This document shows, in pieces, positions 1 to 64,000 of a DNA stretch of 64,000 nucleotides. The position numbers and the translations under genes are program-made. How positions within the stretch are numbered: position 1 is the stretch's first letter; each line of letters starts with the position of its first letter. The DNA is from Gonatopus flavifemur (taxonomy: Eukaryota > Arthropoda > Insecta > Hymenoptera > Dryinidae): NCBI GenBank assembly GCA_018340375.1, contig JAFFJZ010000042.1, forward strand, positions 1,054,001-1,118,000. The letters are read 5' to 3'. Under the pieces are notes generated by a model. That model did no database searches. It was not told the DNA's origin and saw only the letters and a program-made list of their open reading frames with translations.

Positions 1-337
1 CAATGTCGATTTCTCTAATCAGGATCGTAGGCAATCGATGAAAAAGATCATACCGAGCCTGCTCAAGGGTGATTATTGAAGTTCATTTGCCATTTTTTTA
101 CAGGCAAAAGTATAATGGATATACCATGATATCCAATGGACAGTCTGCTAGTGTCCACCATTCTGCAATCAAAATCGTGAACAAATAATAAAACAGAATA
201 GTGAATAGATAATGAATGTACATTCAATTATAGCAAGTTTGAAAAACATTCGAAAATAAGGTTAGTCACCAAGCACTTCAGGTATACTAAAATATGACAT
301 CCAGAATCAAAATTATGAACTATGTAGAAAATGATTT
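1..337. other. left edge, no gene seen
   Basis: AT-rich sequence left of the first foldback element. I see no coding signal or recognisable repeat, only a short duplicated motif around an ATGGATAT sequence near 115-140. Confidence 0.5.
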
Positions 338-1925
338 CCCTAGACTCTTTGAGTGAAATTACAGGTGGATCAAGAAAAAGTAGAGAGGATGCAGGTATAC
401 TATACATCTGTATGTTATTTACCACCACGATCAATATCATCGTAGGTAGCGTAGAAGGGGAATGAAGAAAAGGCAGAAGTGCAATGGATATACAAGTCCT
501 TGCGGTGAATAATACCACTATCAGATTCTTCCAACAGAATCATAAGTGGATGAAGAAAAAGCCAAAAGGATGTAGATGTATCATACATCTGTACGTTGAA
601 TCCTACCACGATCATTAGGTAGCGTTGAAGGAAAATACAGGAGAGATAGGAGCACAGTGAATATACCACGAATCTTTGCATCGGGTGCATTCCACTGACC
701 AATTGACGAATGATTAGAGAGACTGTTCAGGATCAACTCAACGAAACTTGAGCAGATACAATATTCTGATTATAGAAATTGTTGCAAAACAACTACAGGT
801 GAACTAGACTGATGTGACTGGATGTGACAATTCATTCTGAATGTTTTCTTTCAAAGTTCCATCTTTTCAGTTGTTCCATTCAAGCTGGATTATATTTGTG
901 TTCTTACAAACCATCATTTTCATCTTTACTTATCTTGGTTTTGGAATGATTCAATTCTCAAATATCATGAATATTTAATGGTTTGGATATTTGATACAAT
1001 ATTGCTTTTGATTGATCATGAATCACTCTGAATACATTTTGAACATTTCATAGATCCTAGAGTTACTAAATTCCTCAACCCAAAATACTCTACGACAATT
1101 TAATAGAATTCATGATATTTGAGAATTGGATCATTCCAAAAACCAAGATAAGTAAAGATAAAAATGATGGTTTGTAAGAACACAAACATAATCCAGCTTG
1201 GATGGAACAACTGAAAAGATGGAACTTTGGAAGAAAACATTCAGAATGAATTGTCACATTCAGTAACATCAGTCAAGTTGACCAGTTGTTGTTCTGTAGC
1301 AATTTCTATAATCAGAATATTGTATCTGCTCAATTTTCATCGAGTTGATCCTAAACAGTCTCTTTAATCATTCGTCAATTTATCAGTGGAATACACCCGA
1401 TACAAAAATTTGTGGTATATCCACTGCTCTCCTATCTTTTCTGCATTCTCCTTCAACGCTACCTAATGATCATGGTAGGATTCAACGTACAGATGTATGG
1501 TACATCTACATCCTTTTCGTTTTTTCTTCATCCACCTATAATTCTGTTGGAAGAATCTGATAGTGGTATTATTCAACGCAAGGACTTGTATACCCACTGC
1601 ACTTCTGCTTTTTCTTCATTTTCCTATGACGCTACCTAACGACATTGATGATTGTGGTACATAACATAAAGATGTATGGTACATATGCATCCTCCTTGCT
1701 TTTTCTTCATCTACCTGTGGTTCTATTGGAAGAATCTGATAATAGTGTACCTAACGCGAGGACCTGTGGTATATCCACTGCACTCCTGTCTTTCCTTCAT
1801 TTTCCTTCTACGCTACCTGATGATATTGATCGTGGTGGTAAGTAACATACAGATGTATAGTATACCTGCATCCTTTCTACTTTTTCTTGATCCACCTGTA
1901 ATTTTACTCAAAGAATTTACTCACT
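338..1925. repeat. foldback element with tandem subrepeats
   Basis: The left part (about 338-970) is the reverse complement of the right part (about 1110-1925), around a spacer centred near 1040. The inner arms near 855-970 and 1110-1235 pair closely. The outer arms consist of a degenerate repeat of about 177 bases: in the right arm the motif TGTGGTATATCCACTGC recurs near 1411, 1587 and 1765. The right arm seems to hold one unit more than the left. This architecture, long inverted repeats built from short direct repeats, is that of foldback elements. Open frames inside follow the repeat and are not genes. Confidence 0.75.
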
Positions 1926-2033
1926 GAGAAAACTTCTTCACCTGAGTACTCAGGAATAAGGATATTGGATAATATATAATCAAGGGGCCAAAATATTGAT
2001 AAAAAATCAACAGAAACTCACGCGTTAAACGTA

Positions 2034-2828
2034 ATGGGTCTTACTAATGTTGACGATATTCCTTCTGATTTGAATGCAGTAATGCAGTGTATATTGTACT
2101 GTGGTTCTGAGACAAAACAATTACTTTTATCTGACCCCAATGACATCATAAATATTCCAATTCAGAACTACAATTCACAAAAAAACCTTGATATCATAGC
2201 TTTGAAACAGCTTGCAGGCCCACAATACTTGCATAATCACTTTCAAGATGCAGGAGAATTCATCGCTTTTTTTTGCAAAAATTCAATGGCTATTAAAAAT
2301 TTAGTGAAGCATCAAATAACTAACATAACGGAATGTACGAAATGTGTATATACCGAAAATATTGTTGGTACAAATTGTGTTATACGTCTTGCGCTACCTC
2401 CAATTTCACAAAAATCGATTGAGTTTCAAGAAATATTCAAGTTCAATTTTTCAACATGGAAAATTTCCGAAGATTCTTGTGACAAATGTAATAACTTGCA
2501 TGAAACTAAAAAATCATTCATAACAGCGTCAGAACGATATGTAATTGTGCAATTGATGATATTTGATCACAATGATGTTGAAGCAACAAAGGTAGAAAAT
2601 ATAAACATTAAAGCAGTACCAACTCCGAAAATTAAAATTGTACAACACTTTTGTAAAGTTATAGCTGTTGTTTTTCATCAGGGTCAAAATATTTCTGAAG
2701 GTAATTCCAAATGCATGTTACGAAGTAAAGGTACAAAGTGGATAGTTATTCATGATCTGCAAGTTGAAGAGCGACATTGGCCACGTAATGCTGAAGACTC
2801 GTATATATATTTCTTTAAAAAGCAATAA
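2034..2828 (+). CDS. ubiquitin-specific-protease-like, probable pseudoenzyme
   Basis: A single open frame of 264 codons resembling a shortened peptidase C19 (USP) domain, which usually spans 300 or more residues. Visible family marks are an N-terminal GL-N block with N14 and Q18C19, a QDAGEF motif at residues 71-76, two CxxC pairs at 101-104 and 149-152 matching the USP zinc finger, and a C-terminal block with FHQG (214-217), W236 and the closing YIYFFKK. Where the catalytic Cys is expected (three residues before N14) there is Ser11, and where the GH(Y) His is expected the residues are GNS. A deubiquitinase reaction is therefore unlikely; ubiquitin binding is possible. It has no introns and lies among transposon debris, so it may be a retrocopy or element-borne gene. 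The start is the first ATG before the GL-N block. Confidence 0.6.
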   Translation: MGLTNVDDIPSDLNAVMQCILYCGSETKQLLLSDPNDIINIPIQNYNSQKNLDIIALKQLAGPQYLHNHFQDAGEFIAFFCKNSMAIKNLVKHQITNITECTKCVYTENIVGTNCVIRLALPPISQKSIEFQEIFKFNFSTWKISEDSCDKCNNLHETKKSFITASERYVIVQLMIFDHNDVEATKVENINIKAVPTPKIKIVQHFCKVIAVVFHQGQNISEGNSKCMLRSKGTKWIVIHDLQVEERHWPRNAEDSYIYFFKKQ

Positions 2829-3069
2829 TTTCGCTTCATCATAAAATCAGAATTCAATTACTGCAATATTGTACAGTTTTGAAGAATACAGAATACCTTG
2901 ATAATACCATAACGAACCGAATATTCTTGAAGAATTTTTTCGAATGATTTCGATGGATATTCCACAGAATTCTGAAAAATGTCTGGTACAGTACTAGAAA
3001 ATGTCTTCAATCTGATATCTTGAAGGTATATCTTTTTGTGGCATGATAAATATTTGACATCTCTTTACC
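2829..3069. other. intergenic, no feature seen
   Basis: AT-rich DNA after the USP-like frame. No polyadenylation signal that I would trust and no repeat recognised. Confidence 0.4.
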
Positions 3070-3325
3070 CAGATAGCAAAAGTTCCAAAAACTAGATCCC
3101 ATTGAATCCTTCTGGAACCACAAAATGAATCACTGAAATGTCAGTAGCATGGAGTTCTTGGAGAATTCAAATCGCCTTTTGTCATACTATATACAGTACA
3201 ATATACAGTATGACAAAAAGCGATTTGAATTCTCCAAGGACTCCATTCTGCTGACATTTCAGTGGTTCGTTTTGTGGTCACGGAAGAATTTAATGAGATC
3301 TAATTTTTGGAACTTTTGCTATCTG
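3070..3325. mobile_element. palindromic miniature element
   Basis: The sequence is a near-perfect palindrome along its whole length, centred at about 3197. It begins CAGATAGCAAAAGTTCC and ends with the complementary GGAACTTTTGCTATCTG. Arms are about 120 bases with few mismatches. This fits a MITE made almost entirely of inverted repeat; I could not identify a convincing target duplication or assign a superfamily. Confidence 0.65.
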
Positions 3326-3684
3326 CTACTTCTCACAATGATTCAAAAGAGTGACCGAACAATTTTTGCTGGAAAGCTATTTTTAGCTCCATGCTAAACA
3401 GTACGAATTCTATCTTGCAAAAAAAATTTCTGTTGGATACCTTGAATATATTGTACGCAGGTTTCCTTTGTCTGTAAGATCTATGTTGTTTCGATTTTCT
3501 TACAATGATTTCTTGAAGACACTGGAAATTTCCGCTCAAGACATGTTCAGCACAATATTGTGGGCTGTTTTGGATGGCGTGAGCTACTTTGAGGGCTGTG
3601 AACTGCTTTGAGCGCTTCGAGCTGCTTTGAGCGCCAACTTACCAGTCAAGGAAAATTTAGTTTTCGGAATTATTCACACGTATA

Positions 3685-4051
3685 CCCAGGAAAAAATCAT
3701 TAGATCTATTCAGATCTAAATAGATCTGAGTAGATCTGATTTTTGGTCAGATCTGGTTCAAAAGATCAGATTAGATCTGTTCAGATCTCAGTAGATCTGA
3801 TCAGATCTTGGCACATCTGGTTAGATCTGAGTAGATCTCGTTAGATCTGAATTGAATATTAGATTGAATCTTAATGAGCAATTGGTGGTTCAATTGTCAG
3901 AAATTTTGTCATATCTGTCTGTATATGAATTTGATTTTGCACATATATTGTGACGAACACAAGCCAAAATCGCAGTTTTTCAGATCTTAATAGATCTGTT
4001 TAGATCTGACCAAAATTTAGATCTGGTCAGATCTGATCATTTTTTCCTGGG
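3685..4051. mobile_element. MITE rich in AGATCT, flanked by TA
   Basis: The element starts CCCAGGAAAAAATCAT and ends with a near-complementary ATCATTTTTTCCTGGG, with TA on both sides (3683-3684 and 4052-4053). The subterminal parts are packed with the self-complementary hexamer AGATCT; I count 17 copies, many in a TAGATCTGA context, mostly at 3700-3850 and 3980-4040. A TA duplication suggests mobilisation by a Tc1/mariner-like or similar enzyme. Confidence 0.7.
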
Positions 4052-4285
4052 TATTTGTTTATTGGAATTCGCTTTTCTTCCCTTCTTTCCTTCATTCTTT
4101 ATTTCGATAATCTATTACCGTCCAATGATGAGATGACTGATGGAAATCCAAGTGGATTTTTATAGCACATAAGTTATCTGAGGACATCTCCTTCATTCCT
4201 ACGATTGCCATAAACTCGACAGGGGTATTTCCTTTTCATTTGGGTTCAGTTGGGAGTATATTCAGAAAAAGAAGTGAAATCTCTC

Positions 4286-5584
4286 AAAAAACTCCAAAAA
4301 AGTGAAAAAATAACGCCAAGTACATGAAAATCCCAAAAACAAAGATTAAAAAAATTTAAAAACACATTCTAAAGGAAAATTTCACTGCATTCAGAATTTC
4401 GAGGGGATATAAGAGGACATGCTCCATTTGAAAAAAAAGATATGAAATCAATATGAGCGACCAAGTACATTGGTTATCTAAAGGATATGTGAAAGATTTT
4501 TGGTATATTGTAACTTCAGTTTGTTAAAACTGTATTGAATGTAATTTATGATTTCCAAAAACGCATTGTTGTATTAAAAAAATGAATAAAACAAGCGGAT
4601 CGTTCTGCCCGTATATAGATACCAAGAAGTGAAAAAAAAGTGAAATTCCACAAAACATACAAATGTCCCACAAAAACCCCTAAAAACTCCAACACAGTGA
4701 AAAATAACGTCAAATCCCAAAAATCATACAAACGTTTCACAATAACACTTGAAAAAAAATCCTTGAAAAAAATACTTCACTCTTTCCGGAAGATTACTTG
4801 ATATAACAAATATACCATTAAAAAAAAAGATGTGAAAGGCAACCCTATTTCGGAATTCGCATCAACCAGGAACACTTGGCGTGGCCGAAGAAGATTTTAT
4901 GAAATTTTACCATTCAAATTTCTTGTTCAATGTTCTATAGAAATTCATTCGTATATAATAAAGGCCAAAAACTTGTACCATCGGCCACGCCAAGTGTCCC
5001 TGGTTGATGCGAATTCCGAAACAGGGTTGCCGTTCACATGTTTTTTTTCAATGGTATATTTGTTATATCAAGTAATCTTCCGGAAAGAGTGAAGTATTTT
5101 TTTCAAGGATTTTTTTTCAAGTGTTATTGTAAAACATTTATATGGTTTTTGGGATTTGACGTTATTTTTTACTGTGTTGGAGTTTTTAGGGGTTTTTGTG
5201 AGACATTTGTATGTTTTGTGGAATTTTACTTTTTTTTCACTTTTTGGTATCTATACATATATGGGCAGAACGATACGCTTGTTTTATTTAGTTTTTTAAT
5301 ACAATAATGCTCTTTTGAAAATCATAAATTACCTCCAATACAGTTCAAACAAACTGAAGTTGCAATATACCAAAAATCTTTCACATATCCTTTAGATAAC
5401 CAATGTACTTGGTCGCTCATATTGATTTCATATCTTTTTTTTCAAATGGAGCATGTCCTCTTATATCCCCTCGAAATTCTGAATGCAGTGAAATTTTCCT
5501 TTAGAATGTGTTTTTAAATTTTTTTATTCTTTGTTTTTGGGATTTTCATGTACTTGGCGTTATTTTTTTACTTTTTTGGAGTTT
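4286..5584. repeat. 1.3-kb long inverted repeat
   Basis: The left arm (about 4286-4890) is mirrored by the right arm (about 4981-5584), with a loop of about 90 bases. The innermost arms, 4852-4890 and 4981-5018, pair almost without mismatch around a CCACGCCAAGTG core. Outer arms are AT-rich, show small differences, and include an internal diverged duplication of the same block. If transcribed it would form a stem of roughly 600 base pairs. No coding capacity seen. Confidence 0.75.
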
Positions 5585-6318
5585 TTTTGGGGGTTCGAAT
5601 TTATGAGATCTTTCCAACGGGGATAATTGCTCATCCATATTGCAGCAGTATTCCACTCACAAATATATAAGTAAATGTATCCATCATACTGAATATGCTG
5701 TTCAATTCATGATTGACGGTTGATTATGATTTTTTCAATGTTTATCATTTTGAATGTATATAGACTTTCTAATGATGTGGATATATCAGTTATGTAATAT
5801 AATTCTATTTCAGTAACAGTAAAGTTCCAGAGACACATAACAAAAAAATTCACCAATATGTACAAAGAACTCCAAAGAAAAGCATCCGATATCCTGGTGA
5901 TGTGAAATCATCTGAGTTGGAAGAGTTGAGTCCAAAATCCGGAAAAAGACATCGGAACGTTTCAAAAAAAGTGTACTACAAAGACAACAGTGTCGTGAAA
6001 CATTTGCGAAAGCAGCAACGTCGGCAACAGAACAGAATTGAAAATCTGGAACAGGTTCTGTCAGAATTGAAACGACTAGAGCTCTCATCAGCAAATTGTG
6101 CGAGTACGTTGCAGGTCAGCTACCAAACATTTTGATTATTCTTGGTCATCAATTGTAGATTTCTTAAGATGTTATTGCACGCTGATTTTCATATTGTAAT
6201 ATAAGATGCATGTAGTCGAGCTTAACATGATGCTTAATGCTTTGATGTATGATATATATAATGTGGTTCAAATAATGTATATTCTATGTACCAAAGGGTC
6301 TTTCATACCCGTATAAAC

Positions 6319-6342
6319 AAAATAAATAAATAAATAAATAAA
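6319..6342. repeat. (AAAT)n microsatellite
   Basis: About six tandem AAAT units in an intron-like part of the P-element-like relic. Confidence 0.8.
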
Positions 6343-6442
6343 TATTGTTCCCAGACAAAATTTTCAAAAAGCATCGAAATTGTTGATGGTTCAAAAAACG
6401 ATTCTCGAAATGTTGACGAAGTAGAGTTATTCTAAAAATTAA

Positions 6443-6660
6443 CCCTAGAACGAGCATGTGGGGTCTTTTAGGACCCCAGGACATTTTTTTCTACCCCAGC
6501 GTCTGAGCCTGTCTTCATCTGTGTAGTTTGTCACCCAAATATTCTCAAATCTTACATCCTAACGGAGAAAAACCGCCCATAGTGAGTTGAAATCCGTTTA
6601 GTTTCAAATGAGTTACAGCCATTTGAAATTCCCTGTGTTTTTCACGTGCCCGTTCTAGAG
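6443..6660. mobile_element. piggyBac-type MITE
   Basis: Begins at TTAA followed by CCCTAGAACGAGCA and ends TGCCCGTTCTAGAG followed by TCAA (6661-6664), a one-base change from TTAA. Next to the left end is a small hairpin, GGGTC..GACCCC, typical of piggyBac-family termini. The element sits within the intron of the P-element-like relic and has no coding capacity. Confidence 0.65.
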
Positions 6661-9219
6661 TCAATGAAGCTTTTGGAACCTTTGAAGCTCGAAACTAATT
6701 GTTTAAGACACTTCACTGATATTCCGAGAATCATTTTTCCGCTATCCGGGATTCCTAGCGCTACCAGGATATATTCACTCTTGTACCACAAAGGATAAGA
6801 GTGAACTACGTGACATAATAAGTGAACCCCTTTTTATAATAAAAATATCGTATCTCGTCAATTTATCAAACTCACACCGAATGGTGTGCATTTATTGTCA
6901 ATGAGAAAAATTGCAACAATGTTTGGGTATATCAACCGAATAGACAAGTAGAGATTCAAATCATAAGTTTCATGTTTATATGTACGTTATCTCGTTTCAG
7001 ATTGAACTCTTGTATTATGATATGGTAAAATATTGCCAAATATTGATTTCAGTAGTCATTTCTACTTGTATAGAAGTGATAAGTACATCCATTGTCTTTT
7101 CTCGCCAAATTGTCAACATTATAACTGATGAAATAAATGTTGACTTCATTTATAATGATTATATGCATACAATTCTTCCTCTGTGCATTATACCTCGCTC
7201 CTATCTCCTACATTATTTCCCTGCTTCCTTTCCTACATTTCCTGATACAAAATACCATCTTCTCACGCAGGTAATTCCTGGAGAAAACTCCATTGTTCGG
7301 GATATTGAAACAGGAATGATTGATGGAAAATATACACCCGAATTACGCACTTTCGCCTTGACATTGAATTTTTATAGCCCAAAAGCCTATCAGTATGTCA
7401 GAAAAGTTTTTGAAAATCGACCTCCAGCACCTTCAACTATACGATCGTGGTATGGACCTGTCGACGGTTCTCCTGATTTCAGATCAGGAGCTAATAATGT
7501 TTTGAAACAAAAGTGCGATGAAGCGGGTGAATAAAAGCTCTTTGCATGTCACACCAAACGGAGATTTGTTGGACATGTGGACTACGGTTCAGTTTTTGAA
7601 GAAGCAGATAACTTACCATTAGCTGATAATGCTTTGGTTTATTCAGCTAGTGGAATAAACCAGCGCTGGAAAATTCCTGTAGCATATTTTTTAGTAGATG
7701 GATTACCTGCACAAGAATCAGCAGCAATTACTGAAATGGTTTTAGAATTTATAGCTACTTCTGGAGTGCACATCATTGCTCTTACATTTGATAGACTACC
7801 AGCCGATATTGCAATGGTTCATGAACCTGGAGCTGACATTGCTAATAATAAAGGTTTTTTCCACCATCCATCACAAGATGATAATGTGTTGGTTCTTTTG
7901 GATGCCGCACATATGTTGAAATTATTGCGAAATGCTATGGCAAAAAATATCTTGTACGATTCTGATGAAAATCCAATGAAATTTCAATACATACAGGCAT
8001 TAGTAGCATTGCAAGAAACTGGCTAGGTCCATTTGGATCATGAATTAAATGAACCACACATACAATGGTGGAAAAGTAAGATGAATGTGAGACTGGCTGC
8101 CCAGACTTTGAGTCGAAGCTGCGCGGTAGCATTGGAACAGTTGTAAGCAGGTCTCTATCCAGATTTTGTAGGTTGTAAAGCAACAGCAAAGTCTCGTCGA
8201 ATGACAAATCATGTATTCGATTGCCTCAATGCCAGGAATTCATTTTCTCATGGATACAAGAGACCATTAAACCAACAAACCTCTTCGAAGGTATTTGAGT
8301 TTTCCAAAGTAGCGACAGATTACTTCACAACCATAATAATAGATGATCTTGAGAAAAGAAAGAAAGAAGAAACAAATGTTCGGAAGCTTTCGATTATTCG
8401 GACACAGTTGAGAAGAGGATTCGTTGGTTTTGTGATGGACATGAAAAATTCAGAAATTATATATTATGATTATGTTGAGAAGGGATACCTTAATTGTATC
8501 CTCTCTTATAAATTGTCCCAAGATCATTTAGAAATTTTATTTTCTTGTCTACGATCCAAAGGTGGCTGCAATAATAATCCTAATGCAATACAGTTTGCAG
8601 CAGCATATAAGAGAATTCTGAATCATAATGATGTTCGGTCATCAACACATGGAAACTATATCCCGTTGGATAGTACATCCATATTAACTGTAGCATCAGA
8701 ACAAGAAAAGAAATATCCTGGTACACCAGCTACGTCTGAACATTTTGAAATTGAAATTGAATGTCATTGATGTAGACGATATACCATTGACATATATAGA
8801 TCCTACACTTGGCCATGTAGTGGGATACATCACAGGATTTGTGGAGTTGGGGATATCGAATTCAATGGAATGCAAAGAATGCATTAATCTGCTCAACCAA
8901 TGTGCTGAAGAAAATTCAGAATTTGTGAGTCGGAAAATTGCTGGTTTTTCACGTCAACCAAGAATTGATACCTATCAAATTGCGACGATTGTTGAAGAAG
9001 TTTGACGAATCTATGAATCAAAACAAGAATTGGAATTCAAAAACACATTTGATAAGATCGTCAACAATTCATTCCATAATATTAACTCCGAAGGAGTCTT
9101 AAGTAATTTTCAAGAACACATTAAAGATGCTAACACTAAAGATCACAAATATGGTTTAATGAAATCATTGATCAAATTATATTTGAAAGTGAAATTCACA
9201 CATTTGGGGAAATGCAGAG

Positions 9220-10137
9220 CTCAAACCAAAACCAAACCAACCAATCAAGCTCCGCCAAACCTGTGATCACTGACTGACGACCATCGTCTTCTTGTGTGTT
9301 CCAGGTAGGTGTCCCCCAGGCCCAGACATACATCGTCAATATTTGGGGGAGTTTATCACGGCAGACCATCGCCGAAGGCATACGCGACGACCAACATATC
9401 GTGCAGCGGTGCCTTTGTCTTAATATATCGCTGGAAATTCTTGGACGATGTGGATTTCATGTTTGTGTCTGTGGTTCACCTTATGTAGGGATATAGTTCA
9501 CTTCGGATATTATTCTTTGAGAATGGCGCGGGCACGGTTCATACATCTAACCTACTACGCCGTCGGCACTGTCAAGCATCAGGATAGTTGTAAGAAAGTT
9601 TGTGAATTAGGGTAATGATTAATAAAGCACACCCCATTACCCCCCACAAATTGGTACACCTTGACGTGGTGTGGGGGCACGGCCGGCCGCCAAGTGCCAA
9701 TTGTCCCTATATATTGACGTGATGGTCGAACATATGTGTGCTATGTATTACTGTTTCAGCTTGAAACATGACTCGAAGGAGGGGAAACCGTCGGCCTTCC
9801 GCTCGACGGCTTGACTTGCTGCATGATTGATGGGATGGAGTGGTGCCTTCAAACACACAGTCCACATATACTCTGGGAGATTCCATCGTACCTGGAGACC
9901 GAGCATTCCAAGTGAAAGGGATCGACGTCGAGGTCGTTGCACACCATCAAATGGCAGCCTGTGTCGTAGTTGATCTCTTCGGCCCGACGAGTAACGTACA
10001 CCCGATCGCTACAAGCGGACCACGGGTAGTGGGGGTTACCCCCATAAAAGTGAAAGTGCGTCCACGAGTTGCCGTTCCCTTCGCTCTCGGTATAAACACT
10101 GGATACCCGGTCTCAATCCGGTCTTCTTGATGAAACA
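9220..10137. other. GC-richer unassigned stretch
   Basis: After the P-element relic there is a short A/C-rich run (ACCAA-like units near 9225-9245), then about 850 bases that are clearly more GC-rich than their surroundings. It includes a TTGACGTGGTGTGGGGGC motif near 9663 that resembles leader sequences of some non-LTR retrotransposons. Open frames here overlap on both strands and show no family match. It may be a truncated LINE leader unrelated to, or joined to, the retrotransposon that follows. Confidence 0.35.
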
Positions 10138-10723
10138 ATGAAGCAAACGTTAGCTAAAACTAATGTTGCAGTAGCGTCTACAATCTCTCTGTTGGAAACA
10201 ACGAAAATAGACTCCTGGACAGAAGTGAACAAACTTTTAGATTCATTAATAATCTCAATTTTACTTTACGCTAGTCACATATGGGGCATTAGGTATCTGG
10301 AAAAAATTGATAAAGTGCAGACAACTTTGATCAAGAAAGTACTAAATATAAGTGATTGTACACCAAACTATGCAGTACGCATTGAAACAGGAAGGTGTCG
10401 TATCTCGCTAAATATTCTCAAATTAACCTTGAACTGGATAGCCAAGATATACTTAATGGATAAGGGAAGATACCCACGCTTATGCTTCCAGGAACTAATT
10501 GAAGCAGAAGAAAACCGGGATTCCAATCCAAATTTTAATTGGATTACACAAATAAGAAACCACTTTTCAGAACCAATTGAACAATCCGACATATGCGAAG
10601 ACTTTTCAGTACTATGTAAGCCGGGTGCTATAGAAAATATACTAGCAAAATACGAGAAGTATTTAATATCTATACACCTAGATAAATGCAAGCAATCAAC
10701 ATCGCTGATAATATACCCCAGAC

Positions 10724-11132
10724 TAGAGAGCCTCAAGGAAGAGAGTCGCCAACTTGCGCCGCTCTGATTGGCGTAATCGCGAACAACTCTGTACGGAGTC
10801 GCCATATTGAAAATTTGACGTTACCGCAGTGCTGTAGTTTACAATTTGTTTTAGGCTATCATAACCATAACATCAGCAATCAGTCATACCGATGTTATTC
10901 CACTTTGAATGTGAATGAAAATGAATTTGCAGGTTGCAAAACGAAATGAAGCTCACAATTCGCCATAACTGATGTGTGCTGATTTTATCGTTATGACATC
11001 CGGGAACAAATCGTCAACTACAATACTGCGATGACGTCAAATTTTCAATATGGCGTCTCCCTTGAAGAGCTCCTCGTGATTACGCCAATCAGAGGACAGC
11101 AAGTTGGCGACTCTCTCCCTTGAGGCTCTCTA
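10724..11132. mobile_element. hAT-type MITE with 8-bp target duplication
   Basis: Inverted termini TAGAGAGCCTCAAGG and CCTTGAGGCTCTCTA bound a 409-base non-coding element flanked by the perfect 8-base duplication CCCCAGAC (10716-10723 and 11133-11140). Its internal arms also pair over much of their length. Removing the element and one duplication rejoins the host retrotransposon reading frame without a shift, which confirms the limits. An 8-base duplication and a TAG start fit hAT. Confidence 0.88.
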
Positions 11133-11283
11133 CCCCAGACTTACATACAACGGAGAAACACAAAGATATTTATGCCTTGGGAATAATATTGGAATAAGAA
11201 GGATGATAGCACAAATTAGGTTTATGAATGTATATAACTCTCGTATCTGGAAACATCTGAAAATGTATAGGTTTAAGAAAGAC

Positions 11284-12790
11284 CCCTGACGATTTTGAGA
11301 TGACCATAAAATAACCGAAAAATAACGGTTGCTTTGTGCGCTTTTGTAACCAAAAGATTACCAAAAAATTACCAAGTTGTAGAGATTGATTTCGGCAACG
11401 TTTTGGTCATTTTCACGAGAGTGACCGAAAATTGACCGTTTTTAAGAAGAATTTCATTGGTAAATTTTGGGTAATCTTTGATAGAACAACCAAAATTGAA
11501 CCATTTAGGCGAAAATTTTTCTCAGTAACGTTTTGGTAATTTTCACGAAAGTGACCGAAAATTGACCGTTTTCAAGAGAAATTTTATTGGTAAATTTTGG
11601 GTAATTTTTGATAGAACAACCGAAATTGAACCATTTAGGCAGAAATTTCTTTCGGTAACGTTTTGGTCGTTTTCACGAAAGTGACCGAAAATTGACCGTT
11701 TTCAAGAGGAACCGTTTTCAACCAAACCAAACCAAACCAAACCAAACCAAACCAAACCAAACCAAAATACAACCAAAATGTAATCATAATATAACGGTTA
11801 TTTTTTGGTAATTTTTCGGGCGTTCAGTCATGTTCTAACTTTGAAATATTTCAGATATTCCTGATTGATATGGGGAATATTTTTGGTTATTTGTTGGTAA
11901 AAAATTGGTTTTCCATGCCGAAACCCTAATGCAACCAAAATACAACCAAAATGTAATCATAATATAACGGTTATTTTTTGGTAATTTTTCGGGCGTTCAG
12001 TCATGTTCTAACTTTGAAATATTTCAGATATTCCTGATTGATATGGGGAATATTTTTGGTTATTTGTTGGTGAAGAATCGGTTTTCCATGCGGAAACCCT
12101 AATGCAACCAAAATACAACCAAGATATAATCATAATATAACGGTTATTTTTCGGTAATTTTTCGGTCGTTGACGCAAGTTCTGACTTTGAATTATTCCAG
12201 ATATCCCTGATTGATGTGAGGAATATTTTTGGTTATTTGTTGGTAAAAAATTGGTTTCTCATGCGGGAACCCTAATGCAACCAAAATACAATCAAAATAT
12301 AATCATAATATAACGGTTACTTTTTAGTAATTTTTCGCTCGTTCAGTCAAGTTCTAACTTTGAATTATTTCAGATATCCCTGATTGATGTGAGGAATATT
12401 TTTGGTTATTTGTTGGTGAAAAATCGGTTTCTCATGCGGAAACCCTAAGGCTACTCTCCCATGGACCGGAATTTTTGGGGGATTTGCAGGGAATTATAGT
12501 AAGTTACTATCCATGAACCAATTGGGTCTGCGGATTCCGTTCCGTTCCCTAGAAATTCCGGTCCATGGGAGAGCAGCCTAATGCAACCAAAATACAACTA
12601 AAATATAACGGTTTTTCTTCGGTAATGTTTTTGGTTCAAAAAGCGCACAAAGCAGACGTTATTTTTCGGTAATGTTTCGGTAAAAAACCTTTGAATTACC
12701 ATTTTTCCACCATAGCATTACTCAAACCAAACCGAACCACAAAATGACCGAAAAATAACCAATTTTTGGGTTATTTCGAATTTGCCAGGG
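11284..12790. mobile_element. 1.5-kb non-autonomous element with tandem arrays
   Basis: Imperfect inverted ends, CCCTGACGATTTTGAG on the left and the complement of CCTGGCAAATTCGAA on the right, followed inside by AATAACCGAAAAATAACGG-like blocks in opposite orientation and by GCTTTGTGCGCTTTTT with its complement near 12636. The core holds about three units of ~125 bases (11390-11715), an (ACCAA)n run near 11720-11765 and four units of ~150-165 bases (11765-12445). It has no coding capacity. The target duplication is 2-3 bases (AC or GAC), and removal restores the host LINE frame. Superfamily unclear. Confidence 0.75.
12449..12578. mobile_element. Harbinger-like MITE, TAA duplication
   Basis: A 130-base element with termini GGCTACTCTCCCATGGACCG and the matching CGGTCCATGGGAGAGCAGCC, flanked by TAA on both sides (12446-12448, 12579-12581). 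It interrupts a CCCTAATGCAACC motif of the surrounding array that is intact in the other units. A 3-base TAA duplication with GG..C termini is the PIF/Harbinger pattern. Confidence 0.8.
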
Positions 12791-13319
12791 ACAGAATATG
12801 TGAATTATGTAACAAAGAGCCTGTTGATATTTTTCATGATGTACTCGAGTACCAGCGATTTGGTGATTTAAGGCAAACTTTCTCCGGTTACTGGGAGAAA
12901 GATTTAGACTTTGGAGAGCTTTTTTAAAAAATCCTCAATTCACCTACAGAAAAAGACATTGAAAAGCTAACAACCTATATCGCATCGATCCTAGAAAGAA
13001 CTAGCAATGATGCAAACGTCCAAGTAATAACAATGTAAAGATTGTGTGATCGAAGATTCATCTAAAACCTTGTAGAAAATTGTGCATGCAAAAAATAATA
13101 AGCCGCTCAAAACAACTAGAAATTAAGATTGAAGAACTTAAGTGTTTTCTGTAACACAATTAAGATATGTGTATTAAGATTTTGTTTTTCTTTCTTTCAT
13201 TTTTTGTAACTTTGTCATACCAAAAAGGTAGAGAAACTCCATTGTATGGACCTCTGGGTTCTTGAACAATAAAGATACTATATAATAACTTGAGACGTTA
13301 TAAATGCAAAATTGATCAC

Positions 13320-13640
13320 TTGTAAACGCTCAAGATCGCATAAATTTTACTCTTTTTTCATCGTTCTGCCAAAGACACAATTTGTGAGTAGATGTTTGGT
13401 GAAGCACATAATTTCGAAGTTTAAGATCCGGTCTTTCCGATATTGAGCTTCAAATTTTTCTGGAAATTCATTAACTATGAGAAGATTCAGTTCAAAGAGA
13501 GAGAAACGTGATTTTTTCATCATTTTTTTCTTTATAAATTGAATTTCCAATATGTTTCCCGTTTGCAATGATCTTGGACCCTCATTAACCCGTAGGATGA
13601 ATGTCTGAACTTTGAGGAAACATTTTTCCCTCCTGTATTT
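13320..13640 (-). repeat. dispersed repeat, copy 1
   Basis: On the minus strand this segment matches 17600-17725 (its 5' half, with AGTTCAGACATTCATCC and AAGATCATTGCAAACGGG) and 25180-25400 (its 3' half, with TGTCTTTGGCAGAACGATGA). It is the most complete of three diverged copies of an unnamed interspersed family in the window. The short open frame inside is likely part of the repeat. Confidence 0.65.
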
Positions 13641-13689
13641 TTTCTCATGTCAATAAGAGTGACATTGTTCTTTTTACTTTGCGCTTTTA

Positions 13690-13815
13690 GCATCACCCAG
13701 AATCAACAGCGTGGACGTAGTGGAACTTTGATTCCTTTGGGGTGCTTGATCACAGTGAGTCCCCTTGCCTCTCGCTTTTCGGGGTGCCTGTTTTTAGTGA
13801 GTCCCATTGCCTCTC
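13690..13815. repeat. two ~42-base tandem units
   Basis: The block GGGGTGC..AGTGAGTCCC.TTGCCTCTC occurs twice in succession near 13735 and 13780. Confidence 0.6.
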
Positions 13816-14675
13816 AACATAATTAAATTCTAATATATTTTATAACTATTAGAACCAATAATCATTTCCTATGATATTTTTCGAAGCATGGCATACAAAA
13901 ATATGCATCACAATCTATGCAACTTCTCGTTGTTCTTTGTGAACAACCTTCAAACGAACATTTCCATCTCGATTTAGTTTCATTTTTATGAGCAGAAAGA
14001 TTTTCTTCCCCTTTTTTGCTTCGATAATACTCACTTGCGGCTATACACACGTCTTTATTAGAGACTTCTTGACCTTTTTGAAAGCAAAGATTTTACAAAA
14101 GAGTGACATTAGTTATTGAAGACTGTAAAATTCTCAAGAGAATTACCCAAGGCTACTTTTTGCCTCTTACACTTGGGATAACCCTATTGCACCTGTAATC
14201 GTGTAAATCAACGCCTCCCATGAAACTGTTATATAATGCAATAGCATGTGGGATCCACGATCTACCTTGTTTTGTTCTTCTATAGAATATCTCCGCATTT
14301 CAGTGAATGGAGTTACACCAGTAACGGAGGATAAAATTGATACGGGCTTTGAATCGATCACACTTACGTGATTTATGCCACTGCTTTCATCATGACTAAC
14401 TTTGTACTCACTTCGCTGTGCTTTATTATGGAGCTCGTGCTTGTTTTTCACTTGATCTTCTCTAACAACACTAGTAGACCGTGATCCATTTTTCAACAAA
14501 TGAATAACTAAATCTGGGCTCGCAAAATAGTTGTCAAAGCATAAATGATACATGGATATTTCTGTTTTTGGAACTGTCAATAGAAGATTATGCATCATAT
14601 TCAAGACAACTCGGGAGCCTGATGACTAGAGGAGTGTTATATTGCTATTATCACTACTATTTTTACCACAATATA

Positions 14676-15953
14676 TTAGGTGTATAACTTTGGTTCCGCC
14701 GTTTTTCTCCGAAATTCGAGGGTTTATTGTAAAAAACTGGTTATACATTTATGATTCAAAGTATTGTCCATCGCTGGCCACTATTTTCTCCCATCTTCCG
14801 GGCAGCATACGACTCCCGCGTTGAAAAAACTGGTTATCCTTTGAAGCGATCTACGAATCGATCCAATTTTTTACTTCTTCATAAGACCGGAAGTGCTGGT
14901 CAGCTAGGCCGTGTGCCATTGATCGGAACAAGTAATAGTCCGAGGGAGCAACGTCTGGAGAATACGGCGGGTGGGGTAGGACTTCCCATTTCAAAGTTTC
15001 CAAGTATGTCTTGACCACTTTCGCAGCATGGGGTTGAGCATTGTCATGCTGTAAAATCACTTTATCATGTCTCCCGTTGTATTACGGCCGTTTGTCTCTC
15101 AATTCCCGGCTCGAACGCATCAATTGCGTTCGATAACGATCGCCTGTGATTGTTTCAGTCGGTTTTACCGACTCATAATACACTAGGCCGAGCTGGTCTC
15201 ACCATATACTAAGCATAACCTTGGATCCGTGAATATTCGGTTTGGCCATCGACGTGGAAGCATGGCCGGGATCTCCCCACGATTTTCCGCGCTTGAGATT
15301 ATCGTGATGAACACATTCTTCGTCCCCAGTCACAATGCGATACAGAAATCCCTTCCGTATTTGTCTTGCAAGCAGCTGTTCACAAACACACAAACGGCAT
15401 TCAACATCTCTCGGTTTCAACTCGTACGGCACCCAATTTCCTTGTTTCTGAATCATTCCCATGACTTTCAGGCGTTTTGAAATGGCTGGTTGCGTCACTC
15501 TCAATGATCCTGCCAATTCTTGTTGCGTTTGACACGAGTCTTGATCAAGTAATGCCTCCAATTCTGCATCTTCGAAAACCTTCCCTCTTCCACCGCCATG
15601 CTGATCTTCGAGGTTAAAATCACCGTTCTTGGAGCGTTGAAACCACTCTCGGCACATTCTTTCACTAATAGCGGCCTCGCCATAGGTTTTTGAGAGCATT
15701 CGATGAGTCTCAGCCGCAGATTTCTCCATATTAAAGCAGACAATTAAAACCTCCCGCAAATGACGAGAATTTGGCTCGTCAGCTGACATGTTCAATCGAG
15801 AATAACTTCATGATGCAGACACAAATGAACTAATCTTTCGATGGCGATATGTTTACAAATAACTAAGCTCATTGTATGACATCTATGATCTATTTATTTC
15901 AACCACCACTTACCGCTACAACCATCTATTGCAGAACGGCGGAAGCGAAGTTA
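14676..15953 (-). mobile_element. mariner element 1, full length, dead
   Basis: A 1278-base element bounded by TTAGGTGTATAACTT and its complement, with TA on each side (14674-14675, 15954-15955). The inverted termini match over about 30 bases with several differences. It lies inside the piggyBac relic and encodes a broken transposase on the minus strand. Confidence 0.88.
14749..15795 (-). pseudogene. mariner transposase with several stops
   Basis: The frame starts at ATG 15795 with an N-terminal helix-turn-helix region and the linker QRSKNGDFNLEDQHGGGR. The first catalytic Asp lies in VTGDEE, the second in QHDNAQPH and the third in PDVAPSDYY, spaced as in D,D34D mariners. The C-terminal LPGRWEKIVASDGQYFES ends at a natural stop at 14749. 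In-frame stops occur near 15199 (a TGA right after a Trp codon), near 15079 and near 14845, so the protein cannot be made whole. About 348 codons matches the family length. Confidence 0.85.
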
Positions 15954-16799
15954 TACACCTAATATATCACAGTCGGAAATATATCCCTGAGGATTACAAA
16001 AAGCCCATATTTCGATACCGAACCGAGTTGGTTTTGATGGTATAAACTGTTTCAAACTCATACGATCAAAAAAGTTCACCATCATTCCATCAATTGGAGG
16101 CGCAGTTGGAAGATATTTGAATTGAAGAGCGTTCTTTCTAAAAGTATCTAGAATCAATCTTACTTTACATGCCTTATCATTATCATTTTTGTCAGAACGT
16201 TTTGCATATTTCAAGTTTGACTTAATCTTCCCAAATTTATCCCCGCTTTTCGCTTGAACGACACCTTCACATCGTAGATGAACATCTGTACATCAATAGT
16301 CCTTTTGATTTGATCAAATATTGAAAGAAGTTAGTAATAGGATTCCAACAAATATTTCAAAATCAATTATATTTAACTCCGATCCTTGTTAACAAATGGA
16401 ATCTATTATATGCTGCTTCAAATCTTGAGAAAGAAACAATTCAAACACTTCAATTAGCGAATAACTCTGAATTTTGGATTTTATACTACTAGGTAGAAGA
16501 AACTGATCATTAATATCACCAACACATACTTTCTCTCCTCCAGTCCAATTGTATTTGTGATCAGGTTCTGATAATTTTTGTGTTTGAGAATAGTTGTCGG
16601 ATATTGTACTATAACGCCATGGTTACCAAATTGATTTGAATCATATGAATTACAGTTCGAAGATTCAGTATTTATCTTTTCATCTGTATCAGATCCTCCA
16701 GAATATTCAGAGTTAGGTGAAATTACATGATCATTATCGAATTCTTCGACTTCGCATTCATATACTATTGTTTTCTTAAACTTTTTACTACTATTCAAA

Positions 16800-17599
16800 T
16801 CATCTTTCTCTCTCTCTCAGAACTGACTCTTTTGGAATGTCTACGTTTCTCCATCTCAAAATGAAAGTGTAACAAATATCAAATTTCTATTGATTATGAT
16901 ATGCTAATACTGAATATTAGCTATCGACTATCATGACATAAGAAACTGAGTAAACTTTGATGTAATTATGCGATTGAGAGTTCAATGTGTTTGGTTCCAA
17001 TATGGAGTGATTCATTGAAAAAAATGCATGATACAATGGATATACAAACTAAAATTAGCGTTTTATGGAATTCGCTAATATTGTATGAATGCGACTGATG
17101 TTGATAATAGAAAAATATAATAACAATTATTTTAAAAATACTGTTGTTTTCACTAATAGGTGAGGAAAATATGATAGCATCATTCGTTCAATACGAGAAT
17201 CAGTTGAATGAGATTGTACATGAGATGAGATTATCGAGTGTAGAGCAAATGATGCCATCTTTACATGTGATCAATGTACTTTCGAAATTGTTTCCTCGAA
17301 AGAGATGAAATTTTGAAGGAATTCGCAAAGGATAAGAAGTTTGCAGAAGTCTCTGAAGAATACGTGTGAATTTTTTCAAAGCGTTTCGAGCAATTTTTTA
17401 AATTTGCAATTCGCAAAATGAAAAAATTGTTCCCATCGTCAAGAGAAAATTCTAGTGGATTCTTTGATCAATTTTAAGAACTTTTTACTGTTGGTGTTTT
17501 TTTCTAAAAAATGATCATTTTCGAAAAAAAAATTCATGAATGTTTCCAGAAAAATTTCTCAATCCCGGCGCCATTTTGAGAACCCCGAAGGGAAAACTC
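16800..17599. other. intergenic, no gene seen
   Basis: AT-rich sequence between the piggyBac relic and the next dispersed repeat copy. Only short disrupted frames; no motif I can support. Confidence 0.45.
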
Positions 17600-17725
17600 G
17601 ATTCCCGGACCATGTTTCCTGAAAGTTCAGACATTCATCCCACCGGTCGATGAGGTTCCAAGATCATTGCAAACGGGGAACATACTGAAAATTCGATTCA
17701 TAAAGGAAAAATCGGTATGGAGAAC
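17600..17725 (+). repeat. dispersed repeat, copy 2 (5' half)
   Basis: Matches the complement of 13515-13640, including AAGATCATTGCAAACGGGG. It stops where the other copies continue. Confidence 0.6.
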
Positions 17726-18160
17726 CAACCCCCATGTCACTTCCATAAGCGAGTTGTTAAATAGTTTGCAATATACTGTATTTGTCCCCTAGAGGTGCTA
17801 CTAGTCAAGGAGTCCTTTTCTCTCATCTCCTCTCCATCCCTTGTCAGCAAACATAAAATAAACAGTTTGATTATCATAACCTGAAAAATGTTGTGAGTCA
17901 CGGAAATGTCTATGTTATTCGCGTGTTATAACAGTTCAAAAACCAACACATTTCATTCAATAAACTTCGATGGAATTTTGAATTTTGAATTACGGAGATT
18001 CCAAAACCAGAGTTGGATATAATTCTAGGAACCCTCCATAAATTGGATTACAAAATCACTCAGTCCATTAGAATTCAATGCATAATCATTTATCCATGAC
18101 TAACGACCAGATCAGATTTTTGGGGATTCGATTAAACGACAAAAATGTCTTTTTCCAAAG
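17726..18160. other. upstream region of THAP gene
   Basis: AT-rich DNA just before the THAP-domain exon. No clear TATA box; it could hold the promoter of the P-element-like gene. Confidence 0.35.
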
Positions 18161-19764
18161 TTCATAAGCGTCGATGCGTTGTACGGGATTGCAACTATGA
18201 GAAAACTGTCGGGTATGAAAACGCCGCATTATTTCGTATACCTTAAGGTCCACAGTTGAGCGAAAAATGGAAGATTGCTCTAAAATGTGATTTTTCTTCG
18301 ACCGAAAATCACAGAGTATGCGAAAATCATTTTGAAAAGAGTGATATTTTAAGAAGGCGAAATTTTTTGGATCCCACATCGGGGAAAACAGTGGGAGTCG
18401 TAAGTAAACTTTATACCGTATTAAACTTCCAAAGCGTGCTTATTGACATAAAATTTCTAATAGTAAATGTACATGAATTACGCAGGGCGTCTACGGGATT
18501 CCTCGTTCGAAAAAAGGCAAGTTGCCATCTCAACAACCTCCAAGTGAATCAGAAGAATCCTCAAAATCGTCTCCGATAAAATATGCAAAGATCTTTGACG
18601 AATCTTCCAATGCAGCAATTGTGGATGAAAAACAAAATGAAGCTGAAGAAAGGAACGAATTACAACCAGATGATATACTATTAACGGACGAAAATGACGA
18701 TGGTTGTAGTATTACCGAATTATCTTCCAATGGATTATTAGAAAATAATATTCGTTTACGAATGGGATGGAATCAAGTACAAACTAAATGTGAAGATGGA
18801 AGGATAATACTTTTCCAGCAGTGTGTTGCAAGGAGGATTAATGGCATTTTACAGTGTTACAATAGACTAATCAGCGTAACTGAAAATCTATGTGTAGAAA
18901 CTAATGTTATTAACAGGAAAGTTGATGTAACAAAATTTGATATTGAGAATGCCCTAACGAGCTCAGAAAATTTCAGCGCCTTCATATTTTATATCGATTC
19001 CTTAAATATTTGCATTGGTGGTGATTCATCAAATGATTTATTAAAATATCATTCCCAAGTTTCATTTAAAGATAGAGGAAATACATACCGGCATATGCGT
19101 TGTGAATTATTATTGCCCGCTACATGGCAATGTGCGTCTTGCAGGAATCTAAAACGTACTTTATACCGAAAAAAATTTCGTGATAAAAAGATTATTACGA
19201 AGAAGAGAATTCATCTCAAAGTGCCAAAAGCTCAGGAAAAACACTTAAAACTATTTCGAGAGCAACAGCGAAGTGAAATATTGTCAAATAAACGCTTTGG
19301 TAAGAAAATTCAGTATCTTGAGGATGAAGTGGAGGATATTGAAGACGAAATGTCAAAAATAGCAAAAGACTCATTGGAAAACATTTTGAACACAACTGGA
19401 GTACCTATTGAGCAGTGTGTTGTTATACGAGAAATAATTTTTCTTGCCAAGAAAAGAGGACCTCAAGGTTTCCGATATTCTCAAGAATGGCTCCTAAAAT
19501 GTATTATGTTCCATATAAAATCACCAGTTACATGTCGCTACTAGCAAGATATTGGTCACATCCCTTCACCTTCAACACGCACAATCCGAAAGTATGCTCA
19601 TACAGTCAAATTGCTTCCATGCTTTGTAAACCCAAATCAGTTGAAAGTACTGAGAATCAGTGTATTTCCCTAGCAAACTCGTGGACGACTCAGCACTGAT
19701 TCATCAATGGGATTCACTGATTCACAGTACTTTTCACTGCTCCCGATTTACAGAGTAATAAATA

Positions 19765-20482
19765 TACATGTTTCAGAATTCATCATTCGGATTTCTGTGG
19801 CATACTAGACAGCCCAAACGCAATAATTTCGCGTTCGGAAACATTTTTTGAAGGCTTAGTTTCTGATATATGAGCGTTTTCAGATTTTTTTCAAATCCAA
19901 ATTACTCAAAAGCACTGTATGCTCCCCGCACAGCACATCCACTGATCGCGGACATTTCTCCGTCGCCTCTACGTTGCTCCTCTGTTCTTCCACCTTGTAT
20001 CCACGTCTCCCTCTCATCCTCCTCGCCTCCACGGGAATGTGACGTGGACATCGATGGGTGTGCTGTACGGGTTAATACCTGAGCTTGACACAATTCTCTA
20101 AGTTGGAAAACAGCAGATCTTTGGGGAAAAATCAAGCTATCCTGCTATTCTTCATGTGGGAGTTATGATGATTTGAAGTTGTTCGATTTTGATTGGTTGA
20201 AGGGCCAGAAATTTTACATTGCTATAGCTCCAAAACGAAGAATAGCAGGATAGTTTGATTTTTTTCCCAGAGATTCACCGTTTTCCAATACATAAAATTT
20301 TGTCAAGCTGAAGCATATAATACACAGGGCTTTTGAACGATTTGGTTTAGGGAAAACGATTCAAAAATGCTCATATCTCAAAAACCAAGCCTCCAAAAAA
20401 TTTTTCCCAACGACAAATTATTGCGTTCGGGCTACGTAATATGCCACAGAAGTCCAAATGATGAATTCTGAAACACCTTGTA
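19765..20482. mobile_element. foldback MITE in intron
   Basis: Long inverted repeats: ACATGTTTCAGAATTCATC at the left end and its near complement ending ACACCTTGTA on the right, with arms continuing through CCAAACGCAATAATTTCGC to an inner core near 20150-20280 that also pairs (AGAATAGCAGGATAG). It lies in the intron between exons 2 and 3 of the P-element-like gene and contains a second, nested element. Its core resembles that of the element at 31916-32473. Confidence 0.7.
19924..20071. mobile_element. nested GTACAGCACA-type MITE
   Basis: Termini CCCCGCACAGCACATCCAC and the complement of CCCGTACAGCACACCCATC bound a GC-richer stretch of about 148 bases inside the larger foldback element. The same terminal motif recurs at 39834-40362. 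Confidence 0.6.
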
Positions 20483-23400
20483 TAGGGAAAAATGAGATGG
20501 AAACCAATAAAATCTCACAAGAATTGGATAAAATTGAAGGTGGGCCTCCAATAGATCAAAAGGTTTCTTGTATCAAATGCTCATATTAGCGAAAATCCGT
20601 ATTCCAAACGTCGATGAACCGGAAGTCCATTATTTCGAAAGCAATCATACACGTCAGTCTTGTAGAATCAACAAGGAATTGTCGTTTTTATCCAATCAAA
20701 TACAATCGGCGTATTGATCTGCGGATTTATCAGCATTCAAATGATGAATTTCCGGTACTGTAAGCATGCAGTACAAAAAAGATGTGGTGTATTGGGGTCT
20801 ATCAAATTCAATAGTTAATAGAACAATACTGAATCTACGGAATCTTTTACTAAAAATATGTCCATTCTTACATTTATAAAGTAACCAAGTTTTTTCAGAT
20901 ATACATCTAAAATGGATCCGAAGTGGGGGTTTGACAACAGATTTTTCGAGTTACTAGAGATGAGTTTTGCGAATAAAACGCCCAATCAATCGCACGGATT
21001 GATTCTGTTTGATGAAATATGTGTTCCAGAAAATTTAGCTTTAGATACAACTACAAGTAGTTTCAATGGTCTGGCAGACTTTGGATCCGATGCCCCTGAT
21101 AATAAAAAATCTGAAAATGATAATGAAATTGTGGAGCTCGCGAATCACGGCTTGGTTATCATGTTTCAACCCCTCCGTGATAACTACTCTCAACTAATTG
21201 GACTTTTTCTCTCGAGAAATCCGTGTAACGGACAAATCCTTGCTTCGCTAATCACGAAAGCTATCATACTGCTTGAAGAAATTGGAGCCAAGGTTCATGA
21301 AATTGTGAGCGATGGTGCATCGACCAATAAAAAACTTTGGTCATATTTGAACGTGAGTGACGAGAAGAACAGCTTAAAATCTTATTTCACACATCCATTA
21401 AATGGAAACCGGGAGATTTTTGTTTTTTCGGATACCCCACATATTTGGGAAAATTTGAGAAACCGCCTCCATGGAAAAAAAATCTTATTGGTACGTGTAG
21501 ATTGATTTTCTTCTCGAACTATGCACATAAACATACCCAAACAGCACAACGTAGTCCTGGGACGTTTATGGAATGTTGATAACATGTAGGCGAGGTTTTC
21601 CGAACCTACAGAAAACGTTCCAGGAATACATTTTGCTCTCAGGGTATTCCTGAATCGAAGACAATGCCTTCTGCAGATGAATCTTGAAAAGCCACCAATA
21701 AAATGGGAACACTTTGAATTACTATACCGAATTGAATGTGAAGGAATGAACGATCCAGATGATTCAACTGGGCACATAGGGCGTATGTGCAAAAAATTAA
21801 CAGCTCATCATCTCAACCTGACAAATGCATCAAAGATGCGCGTTGGATTAGCTGTGCAGGTGTGTGACCACTACATCAATTTTGTACGTAACCTTCTCGC
21901 CCAGATTTTTTTAGTACTCAATTATTAACTCGCCACGTTCGCAAACAAAATTTATGTGTTCATTCCAATTAAGAATTCTGCGTTTTTAGTTGCTCAGTAA
22001 TTCTGTTCAAGAGGCCTTATGTGTTTACCGGGAATTGATCCCAGAGCTGGGAGATTCCATTTTCACAGCCGAATTTTGCAAATGGCTGAATGATTTATTT
22101 GATCTACTGAACGAGCTGGACGAAAAAAACGGGCTTGTTGTTGGTGATGAAAAATATGAAGTAAATGGGGTACCAAGAAATTCGAATAAAATAATCAAAT
22201 CTAATGTATTGCAAACTAGTACAAGATGAATGCAAGAGAATACAAACGGAGTAACACATATTAAAGAACAAAAATTCATGTCAACTAATCCCTTCAAAAA
22301 TAAATGAACACATAAGACAATTTAATACTGTATAAAAATACAACGAACTACTAAAAATTTGGATATTTTTGAATGAATATATCCATACACGTATTCACAA
22401 GTATATAAAGTGACATTCATATCTTTAGTTCATCGGAAATTCACTTCAGCGCCTTGATGACTGGGAACACAAAGTAGAAACCAAAGAAATTTCAGCGGAT
22501 CATTTTTTGACATGGCAAACAGCTGAAAGCTTGCGTATCACGCTGCGATCAACATTGGATATGACAGCTTATTCGTGCGAGCATTATGGATTTCCCTATC
22601 TTCTAACTGGAAGAATCAATCAGGATGCACTGGAGCGTACATTGTTTACCAATTTTTACAAAGATCCAACAACTTTTCGCACACATTTCATTATAACTGA
22701 TCAATCATGGGAATTATGAAATTAACCTTCCCTTATTACAAAATGCTGAGCAAATGAGCAGGAAATTGTTGAATATATTGAACAACAGTTCAAGGCAATT
22801 TGCAGGGACTTTGCGTCGGCAAATGTGCAACAATATGCTGTGAACCTGGAATTTCAGCTCCAGTTGTCATGTTGCTGAGAAGTTGCTTGGGTTCTGAAAT
22901 TCTCAATCACACGTGCGGCAAATTTCCAGCAACTTTGTGTAAACTCGGAAAACAACATAAAAACAACGATTGTACGTGGAATCTTATTGTATGGGTACAT
23001 CCTGGATACCATATTTTTTCATCAACCTCAGTACACGAGAACTCAAACAATTGATGCGAACGATTTTTCATGCATTCCTAAACAGCACAGTGGCCTAGAG
23101 AGAATTTGAAATAGACTCATTTTGGATTTCTGATATCCAAAATGAATTATTTATGGATTCTTTTTATGCTAGTGTGCTGCCTGAGATCTTCATTCCATTT
23201 CTCCTTTTTTCAACAGAGGTTTTTCGCGACAAGCGAGGGGGTGTGATGACCATCCAGATGTAGATTAATGTCCTTGGGAATAGTTGTGAAGCCCCCCAAA
23301 ACAGGTGATGTGTCTGCAGGAAAAGAATGTCCAAGACGTGCGATTTCATTTGAAGACGCTTATCCAATTTTTCCGAAACACGCCTCTGTGAACCATAAAA

Positions 23401-23654
23401 TTGATAGTCTATATTCAAGCTTACAAAACAATTTTCGCGTGGAACCTTGGAACCACAATGTCCTATCTTTCATGAACGACCATGATTATTTGGGCCGTTC
23501 ACCTGCAGAAAAAGTAGTCATTACAGAAGCAAAAATTCTTTTCCAAAAGATTTCGAACGCATTGAAGGAAATGGAATGCGCAGTTTGCGGAAGAATTTGG
23601 AAAAATCCTCCTAGTCAAGAGTTTATTACGCAACTCACCGCAATCACTTCATAA

Positions 23655-24239
23655 TGCAAGAGACACCTGCAATCAAAGATGATATTTCAAAAAATGATTT
23701 TCGATTCAAGAGAGACAAAGATGTTGCTTAGCTTCCCTTGTCGATCTCATGGAGCTCGAATTTTAGCTATTTTAATTAATACGCAATTGACAAGATTGAT
23801 GCTAAATACTTGCTCCAAATAAGAAGAAACAAATCAAAAAGAAGAGTCAGCATTGTAAAAAAAGTTCAAGATTATTTACAACATGGACTATTTCAATGAA
23901 ATAATTATATTTATTGAGAAATGAGTTGTTATTTGAAATATTCAAATAAAATTATATATTTCAGCTCAACCTGTACCTATTTTTTTCATCAAAATTTCCA
24001 AACAGATACTAAACCATCTTATTAATGGAGATCAAGTTAACACGCACTTGGAAAAGTTTTCTTATTTTGAATTGCCCGCAACTCATCCACCTCGACTACT
24101 AGCTCCATGAGACAATAAATGAGTGCCCGCTGCACGCAGTGTCATGGGGATGGGAGGACCATACAGTACTCCCATGTTCTCAATGATAATGAAAATACAT
24201 GTTTATTGCACCGTGTAACACAAAACCATGCAAATTTCT
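23655..24239. other. intergenic, no gene seen
   Basis: AT-rich sequence after the P-element-like gene; may include its 3' untranslated region. No further motif found. Confidence 0.4.
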
Positions 24240-24890
24240 AAAGACGATTTCCCCACAATCCTCAACCGATTGAGATGAAACTCATCTGAGGCCACTACCA
24301 GATTGTAACTGAAACGCGGTAGAAATTCCATTGTAATCCAATCACAGGGAGCGAAGATATGTGCGATCGCTAAATCACGAATTTTTAAGAAATTTCTTCC
24401 CTCCTCATGCCGTTCTTCTGTCAGAATCTGGTTCAAACTCTTACGGGGCCACTTTCGACACTTCATTAGACGGTGGTCAAAATTCAATATTAATTGGATG
24501 ATAGGAACGAAATATACCCCCATGATACCGGTAATTACAAGATTTTCAAAATTTGTTTTGAAGCTTAGTGCTTACCACTTTCTTTCCGCACTTCGGATTC
24601 GCTGGAAATTCATACCGTACGACTAACACCCCGTGAATTGACTATGCTCTAAGTTTCATGGCATTCGGATGATGGGAACATGAAGGAGGCATGCTTTACA
24701 AATAATACCAAATTATGCGGATCTCAAAAAAAAAAATTTTCGCAGTTTCCAACCGATTTGAATAAAACTCGTATGAGACCACTATTGAATCATAACTAGA
24801 GCGTGATATGAGTCTTATAGTTATCGGATAACAGGGAGCGGAGATATGTGTGGTCGCAAAATCTAGATTTTTCAAACAATATTCCGCTAT
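24240..24890. repeat. two diverged direct copies, ~500 bases apart
   Basis: The segment at 24240-24410 (CAACCGATTGAGATGAAACTC .. ACAGGGAGCGAAGATATGTG) recurs diverged at 24745-24890 (CCAACCGATTTGAATAAAAC .. ACAGGGAGCGGAGATATGTG). It looks like part of an old interspersed repeat that continues to about 25400 with an (ACGC)n run at 25031-25050. Confidence 0.55.
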
Positions 24891-25179
24891 ATTTTTGAAA
24901 CGCGTTATCCGATCGACAACAAAATCAATAGGCCCCGAGTGCTCTCGAAGACGGACGTATTCAGGAAAAAATTATCCCGATCGTCGCATTCTGAGGAGAG
25001 TTATCGTGCGCCGAAGAAAATTGTACACACACGCACGCACGCACGCACATACAGACATTTTTGGGGATAGCGTTTTTTCGACGTTCTAAGACGTTCGGCA
25101 AAAGCGAAATGCCCCCTTGTGCATCATCGATTTTCGACTCTATTACAGTACTTCCGTTTCCTTATATATATGTAAGGAA

Positions 25180-25400
25180 CGTGGAAGTGAAAATGATGGA
25201 AAATTCACGTTTTTCTTCGTTCAAACTGAATTTTCCCATAGTTAATGAATTTTTAGGAAAATTCAAAGGTCACTATCGGAAAGGGCGGATCTCGAACTAT
25301 AAAAATATGTACTTCCCTGAACATTTACTAACAAATTGTGTCTTTGGCAGAACGATGAACAAAGAGTGAAATCTATGCCATCTTGGGCGTTCACGGGTTG
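25180..25400 (+). repeat. dispersed repeat, copy 3 (3' half)
   Basis: Matches the complement of 13320-13530, including TGTCTTTGGCAGAACGATGA. A ~66-codon open frame shared by copies 1 and 3 may be chance or the trace of an old element gene. Confidence 0.6.
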
Positions 25401-26639
25401 AAAAAATATACCATGAAAGACTAACCAAGATTAACTTCCTTTATATTCAATTGAACGATTTTCAATGATATAAAATGCATGAACAGCATTTAATATAATC
25501 TCATTGTCTCTTCTTTCTTTTTTTTTCTGTATGATGACTTTGGATGAAAAATTACTTTCAAAAAAGGTTATTTTTAACTCCAAACATCAAAATAAAATAT
25601 AAATATTTTCGCATGAGTTCCAAAGAGATGGATGCAAAAAGTTGTGATATTTCAATCTTGATGAAGTTCAAACCGTTTACTGAGAGAAATTCGGGATTCG
25701 ACATCAAGAAATTCAACTCGGTTGCAGTTATATTGCAATGTTTCCGAATATTTTCCAAAAATGTGAATGTTATCCAAAAATACCAGTATTGAACTATCAG
25801 CATCAATTATATAATGGATACATGGAAATTCGGTTATCATTTCGTTTCGAATCCAAACTTCAATTATATGTTACTTTACCAATATTCTATGTTTGAGAAT
25901 AAACACTGAAAAATTGACCTAACAGCAATAATTCGAAATCAAATCGCGAAAAAGCACAGTCTGGGTGCAAGATTCTCAACTCTGACAGGCACAAGGCTGG
26001 TATCTGGCTGACAGCTATGGTTATCATAACGACCTATGTGTCCAAAATATGCAGGATCGGTACATGTAACACTCGTTCTTTCGGAAGTATATTTTTTTAT
26101 ACCGAATACATCATTCACTGCATTATTCAAGTATTATTACGCGTCATTTCTTCACAAAAGCTCCCCGGTCACGGTTCCTACTCAGAGTGAGGAAAGAAAG
26201 AATCTTCGACAAAAAATCACGAATGAAAAGATATAAGGTTACGATAAATACAAAAAGATCACTGAGTTTTTTTTCTTTGGCGGACAGAATATCTACGAGA
26301 TACGGTATCGTGGAAGAAAATCTTTATGGTGATAGAACCAATACACATGGTTGCGCTGATTCCACGTGAAGCTGTCCGTCTGAGACTCCTGTACAGCAGG
26401 GAAACCCTTTCCGTTAGACCACGGAGAAGATGACGTAGACAAATGTTGACTTTGCGATTGATCGTGTGAGATGTGGAATTGGCTTCGAATCTTCTCTCTT
26501 GGAATCATAAAGTAGACCAGTCCCAAAGGTTCCCCCTGTCAGTAAATACATCCTTCAGAAGGAGATCCGTCGCCCGGAAAGAGATTCGGGGTGATTCTTC
26601 CGATGTCTTCGGATACCTCGGAAGTGATTCGATATTATC
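25401..26639. other. intergenic, no gene seen
   Basis: AT-rich DNA turning GC-richer toward 26.4 kb. Only short overlapping frames on both strands; nothing I can assign. Confidence 0.4.
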
Positions 26640-27105
26640 GTAATACATCCATAACTGTAGAGTGTGTCCGGGACTAGCAATAGCTCGTTTTCTGGCCAGC
26701 AGGCTCCCGTTCAGAGCAGTGAACGATGACCTTCGGAACGTGTTTCCACCACGTTACAACTACCCATCCTCTAAACTCTACCAGGGCCTTAGAGGGGTAC
26801 TCTCTGACCCTAGTCATGCGTGTCCGGGACACTCCCTTTCGTTTTGGATACTTTACCCAACAATTATCCCATCACCATAACCAATCCACGCTAACAACAC
26901 ACGGTAGACATGCGTCACACAAGACTTGTATAATTTTGGAGAGAACTCGAGCTCAACTTACGCGGTCAAAGTTCGTGTGACGTAGCTTTGTTCTTTCGGG
27001 TTCTGATTCCCGGGGTTTTGGACAGGATCTCGGGGCAAGGGAATCACGAGTTGGGAGAAGGTGTGTGGTTTCCGGAAGGTGACTGGTGTTGGGCCGAAAA
27101 GGTAA

Positions 27106-27950
27106 CTACAAGTAGGGCAATCTGAAACTCAGGTATAGGTAAGAGGTGGGTGTTTGGGTTAGAGTGGAGAGGCTGTGTCGGGGAGCGTATTTTCTAGAGG
27201 GATGGCATCGTGGGCAGAGATATGAGGGTATGTCTTGTTGGCCACAACGGTGGCAAAATACGCCCCTCGGTTTCCTACAGTTACTATGGCGGTGTCCCAC
27301 CCTCCCGCACTTGAAGCATTTTGAGGGGATCGGGTTTCCTCCGCCCGAGGAAGATCCACCGGGGAATCCACCCTTAGAACCTTAAGGGGAGGGATCGGTA
27401 CACCACAAGAGGATCTTGGCCATTCATAATCCCGGAGTTCCTCCAACGGGGTAGGTCTCAACCCGTACAGGGCCTGGAGTGGCGTTCTCAGGAGAGTAGG
27501 TTTGAATGCTGTGGCGGATAGTGCACTCGCCACGGGTTGCAAGCCAACGCTCTCGCATATCGTTTCCATCACTGCCCGAATTCCTGGGGTCAAGTTGGGA
27601 TTATCGGAGAGTGGGGAGGGGGTTATTTTGGGTCGGGGTTGGATTCCTGATAGTCCTGGGACTGCAAGGTTGGATGGAGGAGGCACTGAGAGAGAAGGGG
27701 GATTCGCTCGCGAACTGGGGTGGTCGGAGAATGCGGTGCGGAAGGTTTCCGACACGGGGCCACTCATGCGTGGTGGTTGTCTGACGGGGATAAATGGGGT
27801 GGGGTGGAAGGTACGGACGTGGTATCGCACTCGAGGAGGGGTTCGGGGAGGGGGACGGGGATTTTCCCAACGCCTGACCCTTGGTGGACGATGCAGGTGG
27901 GTGAGTAAGGTGGCAGGCTTTCCTCCTTGGGCTCTCCCACTATGGTCCAT
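27106..27950 (-). pseudogene. gag-like region with two zinc knuckles
   Basis: GC-rich, Pro-rich reverse-strand sequence. One frame is open for 263 codons (27950-27159), with a block TPLQALYGLRPTPLEELRDYE. Near 27370 the coding line seems to move to another frame, where a Gly/Ser linker precedes CFKCGRVGHRHSNC, a canonical CCHC knuckle, and a second diverged knuckle beginning CHRCG. Retrotransposon Gag proteins bind nucleic acid through such knuckles. It begins about 130 bases downstream of an integrase end on the same strand, which is the reverse of the normal gag-pol order. All three frames are Pro-rich and open for long stretches, so the exact frame is uncertain. Confidence 0.5.
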
Positions 27951-28077
27951 GTCACGGTTGGATATTTCTAGGAACGGGAAAGGATATCTTGAAATCCAAG
28001 GCTCTTCACGATATAGCTTTGGGAATTCAAAATCCCCTTATTCTCCCATTCAATCTCAGCGCTCTCCATTTCTAATT

Positions 28078-28915
28078 CTACGATCTTCCTCCTGGCCTTA
28101 ACCTCATCGAGTGCGTATTACGGAGATTCGAGGGAGTTTCGTTCGTGCGGGTTGAATCAAAATCCTCCCTAGGGACCGGTGGAGACTCCGTCTCTTCAAG
28201 GGACATGTACGGCTCCAGGTAGGTGATATGATATTTTCCCACGATTTTCCCTGTTTCATCTGACAGTTTATACACCGTAGAAGAACACACTCGTGTCACA
28301 AGGTATGGGCCTATGAAGCGTTTTCCCAATTCAGACGCAAAATTCTGAGGGGAACTAGATAACACGAAGTTTCTTTTGAGTACTTCATCTCCGAGGCGAT
28401 ATTGTTTATCCCTTCGACCCTGATTGTCATACTTCGTCTGTATTTCGTAGGCCGTATCTAGGTATTGGCCCACAGTCTCGTCTAAAGCTCCAATACGGAA
28501 CAGGTGATCTATCCATTCATGAACGTCTGTCGGGGCTTGGTCCGGGCCTTCTATTATGCGTCTAGAGGATTTCGAGGGCCGGGGATTGTATCCGTAGTTC
28601 AGGTAGGGGGGGGGGGTTGATGTGGGTTGGAGGATGAATGGCAGTGGTATAATTCATCCTGAATTCAGGTAAAAATTTGTCCCAATCCTTGTGATCCGTA
28701 TCTAAATAGGCTCAGAGCCTGGTCTTGATGTCCCTATTAATTCGTTCGGTCGGGTTTGTTCGGGGATGGTAAACGGGGGTGAGGGTTTGGTGAATTCCAT
28801 GGTAAGTCAAGTATTGGGTCATGTCGTGGTTAGAGAATTCCGTTCCATCGTCCGTTATCAGGACTTTGGGTGCACCATATCGATTAACTATTAGGTCGTT
28901 CAATCGGCAGATAAT
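28078..28915 (-). pseudogene. Ty3/gypsy integrase, truncated
   Basis: Reverse-strand remains of an LTR-retrotransposon integrase. The core has RYGAPKVLITDDGTEFS (second catalytic Asp), TPVYHPRTNPTERINRDIKTRL (catalytic Glu in the ERINR block) and then, after a frame change near 28710, LNYGYNPRPS and a GPY/F-like C-terminal module with FIGPYLVTRV and GKYHITYLEPY. Sequence upstream of 28915, where the first Asp, protease and reverse transcriptase should be, is unrelated. A G11-type run near 28609-28620 coincides with one of the breaks. Confidence 0.78.
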
Positions 28916-31426
28916 TGTTCGTGAATTTGCAGTTCGTATTGCAGCGAGTATTGGTGAGACTCTGGTTGACTACGGAATCGGTAGTCGATTGACATTAAAA
29001 TCACGATCTTGGCAACTTGATTTTTGTAGTGAGCCGGAGTCATGCCAGTATCAAGACAGAGTTGGTATGATCATTCCATACGTTCGATAGAGAACAATGA
29101 ACCAGTATTGGTAGAATCTTGTTTCACTACGGAGTCTATGGTAAATTGCGTGACTTTAAGGGAATTGGTGCAATAAATGGGAATTTAAGTGGTCCGTTGT
29201 CAACTCGGAGATTAGCTGATGTAATAGAGACCCTGTTTCTCACTCGCAGGTCCCGGGTTCAATCCTTGCCCAGTGAACTTTCATGAAACCACTTCCAAAG
29301 CGTCTTTCTCAGATAATGGTGATGAGAAAAATAGATTCACAAAGTTTCAAAAGTTCAAATTCAATGTATTTTTTTTTTTCACTTGAAATATGACTCCGGG
29401 GATTTCTAATTACCAGCACTGTGCCAGTACTGGGTCGGGTCTGAATTCCTACGTAGGATGTATTATTTTGACCCTCTACCACTTCTCATCCAGTACTGGC
29501 CGAACAACTGATTCTGTTGCAATGCCAGAGTTCCACCATAGTAGGCACACATCAAATATCGCTATCGACGTGGTGGTAAATGTTTTACTGGCCCTTATGT
29601 GAAATGATGTTATCATTCCGACTCCTCGCCAGTACCGTCCAAACCACTGGCCCCATAAGGGCAAGTTTGGATTTGCCAGTACTGGCAACTCTGGCAACAG
29701 TACCGCGCCAGTAGCGGCCCGTGTGTACATTTCCACGTGGGAGCATTCTTGCAGATTTTCTTCTTTCATAATATTGGAACTACCTGTGAACTCATCAGAA
29801 AATTGTTTTGCATCATTGATATTATAAAGAAAGGAGCAATAAGGCAATATTCTTCAATGAAATCCAATCACAGGTTCATATAAAGTATCGTCAATTTCAG
29901 ACTTCGAGATGTTCTCAGTTATTTTCAGAAAATTGGGATTCGAAATAACTAAAGTCTCAAGAGGATAACAGTGTACCGACCGAACACACTCTTTTTTCTA
30001 CCTAATTACTCAAAACTGAATTGATGGAAAAATCTGAGATTGTCAAGGATGATTCTTTGAGACTTTATCCACGTCACTGGGTAGCCCAGATTTCGAGAAA
30101 TATTTTTGAAAAAAAAACTCTCTTCAAATTCAGAATTTGGGCTTTTCAGTGACGTAGAGAAGGCCTTGATAAATCATCCCTGGGAATTCCAGATTCTTCC
30201 ATGAATTCAGTTTCGAGTACTTTGGTGGTAAAAACGTGCTCACATGGTACCCAAGGGTATCCTCCTAACCCCAGCAGATCTTGGTGGAACGTGCAGCATC
30301 CAAAAATTGCGGTTCCCCGTTGGGTACTTTTCAGTGAGAATGTGAGTTTTGGTAACTTATTGGTCGTTTGGGACATGTTTCTGAACGAAAATTGGTCAAA
30401 ATCAAACCAACCACAAAATTTTCCAGCCAATTCATAATCACTCTCCGATCTTTACCTCAAGAATATGAAAAATATTTCGAAAACGAACTACATTTTTTGG
30501 TCACTTCTTGATGGAAAATTTAAAAAAACGAGCCATTATTTTACGGTCACAAATTGATCATCATATGGTAGAAATCACAAAGTCACCATCTTCTCACCGA
30601 GTTCTCAGGTTACCAAAAACTAATCGAAACTGAACCACAAGAATTGGTTATTCTGGAATCGTCAGGGAATTCGCAGAGAACACTTTCAGTATCTATCAGT
30701 ATACTGATGGGATAACCCCTGGAAATGTTTTATCATAGAGTCTTGGATACCACGTAGAAATCTCAGGTTCAAGGTGAAAGTGACGAACGCTTCGGCACTG
30801 ATATGATATTGGCTATCAACGGTTGTCTGCCGATTGCGAGTCGGTACTGGACCGACATGATTTCATGTTTTAATCTCTACTGGCTCGATGGTTGAACTGC
30901 CCGTTGTTGCCCAATTTCCTACCAATATTGCATCAACAATGCACGATTCTCGTGAGCCAACGTAGGTCTCCAACCTCGAATGGTACCAAACAAACGAGAA
31001 CAAATATCTAGTACACTTTCACAAAGGGTTTGATTATTTCCACACATTCTTCATATTATCCTTTCGATTCGAACGATGTAAAAAGCCTATATTGATCTGC
31101 TACAGTTGAACTGCGGAAATATTACGAAATCGAATAATTTTGTTGAAAATAGCATTATTATTGACGGAATTTTGTAGTATATCAGTAGCTGACAATCTGC
31201 CGTACGTTTGCCCTTTGATATCACCATGGGTTCATGAGCATCGATTGATCCCCAAGCCACCAAGAACTTACTGAAGCATTGGAATTCAAAAGAATCCCTC
31301 ATTAATGGAAAAACGTATTCTATATAATTCTATGGGATTTATGTTATGGGATAAATTGTTATCTTGAAATGTTCATGAATATGGTCTCCTACTTTCGATA
31401 TAATAATTTTAGCATCATGATCTATA
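28916..31426. other. 2.5-kb stretch without genes
   Basis: No coding region supported. It contains the palindrome CCAGTACTGG at about 29421, 29491 and 29676, a T-run near 29370, and a degenerate B-box-like GGGTTCAATCC near 29262 that could derive from a tRNA-based SINE. The remainder is AT-rich with short frames only. Confidence 0.45.
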
Positions 31427-31540
31427 ACACCCACACAGCATCACAGTCCCAGAAGAATTCCTCAAGAACTCATGAAGAACACAATAAGTTCAACGAGAAT
31501 TCCTATGAATCCTTCTGGGATTGTGATGCTGTGTGGGTGT
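31427..31540. mobile_element. 114-base MITE, ATA duplication
   Basis: Inverted ends ACACCCACACAGCATCACAG and CTTCTGGGATTGTGATGCTG..GGGTGT, flanked by ATA on both sides (31424-31426, 31541-31543). The arms are about 29 bases with one or two differences. A 3-base duplication is suggestive of Harbinger-type mobilisation. Confidence 0.7.
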
Positions 31541-31915
31541 ATATTACGTAAGTACCAGGATATCGGAGTTCATATGGATGTATATGTGAAGGCCCCGAAC
31601 ATTGAATGAACATCAGTTGCGAATATTGAATTGATATCGGTAACTGACCCAATTACCGCCCTTTCACGGCCTGCTGCCCCTGCGCCATGGCATAGCTGGC
31701 ATAGGCCATAGTCCACCCCTGAATATGTATATAGGTATATGTGTATAGATATGATGTCAAAAGATACCACGCATCGAGAGATACGGTTTAAAGACAGAAA
31801 TGATAACACGGAACCAGACTCCGAACAAAAGAGTAAAGACGTTACAATCGGGTCATCGACCAAAAGACCAGTAATTTGACATATGTCGATATACATATAT
31901 ACGTACTGGGTGATT

Positions 31916-32473
31916 CAAAATTGCCATGCACTTTTCTGAGAGCAGATTCTTGATGAGGTTCTCAACAGATTTTGGTCCGGAATATTCAGATCTGATCCTT
32001 AGATCCGGAGATATGAGCATTTTTTAATTTTTTGAAAATTCCAAATACCTCGGGAGTACCATATTTCTGACTTTTGAATCCAACACTATTCTCTCAGTCA
32101 AATCACGGGGTATCCCTGGAAAAAAATAAATCTCATTGAGCTTCCTTCGTTGTGGAGTTATAGCGATTTGAACTTGTTGAATTCTGATTGGCTGGGATGC
32201 AAAAATTTCAAAGCGCTATAACTCCACAACGAAGGAAGCTAAATGAGATTTATTTTTTTCCAGAGATACCCCATGATCTGACTTAGTGAATGGTGTTGGA
32301 TTCAAAAGTCATAAATATGGTACTTCCGAGGTATTTGGATTTTTAAAAAAATTGAAAAATGCTCATATCTCCGGATCTGAGGATCAGATCTGAACATTTC
32401 GGACCAAAATCTTTTCAGAATTTCTTCAAGAATCTACTTTCAGAAAAGTGTTCGGCAATTTTGAATCACCCAG
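31916..32473. mobile_element. 558-base foldback MITE, TA duplication
   Basis: CTGGGTGATTCAAAATTGCC opens the element and the exact complement closes it, with TA at 31914-31915 and 32474-32475. The arms pair along nearly the whole length around a centre near 32194, where GAAGGAAGCT and a CTCCACAAC block mirror each other. No coding capacity. The core, TTGTTGAATTCTGATTGGCT, is related to the element at 19765-20482. Confidence 0.82.
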
Positions 32474-33289
32474 TATATAAAATCGAAACACACGTGGATG
32501 TACACAACATACGCGTTCCAAGACGCCACGTTAGGAAAGTGGGGAAAATGAGCGGTATATATATGGGACGTTCTTTTATAAACCGAACGGATTTCGCTTG
32601 AAAAAAAATCACACAATTTTTGTTTCCTTTTAGAAATTTCCTGTTGGTTCTACGTATGAAATAAGTTGACACGTGTCTGAGGATTTGCCATTTTTTTTAT
32701 TATTTTCAAGGATTTGAATTTTTGAAATTTGAACAAATCGTCGGTGATGTTAACCTTCAAATTCTCATATCTCCGGTTCTAATTCACTTACAAACTTCCC
32801 TGACCGCTCGTTTCAATCGGAAAAGAATACACTTCATGACAGAATTTTTCACTAATACGATTCTTCAGAAATTCTATGAGTTATTGACAATTGAAATGTT
32901 TGACATGGATTTTCACAACCGCCCCCAGTTTTTAAAAATTTGAAAAAAATACTATCGTATTCCTCGTTCAATGTCCTATAAAAAACATATTTTTATATCA
33001 TGGGGTCTCCATGGGCACTATTGTAATTCAATCAATTCTCACAGCTTCGAGCAGTGTTCGGTTACAGAGAGTATCACTGGTACTCGTGTAAGCAATTATA
33101 TACATAATTAGTTGATCATACAACAGTTCTTTATAGATTGATCATTTTTGCGCGTTCCAACGCTCGAAAAGTATTGCACAAATGCTAATAATCATTGCTC
33201 GTTATTTCGTGGAAATTATATTTGATTTCATTGAATGATTCTTCTACATTCAACCGAATATCTATTCACATTCAACGAGTGAAAATACG
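32474..33289. other. intergenic, no gene seen
   Basis: AT-rich sequence with degenerate repeat traces. A 73-codon frame at 32722-32943 has no recognisable family features. Confidence 0.4.
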
Positions 33290-34190
33290 GTCAACTTCAA
33301 TTTTTAAAATGGAAACTCTTACTTTTTATCGCATATCATGATTCTACGCGAAAAAATGAGGAATTTTTATTTGAACATTTTTCCTAAGTTCTTGAAGATG
33401 GAAACGGTGGAAAATGAGGTTGATGAAAAAGTCTACCGCATTATGTGTGAAGCAACGCTCAACAAACAAATCAAAACAATAATAATTTCAAAGAAGAAAT
33501 CGAACACAAAACACAACGAATGTCATGTCCAAAACATTGTAAATGACTTTAATTCAATGTTTTGGAAACGTTGAGCGTTGCTTTACACATAATGCAGTAG
33601 AACTTTCTCACCAACCTCATTTCCCACCGTTTCCATCTTCAAGAATTTAAGAAAAATGTTTCAAACAAAACTTCCTCATTTTTTCGCGTAGAATCATGAT
33701 ATGCGATAAAAAGTAAGAGTTTCCATTTGAAAAATTGAAGTTGACCTTATTTTCACCGACCACAGTGCCATCTACTATGGAACTGATATCGCCATTGTGT
33801 CGTCCCTTCTCTTCACAACAACATTCGAATGAGATATTTCGGCTCTTGGATGCATTCCACAAGATATCCGCATATTGTTTCATAGACTTTATTTTTCATC
33901 GATTGTGGCGCCATCTTCAAAAATTTAGAAAAACGTTTCAAGCAAAAGTCACTCAGTTTTTTGCGTAGAATCAAGATATGCAATAAAAAGTGGGGGTTCC
34001 CGGTTAAAAAAGTGATGTTGACCCCATTTTAATCGATAATAATGCCATCTATGATGGAACTGATATCGTAGTTTTGTGGCCCCCTCTTTGTATAACAAAT
34101 TTGGTATGAGGTACTTTCGGTTTAAGATGCATGTTTTAGAGATATTTGCATTTAAAGATTAAAATAGGACACCCTGTATATACCTCATTT
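33290..34190. repeat. foldback/tandem repeat element
   Basis: The left part (33290-33480) is the complement of 33535-33760 around a centre near 33507. The right arm unit, with GCGTAGAATCATGATATGC (33691), recurs diverged at 33963, so the outer part is a direct duplication of about 272 bases. The right end reads GGACACCCTGTATATA, a terminus common in insect MITEs. No coding capacity. Confidence 0.65.
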
Positions 34191-34214
34191 TCTCCACAGT
34201 CTTTGGAAATTCGC

Positions 34215-34830
34215 TATCTCGGCTGAGATCAATGAATTATCATGAAACATGGGTTCTGTGGGTTTTCGAGGGTGATGGATCCGAATCTGGAGTCAAATCC
34301 CATATTCAGGGTAGCGGATCCAAGATGGCGGACGTGAATTTAGTCGATTTTGCATTTGTGGGCAGATTTATATGAAACGTGAGTTCCAGGGGTTTTCGAG
34401 GGTCAGGGATTCGAATATGACGTTGAAAAACGGATTCAAGATGGCGGATCCAACATGGCGGACGTGAATTTGGTCAATTCCGCATTTGTCGACAGATTTA
34501 CATGAAACATGGGTTCTAGGGGTTTTCGAGGGTGCTGAATTCGAATCTGGGATGAAATCCCAAATTCGAGATAGCGGATCCAAGATGGTGGACGTGAATT
34601 TAGTCAACTTTGCATTTGTGGACAGATTTATAAGGAACATGGGTCCTAGGGGTTTAGGAGGGTGAAGAATCCAAATCTGACGTCAAAAAGCAAATTCAAA
34701 ATGGCGAATCCAATATGGCACACGTGAATATAGTCATTCCGGCTTTTATGAACAAAATTATATTGTTATATGTCACACGGGTTCCAGGGATTTCCAAGGG
34801 TACTGAATCAAATTCTGGGCTCCAGCGTTG
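34215..34830. repeat. ~131-base tandem array, 4-5 units
   Basis: Units starting at GAAACATGGGTTCT-like motifs recur near 34241, 34374, 34504, 34635 and 34770. Each contains AAGATGGCGGACGTGAATTT or a variant and a GGGGTTTTCGAGGGT block. Divergence between units is moderate; the last unit is incomplete. Confidence 0.8.
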
Positions 34831-35255
34831 AAAGAAAATAATAATTTCGATCTTCCCGTGTAAGCTTCACTGCATCCGGGGACTCTTCAAGAGCTGGTTG
34901 ACGTGATGACAACTGCGCACTAGTGAGAATTCAGAAGTGAAGGAAGTAGCTATGGAGACAAATGACGCCTGAAAATATTCGGATTAATTTCTAAATTACG
35001 CCGAAATAACCCTTCGTTACGCTTATCATGCTTAAATTACTTTGAGCTTACGCTTCCGTCACGCTCCCAGGCTTCATTTCTACCAGGACAGTTGAAATTC
35101 TACAGTTCCCCTGGTACATGTTTCTGAATCATTTGGCGATGGTATAAAGGATGGTAGGCAATAAGTTCCAGGCTTTCTGAACATTACATTCACAAAGTTT
35201 CTCAACTAAGGGAAAAACCGATCAGTGTTCTTCTATATATCCCCGGATATCTGAA

Positions 35256-35375
35256 TTGTTCAGAATGCGAGCGAAGCGAGCATATGTGGGCTACGATCTA
35301 TTCAAAATGAGCGAAGCGAATTTTGAAGGGAGTTGGACTGCTGAGCGAAGCGAAGCAGTCAGGGAGCGGAGCCCT
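35256..35375. repeat. GAGCGAAGCGA-rich segment
   Basis: The short motif GAGCGAAGCGA or its halves occurs at least four times in about 110 bases, partly as inverted pairs (CTGCTGAGCGAAGCGAAGCAG). Composition is GC-richer than its surroundings. No gene assigned. Confidence 0.55.
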
Positions 35376-35589
35376 CCGGTTTTGTTTCAGATCATCTGGC
35401 AGGGCTGTAGAGTGTCCCGCGCAGATTGGCAATCGCCGCGCACGGCTTTATCAAATGAGGACTGGCCACCATTGAATTTTTTTTCTGACAAAAAAATATG
35501 ATTTATATCTTGAAACATAGACTTATAAGTAAAAATAAAGGATTTCTTGAAATACTTTGGCAATAGCCCAAAACAAAATCATGAAATGA

Positions 35590-36960
35590 CGTTAATTTTC
35601 GGTCTTTTCGACTAGAACCTCCCCTTGAGATCATTAATCTTATTCTTTCCATTAATATAGATGAAGCTACAGATGTTTCATCAAAAAAAGTGGTTGCCAT
35701 TGTCATAAAATATTATTCTGAAAAACCTTCTGTCGTGGAAACTGAATTTTTGAAGATGATAGATTTGAATGGCACAAAACTTATCCGACGCTGTCTTGCA
35801 CGCGTTAATTACCGCAGATCTTGATATCAAACATATTATTGGTTTTGATGCTTACATAATCAACGTCATATTTGGTGAAAAAATGGTGTTGTAGCCAAAA
35901 CTCGGAATACAAATCTACATTGTTTACTTGTGAAATGTATATGTCACTCTGCAGCTTTGTCCAATAGTCACGCAAGCAAAGATACATCATCAAGGGCAGT
36001 GAATCAACTAGTGAAAGGAGTTTATGGATATTTTGCCCATAGTAGTAAACAACAAAGGGAATTTTCAGAATTCCAAGACTCTGTTAACACTCAAAGATAT
36101 AAACTTCTGCAGCATTATGATATTAGATGGTTATCATTGCACCCATGTGTGAATAGAATTTTAGAACAGTGTAAAACCCTACAATTCTATTTTGAAAGCT
36201 AATATTTAGATGACCGCAACATTTCCACATAATTTCCATTTAATACTTTGAATGACCAAATAGTGGAACTTTATTCTCTCGCTTTAGATTACATCTTATC
36301 GATTGTCAATGAATTTAATTCGAGATTCCAAGGAGATAATCCCACAATTCATACAGTTTATAGGGATATTTCGGGAATGTATGTATCAGTTTCGGGCTAT
36401 TACGTGAAAAATAATTATTCGACATGCTCAGCTCTATTCGAAATAGATCCAACTTCTACCGTACACCATTTACCATCAAATTGGATATACATTGGTGTTG
36501 ATTTCAGTAGAAAACTTGAAATTTGAGCCAGAGGCAAGAATTTGAAACCTGCGATCGATAATGCTTTGAAACGTATTCAATTTTCTTTTATTCAACTTTG
36601 CATTCAGTTAAAAACACGTCTAGCAATCAATACATTTTCCAAAGACTTAGAGTTTTCAGATCCGCAAAATGTGATTCATAATTAGTTGCCAAAAATATCT
36701 CACGTTATGGATAGATTCCCAAATTTGGTGAATGAAACTAAGATTCAGGTGGTAAATTCAGAGATTCGAAACTGGATGAAGCAATCAATAGTTCATCAGA
36801 ATCGGGCACAAGTGCAAAGGCAACCATACCAAATGTTGATAATTTTTGGAATAATATCACTAAAATTCAAACCGTAAATGGTAGTTCAAATTATAAAAAT
36901 GTTTCCGATTCTGTGAAAGCACTTATATGTTTACTAATCTCAGATGCTGCGTGTTAGAGA
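35590..36960 (+). pseudogene. hAT transposase relic (ZMYM6-like type)
   Basis: Scattered frames of a hAT-superfamily transposase. Signatures in order: SINIDEATDVSSKKVVAIVIKYY (catalytic Asp block, near 35640), a CICHSAALSNSHASK block that holds the CxxH pair (35940), then YGYFAHSSKQQREFSEFQ and RWLSLHPCVNRILEQ (36010-36160), followed by weaker C-terminal blocks through 36877. Stops and frame changes occur near 35790, 36200, 36525 and 36680 and the dimerisation domain is eroded. No BED finger upstream was seen, and no termini were identified. Confidence 0.72.
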
Positions 36961-37132
36961 ATATTCTGACAAATCAATCTTATAAGAACTGAAAATAGGA
37001 ATGAAGCCGATAATCTACACGGAGCTTCAATTTCACACACTGAAGAAGGTTTATCTGAACACGATAATTGCGTTTCACTTGAACCCACAAAAGGATTGAT
37101 AAAACAAATGAACCAAAAATAAATGTATAATA

Positions 37133-37333
37133 CAGTGCTACAAAGAAGAAAAAATTAAAGACACTGTTCAAATGACCTAGTGTAGGTCGTTGGTCTGGTC
37201 GAATACAACACAAAACCATGTTTGGAAAATTTTTTACACCCTCAAATTTTTCAAACATGGTTTTGTGTTGAATTCGATCAGACCAACAACCTACACTAGG
37301 TCATTCGAAAAGTGCCTGACCAGTGTAGCACCG
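37133..37333. mobile_element. hAT-like palindromic MITE
   Basis: Outer ends CAGTGCTACA and TGTAGCACCG with inner arms CAAATGACCTAGTGTAGG and complement, centred near 37230 around an AAACATGG/CCATGTTT pair. A CAGTG start fits hAT, but the flanking 8 bases (GTATAATA and TGTAATGA) match only partly. Confidence 0.6.
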
Positions 37334-38875
37334 TGTAATGATTGATTCAAGATAACAATAAGATTCTATTTGAAAATAAATTGTGGTTTCATTTGAAAGT
37401 TCATTTCTGAAAATATAGCTAAAAAAGCGTCATACTTGAATAAGAATGAATCAAAACCGCAATGTATGATAATGAATATCAATGTGAAAATTTCATTCAA
37501 AAATACCATCTCATTCAACTACAATGATAAACACTTCCGTACAACATACTTGGAATAATGAAGGATTCAAATATGATTTGAATTATTTCATCAAGGAACA
37601 TCATACGAGAACTGTGTCGAAATTTTTCTTGCTAAGACTGGGTTTTATATGTTTCAACCCATCCAGCACAAAAGTTCTGAAAGAATTGCGAAAAATCTAT
37701 AAAAATTCTTGAGAAATAATTAGAAACTCTTTCAGAATTATTGTGCTGAACGGAAAAAAGCTTTTGCAATGAGTAGAGTGTCATAAGCCCGGATTCTCTG
37801 TCGTTGGTCCAAATCTGGTAAATAACCGAAAAATACTAGTTTTCAACCAATCATAAAAATTCTATTCACCCTTAGGCTTTCCTCTCCTGCAGTCGGATTG
37901 TTCGAAACGGAACGTTCACAATCGGTGGATTTCTAGTGCTGTTATAGCCGTATTCGAATAAGACTAGGAATTCACCAATTATGATCATTCCATTCCATTG
38001 AACTCTTTAACATACTGGAATGAGCACTCTCCACATATTCTGGATTCTTCTGATTGCAAAAACCTTTGGCCCCAGGGGCCATGAATCAGCCAATAGGAAT
38101 TTATTCGCCAAGCCCCAGGGGCTATGAATTCCTGCAATCGGAAGCATCCTCTATACTTCAGGCTGGTCAGCCACATCCTATTGTGAAGAGATTTCTTCTC
38201 TCTCGAATGTACATCAGTCGATATCGCTCTCTCTGCCCCTTGATTCCCTCATCCTTATCTGGCATGTGAAGATATGTGACTATTGGTACATATTTCTGCT
38301 TCCACAGATCCTCACCCTCAAATATATATTGATGAGATAAGAGAGATATGCCGATGAATGAGACTTTTCTGCTTTTTCGATACATGTTTGCAACCAAAGA
38401 TGTTGAGGAATGAAAAAACGTGGGAGTGAAGATATTGAATGTTGATGATATTCTAGATGGCACTGAGTTCTTTGACGGATTTTCAAAGAACTCTTCAAGA
38501 ACATCAGAACTTCAGATGAAAATTTTGAAGGATTCCCTATGAAACAAAAAGACGTTGAAAAGGTGTCTTCCAAAATGTTCTGAAGAATGTCTAAATGATA
38601 GATAATCTTGAAAGATATCTTTTCGACTCGAAACGTTTATTTAGTTCTTCACGAATTCCGTGTTATCTGAAATACAAGAACAGAATTATCTAAGAACAGA
38701 GATAATTAGGAAAAATAATAAGGTCTTGTGAGAATAGGAATATAACTCAGCTTGAATCAAAGATTAGGAGAGATAAAACTTTAGAAGAGAATAAATCAGT
38801 TCAGAATGAATGGTGTCTCCAATCCCTTTAGTTGGAATCAATCGGACCTGAGCTACATATCATTATCTATGATGA
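37334..38875. other. 1.5-kb stretch without genes
   Basis: No coding region supported. Around 38055-38130 a CCCCAGGGGC..ATGAATTCC-like block is duplicated. The segment 38425-38520 resembles 40520-40600 (a GATGATAT..AGATGGCAC..TTCAAAGAACTCT-type block), indicating another interspersed repeat. Confidence 0.45.
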
Positions 38876-39540
38876 TTAGAAACCGGATTATATGCAAATT
38901 GCATATTTTGCACACATTAAAACTCTCGCATATTTCGCTTATTATTTGTTATAAAATGCATATTTCTCACAAATTTTCTAGGAAAAAATCATATCTTCAA
39001 CAAGAAATGTTCTTGACCATAGAAAAATGACTTAGAATCAGTTAATATTTCATTAGATATTGTGAGATGAATACTTTTCCACACAATTATAATTATTGAC
39101 CGTCAAATTGATCTTCACCCATACAGCACCGGGAGGTTCTATCAACATCCTCAGAACGTCTTCTGAAACATTGGAATGCTCTGAGAATGTTTCGGGACGT
39201 TCAGGAAACATCGCATGTATATACCAGGGTTGGGTTTGTTACATGATTTTTCAATTTCTTATGTATCATACTTGGTTTCTGACACGTAATATATGTAAGA
39301 TACTTGAACCTTCCTGCCCCCCCCCCCCTCCCCGTAGTGTACTGTCATCAAAATAATGATAAGAATGAGTAAATTGGTCATTCTGTTTCATTTCTGATTT
39401 TTTTATGAATAAAAACTCGTTACAATTTTTTGATATTGTGTTGCATATTTTTGACGTTTTACTGCATATTTTGAGATTTTTTCATGCATATTTGCATGCA
39501 TATTTCGCACTTTTTTTGTTGCATATAATCCGGTCTCTAA
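38876..39540. mobile_element. GCATAT-rich element with 6-bp duplication
   Basis: Termini TTAGAAACCGGATTATATG and the near-complement CATATAATCCGGTCTCTAA bound a 665-base non-coding element flanked by the perfect 6-base duplication TGATGA (38870-38875, 39541-39546). Subterminal regions carry many GCATATTT motifs in inverted orientation. A C-run lies near 39319. A 6-base duplication is unusual; I cannot name the superfamily. Confidence 0.78.
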
Positions 39541-39833
39541 TGATGATAATCTCATCTATAACATGTTGATTATTCCGAAATATCACAGTTGATTAATATC
39601 TATTCTTATGTATTTCTACTCGCATACGTCCCCATTTGGAAACATATACTGCGAGCAATGTTCACTGGAAAATTTCAATATTTCACTGGAAGTCATTACC
39701 TAGTGCATTGACCTGAGAATTCCAGTACATTTGTAGAAATATTCCAGTAGATTCACGGGGATTTTTGGGCAAAAATTGGAATTCCACAGTACAAAATCCA
39801 GGACATTCCATTGAATGTACTGGGAAATGAGAA

Positions 39834-40362
39834 CCCGTACAGCACAACCACCGATTCTCCACCCAGGACTTCGGTGAACTGGAGGTGGAGAATCAGTGGA
39901 GAAATGAGAGCCGTGAAAATAACCCTAATAGCACATCCACCGACTTTCTCGTCGCATCCCCGTGGACTCCCCGTGGATGAATGGTGGACGTGGATAGAAC
40001 GTGGATGAACGGAGATTCCACGCGGAGGCAGCGTAGAGGCAACGTAGAAATGTCCGGTGCTGTACGGGAAGGGAGAAATAAGGGAGAGTCTCCGTTGAGG
40101 CAACGGAGAGGCGACGTGAATTTGTCCACCCCCTTTATTTTCAATAAAATTCATATCTGTCGATTTACACAACCAAATTTCAATGAGTGAATCCACTAAC
40201 ATAAATTTTATTGAAAATAAAGGCGGCGGACAAATCCACGTCGCCTCTCCGTTGCCTCAACTGAGACTCTCCCTTATTTCCACGGCTCTCATTTCTCCAC
40301 TGATTCTCCACCTCCAGTCGACCGAAGTCCTGGGTGGAGAATTGGTGGTTGTGCTGTACGGG
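39834..40362. mobile_element. composite GTACAGCACA-type foldback MITE
   Basis: Outer ends CCCGTACAGCACAACCACCG and the exact complement, with arms containing GGTGGAGAATCAGTGGAG. Between the arms sits a second, diverged copy of a related element (about 39924-40068, CCTAATAGCACATCCACC to GGTGCTGTACGGG), and a further inverted pair near 40075-40140 and 40205-40280 (CAACGGAGAGGCGACGTG). So related elements have inserted into one another. No coding capacity. Confidence 0.7.
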
Positions 40363-40614
40363 AATATAGAAACCTTCCAGTCCCGAGACTATGAATTTCC
40401 AGTTTTTTACGGTGTTTATCCAAAAAATGGAACGTATATGCTGTGGGATAAGATGTGTTTCCAGTTTTTGTGTATATTTACAAATAAAGATCCACAAAAG
40501 TGAAAATATATGAGAATGAAGATATTCAAAATTGATGATATCCCAGATAGCACAGACTTCATTGATGAATTCTTAAAGAACTCTCCAAAAACTTGAGACC
40601 ACATACAAACCATA

Positions 40615-41890
40615 CCAGGTGTGTAAGTATGAAACCGGAATTTGCCCATAGGTGGCGCTAGATGTCGATAGAGTTACCGACACATCACGTCAGCGGTGTC
40701 TTGTTATTGTATTGATATCCGACAAAGATTTCCAACTCACAATAACACGAGTTTCATTCCGTAGCATTAGTTTATTAGAGATAAACATGTCGAGTTTTGT
40801 GCCAACAAATTACGATTTGCGGACAGTACTATTTTTCTGTTTTCATCTGAAGAAAACCACAGCCGAATCGTATCGAATGCTTGTGGAGGCGTTTGGTGAG
40901 CATGCTCTCGGTAAAACACAGTGTTTCAAGTGGTTCAAACGGTTCAAGAGTGGCGATTTTGACGTCAGGAATGAAGAACGTGGAAGACCACCGAAAGAGT
41001 TTGAAGACGCTGACCTGCAAGCCATGTTGGACGAAGACGACGCTCAAACACAACAACAGCTGGCGGATCAGTTGAAGGTGACCCGAGAAGCCATCCCCCT
41101 TCCGTTGAAAGCCATGGGAAAGATACAAAAGGTGAGGAAATGGGTTCCACATGAACTCAACGGAACACAGCAGGGAAACCGCAAAATATCATGCGAAATG
41201 CTGCTCGCCAGGTTCCAAAGAAAGTCATTTCTCCATCGAATTGTGACTGGCGATGGAAAGTGGATATATTTCGAGAATCCTAAGCGTAAAAAGTCATGGG
41301 TTACTCCGGGTGAACCATCAACATCGACGGCAAGACCAAACCGCTACGGACGAAAGACAATGCCGTGTGTTTGGTGGGATCAGAAGGGCGTAATCTACTA
41401 CGAGCTGCTGAAACCTGGGGAAACTGTCAATACTCAACGCTACCGACAACAAATGATCGATTTGGATCGAGTTTTGCGTGAAAAACGACCAAAATACCAA
41501 CAAAGACAACACAAGGTGATTTTGCTGCATGACAATGCACCAGCACACAAAGCAAAACAGGTCCAGGAAACGATAGAGTCGTTCCGTTGGGAGATTCTTC
41601 AGCACGCGCCTTACTTACCGGACCTTGCCCCATCCGATTACTACTTGTTTGCATCGATGGGACACGCACTTGCTGAGCAGCGCTTTACTTCTTACGAAGA
41701 TGTACGAAAATGGCTCGATGATTGGTTTACCTCAAAAGAGCAACAGTTCTTTTGGCGCGGAATCCACAAATTGCCAGAAAGATGGAAAAAATGAATAGAT
41801 AGCGACGGACAATACTTTAAATATGTTTTAATATTACAATAAACGTGTTTTTTCTGTACAAAAATTCCGGTTTCATACTTACACACCTGG
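40615..41890 (+). mobile_element. mariner element 2, nearly intact
   Basis: A 1276-base element bounded by CCAGGTGTGTAAGTATGAAA and its complement, flanked by TA (40613-40614, 41891-41892). The terminal repeats are identical over about 28 bases, indicating recent insertion. It carries one open transposase frame. Confidence 0.9.
40787..41794 (+). CDS. mariner transposase, C-terminus clipped
   Basis: A 335-codon frame for a mariner D,D34D transposase, the enzyme that cuts and pastes its own element at TA. N-terminal HTH region includes FGEHALGKTQCFKWFKRFKSGDF and the linker GRPPKEFED. First Asp in VTGDGKW, second in LLHDNAPAH, third in PDLAPSDYY, with exactly 34 residues between the last two. 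ATG 40787 was chosen because it follows AATAAAC and gives the family N-terminus; an upstream in-frame start at 40652 would add residues overlapping the terminal repeat. A TGA after PERWKK removes the last ~10 residues, which still read SDGQYFK downstream. Probably inactive or weakened, but otherwise undamaged. Confidence 0.88.
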   Translation: MSSFVPTNYDLRTVLFFCFHLKKTTAESYRMLVEAFGEHALGKTQCFKWFKRFKSGDFDVRNEERGRPPKEFEDADLQAMLDEDDAQTQQQLADQLKVTREAIPLPLKAMGKIQKVRKWVPHELNGTQQGNRKISCEMLLARFQRKSFLHRIVTGDGKWIYFENPKRKKSWVTPGEPSTSTARPNRYGRKTMPCVWWDQKGVIYYELLKPGETVNTQRYRQQMIDLDRVLREKRPKYQQRQHKVILLHDNAPAHKAKQVQETIESFRWEILQHAPYLPDLAPSDYYLFASMGHALAEQRFTSYEDVRKWLDDWFTSKEQQFFWRGIHKLPERWKK

Positions 41891-41894
41891 TATA

Positions 41895-42120
41895 TGAGCA
41901 TATACGCATTGGAGTTTCATATATGAGCACATGTAATTCAGATTCAATCCACATTCATTGCATATACGGGCATATACGGCCCGTACATGCCAACCTTCAT
42001 GCATACATGGGCCGTATATGCACCGTATATGCGCCATATATGTTTCAAATATGGATTGCATATGAATTATACGTGTGCATACATGGGATCCCTATCCATA
42101 TATGACCGTATATGGTATAA
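41895..42120. repeat. CATATATG-type degenerate repeat
   Basis: Many variants of CATATATG, CGTATATG and CATACATGGG over about 220 bases, in both orientations because the motif is near-palindromic. Directly abuts the mariner element. Confidence 0.6.
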
Positions 42121-42486
42121 CCACAAGGATCCGTGAGTATGGCAATTTATATATGAGAATAAATATTCATTATCAATAGTATTTGAGAGAAGAATTATTT
42201 GAAAATTGACGGAATTGAGATATGGATATCCAATGAGAAATCGAGTATTTGAGGGGGAGGATAGCTTGGAATGTTATATATGTTATGAATGGGAATATAA
42301 TCATAGGAATCGTCAAGGACTATAGGTCAACGTGACTGGTGTGGTTGGAGATAGAATTCATTTTTAACATTCTCAACGAAATTTCCATCTGTCCAGTCGT
42401 TTCATTGGAGCATAATTGCATTTCCATTCTTACAAACTTCTAGTTTCACTCATGATAACGCTTGTTTTCAAATAATCCTATCAATA

Positions 42487-42750
42487 CACGGAAAAAAATG
42501 ATCACATAAGAATTACATGGAAAGTGAGGTTTTAATTACGGTGTGGATTTCATGTAGAATTTACTCCAAAGTCCTGTTGGATTTACATTGTTATCATGGT
42601 TACCATGGCAACACGCCTGCCGTTTAGTTCAGTAGCAATGTACACATAACATTGGTCTCAATGTGAATTTTAATCCAATTGCATGCACTTCAGCAGTTAT
42701 GTCAAAATAACAACAACCAATGCAAAATTCACACGTCATTTTTTTCCGTG
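42487..42750. mobile_element. 264-base MITE, TA duplication
   Basis: Ends CACGGAAAAAAATGA and TCATTTTTTTCCGTG are perfect inverted repeats flanked by TA (42485-42486, 42751-42752). The interior has weaker inverted symmetry (ACATGGAAAG, ATCATGGTTACCATGG). The termini resemble in style those of the element at 3685-4051. Confidence 0.8.
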
Positions 42751-42799
42751 TATCGATATTGATGTTATCAATGTTGAATATCTTCATTTTCGTATATTT

Positions 42800-42977
42800 C
42801 TTTACATTCACGTGTTACAACGAGAACGAGGTTTTGGAATTGAGCTCGTCGCAACTCCTGAGGGAAGAGGAGAGAGGGCAAACAGACGATTTCCGTCGTC
42901 GCATCGAGCCGAGCGGTATGACCGATCCATTCCGGGAGTTTTTCTACCATCCTTTCTATGAATTTGTGAAATCATAA
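42800..42977 (+). other. possible exon, weak
   Basis: GC content rises sharply at about 42820 and a frame is open to a TAA at 42975, coding for a charged peptide with RREERGQ-like and FREFFYHPFYEFVK segments. A pyrimidine-rich tract precedes it, but no clean AG acceptor. The other two forward frames and one reverse frame are also open, so this is only a candidate for the last exon of a host gene. Confidence 0.2.
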
Positions 42978-44689
42978 TCCTTCCGGGTTGAAGTATTACT
43001 ATGCAGTCCTATCGTGTTCTGTAGCAAATCCTAAGATTGATAATAATACAAGGAGGGAACTGCTATTATTTGGTGTTGGTGGGATGGGATGATAATTGCC
43101 ATAATCAGGATAAGAACGAATGAATACATGAGAGAATCACGATGAGTTTATATTGAGAGTAGTATATCCTCGAGTTTATATCCAAAGCTGTTGACATGAT
43201 TGTGGTAATTGAATACTTATTTCTTCTCTAATATCATAAAATCGTAGTCGGGAATAATGGGCAGTATACAGTGAAGTTCACTAAAAAAAATAATTATACA
43301 ATATTTCATCAAGAATGGGGTAGCGGTGTTTTTCTATGAGCAGAGTACTACGGGTGGACGATTGGAGAAGAGAGAAGAAAGGGATGTAAGGAAAGGAAGA
43401 AAAACCAAGGAAAATGAAATTGAAGCGGAGCGTGTCAGAAGATGAGGAAATTAGCGCTTACCGATTGATGTGAAAAATTCTTTTGTTGGAGTCTTGGAAA
43501 GGAGTATTTAGCGATAGTAGATTGTTCGCAGTTGTCGGTGATCCTCAGGCACCAAAAGGAGGAGAAAAAAAATATTCCACTCCAACTCTACAGTACACAA
43601 AAGTTTCACTCTTACTTCAACTGAAAGAAAAAGGTAACCGTTCGTGGAATTTATCGTAACTAAAATTTCTGAACTGCGAAGAAAAAAAGGTTTTGGTGTG
43701 TGGATATACACGGGCGTACGCAATCCAGCCTCTCCCAATCTCTGCAGGAAAATCTTGGAAACCGTGAGAGACCCGACGCACCAGGAAAAGTTCCGGGGTC
43801 GCATGTATTCTACAAACGGGAGGGCTCAGGATTTTGCCTCAAAGGAATTCATCCCTCCATAGTTTATGGAATAGTTGCGAGGAACGAATTTCTCTTTTCT
43901 TCATCCAGGGGGAAACATAGTCCCCTGTGGGAAACTTTTGGCGGTTGGGACCAAAGGTCATCGGAACTCCTCGGAGAGAGAGAGAGGGGGGAGAGGAAGA
44001 ACCGCGGAACTTATTATGTGGAACGCGAACGTTTCCAAATTTGAGCGAAAACTGATTGGTAGGCGTCGTCCAGCGGCGATCTCAGGCCCTAAAGGGGTGA
44101 CAAAAATTATAAGAGGAGTTTTGAAATCAGAAAAGTGGGAGGGATGTTTTTTCTGGCCTGATCAGCACTTCAACTCAACGTCGGAATTTGGAAAAATCCG
44201 GTGTTGGGTTTTGGCGCCGATGAATCCCACACGTGTCTTATCGCTGTCGAGTACAGATTTTTGCCGGCCTCAATATCGACAATGCACTCATGTGGCCAAC
44301 CGAGAACAATATATATAGTATTCATGAAAGAAAGGTTCAAATATTATTTCGGAGTTGAATGTAATTGTCCTCCCCGTGGGATGATTGCAGGTCTTCCAGG
44401 GGTATATTCTTCATACCTGTCCTTGGAATCCTTTCTGTCCATCCTTGGTAGTATCTGCTTCCTTTACGTGGTGAAAAGGATAAGTATTTCAGTTTTGGGT
44501 CGCTTTTTCGGGTGGAATAAACCACTCAAGAGGGAGAATACAAACTGAAAGAAACTAAACCATCCCAACTCCAGGGACATCGGCAAAAACAGGGGGGAAG
44601 CAAGGGGAAACTACCTTCCTTGACATCTTCTAATAGTCCCAAGGAAATGAAATTTTTCTCCAAACCTAGAATTTTGAAATTTCAATTTA
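42978..44689. other. 1.7-kb stretch without assigned genes
   Basis: Contains a GA-rich run near 43970-44000 and several overlapping open frames between 43640 and 44550 in a moderately GC-rich part. None shows a family motif, and frames overlap on both strands, so I do not call genes. Confidence 0.4.
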
Positions 44690-44699
44690 TTGAGAAAAA

Positions 44700-47600
44700 G
44701 CAACAACAACATCATGATGACGTTCTCTCGAGTAAAATATTCCAGAGGTGAAATAGCCTCCCGTTCGGATCACCGGGTGGAGGCTGCTCGAGAGAGCTTC
44801 ATCAAACAAGATAGGAAATCGAAGAAGATAGGGAAGAAAGGGAACATTCTCCGAGTCGGAGCGTGGAATGTGAGAACACAGAGACGAATAGGAAATTTAG
44901 AAAATTTGAAATGAGAAATGAATAGGTTAGGTATCGATGTAATGAGAATTCGCGAAATGTAATGACCGCAAGGAGGGGATTTCTGGAGTGGGGATTATAG
45001 AATCATTCATACAGGATCAAATAATGGTCAAGCAGGTGTGGGGATTATAATGCATGAAAGGGTAGGGAATAGGATGGAAAATTATTTGCAACATAGCGAA
45101 CGCGTGATGATGGTTAGGGTTAGAACGAAACCGGTAGATACTGTTATAGTTCAAGTATACATGCCCAAATCTGCGTACTCAGAGTAAGATATTGAAGAAA
45201 CGTACGATGAAATAGTAGAAGTGATAGAATATGTGAAGAGAAGGAAATTGAATGATCATAGGTGACTGGAATGCGATAGTAGGGCAAGGGAAAGGGCGCA
45301 GTATGATAGGAGACTTTAGGTTAGGAGAAAGGAATGAGAGGGGACAACGTTTAATCGAATTCTGTGGAAGTCATGAAATGGTTATTACCAACATATTATT
45401 CAAAAATCGTCCAAGAAGAATCTATATTTGGAAAATGCCAGGAGATACAGCAAGATACCAAATTGATTACATATGAGTAGAACAAAGGTTTAGAAACCAA
45501 GTGAGAAGCTGTAGAACTTATCCAGGCGCGGACATACATAGTGATCACGATATGTTGCTGATGAAATGTTCTCTGAAATTCGAAGCTCTGGAGAAGAGAA
45601 GGAAAATGCAAAAAAAGATGGAATTTGAAGAATATCGAACAAGAACAAACACAGGAGGCATTCAAAGCAGTGATGCCAGATTCGAGACCGAGACTCTTCT
45701 TCTTACCCTCTCCATTGACCGCTTCCCCTTTCTCCCACCATACGGATTCAGTCGGGTGAGCGAAAGAGAAGGAGTAACTATCACTCTCTCACTCGTCCGA
45801 CTTGAACCGCATGGTTGCAGAAAGGGGAAGCGGTCGATGGGGGGGGAGTAAGAACGGTCTCGGTCTCAAATCTGGCATCACTGATTCAAAGTGATGTTGA
45901 ACGGGAAGTTGGAGAATCGACAAGATAAAGACTTGGAAATAGAGAGTAGATGGACAAATATAAAGGGGAACATAGAACAATGTGCAGATGAAATTTTGGA
46001 GAACGATGGAGGAGAGCCTAAGAAACCATGGATAACGGGAGAAATTCTCGATCTAATTAATGAAAGGAGGGAATACAAGAACAAGAGTAGCGAACAAGAC
46101 CAGCAGACATACAAGGCACTGAGGAATGGGATAATAAGAGAACCAAGGAAAGCGAAAGAACAATGGTTAGAGGTAAAATGTCAGGATATAGAAGTGAGAT
46201 TACATTTAGGGAGAATAGATGAGGCATATAGGATTCTCAAGAGATTTTTTGGACGAATAAAATCCAGAAGCAATAAGATTAAAAATTGTCCAGGGAGACA
46301 ATTGATAAGAACGGAGGGAAAAATAGAACAACGAATTGATCATTCAGAAGATCTGTATGAAGGGAGCGATAGTATAGGATTTTTAGAGAACACTGTTCGA
46401 ATTGGTCAGAGATATGTACGAAATAGGCGAAGTACCAAAAGATTTCCAGGAGAATAAAATTGTCGCGATTCCAAAAAAACAAGGAGCAGACAAATGCGGG
46501 AACTGCAGAACGATTAGTTCAACTTCACATGCCTCGGAAATACTGACGAAAATTATATACAGGAGAATAAAGAATGATTAGCAGAAGTAGATTAGTAGAA
46601 TTGAAAGTAGATTAGCAGAAGATCAGTTCGGTTTTAGGAAAAATAGGGGAACACGGGAAGCAATATCAGCACTCAGAACAGTCGTAAAGGAAAGTCTAGA
46701 GTTGAAAAAGTCTGTGTATATAGGTTTGGTAGATATACAAAAAGCATTCGATAATGTTGATTGGGAGAAAATGTTCATGATTATGAAAAAGGTAGGAATT
46801 AATTTCAAGGATAGGAGAATAATATATGAATTGTATAAGAATCAAACCGCAATAATAGAAATAGAGAGTCAAAAAGGAGAAGCACAAATTAAAGGAGGGG
46901 TGAGACAAGGATGCTTACTATCGCCATTGATTTTCAATTTGTATATAGAAGAAGCGATGAACGAAGTGAAGGAGCGAGTGCAATTGAAATTACAGATTCA
47001 AGGTGAAAATGTAAGCATGCTGAGATTTGCGGATGACATAGCTACATCAGCTACAAGTGCTGCTGAGTTGGAAAATACTCTCAACACGATGAAAACAATA
47101 TTACTAGAAAACTATTGTATGAATATAAATAAGGACAAAACAAAATTCATGATTTGTGCAACAGCGAAAACTTCAAGAAGAACGAAAATCAAAATAAATG
47201 CAGAGACAATTCAGCAAGTGGAAGAATTTAAATATCCAGGAAGCATAATGACAGAAAACGGTAAAAGCGAAAGGGATATAAGAGCAAGAATAGCACAGGG
47301 GAACAGGCTTTCCACCGGAAGAAACAGTCACTATGTTCGAAGAATATTAATTCAGCAGTGCGGGAGATATTCTTGAAGAGTTACGTTTGGAGCACAGCAT
47401 TATATGGTTGCGAAACTTGGACAATTGGAAAAACGGACCTACGAAGGCTCGAAGCTTTTGAAATGTGGTGTTATAGAAGGATGTTCGGAGTAAAGTGGAT
47501 AGAAAAAGTAAAGAATGAAGAAGTACTTGAGAAGGTGAATGAAAAAAGAAGTCTTTTGAGACAGGTCGTGAAAAGAAGAAGTAATCTGATAGTGCACACA

Positions 47601-47815
47601 TTGAGGCATGATAGCTTATTGAAAACAATATTGGAAGGAAAAATGAATGGTAAAACTCGAAGAGGTAGACCTAGATTGAGTTATATGAAGCCAATGAAAC
47701 AAGATAAGGGTTGTCGTAGATATGCAGAAATTAAGCGGTTAGCGGATAATAGACAGGGTTGGAGGATTTCATCAAACTAGTCATAAGACTGATTACGTCA
47801 TGATGATGATATTAA
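44700..47815 (+). pseudogene. RTE-clade LINE, decayed
   Basis: A nearly full-length but broken RTE-type non-LTR retrotransposon. The apurinic endonuclease domain is visible as RVGAWNVRT (44850), GVGIIMHERVGN (45030), GDWNAIVGQG (45262) and SDHDMLL (45540). The reverse transcriptase follows: DIQKAFDNVDWEKMF (46735), GGVRQGCLLSPLIFNLYIEE (46897) and the catalytic FADDIA (47030). The C-terminal part has LYGCETWTIGK and RRMFGVKWIEKVKNEEV (47400-47520). Stops or shifts occur near 44913, 44960, 45187, 45476, 46457, 46580 and 47375. The 3' end carries the short ATGATGATGA-like tail typical of the clade near 47800. A hAT-type MITE splits it. Confidence 0.85.
45668..45883. mobile_element. hAT MITE with perfect 8-bp duplication
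   Basis: A 216-base element with ends CAGTGATGCCAGATT and AATCTGGCATCACTG, flanked by ATTCAAAG on both sides (45660-45667 and 45884-45891). The arms extend through GAGACCGAGAC and its complement. Removing it with one duplication restores the LINE reading frame. CAGTG ends plus 8 bases identify hAT. Confidence 0.92.
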
Positions 47816-47911
47816 TTTTTGGTCTCTCAAATCATACGTATCCAATGCTCTGGTACTATTGATGTATTTGATACATGCGATTGTGGATGTAGTAATTATG
47901 AATATATGTTA

Positions 47912-48024
47912 CAGTAGGCTCTCGTTATAAGCGTCGCTAAAAGCTATCTGCGTCTTTTTCTCACATAAGATTCCGTACTGAGTGGAATAAGGACACAGCT
48001 CACGCTGATAACGAGAGGCTACTG
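47912..48024. mobile_element. pogo/Tigger-like MITE
   Basis: Ends CAGTAGGCTCTCGTTATAA and the complement of CAGTAGCCTCTCGTTATCA, 113 bases apart. The left flank is TA; the right flank (CA) is a one-base change. The CAGTA..CTCG-TATAA terminus is that of pogo-group elements. Confidence 0.65.
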
Positions 48025-48228
48025 CACTGACATTTATAGTCTTGTAATTCATCCAGAATCTTCATTGAGAAGGAAATTTCTCTCATTATTGCAAATACTT
48101 GTAATAAGCTTATCTGACTAAAATTCCCACACAACAGTGTTCAAAGGTCCACGGTTATTCAATATGTTTGGTAACAAATACCACATAATTGTTGGAAGTT
48201 CAAGAACTCTTATAATACATACAGAGAT

Positions 48229-49560
48229 TTGTGGTTCTCGTCAAGCGTGCTGAATATTGAAGTTACATCTTGTGTCAACAAGATGTGGGAATTGCGGCCA
48301 AGTGTAGAGAATCCACTGGTATCAAAAAACCCATCTTCAGTTTCGCAACATAATTCTTGTGAATTTATTGAGCACGATGATTACGTGGATGTAGTATCAT
48401 TTCCAGATGATGATGATGATGATTCTGATTTTAATTTTGAATCTGCTATCGTGTAAACAAGTTTTCCATCAGTACTTTGATTCTCAAGAGTGTTTGATGG
48501 AAAAACATGGGTATGAGTGGGTGATGGGCAAGAAAGAATGTGACAATATACCTAAAAACGAATGATTATTGAGGGATTGCGAAGCAAAAAAATTTAAAGA
48601 TAGTTCTTTTTCTCTTTGGAGATCAAGAATTATATTTTGCAAAGTACTTCTGAAAATGGGTTGGGTCTTTCAATTCCGGAGTTGAATTGTTTTATTGGTA
48701 TTTTGATGCTCACAATTTTCAATCAACGTGAGGCAATCAAAGGTTATTGGTCAACTGATCCCCTTCTTGAGTGTCCAATAGTGAAAAAATCAATGTCCAG
48801 AGACAGATTTACTTCAAAAGGAATACATTTGAAATGTTCGGAACGATCTGATGAAAATCAAGCTGATCGAGTTCGGCGTGTTTGTGCTATATTAGATATC
48901 TTTAGAGAAAATATTCAATGTTCCAAATTTTTCGAGACAGCTCTGTCGGTAGAAGAGATAATGATAAAATTTTATGGCAGATTAGCAATGAAACAATTTA
49001 TTAGGAACAAACCTATTCGATTTGGGATAAAGATGTGGGCAGTATGTGGAGCAGATGGATATCTATTTGATTGCAACGTCTACTGTGGTGAAAATTCAGG
49101 AGCAGATGGGAAACTATCCGAAACTACTCTTGGGAGTACAGTTGTTATAAATATTCCACAAACTTCATCACTGACAACGCCTAAAAGGAAATTGAACAAT
49201 TATCATCTTCATTGCGATAACTACTCCACTAACCCAGATCTTTTTGTTCACTTGCAAAAGCAAGGCTTGAAAGCTACTGGAATCGTCAGAGAAGACAGAG
49301 TAAAAGAGAAAAATAACCTCAGCAAAAAAACCATCCAGAGGAACTCATGCAGTGAAACGCGATAAGACCAGTGGCATCAATTTGATCACCTTTATGGACT
49401 CTGAAGAGGTGAGTATTCTATCATCTGCAGGAGGAGTTGAACCTCAAAAAAGTGCAAAACGATACTAAAGGACCTGCAGAGAAAACTGATATTGGGATGC
49501 TAGCTGCATTTTCATTATCCATATCTAAAAAGGACATGTCCGCAGCTTTCCAGAATGGTG
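48229..49560 (+). pseudogene. piggyBac transposase relic B
   Basis: A forward-strand piggyBac transposase distinct from relic A. An acidic N-terminal frame (48229-48456, ending in an Asp run) precedes a 249-codon frame (48616-49365) with LNCFIGILMLT, YWSTDPLLECPIVKKSMSRDRF, then SVEEIMIKFYGRLAMKQFI, where the usual first Asp of SVDE is Glu, RFGIKMWAVC, GYLFDCNVYCG and HCDNYSTNPDLFVHL with the second Asp. The third block, ITFMDSEEVSILSS, is in another frame near 49385. Stops near 48545 and 49365 and the substituted first Asp make it inactive. The C-terminal Cys-rich domain was not found. Confidence 0.8.
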
Positions 49561-50321
49561 ATTGGCTACAGTATTTTTCTTATTCAACCCCTCTTTGATC
49601 CCCTCTTTGATTGAATGTTGTGGCACGCAAAAGTCACGCGTATTCACAGCCCTTTACCTCAATCGTATAATCCGTCATCTCTTCTTCCAAGGGTTTGGTT
49701 GATAATCTAATGGTTGTCTATATATCGAGTTATTATGTTGTCTTTCACACATTGAAATTTGGATTGCACCATGCATATGCAAAATTGTTGATTGCTTCAG
49801 TGGTTTTGCATTACAACCAAAAGTGAAAAGTGTAAAGTGGTTTAATATTGTCATTACATAGCATAAAATATTGCTATTCTAGGAATTGGTTTGGTGTTAC
49901 TTGGTGGTAAGAAAAATGTGGAGTGGCGGATTAAAACGAGTGATGGATTTACCCCAGCTCCCCTATAAATAAATACAGGTGAAGAAACAAAGAACGAAAT
50001 CGTTTCATACGAATGGAGAGGATTGATAGTGAATTCATTTTTTGGCGAAGAATATACAACATCAAGGAAGTCCATATGGGTATTTTACATGGTGAGTAGT
50101 GTCACAATTCGTTATTTGATATGGGAATTTATTATTGCATGACAGTTCATTAGGGATTATTGAAATATATAACAGTTCGTTGATTTCTTTGTTCTTCATT
50201 CATTATTCAGTAATGAAAAAGGAAGATTTATGGGAAAATTTCCATGTACATTTTTATGTAAAAAAAACAAATAATGAATTGTCCCAATGGAAAAGGATTA
50301 TTGGAACTCAATTTAGATTCA
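49561..50321. other. intergenic, no gene seen
   Basis: AT-rich DNA after piggyBac relic B; no repeat or coding signal supported. Confidence 0.4.
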
Positions 50322-51480
50322 ATTTTGACAATTGAGGAGCTGGATCGGATAACTCGCCGAGCGCTCGAACCGCGTCACAAGTTTGATGCAAGAGGTCCCG
50401 CCGGAGGTCGGAAAGAAAAGTCGGAATTTTGGAAATGTAAAAATACTGAGTGGTAGAGCTAATCATTCACCATTACCATTAATAATTTTACCATAAACTT
50501 TAACAATTAAAGATAAACCTAAAAGCAAAAAGTGTGTAAATCCGTAGTAGTGAACGAGAGAAAAAATAAACAAATGTACATATGGAGAATAGATTATGTG
50601 AATAAATAAATATATTCGAATAAAAAACAACAATAAAAAATGTTCCGCATCAAACTTATTTCTCGCAAGAGAAAAAACTTTTTTCGTCCGAACAGCTTTC
50701 CCTTAATACCAATAGTTGATTTGTAAAGACTTTTTGAACAATTAAATTATTTGTAATAAGGCATCGATTATGAATTTTATTCTCAGAAATACTCCAATAT
50801 TCGTTTTCTCCGACCCAAAAAACAAACCGACGTTCAGGAATCGAGCGAATACCACCCTTGTCGCGGATGCGGATATTCATCCTATAAACGACGCGAAACT
50901 ATGAAAAATTTTTGCTGCGCGCTAATGAATAAATCGCTGTATTTCGCAAACTATTGGTTGAATCGATCTGAAATTTTCCACAAAGTTAGTTCAAACACTA
51001 GCGAACAACTTTCTCGCTGGAAGTTTTTTGTACCTCTTACTTGCCCCACCACTTTTTTGATACAAAGCATGAAAAACGTGATTTTTACTTCGTATTGAAA
51101 ATTTATTATTTTGTCATCAATTTTTACGAACTTTACCTACATTCGCATTTTCGGGGAAGTCTCACGAATCGAAATTCGCAAGATTCATTCCGATTCATTG
51201 AAAAATGACCGAGTTAGAGCGAGTTGAATGTTGAAAAATAATCATTTTTGGTGTGAAAAAATTGATGGTTTGTGATTTTTTCCTCGAAAATCATCAATCA
51301 TAGAAAAAAATCGTGAAGAGTAACTTGGATTGATTTTCCAAGCTCTACCACTCAGTATTTTCACACTTCCAAAATTCCGACTTTTTTTTTCGACCTCCAA
51401 CGGGACCACTTGCATCAAACTTGTGACGCGGTTCGAGCGTTCGGCGAGTTATCCGATCCAGCTCCTCAATTGATATTTCA
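50322..51480. repeat. inverted repeat with ~880-base spacer
   Basis: The segment 50322-50462 (GAGGAGCTGGATCGGATAAC .. ACTGAGTGGTAGAGCT) is repeated inverted at 51343-51480 (AGCTCTACCACTCAGTATTT .. GTTATCCGATCCAGCTCCTC). Arms of about 138 bases differ at roughly one position in ten. The spacer is AT-rich with no recognised gene. It may be a non-autonomous transposon with long termini or a duplicated fragment. Confidence 0.7.
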
Positions 51481-51972
51481 TTCAATTGTTCATGTAAATC
51501 AATAGGATTGGGAATTCGTTAATGAATATTCATCTATTATTATGAATCGCTCAATCATTTTAATAACCCGACCGAAAAAAATTTAATCCAATGATTTGCA
51601 TACTTTTTCGAAATAATAATATAATCGCCTGTGGTGTACCGTTCCTCTTATTCCCTCCCTCAACAACAGCCTTCCCGCAATCGTAATGATAAACAAATAT
51701 GTCACGTGACATATTCACTTTCCTACCTTTTTATCTTTGATTCGAATGATTAGTTACTTACCCGAAGTGTTTACCGAAGGTTCTTGATTCGTTATGCTTG
51801 AATCGTTGCTGAGATTTGAAATCTAAATAACCCGTGATATTGATTCAGAGTGATTAATAAATTATGTGCTGTAGAATAGTTGACAATTGATTTTCGAGTG
51901 CCGATGAACACTGCATGCAGGAAAAAAACTAAAAGCCTTTTTTGAGCGTGTTGAAGTTTCAAACAGTGAACT

Positions 51973-52018
51973 ATGAAGCAGTGTAAAATATACGTAGGGA
52001 ATCTTTCACATCATACAG
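51973..52018 (+). CDS. possible first coding exon of an RRM protein
   Basis: ATG at 51973 opens the 15-residue frame MKQCKIYVGNLSHHT, and a consensus donor ACAG|GTCAGT follows at 52018/52019. KIYVGNL is a textbook RNP2 motif at the start of an RNA-recognition motif, as found at the extreme N-terminus of SR-type and related RNA-binding proteins. The ~200 bases upstream are free of recognisable transposon sequence and could be a 5' untranslated region. No second exon was found before the repeats and mobile element that follow, so the rest would lie beyond or be lost. Motif and splice site agree, but the exon is very short and chance cannot be excluded. Confidence 0.4.
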
Positions 52019-52024
52019 GTCAGT

Positions 52025-52370
52025 AGTGGACGTGAGTGTCCCATTTTAATTTTTATATCGGAATAACTCAAAAACGAGGAGTTCTGGAGGAAAATGTTTC
52101 GAACAAAAGTTCAACTTCAAATTCTCAACTTCAAGGTCATTCAGAGGTCAACTTTCGTTTTTAAATGGAATCCCCTATTTTTGACTGCAGATTCAGATTT
52201 GACGTTGAAAAACAAGAAATTTTTGTCTGAATCATTTTTCCGAATTCCGCACAGATGGCGCTCTAATCGATAAAAAATGAGTTTTATAAAACGCTCGTAT
52301 AGCTTTCCGTGTGAAACGACATTTAACTCTACGGTGTTTTTTTTTCAGCTTCTGAGGATGACCGTCGCCA
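52025..52370. repeat. AT-rich repeat with GTGTCCCATTTTAA end
   Basis: Begins near AGTGTCCCATTTTAATTTTT and contains GTCAACTTTCGTTTTTAAATGG and ATGGCGCTCTAATCGATAA, resembling blocks of the 33290-34190 repeat. A diverged member of the same broad family. Confidence 0.45.
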
Positions 52371-52463
52371 TTAGAGTTACCCAATGTGCATCACGAGGAG
52401 GTTTAGCGATCGGCTGTTGCACATCTTTGTGGCCCTGAAAAGGGCCGATTGTCTGGACTGCTC

Positions 52464-52640
52464 TCTAAATACGGAAGAGTGGAAATTCCACTCGAACGGA
52501 AAGATAGGATCCCTTCTGGCTGCCTCAAGAGTGAATTCCCACTCCAACAGAGTGAAATTCCACTCTTTAGGCAGTCAGAAGGGAACCCATCTTTCTGTTC
52601 GAGTGGAATTTCCACTCTTCCGTATTTAAAGAGTGTAGAG
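52464..52640. repeat. palindrome containing smaller palindromes
   Basis: Arms 52464-52530 and 52565-52636 are complementary around 52548 (AAATACGGAAGAGTGG .. CCACTCTTCCGTATTT). Within each arm GAGTGGAAATTCCACTC is itself self-complementary, and the centre repeats the same motif. Likely a MITE. Confidence 0.7.
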
Positions 52641-53009
52641 GTGTGTAATTTTTCACGACAAACTCTCTGCAATATGTATGAAAATTCACCGTACCAAATG
52701 TTCGTTGATTGCACCGTTGACCTGTTGGCGTAACCTAATTCGTCTCTGGAAATGTGGTTCTAACGACAAAAGCACGTGACGTGGAATTGTTCGGCAGACA
52801 GTTCGTATTCTGAGTTCCATGTCATCTCATGGAATGGTATCTAGCGGCCAGTTTGCTGGCGGCCACTTTTGAAATTTTTGACACAGACTGTACCGCATAT
52901 TGAAAAACAGGAAAAGAGTGTTTCTGGCTGAAACAAGGTTGATAAGATTATTGTTGCATATTAGATTGATCGTTCGGGAACCCATGAAGAGGTTCATGTA
53001 GAGCAGGAC

Positions 53010-53650
53010 CCATAAAAATGTTTATTTAAAGAAAAAAGTGGAATAGGAACCATCAAATATAAAGGCCAATGTCTCATCATGGCAACATGCGTTTTTTTTC
53101 TAATCGATGCCAAACGACGAGGAGAACACCAGAAAAGATGCAGGAATCAATTCGGAGAGGGATCGCGGTTTATAACATTGTTTATTTAACAATTTATGGT
53201 GGGGAACGGGAGAATCTTGGATAAAACTGTTATATCTCCACTCGGCAACATTCGTTTTCCTTCTAATTGATTCAAAACGACGGAGAGAACACCGGAGAAG
53301 ATGAAGGAATGAATTCTGTGAGGGATCGCGGTTTATAACATTGTTTATTTAACAATTTACGGTGGGAAACAGCAGAATCTTGGATAAAACTGTTATATCT
53401 CCACTCGGCAACATACGTTTCCCTTCTAATTGATTCCAAACGACGGAGAGAACACCGGAGGAGATGAAGGAATGAATTCTGTGAGGGATCGCGGTTTATA
53501 ACATTGTTTATTTCACAATTTACGGTGGGAAACAGCAGAATCTTGGATAAAACTGTTATATCTCCACTCGGCAACATTCGTTTTCCTTCTAATTGATTCA
53601 AAACGACGGAGAGAATACCGGAGAAGATGAAGGAATGCATTCTCTGAGGA
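53010..53650. repeat. 163-base tandem array, four units
   Basis: The motif GATCGCGGTTTATAACATTG starts at 53161, 53324 and 53487, exactly 163 bases apart; a more diverged unit precedes at about 53010-53160. Units 2 and 3 are nearly identical. The open frames on the minus strand repeat with the array and are not genes. Confidence 0.88.
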
Positions 53651-53775
53651 GTAGTTATATAAGGCCGGTTCTGGACCGATTAGTATTAGTGCATGTCCGT
53701 GTGAGGGTGAGCTAGTATGCGTGTGTGTCTGTGTGACCAAAAGAATGACGTCATACTACATGTCAACATGGTGTA

Positions 53776-54200
53776 GGGTTACATGTAGTCCTGGGAATTG
53801 TTTACAGAAAGGGCTCATATTACACAGAATTCTGAGAATTTCTCGAAAAATGAAAGTAGGGTTACATGGAGTTCTGGGAATTGTTTACAGAAAGGGCTCA
53901 TATTACACAGAACTCTGAGAATTTCTCGGAAAATGATATCACGGTACATGAGATTCTAAGAATTATTCACGAAATGTGATCACTGGATCCTTCCAGTGGT
54001 GTCATATTACAAGATTCTGGGGAATGATACCATATTACGCAGGTTTATGAGAACTCGTACCATGTCATATCACACAGAATTCTGAGAATGATAACAATGA
54101 TATCATGGTACATGAGATTTTAAGAATTGTTTACAACACGAGATCATATTACATAGAACTCTTCAAATGGTGTCATGTTGCATGATTCTAAGAAATTCAG
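53776..54200. repeat. ~83-base degenerate tandem array
   Basis: GGGTTACATG.AGT.CTGGG recurs at 53776 and 53859 with near-identical units ending CAGAATTCTGAGAATTTCTCG; further diverged units with CATATTACACAGAA and GAGATT.TAAGAATT follow to about 54200. It lies just left of the Polinton-like gene cluster. Confidence 0.7.
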
Positions 54201-54420
54201 AAATCATATATCATATTATGCGTTTTATGCAGGTCCTTCCCCCTCCCCAATATTTTATCTCATATCATCCCTATTACGTTGTACATCATTCTTAGAAGTC
54301 GACACTGTTCCTTTTGATATACATATTATGAATCACTTCATTCCTCTGATGAATGCCGTTATCATTTTATTTTGAGTATAGTTTCGCTCCCACTTTCATC
54401 CCTTTCATTCAATGGAATCG

Positions 54421-54427
54421 TATATAA
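54421..54427 (+). promoter_or_regulatory. TATA box of first Polinton gene
   Basis: TATATAA, 44 bases before the ATG at 54465. Confidence 0.5.
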
Positions 54428-54464
54428 GTGCAGCTCATAATTTAGCGTCTTCAAAAACCGGAGA

Positions 54465-54632
54465 ATGTTGAGCAGATACACTCATCAAGAGTTGAAAATT
54501 CGCATGGAACTATTTTCCAAAGACATCGAAAAACTGAAACAATCAATAAGAGTGTATTGCGACGTTCGTGGAATATCAAAGCGTTCTGATTATTTGAACA
54601 TAAGTGAGGTGAAATCTTGTGATAAGTAATAC
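54465..54632 (+). CDS. small helical Polinton protein, unassigned
   Basis: A 55-codon frame starting MLSRYTHQELKIRMELF and ending at TAA 54632. It is predicted by eye to be helical and charged, without Cys pairs or membrane segments. It follows a TATA box and overlaps the next frame by 14 bases in the +1 frame, so it may be a separate small protein, or the N-terminal part of the next protein before a frameshift. I do not recognise the family. Confidence 0.4.
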
Positions 54633-54990
54633 AACTCTCATTGAAAAGTGTGAGAAGAAAACATTTGAATTGAACGAGATGGATTCCAGTAAAATCAACA
54701 AAGTTAGTTGTGTGGAAGACTATCTACCAATCAAGAAGTTGAAGAATTTAGAAATGAATAAGAGCCAACAGATTACAAACATAAGGAGGATAACTACAAA
54801 ATATGATGTGAAAATTATCATGGACGTTGGAAACAGTTTCACCATATTTCTTCCACAAAGAGTACAAAAACTTCTTGAAGGAGACAAAGATCTGTTCAAT
54901 CAGTTACAACAGTCGTGCATTGCTAAACAATTGTTCATGACTTTCTTGGGAGGAGTATGCAACAAACTTGAATTTACAAACAGTGTTTGA
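54619..54990 (+). CDS. Polinton-associated protein, OB-fold-like
   Basis: A frame of about 124 codons with no ATG at its upstream limit; the first ATG is at 54679 (MDSSKINK), giving about 103 residues. The core is a short beta-rich pattern: ITNIRRITTKYDVKIIMDV, then FTIFLPQRVQKLL, then a C-terminal LEF. Similar small proteins with an FLP.R motif accompany Polinton-like genes in arthropods. The pattern of a beta barrel with an LP-R loop is reminiscent of small ssDNA-binding OB folds, but that role is inference. If the frame change near 54620 is real damage, this and the preceding frame would be one gene. Confidence 0.5.
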   Translation: MISNTTLIEKCEKKTFELNEMDSSKINKVSCVEDYLPIKKLKNLEMNKSQQITNIRRITTKYDVKIIMDVGNSFTIFLPQRVQKLLEGDKDLFNQLQQSCIAKQLFMTFLGGVCNKLEFTNSV

Positions 54991-55535
54991 GGTGACATTT
55001 TTTCAAGTGACAATGTCTTATATACCCGGGAATCAACTGATTTGTGCAAAATCTTATAACTTGAATGCATCTTTCACAAAACAAGTTATTGTTGGCTTAA
55101 AATTGGAAAGTAATAAACGATGAATTCCCTCAGTGAATTGAATGAGCAGTCATCCACGTACATGCATATCTTTACCACCTGATGAATGGAAACTGTTTGA
55201 GAATCACTCCCAATTCATAAACTTATATTTGAATGGACATTATCCACAAATGAGAAGAGGAAAAATGATTGATTTCGCAACTTTCCGATTACGATTTTTA
55301 GTTCCCAATGATGATTATTTGGTAACACTAGAACTACAAGAAGGAACAATTGCAGGCCATTATCCATTTTATATAAGGAATACAACATTCAGCATTCTCA
55401 AAGAAGTTCTCCAGTGTGTAGATCAACATCTGCAACATTTACTGCACACACCTCTCCAAGTCATCAAAGATTCGATTGTTGGAATTATTGCCCAAGTGAT
55501 TACTAGTGGATTGAAATCAACGGACATCAAAAGTA

Positions 55536-56829
55536 CGAGGGTGGATTGATAAGTTTCCGGCCTGACCAAGAAAAAGAACGTTTTTAAGAATTTTTTTTTT
55601 CTTATTTCTCAACATAATCTCCTCCAAGGCTGATACATTTCTCATAGCGGTGTTCTAGTCTAGTAATGCCATCTCTATAGACTGATTCGTCAAGCTCCTC
55701 AAAAAACCCATTTACAGCTTCGATTACTTCTTCATTGTCCGCAAATCTCTCACCGCCAAGCCATTTTTTGAGGTTAGGAAACAGATAATAGTCACTCGGG
55801 GCTAGGTCTGGAAAGTAGGGAGGGTGCGGCGTTAATTCAAACTTCAGATCGTTGATTTTAGCCATCGCAACGATTGACGTGTGCGCTGGTGCGTTATCGT
55901 GATGAAACAAGATTTTTTTCTTCGCCAGATGAGGTCGTTTAATTCTCACTTCGTGGCTCAAACGTTGCAATAAGTCTGCGTAGTATTGACCAGTGATAGT
56001 TTTACCCTTTTCAAGGTAATCAATGTATATAATACCTCTTGCATCCCAAAAAACAGTAGCCATAACCTTGTTCGCCGAAAAAATTGTTTTTGCCTTCTTT
56101 GGAGTTGGTTCCCCTGGTCCAATCCACTGTTTAGACTGTTCTTTGGTTTCAGGAGTGTAGTGGTGGACCCAAGTTTCGTCAACGGTTACGAATCGACGCA
56201 AAAATTCGCTTGGATTACGCTTATACAACGCCAAATTGGCGGTAGAAATGTTCTTTCGAATCAATTTTTGGTCGACTGTTAGCAAACGCGGCACCCATCT
56301 TGCACAGAGCTTTTCCATATACAAATGTTGGTGCAAAATATTTTGTACACGTTCATATGACATCTTACAGGTCTCAGCTATCTCACGAACTTTTAATCTG
56401 CGATCTTTCAGCACTATTTGATGGATTGTTTCGATCATATCTGGAGTTGTGACCTCAATGGGGCGTCCTGAGCGAGGCTCTTCAGAGGTGCTCACACGAC
56501 CCTTTTTAAACTCGGAAACCCACTGCTTAACGGTTGAATATGATGGGGAGGATGTCCCCAGTGTTGAGTCCATCTCTTCTTTAATTTCCTTCGGCGTTAA
56601 CCCCTTCAAATAAAAGTATTTGATGACAGCACGATTTTCCAGCTTTTCCATTTTTACGAAAAACACAGAGGCGTCTTGGTCAGCGTGCTCTCAAAACTAA
56701 ACTAACATGGCGATCGGACTGAAACTATAGCTACAAGCTATCTAAGGATGGTACTATAGAACGCCACCTCAAGTTAGGCCTAGTGGCGCCATCTCTTGGT
56801 CAGGCCGGAAACTTATCAATCCACCCTCG
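55536..56829 (-). mobile_element. mariner element 3, intact, inside Polinton
   Basis: A 1294-base element with termini CGAGGGTGGATTGATAAGTT and the exact complement, flanked by TA (55534-55535, 56830-56831). The inverted repeats agree over about 35 bases, indicating a young insertion. Confidence 0.93.
55602..56651 (-). CDS. mariner transposase, intact (SETMAR-like lineage)
   Basis: A 349-codon uninterrupted transposase. The start MEKLENRAVIKYF is the family N-terminus; an in-frame ATG at 56666 would add five residues. Two N-terminal helix-turn-helix units include KEIKEEMDSTLG and REIAETCKMSYERVQNIL, separated by GRP linker residues. Catalytic residues: Asp in VTVDETW, Asp in FHHDNAPAH, Asp in PDLAPSDYY, with 34 residues between the last two. 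The C-terminus with EHRYEKCISLGGDYVEK is complete. It differs markedly from the transposases at 14749 and 40787, so three mariner lineages are present. It may be active. Confidence 0.93.
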   Translation of the reverse strand: MEKLENRAVIKYFYLKGLTPKEIKEEMDSTLGTSSPSYSTVKQWVSEFKKGRVSTSEEPRSGRPIEVTTPDMIETIHQIVLKDRRLKVREIAETCKMSYERVQNILHQHLYMEKLCARWVPRLLTVDQKLIRKNISTANLALYKRNPSEFLRRFVTVDETWVHHYTPETKEQSKQWIGPGEPTPKKAKTIFSANKVMATVFWDARGIIYIDYLEKGKTITGQYYADLLQRLSHEVRIKRPHLAKKKILFHHDNAPAHTSIVAMAKINDLKFELTPHPPYFPDLAPSDYYLFPNLKKWLGGERFADNEEVIEAVNGFFEELDESVYRDGITRLEHRYEKCISLGGDYVEK

Positions 56830-57242
56830 TATTATTGCATATGTGAAACTGCATCATGAAAGTTTACGAAAAAGTGTTTTAAGAAGACGTGATCACATAA
56901 ATTCCAATTTCACACATGTTGATGAACTCTTTTCAGAATTGGTTACATTTAAATTAAGAGTAATAGCATTAGAGATCGTCTGTTATGTATAACTTTGAAA
57001 TAATGACATTGGAAACTGTTTTATACATTAACTCAACAATATGAATATGTGGAAAGTTAGTTTTATTTTTTCAGAGAAAAAAAACTTCTTAAGTATATAA
57101 TTATGTATGTTCCTAAACGATGTAATTTTGATGGAAGGATATAAATTTTCAACATCTATCTGTTTCTTTCCTTATATTCCTTCGCACGATATGATTCCAA
57201 TGATAATAATAATAATGAAATATATGGGATATTCAACATGAA

Positions 57243-57248
57243 TTTTAT
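57243..57248 (-). terminator. polyadenylation signal after integrase
   Basis: AATAAA on the minus strand, 35 bases past the integrase stop at 57283. Confidence 0.5.
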
Positions 57249-57282
57249 TGAAGAACACTCAGTCTGAGTACATATACAATTC

Positions 57283-58215
57283 TTATGAATCAGATTTACT
57301 CATCCAGCTATTATGAGATTCATCGAAGCCTAACCATTTTACGAAAATCTTATTTCCATTTTTCTTGAGTATTGTTTCAATAAGGTAGATATCTGCATTT
57401 TTCACTTTGAGTAACTCTTGTTCGTAAAAACATCCCCTGATAGGTTTATCTTGATAATCCTTGAGCATATATGTCAATGGGATAGTATTTTTTATTCCAC
57501 TTATTGTAAATATTTCTTTGGTCCAATTCGGTGTGTAACCCTTATCAAAAACATGTCCAAATTCACTTATTCGAACTTTATCCCCAACATTGAACTTGGA
57601 TTTTTTAACGTTTTGAATTTCAAATCTGTTATACACATTTATCAATAATTTTCTTTCATGTTCAGCTGTAAGATCTTTTGGTTTCATTCCTATGGTTCGA
57701 TGTTTATCATTATTGTAAGAAAATACCAAATCAGATAATATATGCAACCATTTATAATTGCCTTGCAGACTGAATTGTATCCACATCTTACTCTTCAAAG
57801 TCCGATTAAATCGTTCACAAATCGATGCTTTCAAATTGCTATAGGTTGAGTATAAATTAATACTATATTCTTTCATAAGATCTTCAAACTGGGCATTGTA
57901 AAACTCCTTGCCTCTATCCACTTGCAAATTCTCAGGTTTACGTCTTCCCACCAGAACAGACTCCATTGCAGCAGTAACATCTTTCCCTGTTTTCGACTTT
58001 ACTGGAATGGCCCAGGCGAATTTTGAAAACGTATCGATAATGGTCAATATATACCTGTAACCTTCATTTTCTCGTTCATAGGGTTGCATCTCTACAATAT
58101 CAGCTTGCCACGTCTCATCTATTTTTCGGATATCAACGTGTCTGCGAGGATATCTTCGGCGTGCCGTTTTATGGAGCTCTTCCACTAAATCCTGCTTTTT
58201 TTTGTTCATTTTCAA
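57283..58215 (-). CDS. Polinton integrase with chromodomain
   Basis: An intact 310-residue retroviral-type (RVE) integrase, which would insert the element DNA in the nucleus. After a basic N-terminus (EELHKTARRRYPRRHV) comes the catalytic core: first Asp in WQADIVEM (residue ~34), then YILTIIDTFSKFAWAIPVKSK, second Asp in LQVDRGKEFY and Glu in CERFNRT, which I count as 33 residues apart. A basic barrel-like segment with KFNVGDKVRISEF follows. The C-terminal ~40 residues (YLIETILKKNGNKIFVKWLGF .. W) match a chromodomain, as in known Polinton integrases. An N-terminal HHCC finger is absent from this frame. It overlaps the upstream fibre-like gene by 47 bases, suggesting a shared transcript. Confidence 0.9.
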   Translation of the reverse strand: MKMNKKKQDLVEELHKTARRRYPRRHVDIRKIDETWQADIVEMQPYERENEGYRYILTIIDTFSKFAWAIPVKSKTGKDVTAAMESVLVGRRKPENLQVDRGKEFYNAQFEDLMKEYSINLYSTYSNLKASICERFNRTLKSKMWIQFSLQGNYKWLHILSDLVFSYNNDKHRTIGMKPKDLTAEHERKLLINVYNRFEIQNVKKSKFNVGDKVRISEFGHVFDKGYTPNWTKEIFTISGIKNTIPLTYMLKDYQDKPIRGCFYEQELLKVKNADIYLIETILKKNGNKIFVKWLGFDESHNSWMSKSDS

Positions 58216-58600
58216 TAGCTGTCAGCCTGTTATCTAATTCAAATATGAGCATAGAGTCACGATAGACTAATTTTCGGTTTGCATTGGCATTAATTTGAAC
58301 ACTTTCCAAATTTTGTTCAACAGAAGATTTCAGAGCTCCAATGATCATGTGATTGTTGACTACTTCAGTTCTTAACGATTCTATAACTTCAGAGACAGCA
58401 TTCATTTCATGTAAAATTACACGTTGCATCAAATCCAAATTGATTGCATCACTACGATCTTCAGCTTCAGCAACATTACATAGCCTCTTCTTATCTATAT
58501 TATAATGACCTTCAGAGGTTAATTTGAATCCAAGTCCTGGAGGACCCCGATTCATTGATTCGGTTTGTTTGAAATGAAGTCCGAATACATCAAGACTCAT
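58169..58600 (-). CDS. fibre-like coiled-coil protein
   Basis: An intact 143-residue protein starting MSLDVFGLHFKQ. Residues 19-55 contain GPPGLGFKLTSEGHYNI, KRLCNV and DAINLDLM, a pattern shared with insect Polinton proteins and strikingly like the phage tail-fibre motif in which a glycine-rich turn leads to a L-NV-P--DAVN segment. The remainder is a long amphipathic helix with heptad-like spacing, apt for trimerisation. The C-terminus overlaps the integrase start. The likely role is a virion fibre or other trimeric structural protein; this is inference from motif and context. Confidence 0.55.
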   Translation of the reverse strand: MSLDVFGLHFKQTESMNRGPPGLGFKLTSEGHYNIDKKRLCNVAEAEDRSDAINLDLMQRVILHEMNAVSEVIESLRTEVVNNHMIIGALKSSVEQNLESVQINANANRKLVYRDSMLIFELDNRLTAIENEQKKAGFSGRAP

Positions 58601-58633
58601 CGTGAGAATGACTTGAATGTTATAGAGAATTGT

Positions 58634-59416
58634 TTAATAGATAGTTCCAGCCTCTTGCAATTCTTCGATAATCGATAAAATTATTTTTATGAATTTGGGA
58701 GAGGCAGAGCTATTTATATTTTCTATGAAATGTTTGAATTTGAAACTCTCATTTTGACGCACAGGTTCATCTTTGCTATAATGTTTTCGGTGTAGATTTG
58801 TGGTGTTCAAAATTTGTTCAAAATTTTTCAAATCATTCTCACTCACATAGGTCTGTTCAGGTGTTTTTTTGAACAGCAATTCGAGCAAACCTCTGCTTGA
58901 AGGTGAATGTAATTTACTTACATCAATATAGTTTTCAAGAAAAGTTATTGGTGAATCACCTATCATTAATCTATTTTCTGATAGTTTTCTCACACCATAC
59001 ACATTGTCCATATCTTTATCCTTATTTTCCAACAATAAAAGATGTTTGTTCACAATATCATCCTCTGGAAGACTAATGGTGGATTCAAAATCTTCTGAAT
59101 CATTCGCGGTGTTATATGAATTCTCACCCTCATCCGTATTATCGGAATCATATTCTTTCTTCCCTTCAGGGGCTTCTTCATACTCGTTTTTGATTTCTTT
59201 TTTCCCTATAAGTGGATCCATATTCTTTACTGCTTCAAAACCTGTAACCAATTTCTCGAGTGGCGAAACAATCGGTTCTAATTTTCTACTCAAATCAATT
59301 TCAGCTGTTTTCCAACCGAACTGTAAAATTTTATGTTTATTCCGAATTGATTCACTGGCTTTTGCGATTTCATGTGAAATATTCCGTTCTTTACGATAAC
59401 TCTCCTTTCTCGACAT
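58634..59416 (-). CDS. conserved acidic Polinton protein, function unknown
   Basis: An intact 260-residue protein. The N-terminal third is basic and helical (MSRKESYRKERNISHEIAK), the middle is strongly acidic and low complexity (Asp/Glu/Ser from about 78 to 120), and the C-terminal half carries conserved-looking blocks: MIGDSPITFLENYIDV, GLLELLFKKTPEQTYV, and a final IKIILSIIEELQEAGTIY. The last block resembles the ending of proteins that accompany Polinton-type genes in other arthropods, where it follows a PNELVDRL-like segment. It lies between the ATPase and the fibre-like gene, has its own TATA-like box, and could be a structural or DNA-packaging accessory protein. No enzymatic motif seen. 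Confidence 0.6.
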   Translation of the reverse strand: MSRKESYRKERNISHEIAKASESIRNKHKILQFGWKTAEIDLSRKLEPIVSPLEKLVTGFEAVKNMDPLIGKKEIKNEYEEAPEGKKEYDSDNTDEGENSYNTANDSEDFESTISLPEDDIVNKHLLLLENKDKDMDNVYGVRKLSENRLMIGDSPITFLENYIDVSKLHSPSSRGLLELLFKKTPEQTYVSENDLKNFEQILNTTNLHRKHYSKDEPVRQNESFKFKHFIENINSSASPKFIKIILSIIEELQEAGTIY

Positions 59417-59468
59417 GCTGATCCAACTGAAGTGAAAATCACACTACCTCCATCAGATCATCAAAACC

Positions 59469-59476
59469 TTTATATA
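59469..59476 (-). promoter_or_regulatory. TATA box between ATPase and acidic protein gene
   Basis: TATATAAA on the minus strand, about 55 bases before the ATG at 59416 and just after the ATPase stop at 59483. Confidence 0.5.
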
Positions 59477-59482
59477 CGATTT

Positions 59483-60186
59483 CTATTCATCTACATTGAT
59501 GAAACAATCAAATCCCTTCCTGTATCGACCATGATCCAATTCACTATATTTATCGATTACAATAAATCCATGTTTATTTTCCTTCCAACATGCTGCACAT
59601 AATTCTCTGGAACGTATATAAGGCATATCTGTATTCACATGATCATTATACGCGTGTTTGAGATTCATCTCATCTTGATTAAATAATATGATTAGATTAC
59701 AGTTATCTCTTATCAGATGTTTTGGAATACGTGCATATGTTCGACAGAGGTAGAAACAGTCCACGTCTTTATGTCTACCCATACTAAAAAAAGCTCTTAT
59801 ATTATCTTGTTTCTCACAGGCCACATCATCAAATATGAATATAGAATGAGAGAGTGCCTCGTTCGGTGCGATAACTTTTTGATACTCATTGTATCCAAAG
59901 TATTGAATCCCATTCACAGAATGCAGAACTTCTTCCAAAAATTTATATTTTGGTTGATTCAGCGACTTTGAGTAAACATACCCGTCCTCAAATCTCAATC
60001 CATTTGGTTCAGTAATCAGAGCGGGGAGGGCGTTGGTTTTTCCACACTTCGGTGGTCCACAGAACACTGCTCGAACACTCTCTGGTAGTAAATTACCATG
60101 TCGTTTTTTTCTCTCCCATCTTCATGTTGTACAAGCGTATCGAAGTCCATGACAGGTAATTTTAACACTTGTGTTCTAAACTTCAT
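59483..60186 (-). pseudogene. packaging ATPase (A32/FtsK-HerA type), one frameshift
   Basis: The main frame (60067-59483) has a Walker A motif GPPKCGKT, a Walker B IFIFDD, then SMGRHKDVDCFYLCRTYARIPKHLIRDN and LIILFNQDE, matching the genome-packaging ATPases of Polintons and adintoviruses, which drive DNA into the capsid. The N-terminus, from ATG 60186, is in another frame; the two meet around a T7 run at 60104-60110 on the plus strand. A one-base indel there would account for it, either real decay or a homopolymer error. Total length of about 234 codons is normal for the family. Confidence 0.85.
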
Positions 60187-60266
60187 ACCGTTGACTGACG
60201 TGATAAACTATAAATTGAGTCTTTAAAAAGATCAACCTTCAGTCATAGATTTTTAGTCATACAGTT
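60187..60266. promoter_or_regulatory. divergent promoter region
   Basis: The 80 bases between the ATPase start (minus) and the phospholipase gene start (plus). TTTAAAAA at 60222-60229 lies 45 bases before ATG 60267; a TATAAA-like CTATAAAT at 60208-60215 could serve the minus-strand gene. Confidence 0.45.
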
Positions 60267-61088
60267 ATGATCGTGTATGAGAAGAAGAAGAAAAAACTCA
60301 AAGTCAGTCGTCAGCGAACTGGGAAAGCGATAACACGTGGTGACGGTTCAATTAATAAAATCAATCATAGTCTCCCAATAGAACTGCATTTACCTGGCTA
60401 TCAATACTGCGGACCAGGTACAAAACTATCAAAACGCATTGCACGAGGTGATCTAGGGATCAATCCATTGGATGCAGCTTGTGAGGAACACGATATCGCC
60501 TATTCTGAAAATCGTGGAAACATTGGAGCTAGGAATACTGCAGACGGAGTTCTAGCTGAGAGAGCTTTTGATCGTGTATTCGCCAAAGACGCGCGCATAG
60601 GTGAAAAAGCTGCTGCCTTAGCAATAGCAAGCGCGATGAAAGTAGAAGCAAAACTAGACATGGGGATTCTGAGGAGAACACATAAAAAATTGGTTTCACC
60701 ATTGAACAAAATTGTCCGAGCAGCCAAAAAATCCATGATCCCTCATGAGGATGCGCACAAAGTAATTGAATCTGCTCTCAAAGGTGCGCGTGAGGCTGTT
60801 AGGAAGGTTGGAGGGAGGAGAAATATAAGGAAACCTCGAATTGTTGCTGTACCATCTAAAATTGGCGGCTTACTTCCTTTCCTCATACCCACCTTTGCAG
60901 GTCTCAGTGCCACAGGAGCATTAGCTAGTGGAGCTGCAGGTATAATTGAGGCTATCAATGATGCAAGCGCTGCCAAACGAGCGCTTGAAGAAAGTCAACG
61001 TCATAATAGAACAATTGAATCATACAAGGAAGGTTTGGGACTCCATTTGGAAGAAAAAAAAACTCCAAGGAAGCAATCAAAAAATTGA
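60267..61088 (+). CDS. phospholipase A2 / pX-like capsid protein
   Basis: An intact 273-residue protein. A Lys-rich N-terminus is followed at residues ~47-83 by a parvovirus-type phospholipase A2 domain: YCGPGTKLSKR is the calcium-loop motif and DAACEEHDIAY the catalytic His-Asp helix. Such domains breach endosomal membranes in small DNA viruses. The middle is basic and helical. Residues ~195-230 form a hydrophobic, Gly/Ala-rich segment (GGLLPFLIPTFAGLSATG .. GAAGIIEAI) like the pX/pVI-type minor capsid proteins of adenoviruses and Polintons, followed by an amphipathic RHNRTIESYKEGLGLHL tail. It ends four bases into the protease frame. Confidence 0.85.
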   Translation: MIVYEKKKKKLKVSRQRTGKAITRGDGSINKINHSLPIELHLPGYQYCGPGTKLSKRIARGDLGINPLDAACEEHDIAYSENRGNIGARNTADGVLAERAFDRVFAKDARIGEKAAALAIASAMKVEAKLDMGILRRTHKKLVSPLNKIVRAAKKSMIPHEDAHKVIESALKGAREAVRKVGGRRNIRKPRIVAVPSKIGGLLPFLIPTFAGLSATGALASGAAGIIEAINDASAAKRALEESQRHNRTIESYKEGLGLHLEEKKTPRKQSKN

Positions 61089-61515
61089 TTCTCAAGCTAC
61101 CACACAGAGCCTTAACTGATTTTGATTTGACAAAATACGCAAAACTCATGAAAATCTCGGATTTTCGTAGGGTTTTCATGCGGAATGATCTGCCAGCAGG
61201 CGGTCCATACAAATATGAATCAGCTATTATTAATTTACATGATAAGGATTTTGGAGGGACTCATTGGGTGGCTTATAGGAAAATTGATAATGAAGTCATT
61301 TACTTTGATAGCTTTGGAAACCTTCGACCACCTATAGATCTTGAGAAGTATCTCGGTGTTTATAATATAAAATATAATCATGAAATATATCAAACCCAGA
61401 CACATTCATATGTGGACATTTATGTCTTAAATTTTTATGTGGACAATTGAAATCAAAAAGTATGTACAACCTATATAAATGAGTACATTGATGATTCCAA
61501 ATCATTCAAGTGTGT
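61085..61515 (+). pseudogene. adenain-like capsid maturation protease, frameshifted
   Basis: A C5-type cysteine protease, which cleaves capsid precursors. The frame 61085-61450 shows the family N-terminus (RALTDFDLTKYAKLMKISDF, RRVFMRNDLPAGGP), the catalytic His in GGTHWVAYRK and the acidic partner in YFDSFGNLRPP. The catalytic Cys is missing from this frame: after HSY the expected Cys-Gly-His motif lies one frame over, near 61413, and continues there to a TGA near 61484. A single-base indel just before the active site therefore inactivates the copy, unless it is a sequencing error. No ATG exists before 61147, so translation may depend on the upstream gene; a run of nine A (61054-61062) lies just before the overlap. 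Confidence 0.8.
61472..61479 (+). promoter_or_regulatory. TATA box of minor capsid gene
   Basis: TATATAAA, 50 bases before ATG 61522, overlapping the end of the protease gene. Confidence 0.5.
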
Positions 61516-61521
61516 ATCGTC

Positions 61522-62214
61522 ATGAATGATACATCATTCACTTTAACATTATCGGGGAATTCTTCGATACTAGAGGCACAATATTTTCCACCTATTGAAT
61601 TTCTATCTGATAACAACTACACTCTGGGGCTTATAGAATTTTGAACCTTCAATTCAATTCCGAATATAGACAATGATGCGAATTCATTCTATGTTGGTGA
61701 AGAAGAAATTATCATACCCACAGGCAGCTATGAAATAGGTGATATTCAAAACTATCTACAGAGGGTTTTGACTCAAAAGGGTATCAATATTCATATTAAA
61801 CCAAATAATAATACATTGCGTAGCGAGATATACTGTAATCGTGAAATAAATTTCCAACCTAAGAACTCTATTGGTCGCGTATTAGGTTTCAAACCTTCTG
61901 TATTGAAAGCTAATGAAATCCATATATCTGATCAACCGGTTTCCATAATCAAAATCAACTCTCTGAGAATTGAGTGTAATATTACGATGGGAGCATACAC
62001 TAATAATCTTAAAGTGCATACTATTCACGAGTTTTTTCCTATGGTTCCACCAGGATATAAGATAGTAGAAATTCCATCACACGTCATTTATCTACCAGTC
62101 GTTGTTAAGACTATAGATTATATTCAGCTGCGAATAGTTGATCAAGACGGAGAATTGGTTAATTTTCGTGGAGAGGTTATAACAATAAGATTACATGTAA
62201 AATCATTTCAGTGA
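61522..62214 (+). pseudogene. penton-like minor capsid protein, one stop
   Basis: A 230-codon frame matching the Polinton minor capsid (penton-like, single jelly-roll) protein that forms capsid vertices. Recognisable blocks are LEAQYFPPIEF, YTLGLIEF, NSIPNID, PTGSYEIGDI, FQPKNSIGRVLGF and the C-terminal IDYIQLRIVDQDGELVNFRG with EVITIRLHV, the usual ending. A TGA at 61642-61644 interrupts codon 41; the rest is open to the stop at 62214. ATG 61522 follows a TATA box and gives the expected N-terminus. Structural assignment rests on family resemblance. Confidence 0.78.
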
Positions 62215-62219
62215 TAGAA

Positions 62220-62405
62220 ATGGGAATTGTTTATAATAGAAAGATTGGTGATGGTTATAACAGCAGTGTGACATGCAACGAGCAAATCAGTCACAAACCC
62301 GCCCTCAAAGTGCTAACACATCGGCACAAGCAACTTTTAAGAAACCTAGGTTACAAGCTGTCAACACACAATCGGAAAAGCAGGAGGAGAAACGTAAAAA
62401 ATTAA
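62220..62405 (+). CDS. small basic Polinton protein
   Basis: A 61-codon frame from ATG 62220, starting MGIVYNRKIGDGYNSSV and ending in a Lys/Arg-rich tail. The block HKQLLRNLGYKL resembles the short NKQFLKSLG-type segment of small proteins between minor and major capsid genes in insect Polintons. Possibly a core or cement protein. A competing overlapping frame (62273-62494) is also open, so confidence is moderate. Confidence 0.4.
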   Translation: MGIVYNRKIGDGYNSSVTCNEQISHKPALKVLTHRHKQLLRNLGYKLSTHNRKSRRRNVKN

Positions 62406-62468
62406 GAAGAATACAATTGTTCTGTTCTTGTATCTACATATTTGTGTTTCATAATATTGTCTTTTGTC

Positions 62469-63691
62469 ATGGAAGGGGAAATTTTGAATATTGAAACACC
62501 TATTATCTTTGATGAATCTTTTGCGCATTGTGAGGTGCATGCCCATCAACCATATGCCTCATCAACCTTCAACAATAGTGATGAAATTCGAATTGCTGTG
62601 CAAAATCAAGATATTTGTTCACTTCCTAGCAGAAGTTCACTTCATGTGAGAGGAAAATTGATACAATTAGATGGAAATCCAGTAGTGAGAACGTCTTTAG
62701 TCAGTAACTCGATTTGTCACTTGTTCGAAGAAGCGAGATATAAAATGAATGCAGTAGAAATTGATAGGATAAAAAATCTCGGTCTCACAAGTCTCATGAA
62801 AAATTATCTTCAAGTCCTGGACATGAAAAAATGATGGAAAATGCTGGATGGTTGAAATTTATTGCTGATGACGGGATAGCATTGAATAACGCAGCTGGTT
62901 ATTTTGATATTATTATACCATGAGGAATGATGTTTGGTTTTGCTGAAGATTATCGTAGAATCATTGTCAATGCCAAACATGAATTAATTTTGGTAAGATC
63001 AAAAAGTGATGCGAACGCTATTATACAAATAGCACCCAACGAGCCATACAAAATTATGATTGATAAGGTAGAATGGTTATTACCATACATTAAATTGTCA
63101 GATCGGAGGAAAATAAAACTTCTCAAATATATTGAGAACGATCCGTCTATTTCAATGAGTTTCCGCACATGGGAATTATACGAATATCCTTCTCTTCCTA
63201 TAACTTCAAATCATATTTGGATTGTGAAAACATCAACTCAGCTAGACAAACCTAGATACATTATATTTGGATTCCAAACGAACAGAAAAAATAATGTTAA
63301 TTCAAATGCAAGTCATTTTGATCACTGTAATATTCGGGATATCAAATTATTTTTGAATTCTCAATCTTATCCTTATGGTAATCTAAATTTCGATATTGAA
63401 CAAAATCAGTATGCTTTATTATATGAAATGTATGCAACTTTTCAAACAATTTATTATGGAAGAGCCCCACAACCGTTGTTTTCCAGAAATGAATTCTATC
63501 GTTATGCTCCTCCCATAGTTATTGATTGTTCAAAACGGAATGAATCCCTCAAATCTGGACCGGTTGACGTTCGACTTGAATTTGAAACTAGAGGTAATAT
63601 TGCTGCTCAAACTTCAGCTTATTGTTTGATCTTACATGATCGCATTGTTGAATATACTCCAATAAGTGGAGGGGTTAGGAAATTGATATAA
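62469..63691 (+). pseudogene. major capsid protein (hexon-like), frameshift and stop
   Basis: About 407 codons, the usual size of Polinton double-jelly-roll major capsid proteins, which build the icosahedral shell. Blocks in order: TPIIFDESFAHCEVHAHQPY, FNNSDEIRIAVQNQD and RSSLHVRGKL in the first frame; after a one-base frame change near 62810, ENAGWLKF; then a TGA at 62921-62923; then GFAEDYRRIIVNAKHELIL, ISMSFRTWELYEYPSLP, FLNSQSYPYGNLN and a C-terminal jelly roll with VDVRLEFET. Two breaks make this copy inactive as read. The start is ATG 62469, the first in frame. Confidence 0.85.
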
Positions 63692-63694
63692 TAA
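63687..63694 (+). promoter_or_regulatory. TATA-like box of last gene
   Basis: TATAATAA, 46 bases before ATG 63733 and overlapping the capsid gene stop codon. Confidence 0.4.
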
Positions 63695-63732
63695 GTATTG
63701 AAAATCAAATTAATAACTCAGTTGGATCTAGA

Positions 63733-64000
63733 ATGGAGCACGTGGTAGACATTCAAGGATTTCAATCATCAAAAAACGAATTTTTGATAAAAGAATTATC
63801 AATATTCCCCATTGATGAGCAAAATGAAAAACCGTGCGTTTTTCTCTTCTAATCTCCTTGTACGTGGAACAGTCTATCTATGAAATGTAAGAGAACGAAC
63901 ACATGGTTGAAACATAATTTTCATGGTATGACTTGGGAGGCTGGAGATATACCTTATGATTTAGTAAAAATCATATTGAATTCCATTTTGATAAGTGCTA
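63733..64000 (+). pseudogene. exonuclease-like Polinton protein, partial
   Basis: The frame starts MEHVVDIQGFQSSKNEF and runs off the right edge. The opening VVDIQGF with a following KELSI strand matches proteins linked to arthropod Polinton-like genes and recalls the first motif of DEDD-type 3'-5' exonucleases, where the Asp binds metal; the later FHGMTWEAGDIPYDLV block is also shared. A TAA at 63850-63852 (codon 40) interrupts it, after which the same frame stays open to the edge. The nuclease role is inference because the other acidic motifs lie outside the window. Confidence 0.45.

What the first reader, a model, noticed from the sequence alone, without database searches (positions are those of the whole stretch)
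54400..64000. Endogenous Polinton/adintovirus-like element with virion gene set
Seen: frames with integrase, packaging ATPase, protease, minor and major capsid and phospholipase A2 motifs in one dense block. Known: Polintons and adintoviruses combine exactly these. Inferred: this is a once virion-forming element. It lies in divergent clusters with no polymerase in the first 9.6 kb, so its order differs from a simple cassette.
Basis: partly seen in the sequence, partly recalled or inferred. Interest (0 to 1): 0.88.

Follow-up and report, generated by a model that had tools for sequence, protein, structure and literature searches.

The report
Decayed wasp-type Polinton, nested in transposons
This is a dead copy of a Polinton, a virus-like jumping element that carries capsid, packaging, polymerase and integrase genes, sitting in an insect genome that holds about twenty close copies; it is a well-formed but ordinary example of a known kind.

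Summary
The block is the left 10.4 kb of one Polinton/Maverick (adintovirus-type) element that runs from window 53650 to the equivalent of 70445, 6.4 kb past the window. Two further copies have their own 6-bp duplications. The minor capsid has a penton-like fold. The gene content, PLA2 protein included, was largely published for Spodoptera Mavericks in 2018. The same 636-Mb genome (probably hymenopteran) has 19 capsid loci at 85% identity or more, this one included. In 22 of 23 capsid-ATPase pairs the two gene blocks diverge, so the order is a stable trait here, not a local rearrangement. This copy is broken in protease, minor and major capsid and PolB, its ATPase lacks a start, and a mariner was inserted later. 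It sits inside a fold-back element (9-bp duplication) that itself split an older frame. Capsid sequence is constrained between families but nearly neutral among the close copies, as expected for one burst of insertion followed by decay.

The parts
53650..64000 (.). Polinton/Maverick element, left 10.35 kb; continues to window-equivalent 70445 (C341:1124445); 16.8 kb in all, mariner insert included
   Evidence: ends set by inverted repeats shared with other copies and by 6-bp duplication
53644..53649 (+). 6-bp target-site duplication CTGAGG (second copy directly after the right end, outside the window)
53650..54305 (+). left terminal inverted repeat, 5'-AGTAGTTATATAAGG..., with internal ~83-bp repeats; right repeat at window-equivalent 69790-70445
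   Evidence: 11 differences of 656 between left and right; repeats
54613..54990 (+). conserved small ORF, function unknown
   Evidence: 93-94% identical in two of three other copies examined; no match in the fetched stretch of the third, C219; no Pfam hit above cut-off
55142..55549 (+). conserved small ORF, function unknown; its last codons run into the mariner
   Evidence: 90-92% identical over 131 of 135 residues in two of three other copies, no match in the fetched stretch of C219
55536..56829 (-). mariner transposon inserted into the Polinton: open 362-codon frame (stop to stop) with D,D34D, two identical 37-nt end stretches, flanking TA
57283..58221 (-). DDE integrase with weak C-terminal chromodomain; frame open, D41/D102/E136 present
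   Evidence: 128 matches in own genome, other families included
58169..58633 (-). conserved ORF, function unknown
   Evidence: 90-94% identical in three other copies; no Pfam hit
58634..59443 (-). DUF8207-type protein beside the ATPase; frame open, but it lines up with the C207 copy in two parts, so an inner stretch may be missing
   Evidence: 31 homologues, all 31 carrying PF26634, though the window protein itself gave no PF26634 hit; BFVD match to a bracovirus DUF8207 protein
59483..60121 (-). A32/FtsK-like genome-packaging ATPase, Walker A GPPKCGKT; no in-frame ATG before the Walker A, so the start is probably lost
   Evidence: 39 matches in own genome
60249..61088 (+). protein with parvovirus-type phospholipase A2 domain, frame open (first ATG at 60267)
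61019..61450 (+). adenain-like cysteine protease, broken: a CGxxC Cys motif (61411) lies in another frame
   Evidence: that this motif is the catalytic one is recalled
61522..62214 (+). minor capsid protein (penton-like), broken by an in-frame stop
   Evidence: 763 homologues, tblastn, fold
62469..63691 (+). double jelly-roll major capsid protein, broken by a frame change
63853..64000 (+). start of a conserved 126-codon ORF (L009:1853-2233) that runs past the window; PolB follows on the - strand at window-equivalent 65829-69586
52829..53649 (+). left part of a fold-back element (163-bp tandem repeats) into which the Polinton inserted; outer right arm at window-equivalent 71178-71998
   Evidence: 94.3% inverted identity over 824 columns; 9-bp duplication TGTCATCTC

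Best explanation
The block is the left part of one Polinton/Maverick provirus of the adintovirus (now Eupolintoviridae) type. Such an element is a linear double-stranded DNA whose ends are copied by its own protein-primed polymerase, whose DDE integrase (with a chromodomain) pastes it into chromatin and leaves a 6-bp duplication, and whose ATPase, protease, penton and double jelly-roll capsid proteins would package it into a particle, with the phospholipase A2 protein opening a membrane on entry. Shown here: the gene homologies, the terminal repeats, the 6-bp duplications, the shared architecture of the copies, and the broken frames of this copy. Inferred from knowledge of the families: the replication, packaging and entry steps, and that ancestors made virions. 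This copy is dead. It jumped into a fold-back element, was later hit by a mariner, and belongs to a group of 19 close capsid loci that look like one burst of insertion followed by decay.
For: Pfam hits for rve, Pox_A32, PLA2, Peptidase_C5, DJR capsid, DNA_pol_B_2 and Endonuclease_7. TIR start AGTAGT and 6-bp duplications CTGAGG, GATATG, CATTTG in 3 of 3 copies of which both ends were found. Same order and strands in three other copies, apart from lost or unfound genes. 22 of 23 MCP-ATPase pairs divergent. Penton-like fold: the six top PDB rows are five viral capsid chains (two of them mavirus penton) and an adenovirus-derived binder, and BFVD rows include minor capsid and penton proteins. MCP dN/dS between families 0.10, 0.12, 0.16, 0.24 and 0.51 in five comparisons. 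MCP homologues: 1140 proteins; the organism-named ones among the 120 listed are all Hymenoptera (order recalled).
Confidence: 0.96

Rival explanations
1. Separate insertions of a retroelement (integrase), a virus fragment (capsid, protease, PLA2) and other transposons that happen to lie together.
For: There really are unrelated nested elements here: a mariner and a fold-back element.
Against: One pair of terminal repeats and one 6-bp duplication enclose all the genes; three other copies carry the genes in the same order, apart from losses.
Confidence: 0.01
2. A recently circulating virus of this host: the 19 close capsid loci are independent integrations of an exogenous, particle-borne adintovirus population rather than copies made inside the germ line.
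For: Complete virion gene set; capsid under constraint between families; between-copy repeat divergence (2.15-4.27%) somewhat exceeds within-copy divergence (1.68, 2.74, 2.63%); without the spectrum control the private capsid variants show a silent excess (replacement/silent per site 0.51, P 0.0014).
Against: Variants are almost all private to one copy (114 singletons against 12 shared) and, with the spectrum control, close to neutral, as a single burst from one source and later decay would give. Within- and between-copy divergence overlap. No relative was found in IMG/VR with the capsid piece. A study of wasp Maverick integrases concluded mainly vertical transmission (PMC6035795, passages).
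Confidence: 0.25
3. A domesticated capsid locus (as in polydnavirus-like particles) kept by the host.
For: Hymenoptera are the group in which viral genes were domesticated (recalled), and a Maverick fragment is reported inside a bracovirus (Dupuy 2011, known to me here only through PMC5803895, and the reference in PMC3671162).
Against: Protease, minor capsid and major capsid of this locus are broken; the locus is one of many copies with its transposon ends.
Confidence: 0.02

Closest known systems
Insect Mavericks of Spodoptera frugiperda (Sf Maverick 1 and 2; PMC5803895, section 11 part 1 of 2, section 14 and passages read)
   Same: PolB with a recombination-endonuclease-VII stretch, A32-like ATPase, rve integrase with chromodomain, adenain-like protease, PLA2-bearing 'CAP', a ~400-codon ORF7 and smaller ORFs; ORF2 is listed next to the ATPase, as the DUF8207 protein is here
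   Different: there the eight small ORFs run in tandem on one strand; here ATPase, DUF8207, a small ORF and integrase run one way and PLA2, protease, penton and MCP the other. The authors state that they found no PY (double jelly-roll) capsid; that their ORF7 is that capsid is my inference from place and size. Sequence identity to Sf Mavericks was not measured
Hymenopteran Mavericks/Polintons (PMC6035795, passages read; MCP relatives in Leptopilina, Athalia, Cephus, Orussus, Venturia and others)
   Same: MCP piece 59-74% identical over 91-100% of the query in the 120 listed proteins
   Different: gene order of those relatives could not be read with the tools at hand
Vertebrate Mavericks (PMC8097293, passages read)
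   Same: 6-bp duplications, AG- or AGT-repeat ends, eight core genes, strong constraint on all core genes in cyprinid copies in that study
   Different: host, sequence; constraint among the close copies here is weak
Adintoviridae, now Eupolintoviridae (definition in passages of PMC11071296; renaming in passages of PMC12451622)
   Same: adenovirus-like capsid set with PolB and integrase
   Different: N-terminal OTU-like domain of PolB and a clear chromodomain not shown here; reference proteins were not compared

Membership tests
[quoted passage not shown]
   DNA_pol_B_2 E 7.9e-14 in L009:4801-6132 (-), with further pieces on either side; protein priming itself not testable
Polinton/Maverick | retroviral-type (rve) integrase | tested here: met
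   E 2.5e-14; D, D, E residues present, 33 residues between the last two
Polinton/Maverick | terminal inverted repeats with 6-bp target-site duplication | tested here: met
   3 of 3 copies with both ends found; in the fourth, C219, only the left end was found
Polinton/Maverick | double jelly-roll major capsid | tested here: met
   PF21738 E 1.5e-93
Polinton/Maverick | penton-type minor capsid | tested here: met
Polinton/Maverick | packaging ATPase and adenain-like protease | tested here: met
   Pox_A32 E 1.9e-4 and Peptidase_C5 E 5.8e-4, both slightly under the curated cut-off, with Walker A and a CGxxC motif
Adintovirus (Eupolintoviridae) | integrase with C-terminal chromodomain | tested here: inconclusive
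   Chromo E 0.0029, 17.9 bits against cut-off 25.1
Adintovirus (Eupolintoviridae) | PolB with N-terminal OTU-like domain | tested here: inconclusive
   no Pfam OTU hit in L009:6117-7586; pieces were scanned apart
Adintovirus (Eupolintoviridae) | MCP reciprocally recognisable by BLASTP with reference adintovirus hexons | not tested
   reference proteins were not at hand; Starrett 2021 not held

The most novel reading that the evidence does not exclude
The divergent two-cluster layout (packaging and integration genes one way, entry and capsid genes the other, with under 200 bp between the two blocks) marks a distinct hymenopteran branch of Polintons whose two gene blocks are driven by one bidirectional promoter, and whose recent burst came from an infectious, particle-borne form.
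Probability: 0.12. Interest if true: 0.5.

Novelty: new member of a known kind. Interest (0 to 1): 0.25.

Why it matters
Polintons are proposed ancestors of many DNA viruses of eukaryotes, and viral particles of Mavericks had not been observed according to the abstract of PMC8097293 (listing). This family adds a multi-copy, probably hymenopteran case in which capsid constraint between families can be set against decay within a burst, and in which nested elements give a relative order of events. It does not change the picture by itself.

Tried and rejected
Rejected: separate unrelated insertions (enclosing repeats; shared order). Rejected: that the outer inverted repeats starting at 52829 are the Polinton's ends; they carry a 9-bp duplication, and the three other Polinton copies fetched share only the repeat from 53650 inward. 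Rejected: that the in-frame stops in PolB are shared and functional; the copies checked (three at one junction, two at the other) do not have them. An early reading that a dN/dS of 0.53 among ten MCP copies (an earlier run failed because minus-strand loci were not turned) and a silent excess in private variants (P 0.0014) meant clear selection was withdrawn after a control for mutation spectrum (P 0.058).

Dating is rough: 1.7-2.7% difference between the two ends of a copy would be a few million generations at a recalled insect rate of about 3e-9 per site per generation; the rate comes from no call.

Full report

The rest of the element. The next 10 kb (L009) hold a further small ORF and a PolB gene on the minus strand, in four pieces at L009 3829-7586, one of the two middle pieces with DNA_pol_B_2 and Endonuclease_7. 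Inverted repeats join window 53649-54305 with contig 1124446-1123790 (98.3%). Set beside three other copies the repeat begins 5'-AGTAGTTATATAAGG at 53650, and 6-bp duplications flank it: CTGAGG here, GATATG at C207, CATTTG at C166. In the fourth copy, C219, only the left end was found in the 25 kb fetched. The element is 16.8 kb, of which 1.3 kb is a mariner.

Layers. Outside the Polinton, window 52829-53649 and contig 1125998-1125178 form an inverted pair (94.3%) made of 163-bp tandem repeats, and the contig stretch just right of the Polinton continues the left arm's repeats: a fold-back element split by the Polinton. It has a 9-bp duplication, TGTCATCTC, and when its two flanks are put together one long frame reads across the join, so the fold-back element itself split an older coding frame; that frame looks like a transposase by eye, but Pfam gives no family for either side alone. 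Inside the Polinton, at the end of a small ORF, sits a mariner with identical ends, flanking TA and an open frame with D,D34D. The order of events is thus: older frame, fold-back element, Polinton, young mariner. Close relatives of this mariner (96-98% in their main pieces) also sit within PolB in the C166 copy and within the capsid gene of the C219 copy.

Copies. The capsid piece finds 62 matches that I grouped into 38 loci, 19 of them (this one included) at 85% identity or more; the ATPase finds 39 matches in 29 loci, 15 at 85% or more. Integrase finds 128 matches (127 of 1242 first-look candidates were scored, so a lower bound), most of them at about 30-57% identity, which I take for other Polinton families or decayed relatives but did not group. 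Of 23 pairs of MCP and ATPase loci within 16 kb, 22 have the divergent layout of the window and one, from a distant relative (C392:19.05 Mb), has both on one strand. Three copies were read gene by gene. Order and strands agree, but none is complete: C166 lacks most of PolB, C207 most of the PLA2 gene and all of the protease, and C219 gave no match to the two left-end ORFs in the stretch fetched.

State of this copy. Integrase, DUF8207, PLA2 and the small ORFs have open frames, though the DUF8207 frame may lack an inner stretch (it lines up with C207 in two parts). The ATPase frame has no ATG before its Walker A motif. The protease loses a Cys motif to another frame, the minor capsid has an in-frame stop and the major capsid a frame change, and PolB has two in-frame stops and a frame change. 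The two PolB stops are absent from the copies checked (three copies at one place, two at the other). It is a fossil.

Selection and age. Between families the capsid is constrained: five comparisons of the window piece with less related copies (5 of the 12 loci held below 88% identity) give dN/dS of 0.10 (dS 2.8, near saturation), 0.16, 0.24, 0.12 (dS 2.0) and 0.51, the last from a copy with four stops; the second and third are pieces of one locus. Among the ten best close copies the ratio of means is 0.53, for integrase in the eight best copies 0.59. The capsid variants are almost all private (114 singletons: 73 replacement, 37 silent, 4 stop; 12 shared: 9 and 3). A plain per-site test finds a silent excess in them (P 0.0014), but with the mutation spectrum held fixed it is not clear (37 against 29.6, P 0.058). 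Left and right repeats of one copy differ by 1.68, 2.74 and 2.63% in three copies, against 2.15-4.27% between copies. The simplest reading is one burst from near-identical sources and decay since. This supports capsid function in the ancestry and says little about how the recent copies spread.

Host. The organism-named MCP relatives among the 120 listed (of 1140) are all Hymenoptera by my knowledge of the names, so the host is probably a hymenopteran; it was not identified.

Comparison. Spodoptera Mavericks have nearly the same gene set: A32-like ATPase, ORF2, integrase with chromodomain, PLA2-bearing CAP, protease, ORF6-8 and PolB with an endonuclease-VII stretch, but with the eight small ORFs in tandem (PMC5803895, section 11 part 1 of 2, section 14 and passages). 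Its authors say that they found no PY-type capsid; that their ORF6 and ORF7 correspond to the penton and the major capsid here is my inference from place and size. Hymenopteran Maverick integrases are described in PMC6035795 (passages), which concludes mainly vertical transmission. Vertebrate Mavericks have the same 6-bp duplications, and cyprinid ones show far stronger constraint than the close copies here (PMC8097293, passages). In the listings, and in the passages I read, I saw no description of this divergent layout in Hymenoptera; but Starrett 2021 is not held, I did not look for the founding papers of 2006, and I read no paper whole, so this is no claim of novelty. The family Adintoviridae is now Eupolintoviridae (PMC12451622, passages).

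Verdict. It is a new member of a known kind, with a tidy nested history and a stable divergent gene order; interest is modest.

Noticed in passing
52829-53649 and window-equivalent 70446-71998: Fold-back element of 163-bp tandem repeats with a 9-bp target duplication, split by the Polinton; MULE- or FB-like by duplication length (label recalled).
   Followed up: partly
55536-56829: Mariner with an open D,D34D transposase frame and identical ends; close relatives sit within the PolB and capsid genes of two other Polinton copies.
   Followed up: partly
58634-59443: DUF8207-type protein next to the packaging ATPase; named homologues in Leptopilina and Microctonus and one in a bracovirus; predicted long helix plus a small C-terminal domain without a clear relative.
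   Followed up: partly
14167-14625, 48604-49365: DDE_Tnp_1_7 transposase remnants (piggyBac type by recall).
   Followed up: no
7535-8026, 20885-21505: TNP-like RNase H transposase remnants (P-element type by recall).
   Followed up: no
40652-41794 and 15199-15807: Two further mariner transposase frames, the first 380 codons long and open.
   Followed up: no
46591-47376: Reverse transcriptase piece (RVT_1) in a strand-asymmetric stretch: GC skew 0.33 and AT skew 0.26 at 46001-48000.
   Followed up: no
1980-2828: 282-codon frame with a weak ubiquitin C-terminal hydrolase match (E 0.005, under cut-off).
   Followed up: no
G000:C392:19045126-19048973: A distant Polinton relative in the same genome with capsid and ATPase on one strand, unlike the other 22 pairs.
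   Followed up: no
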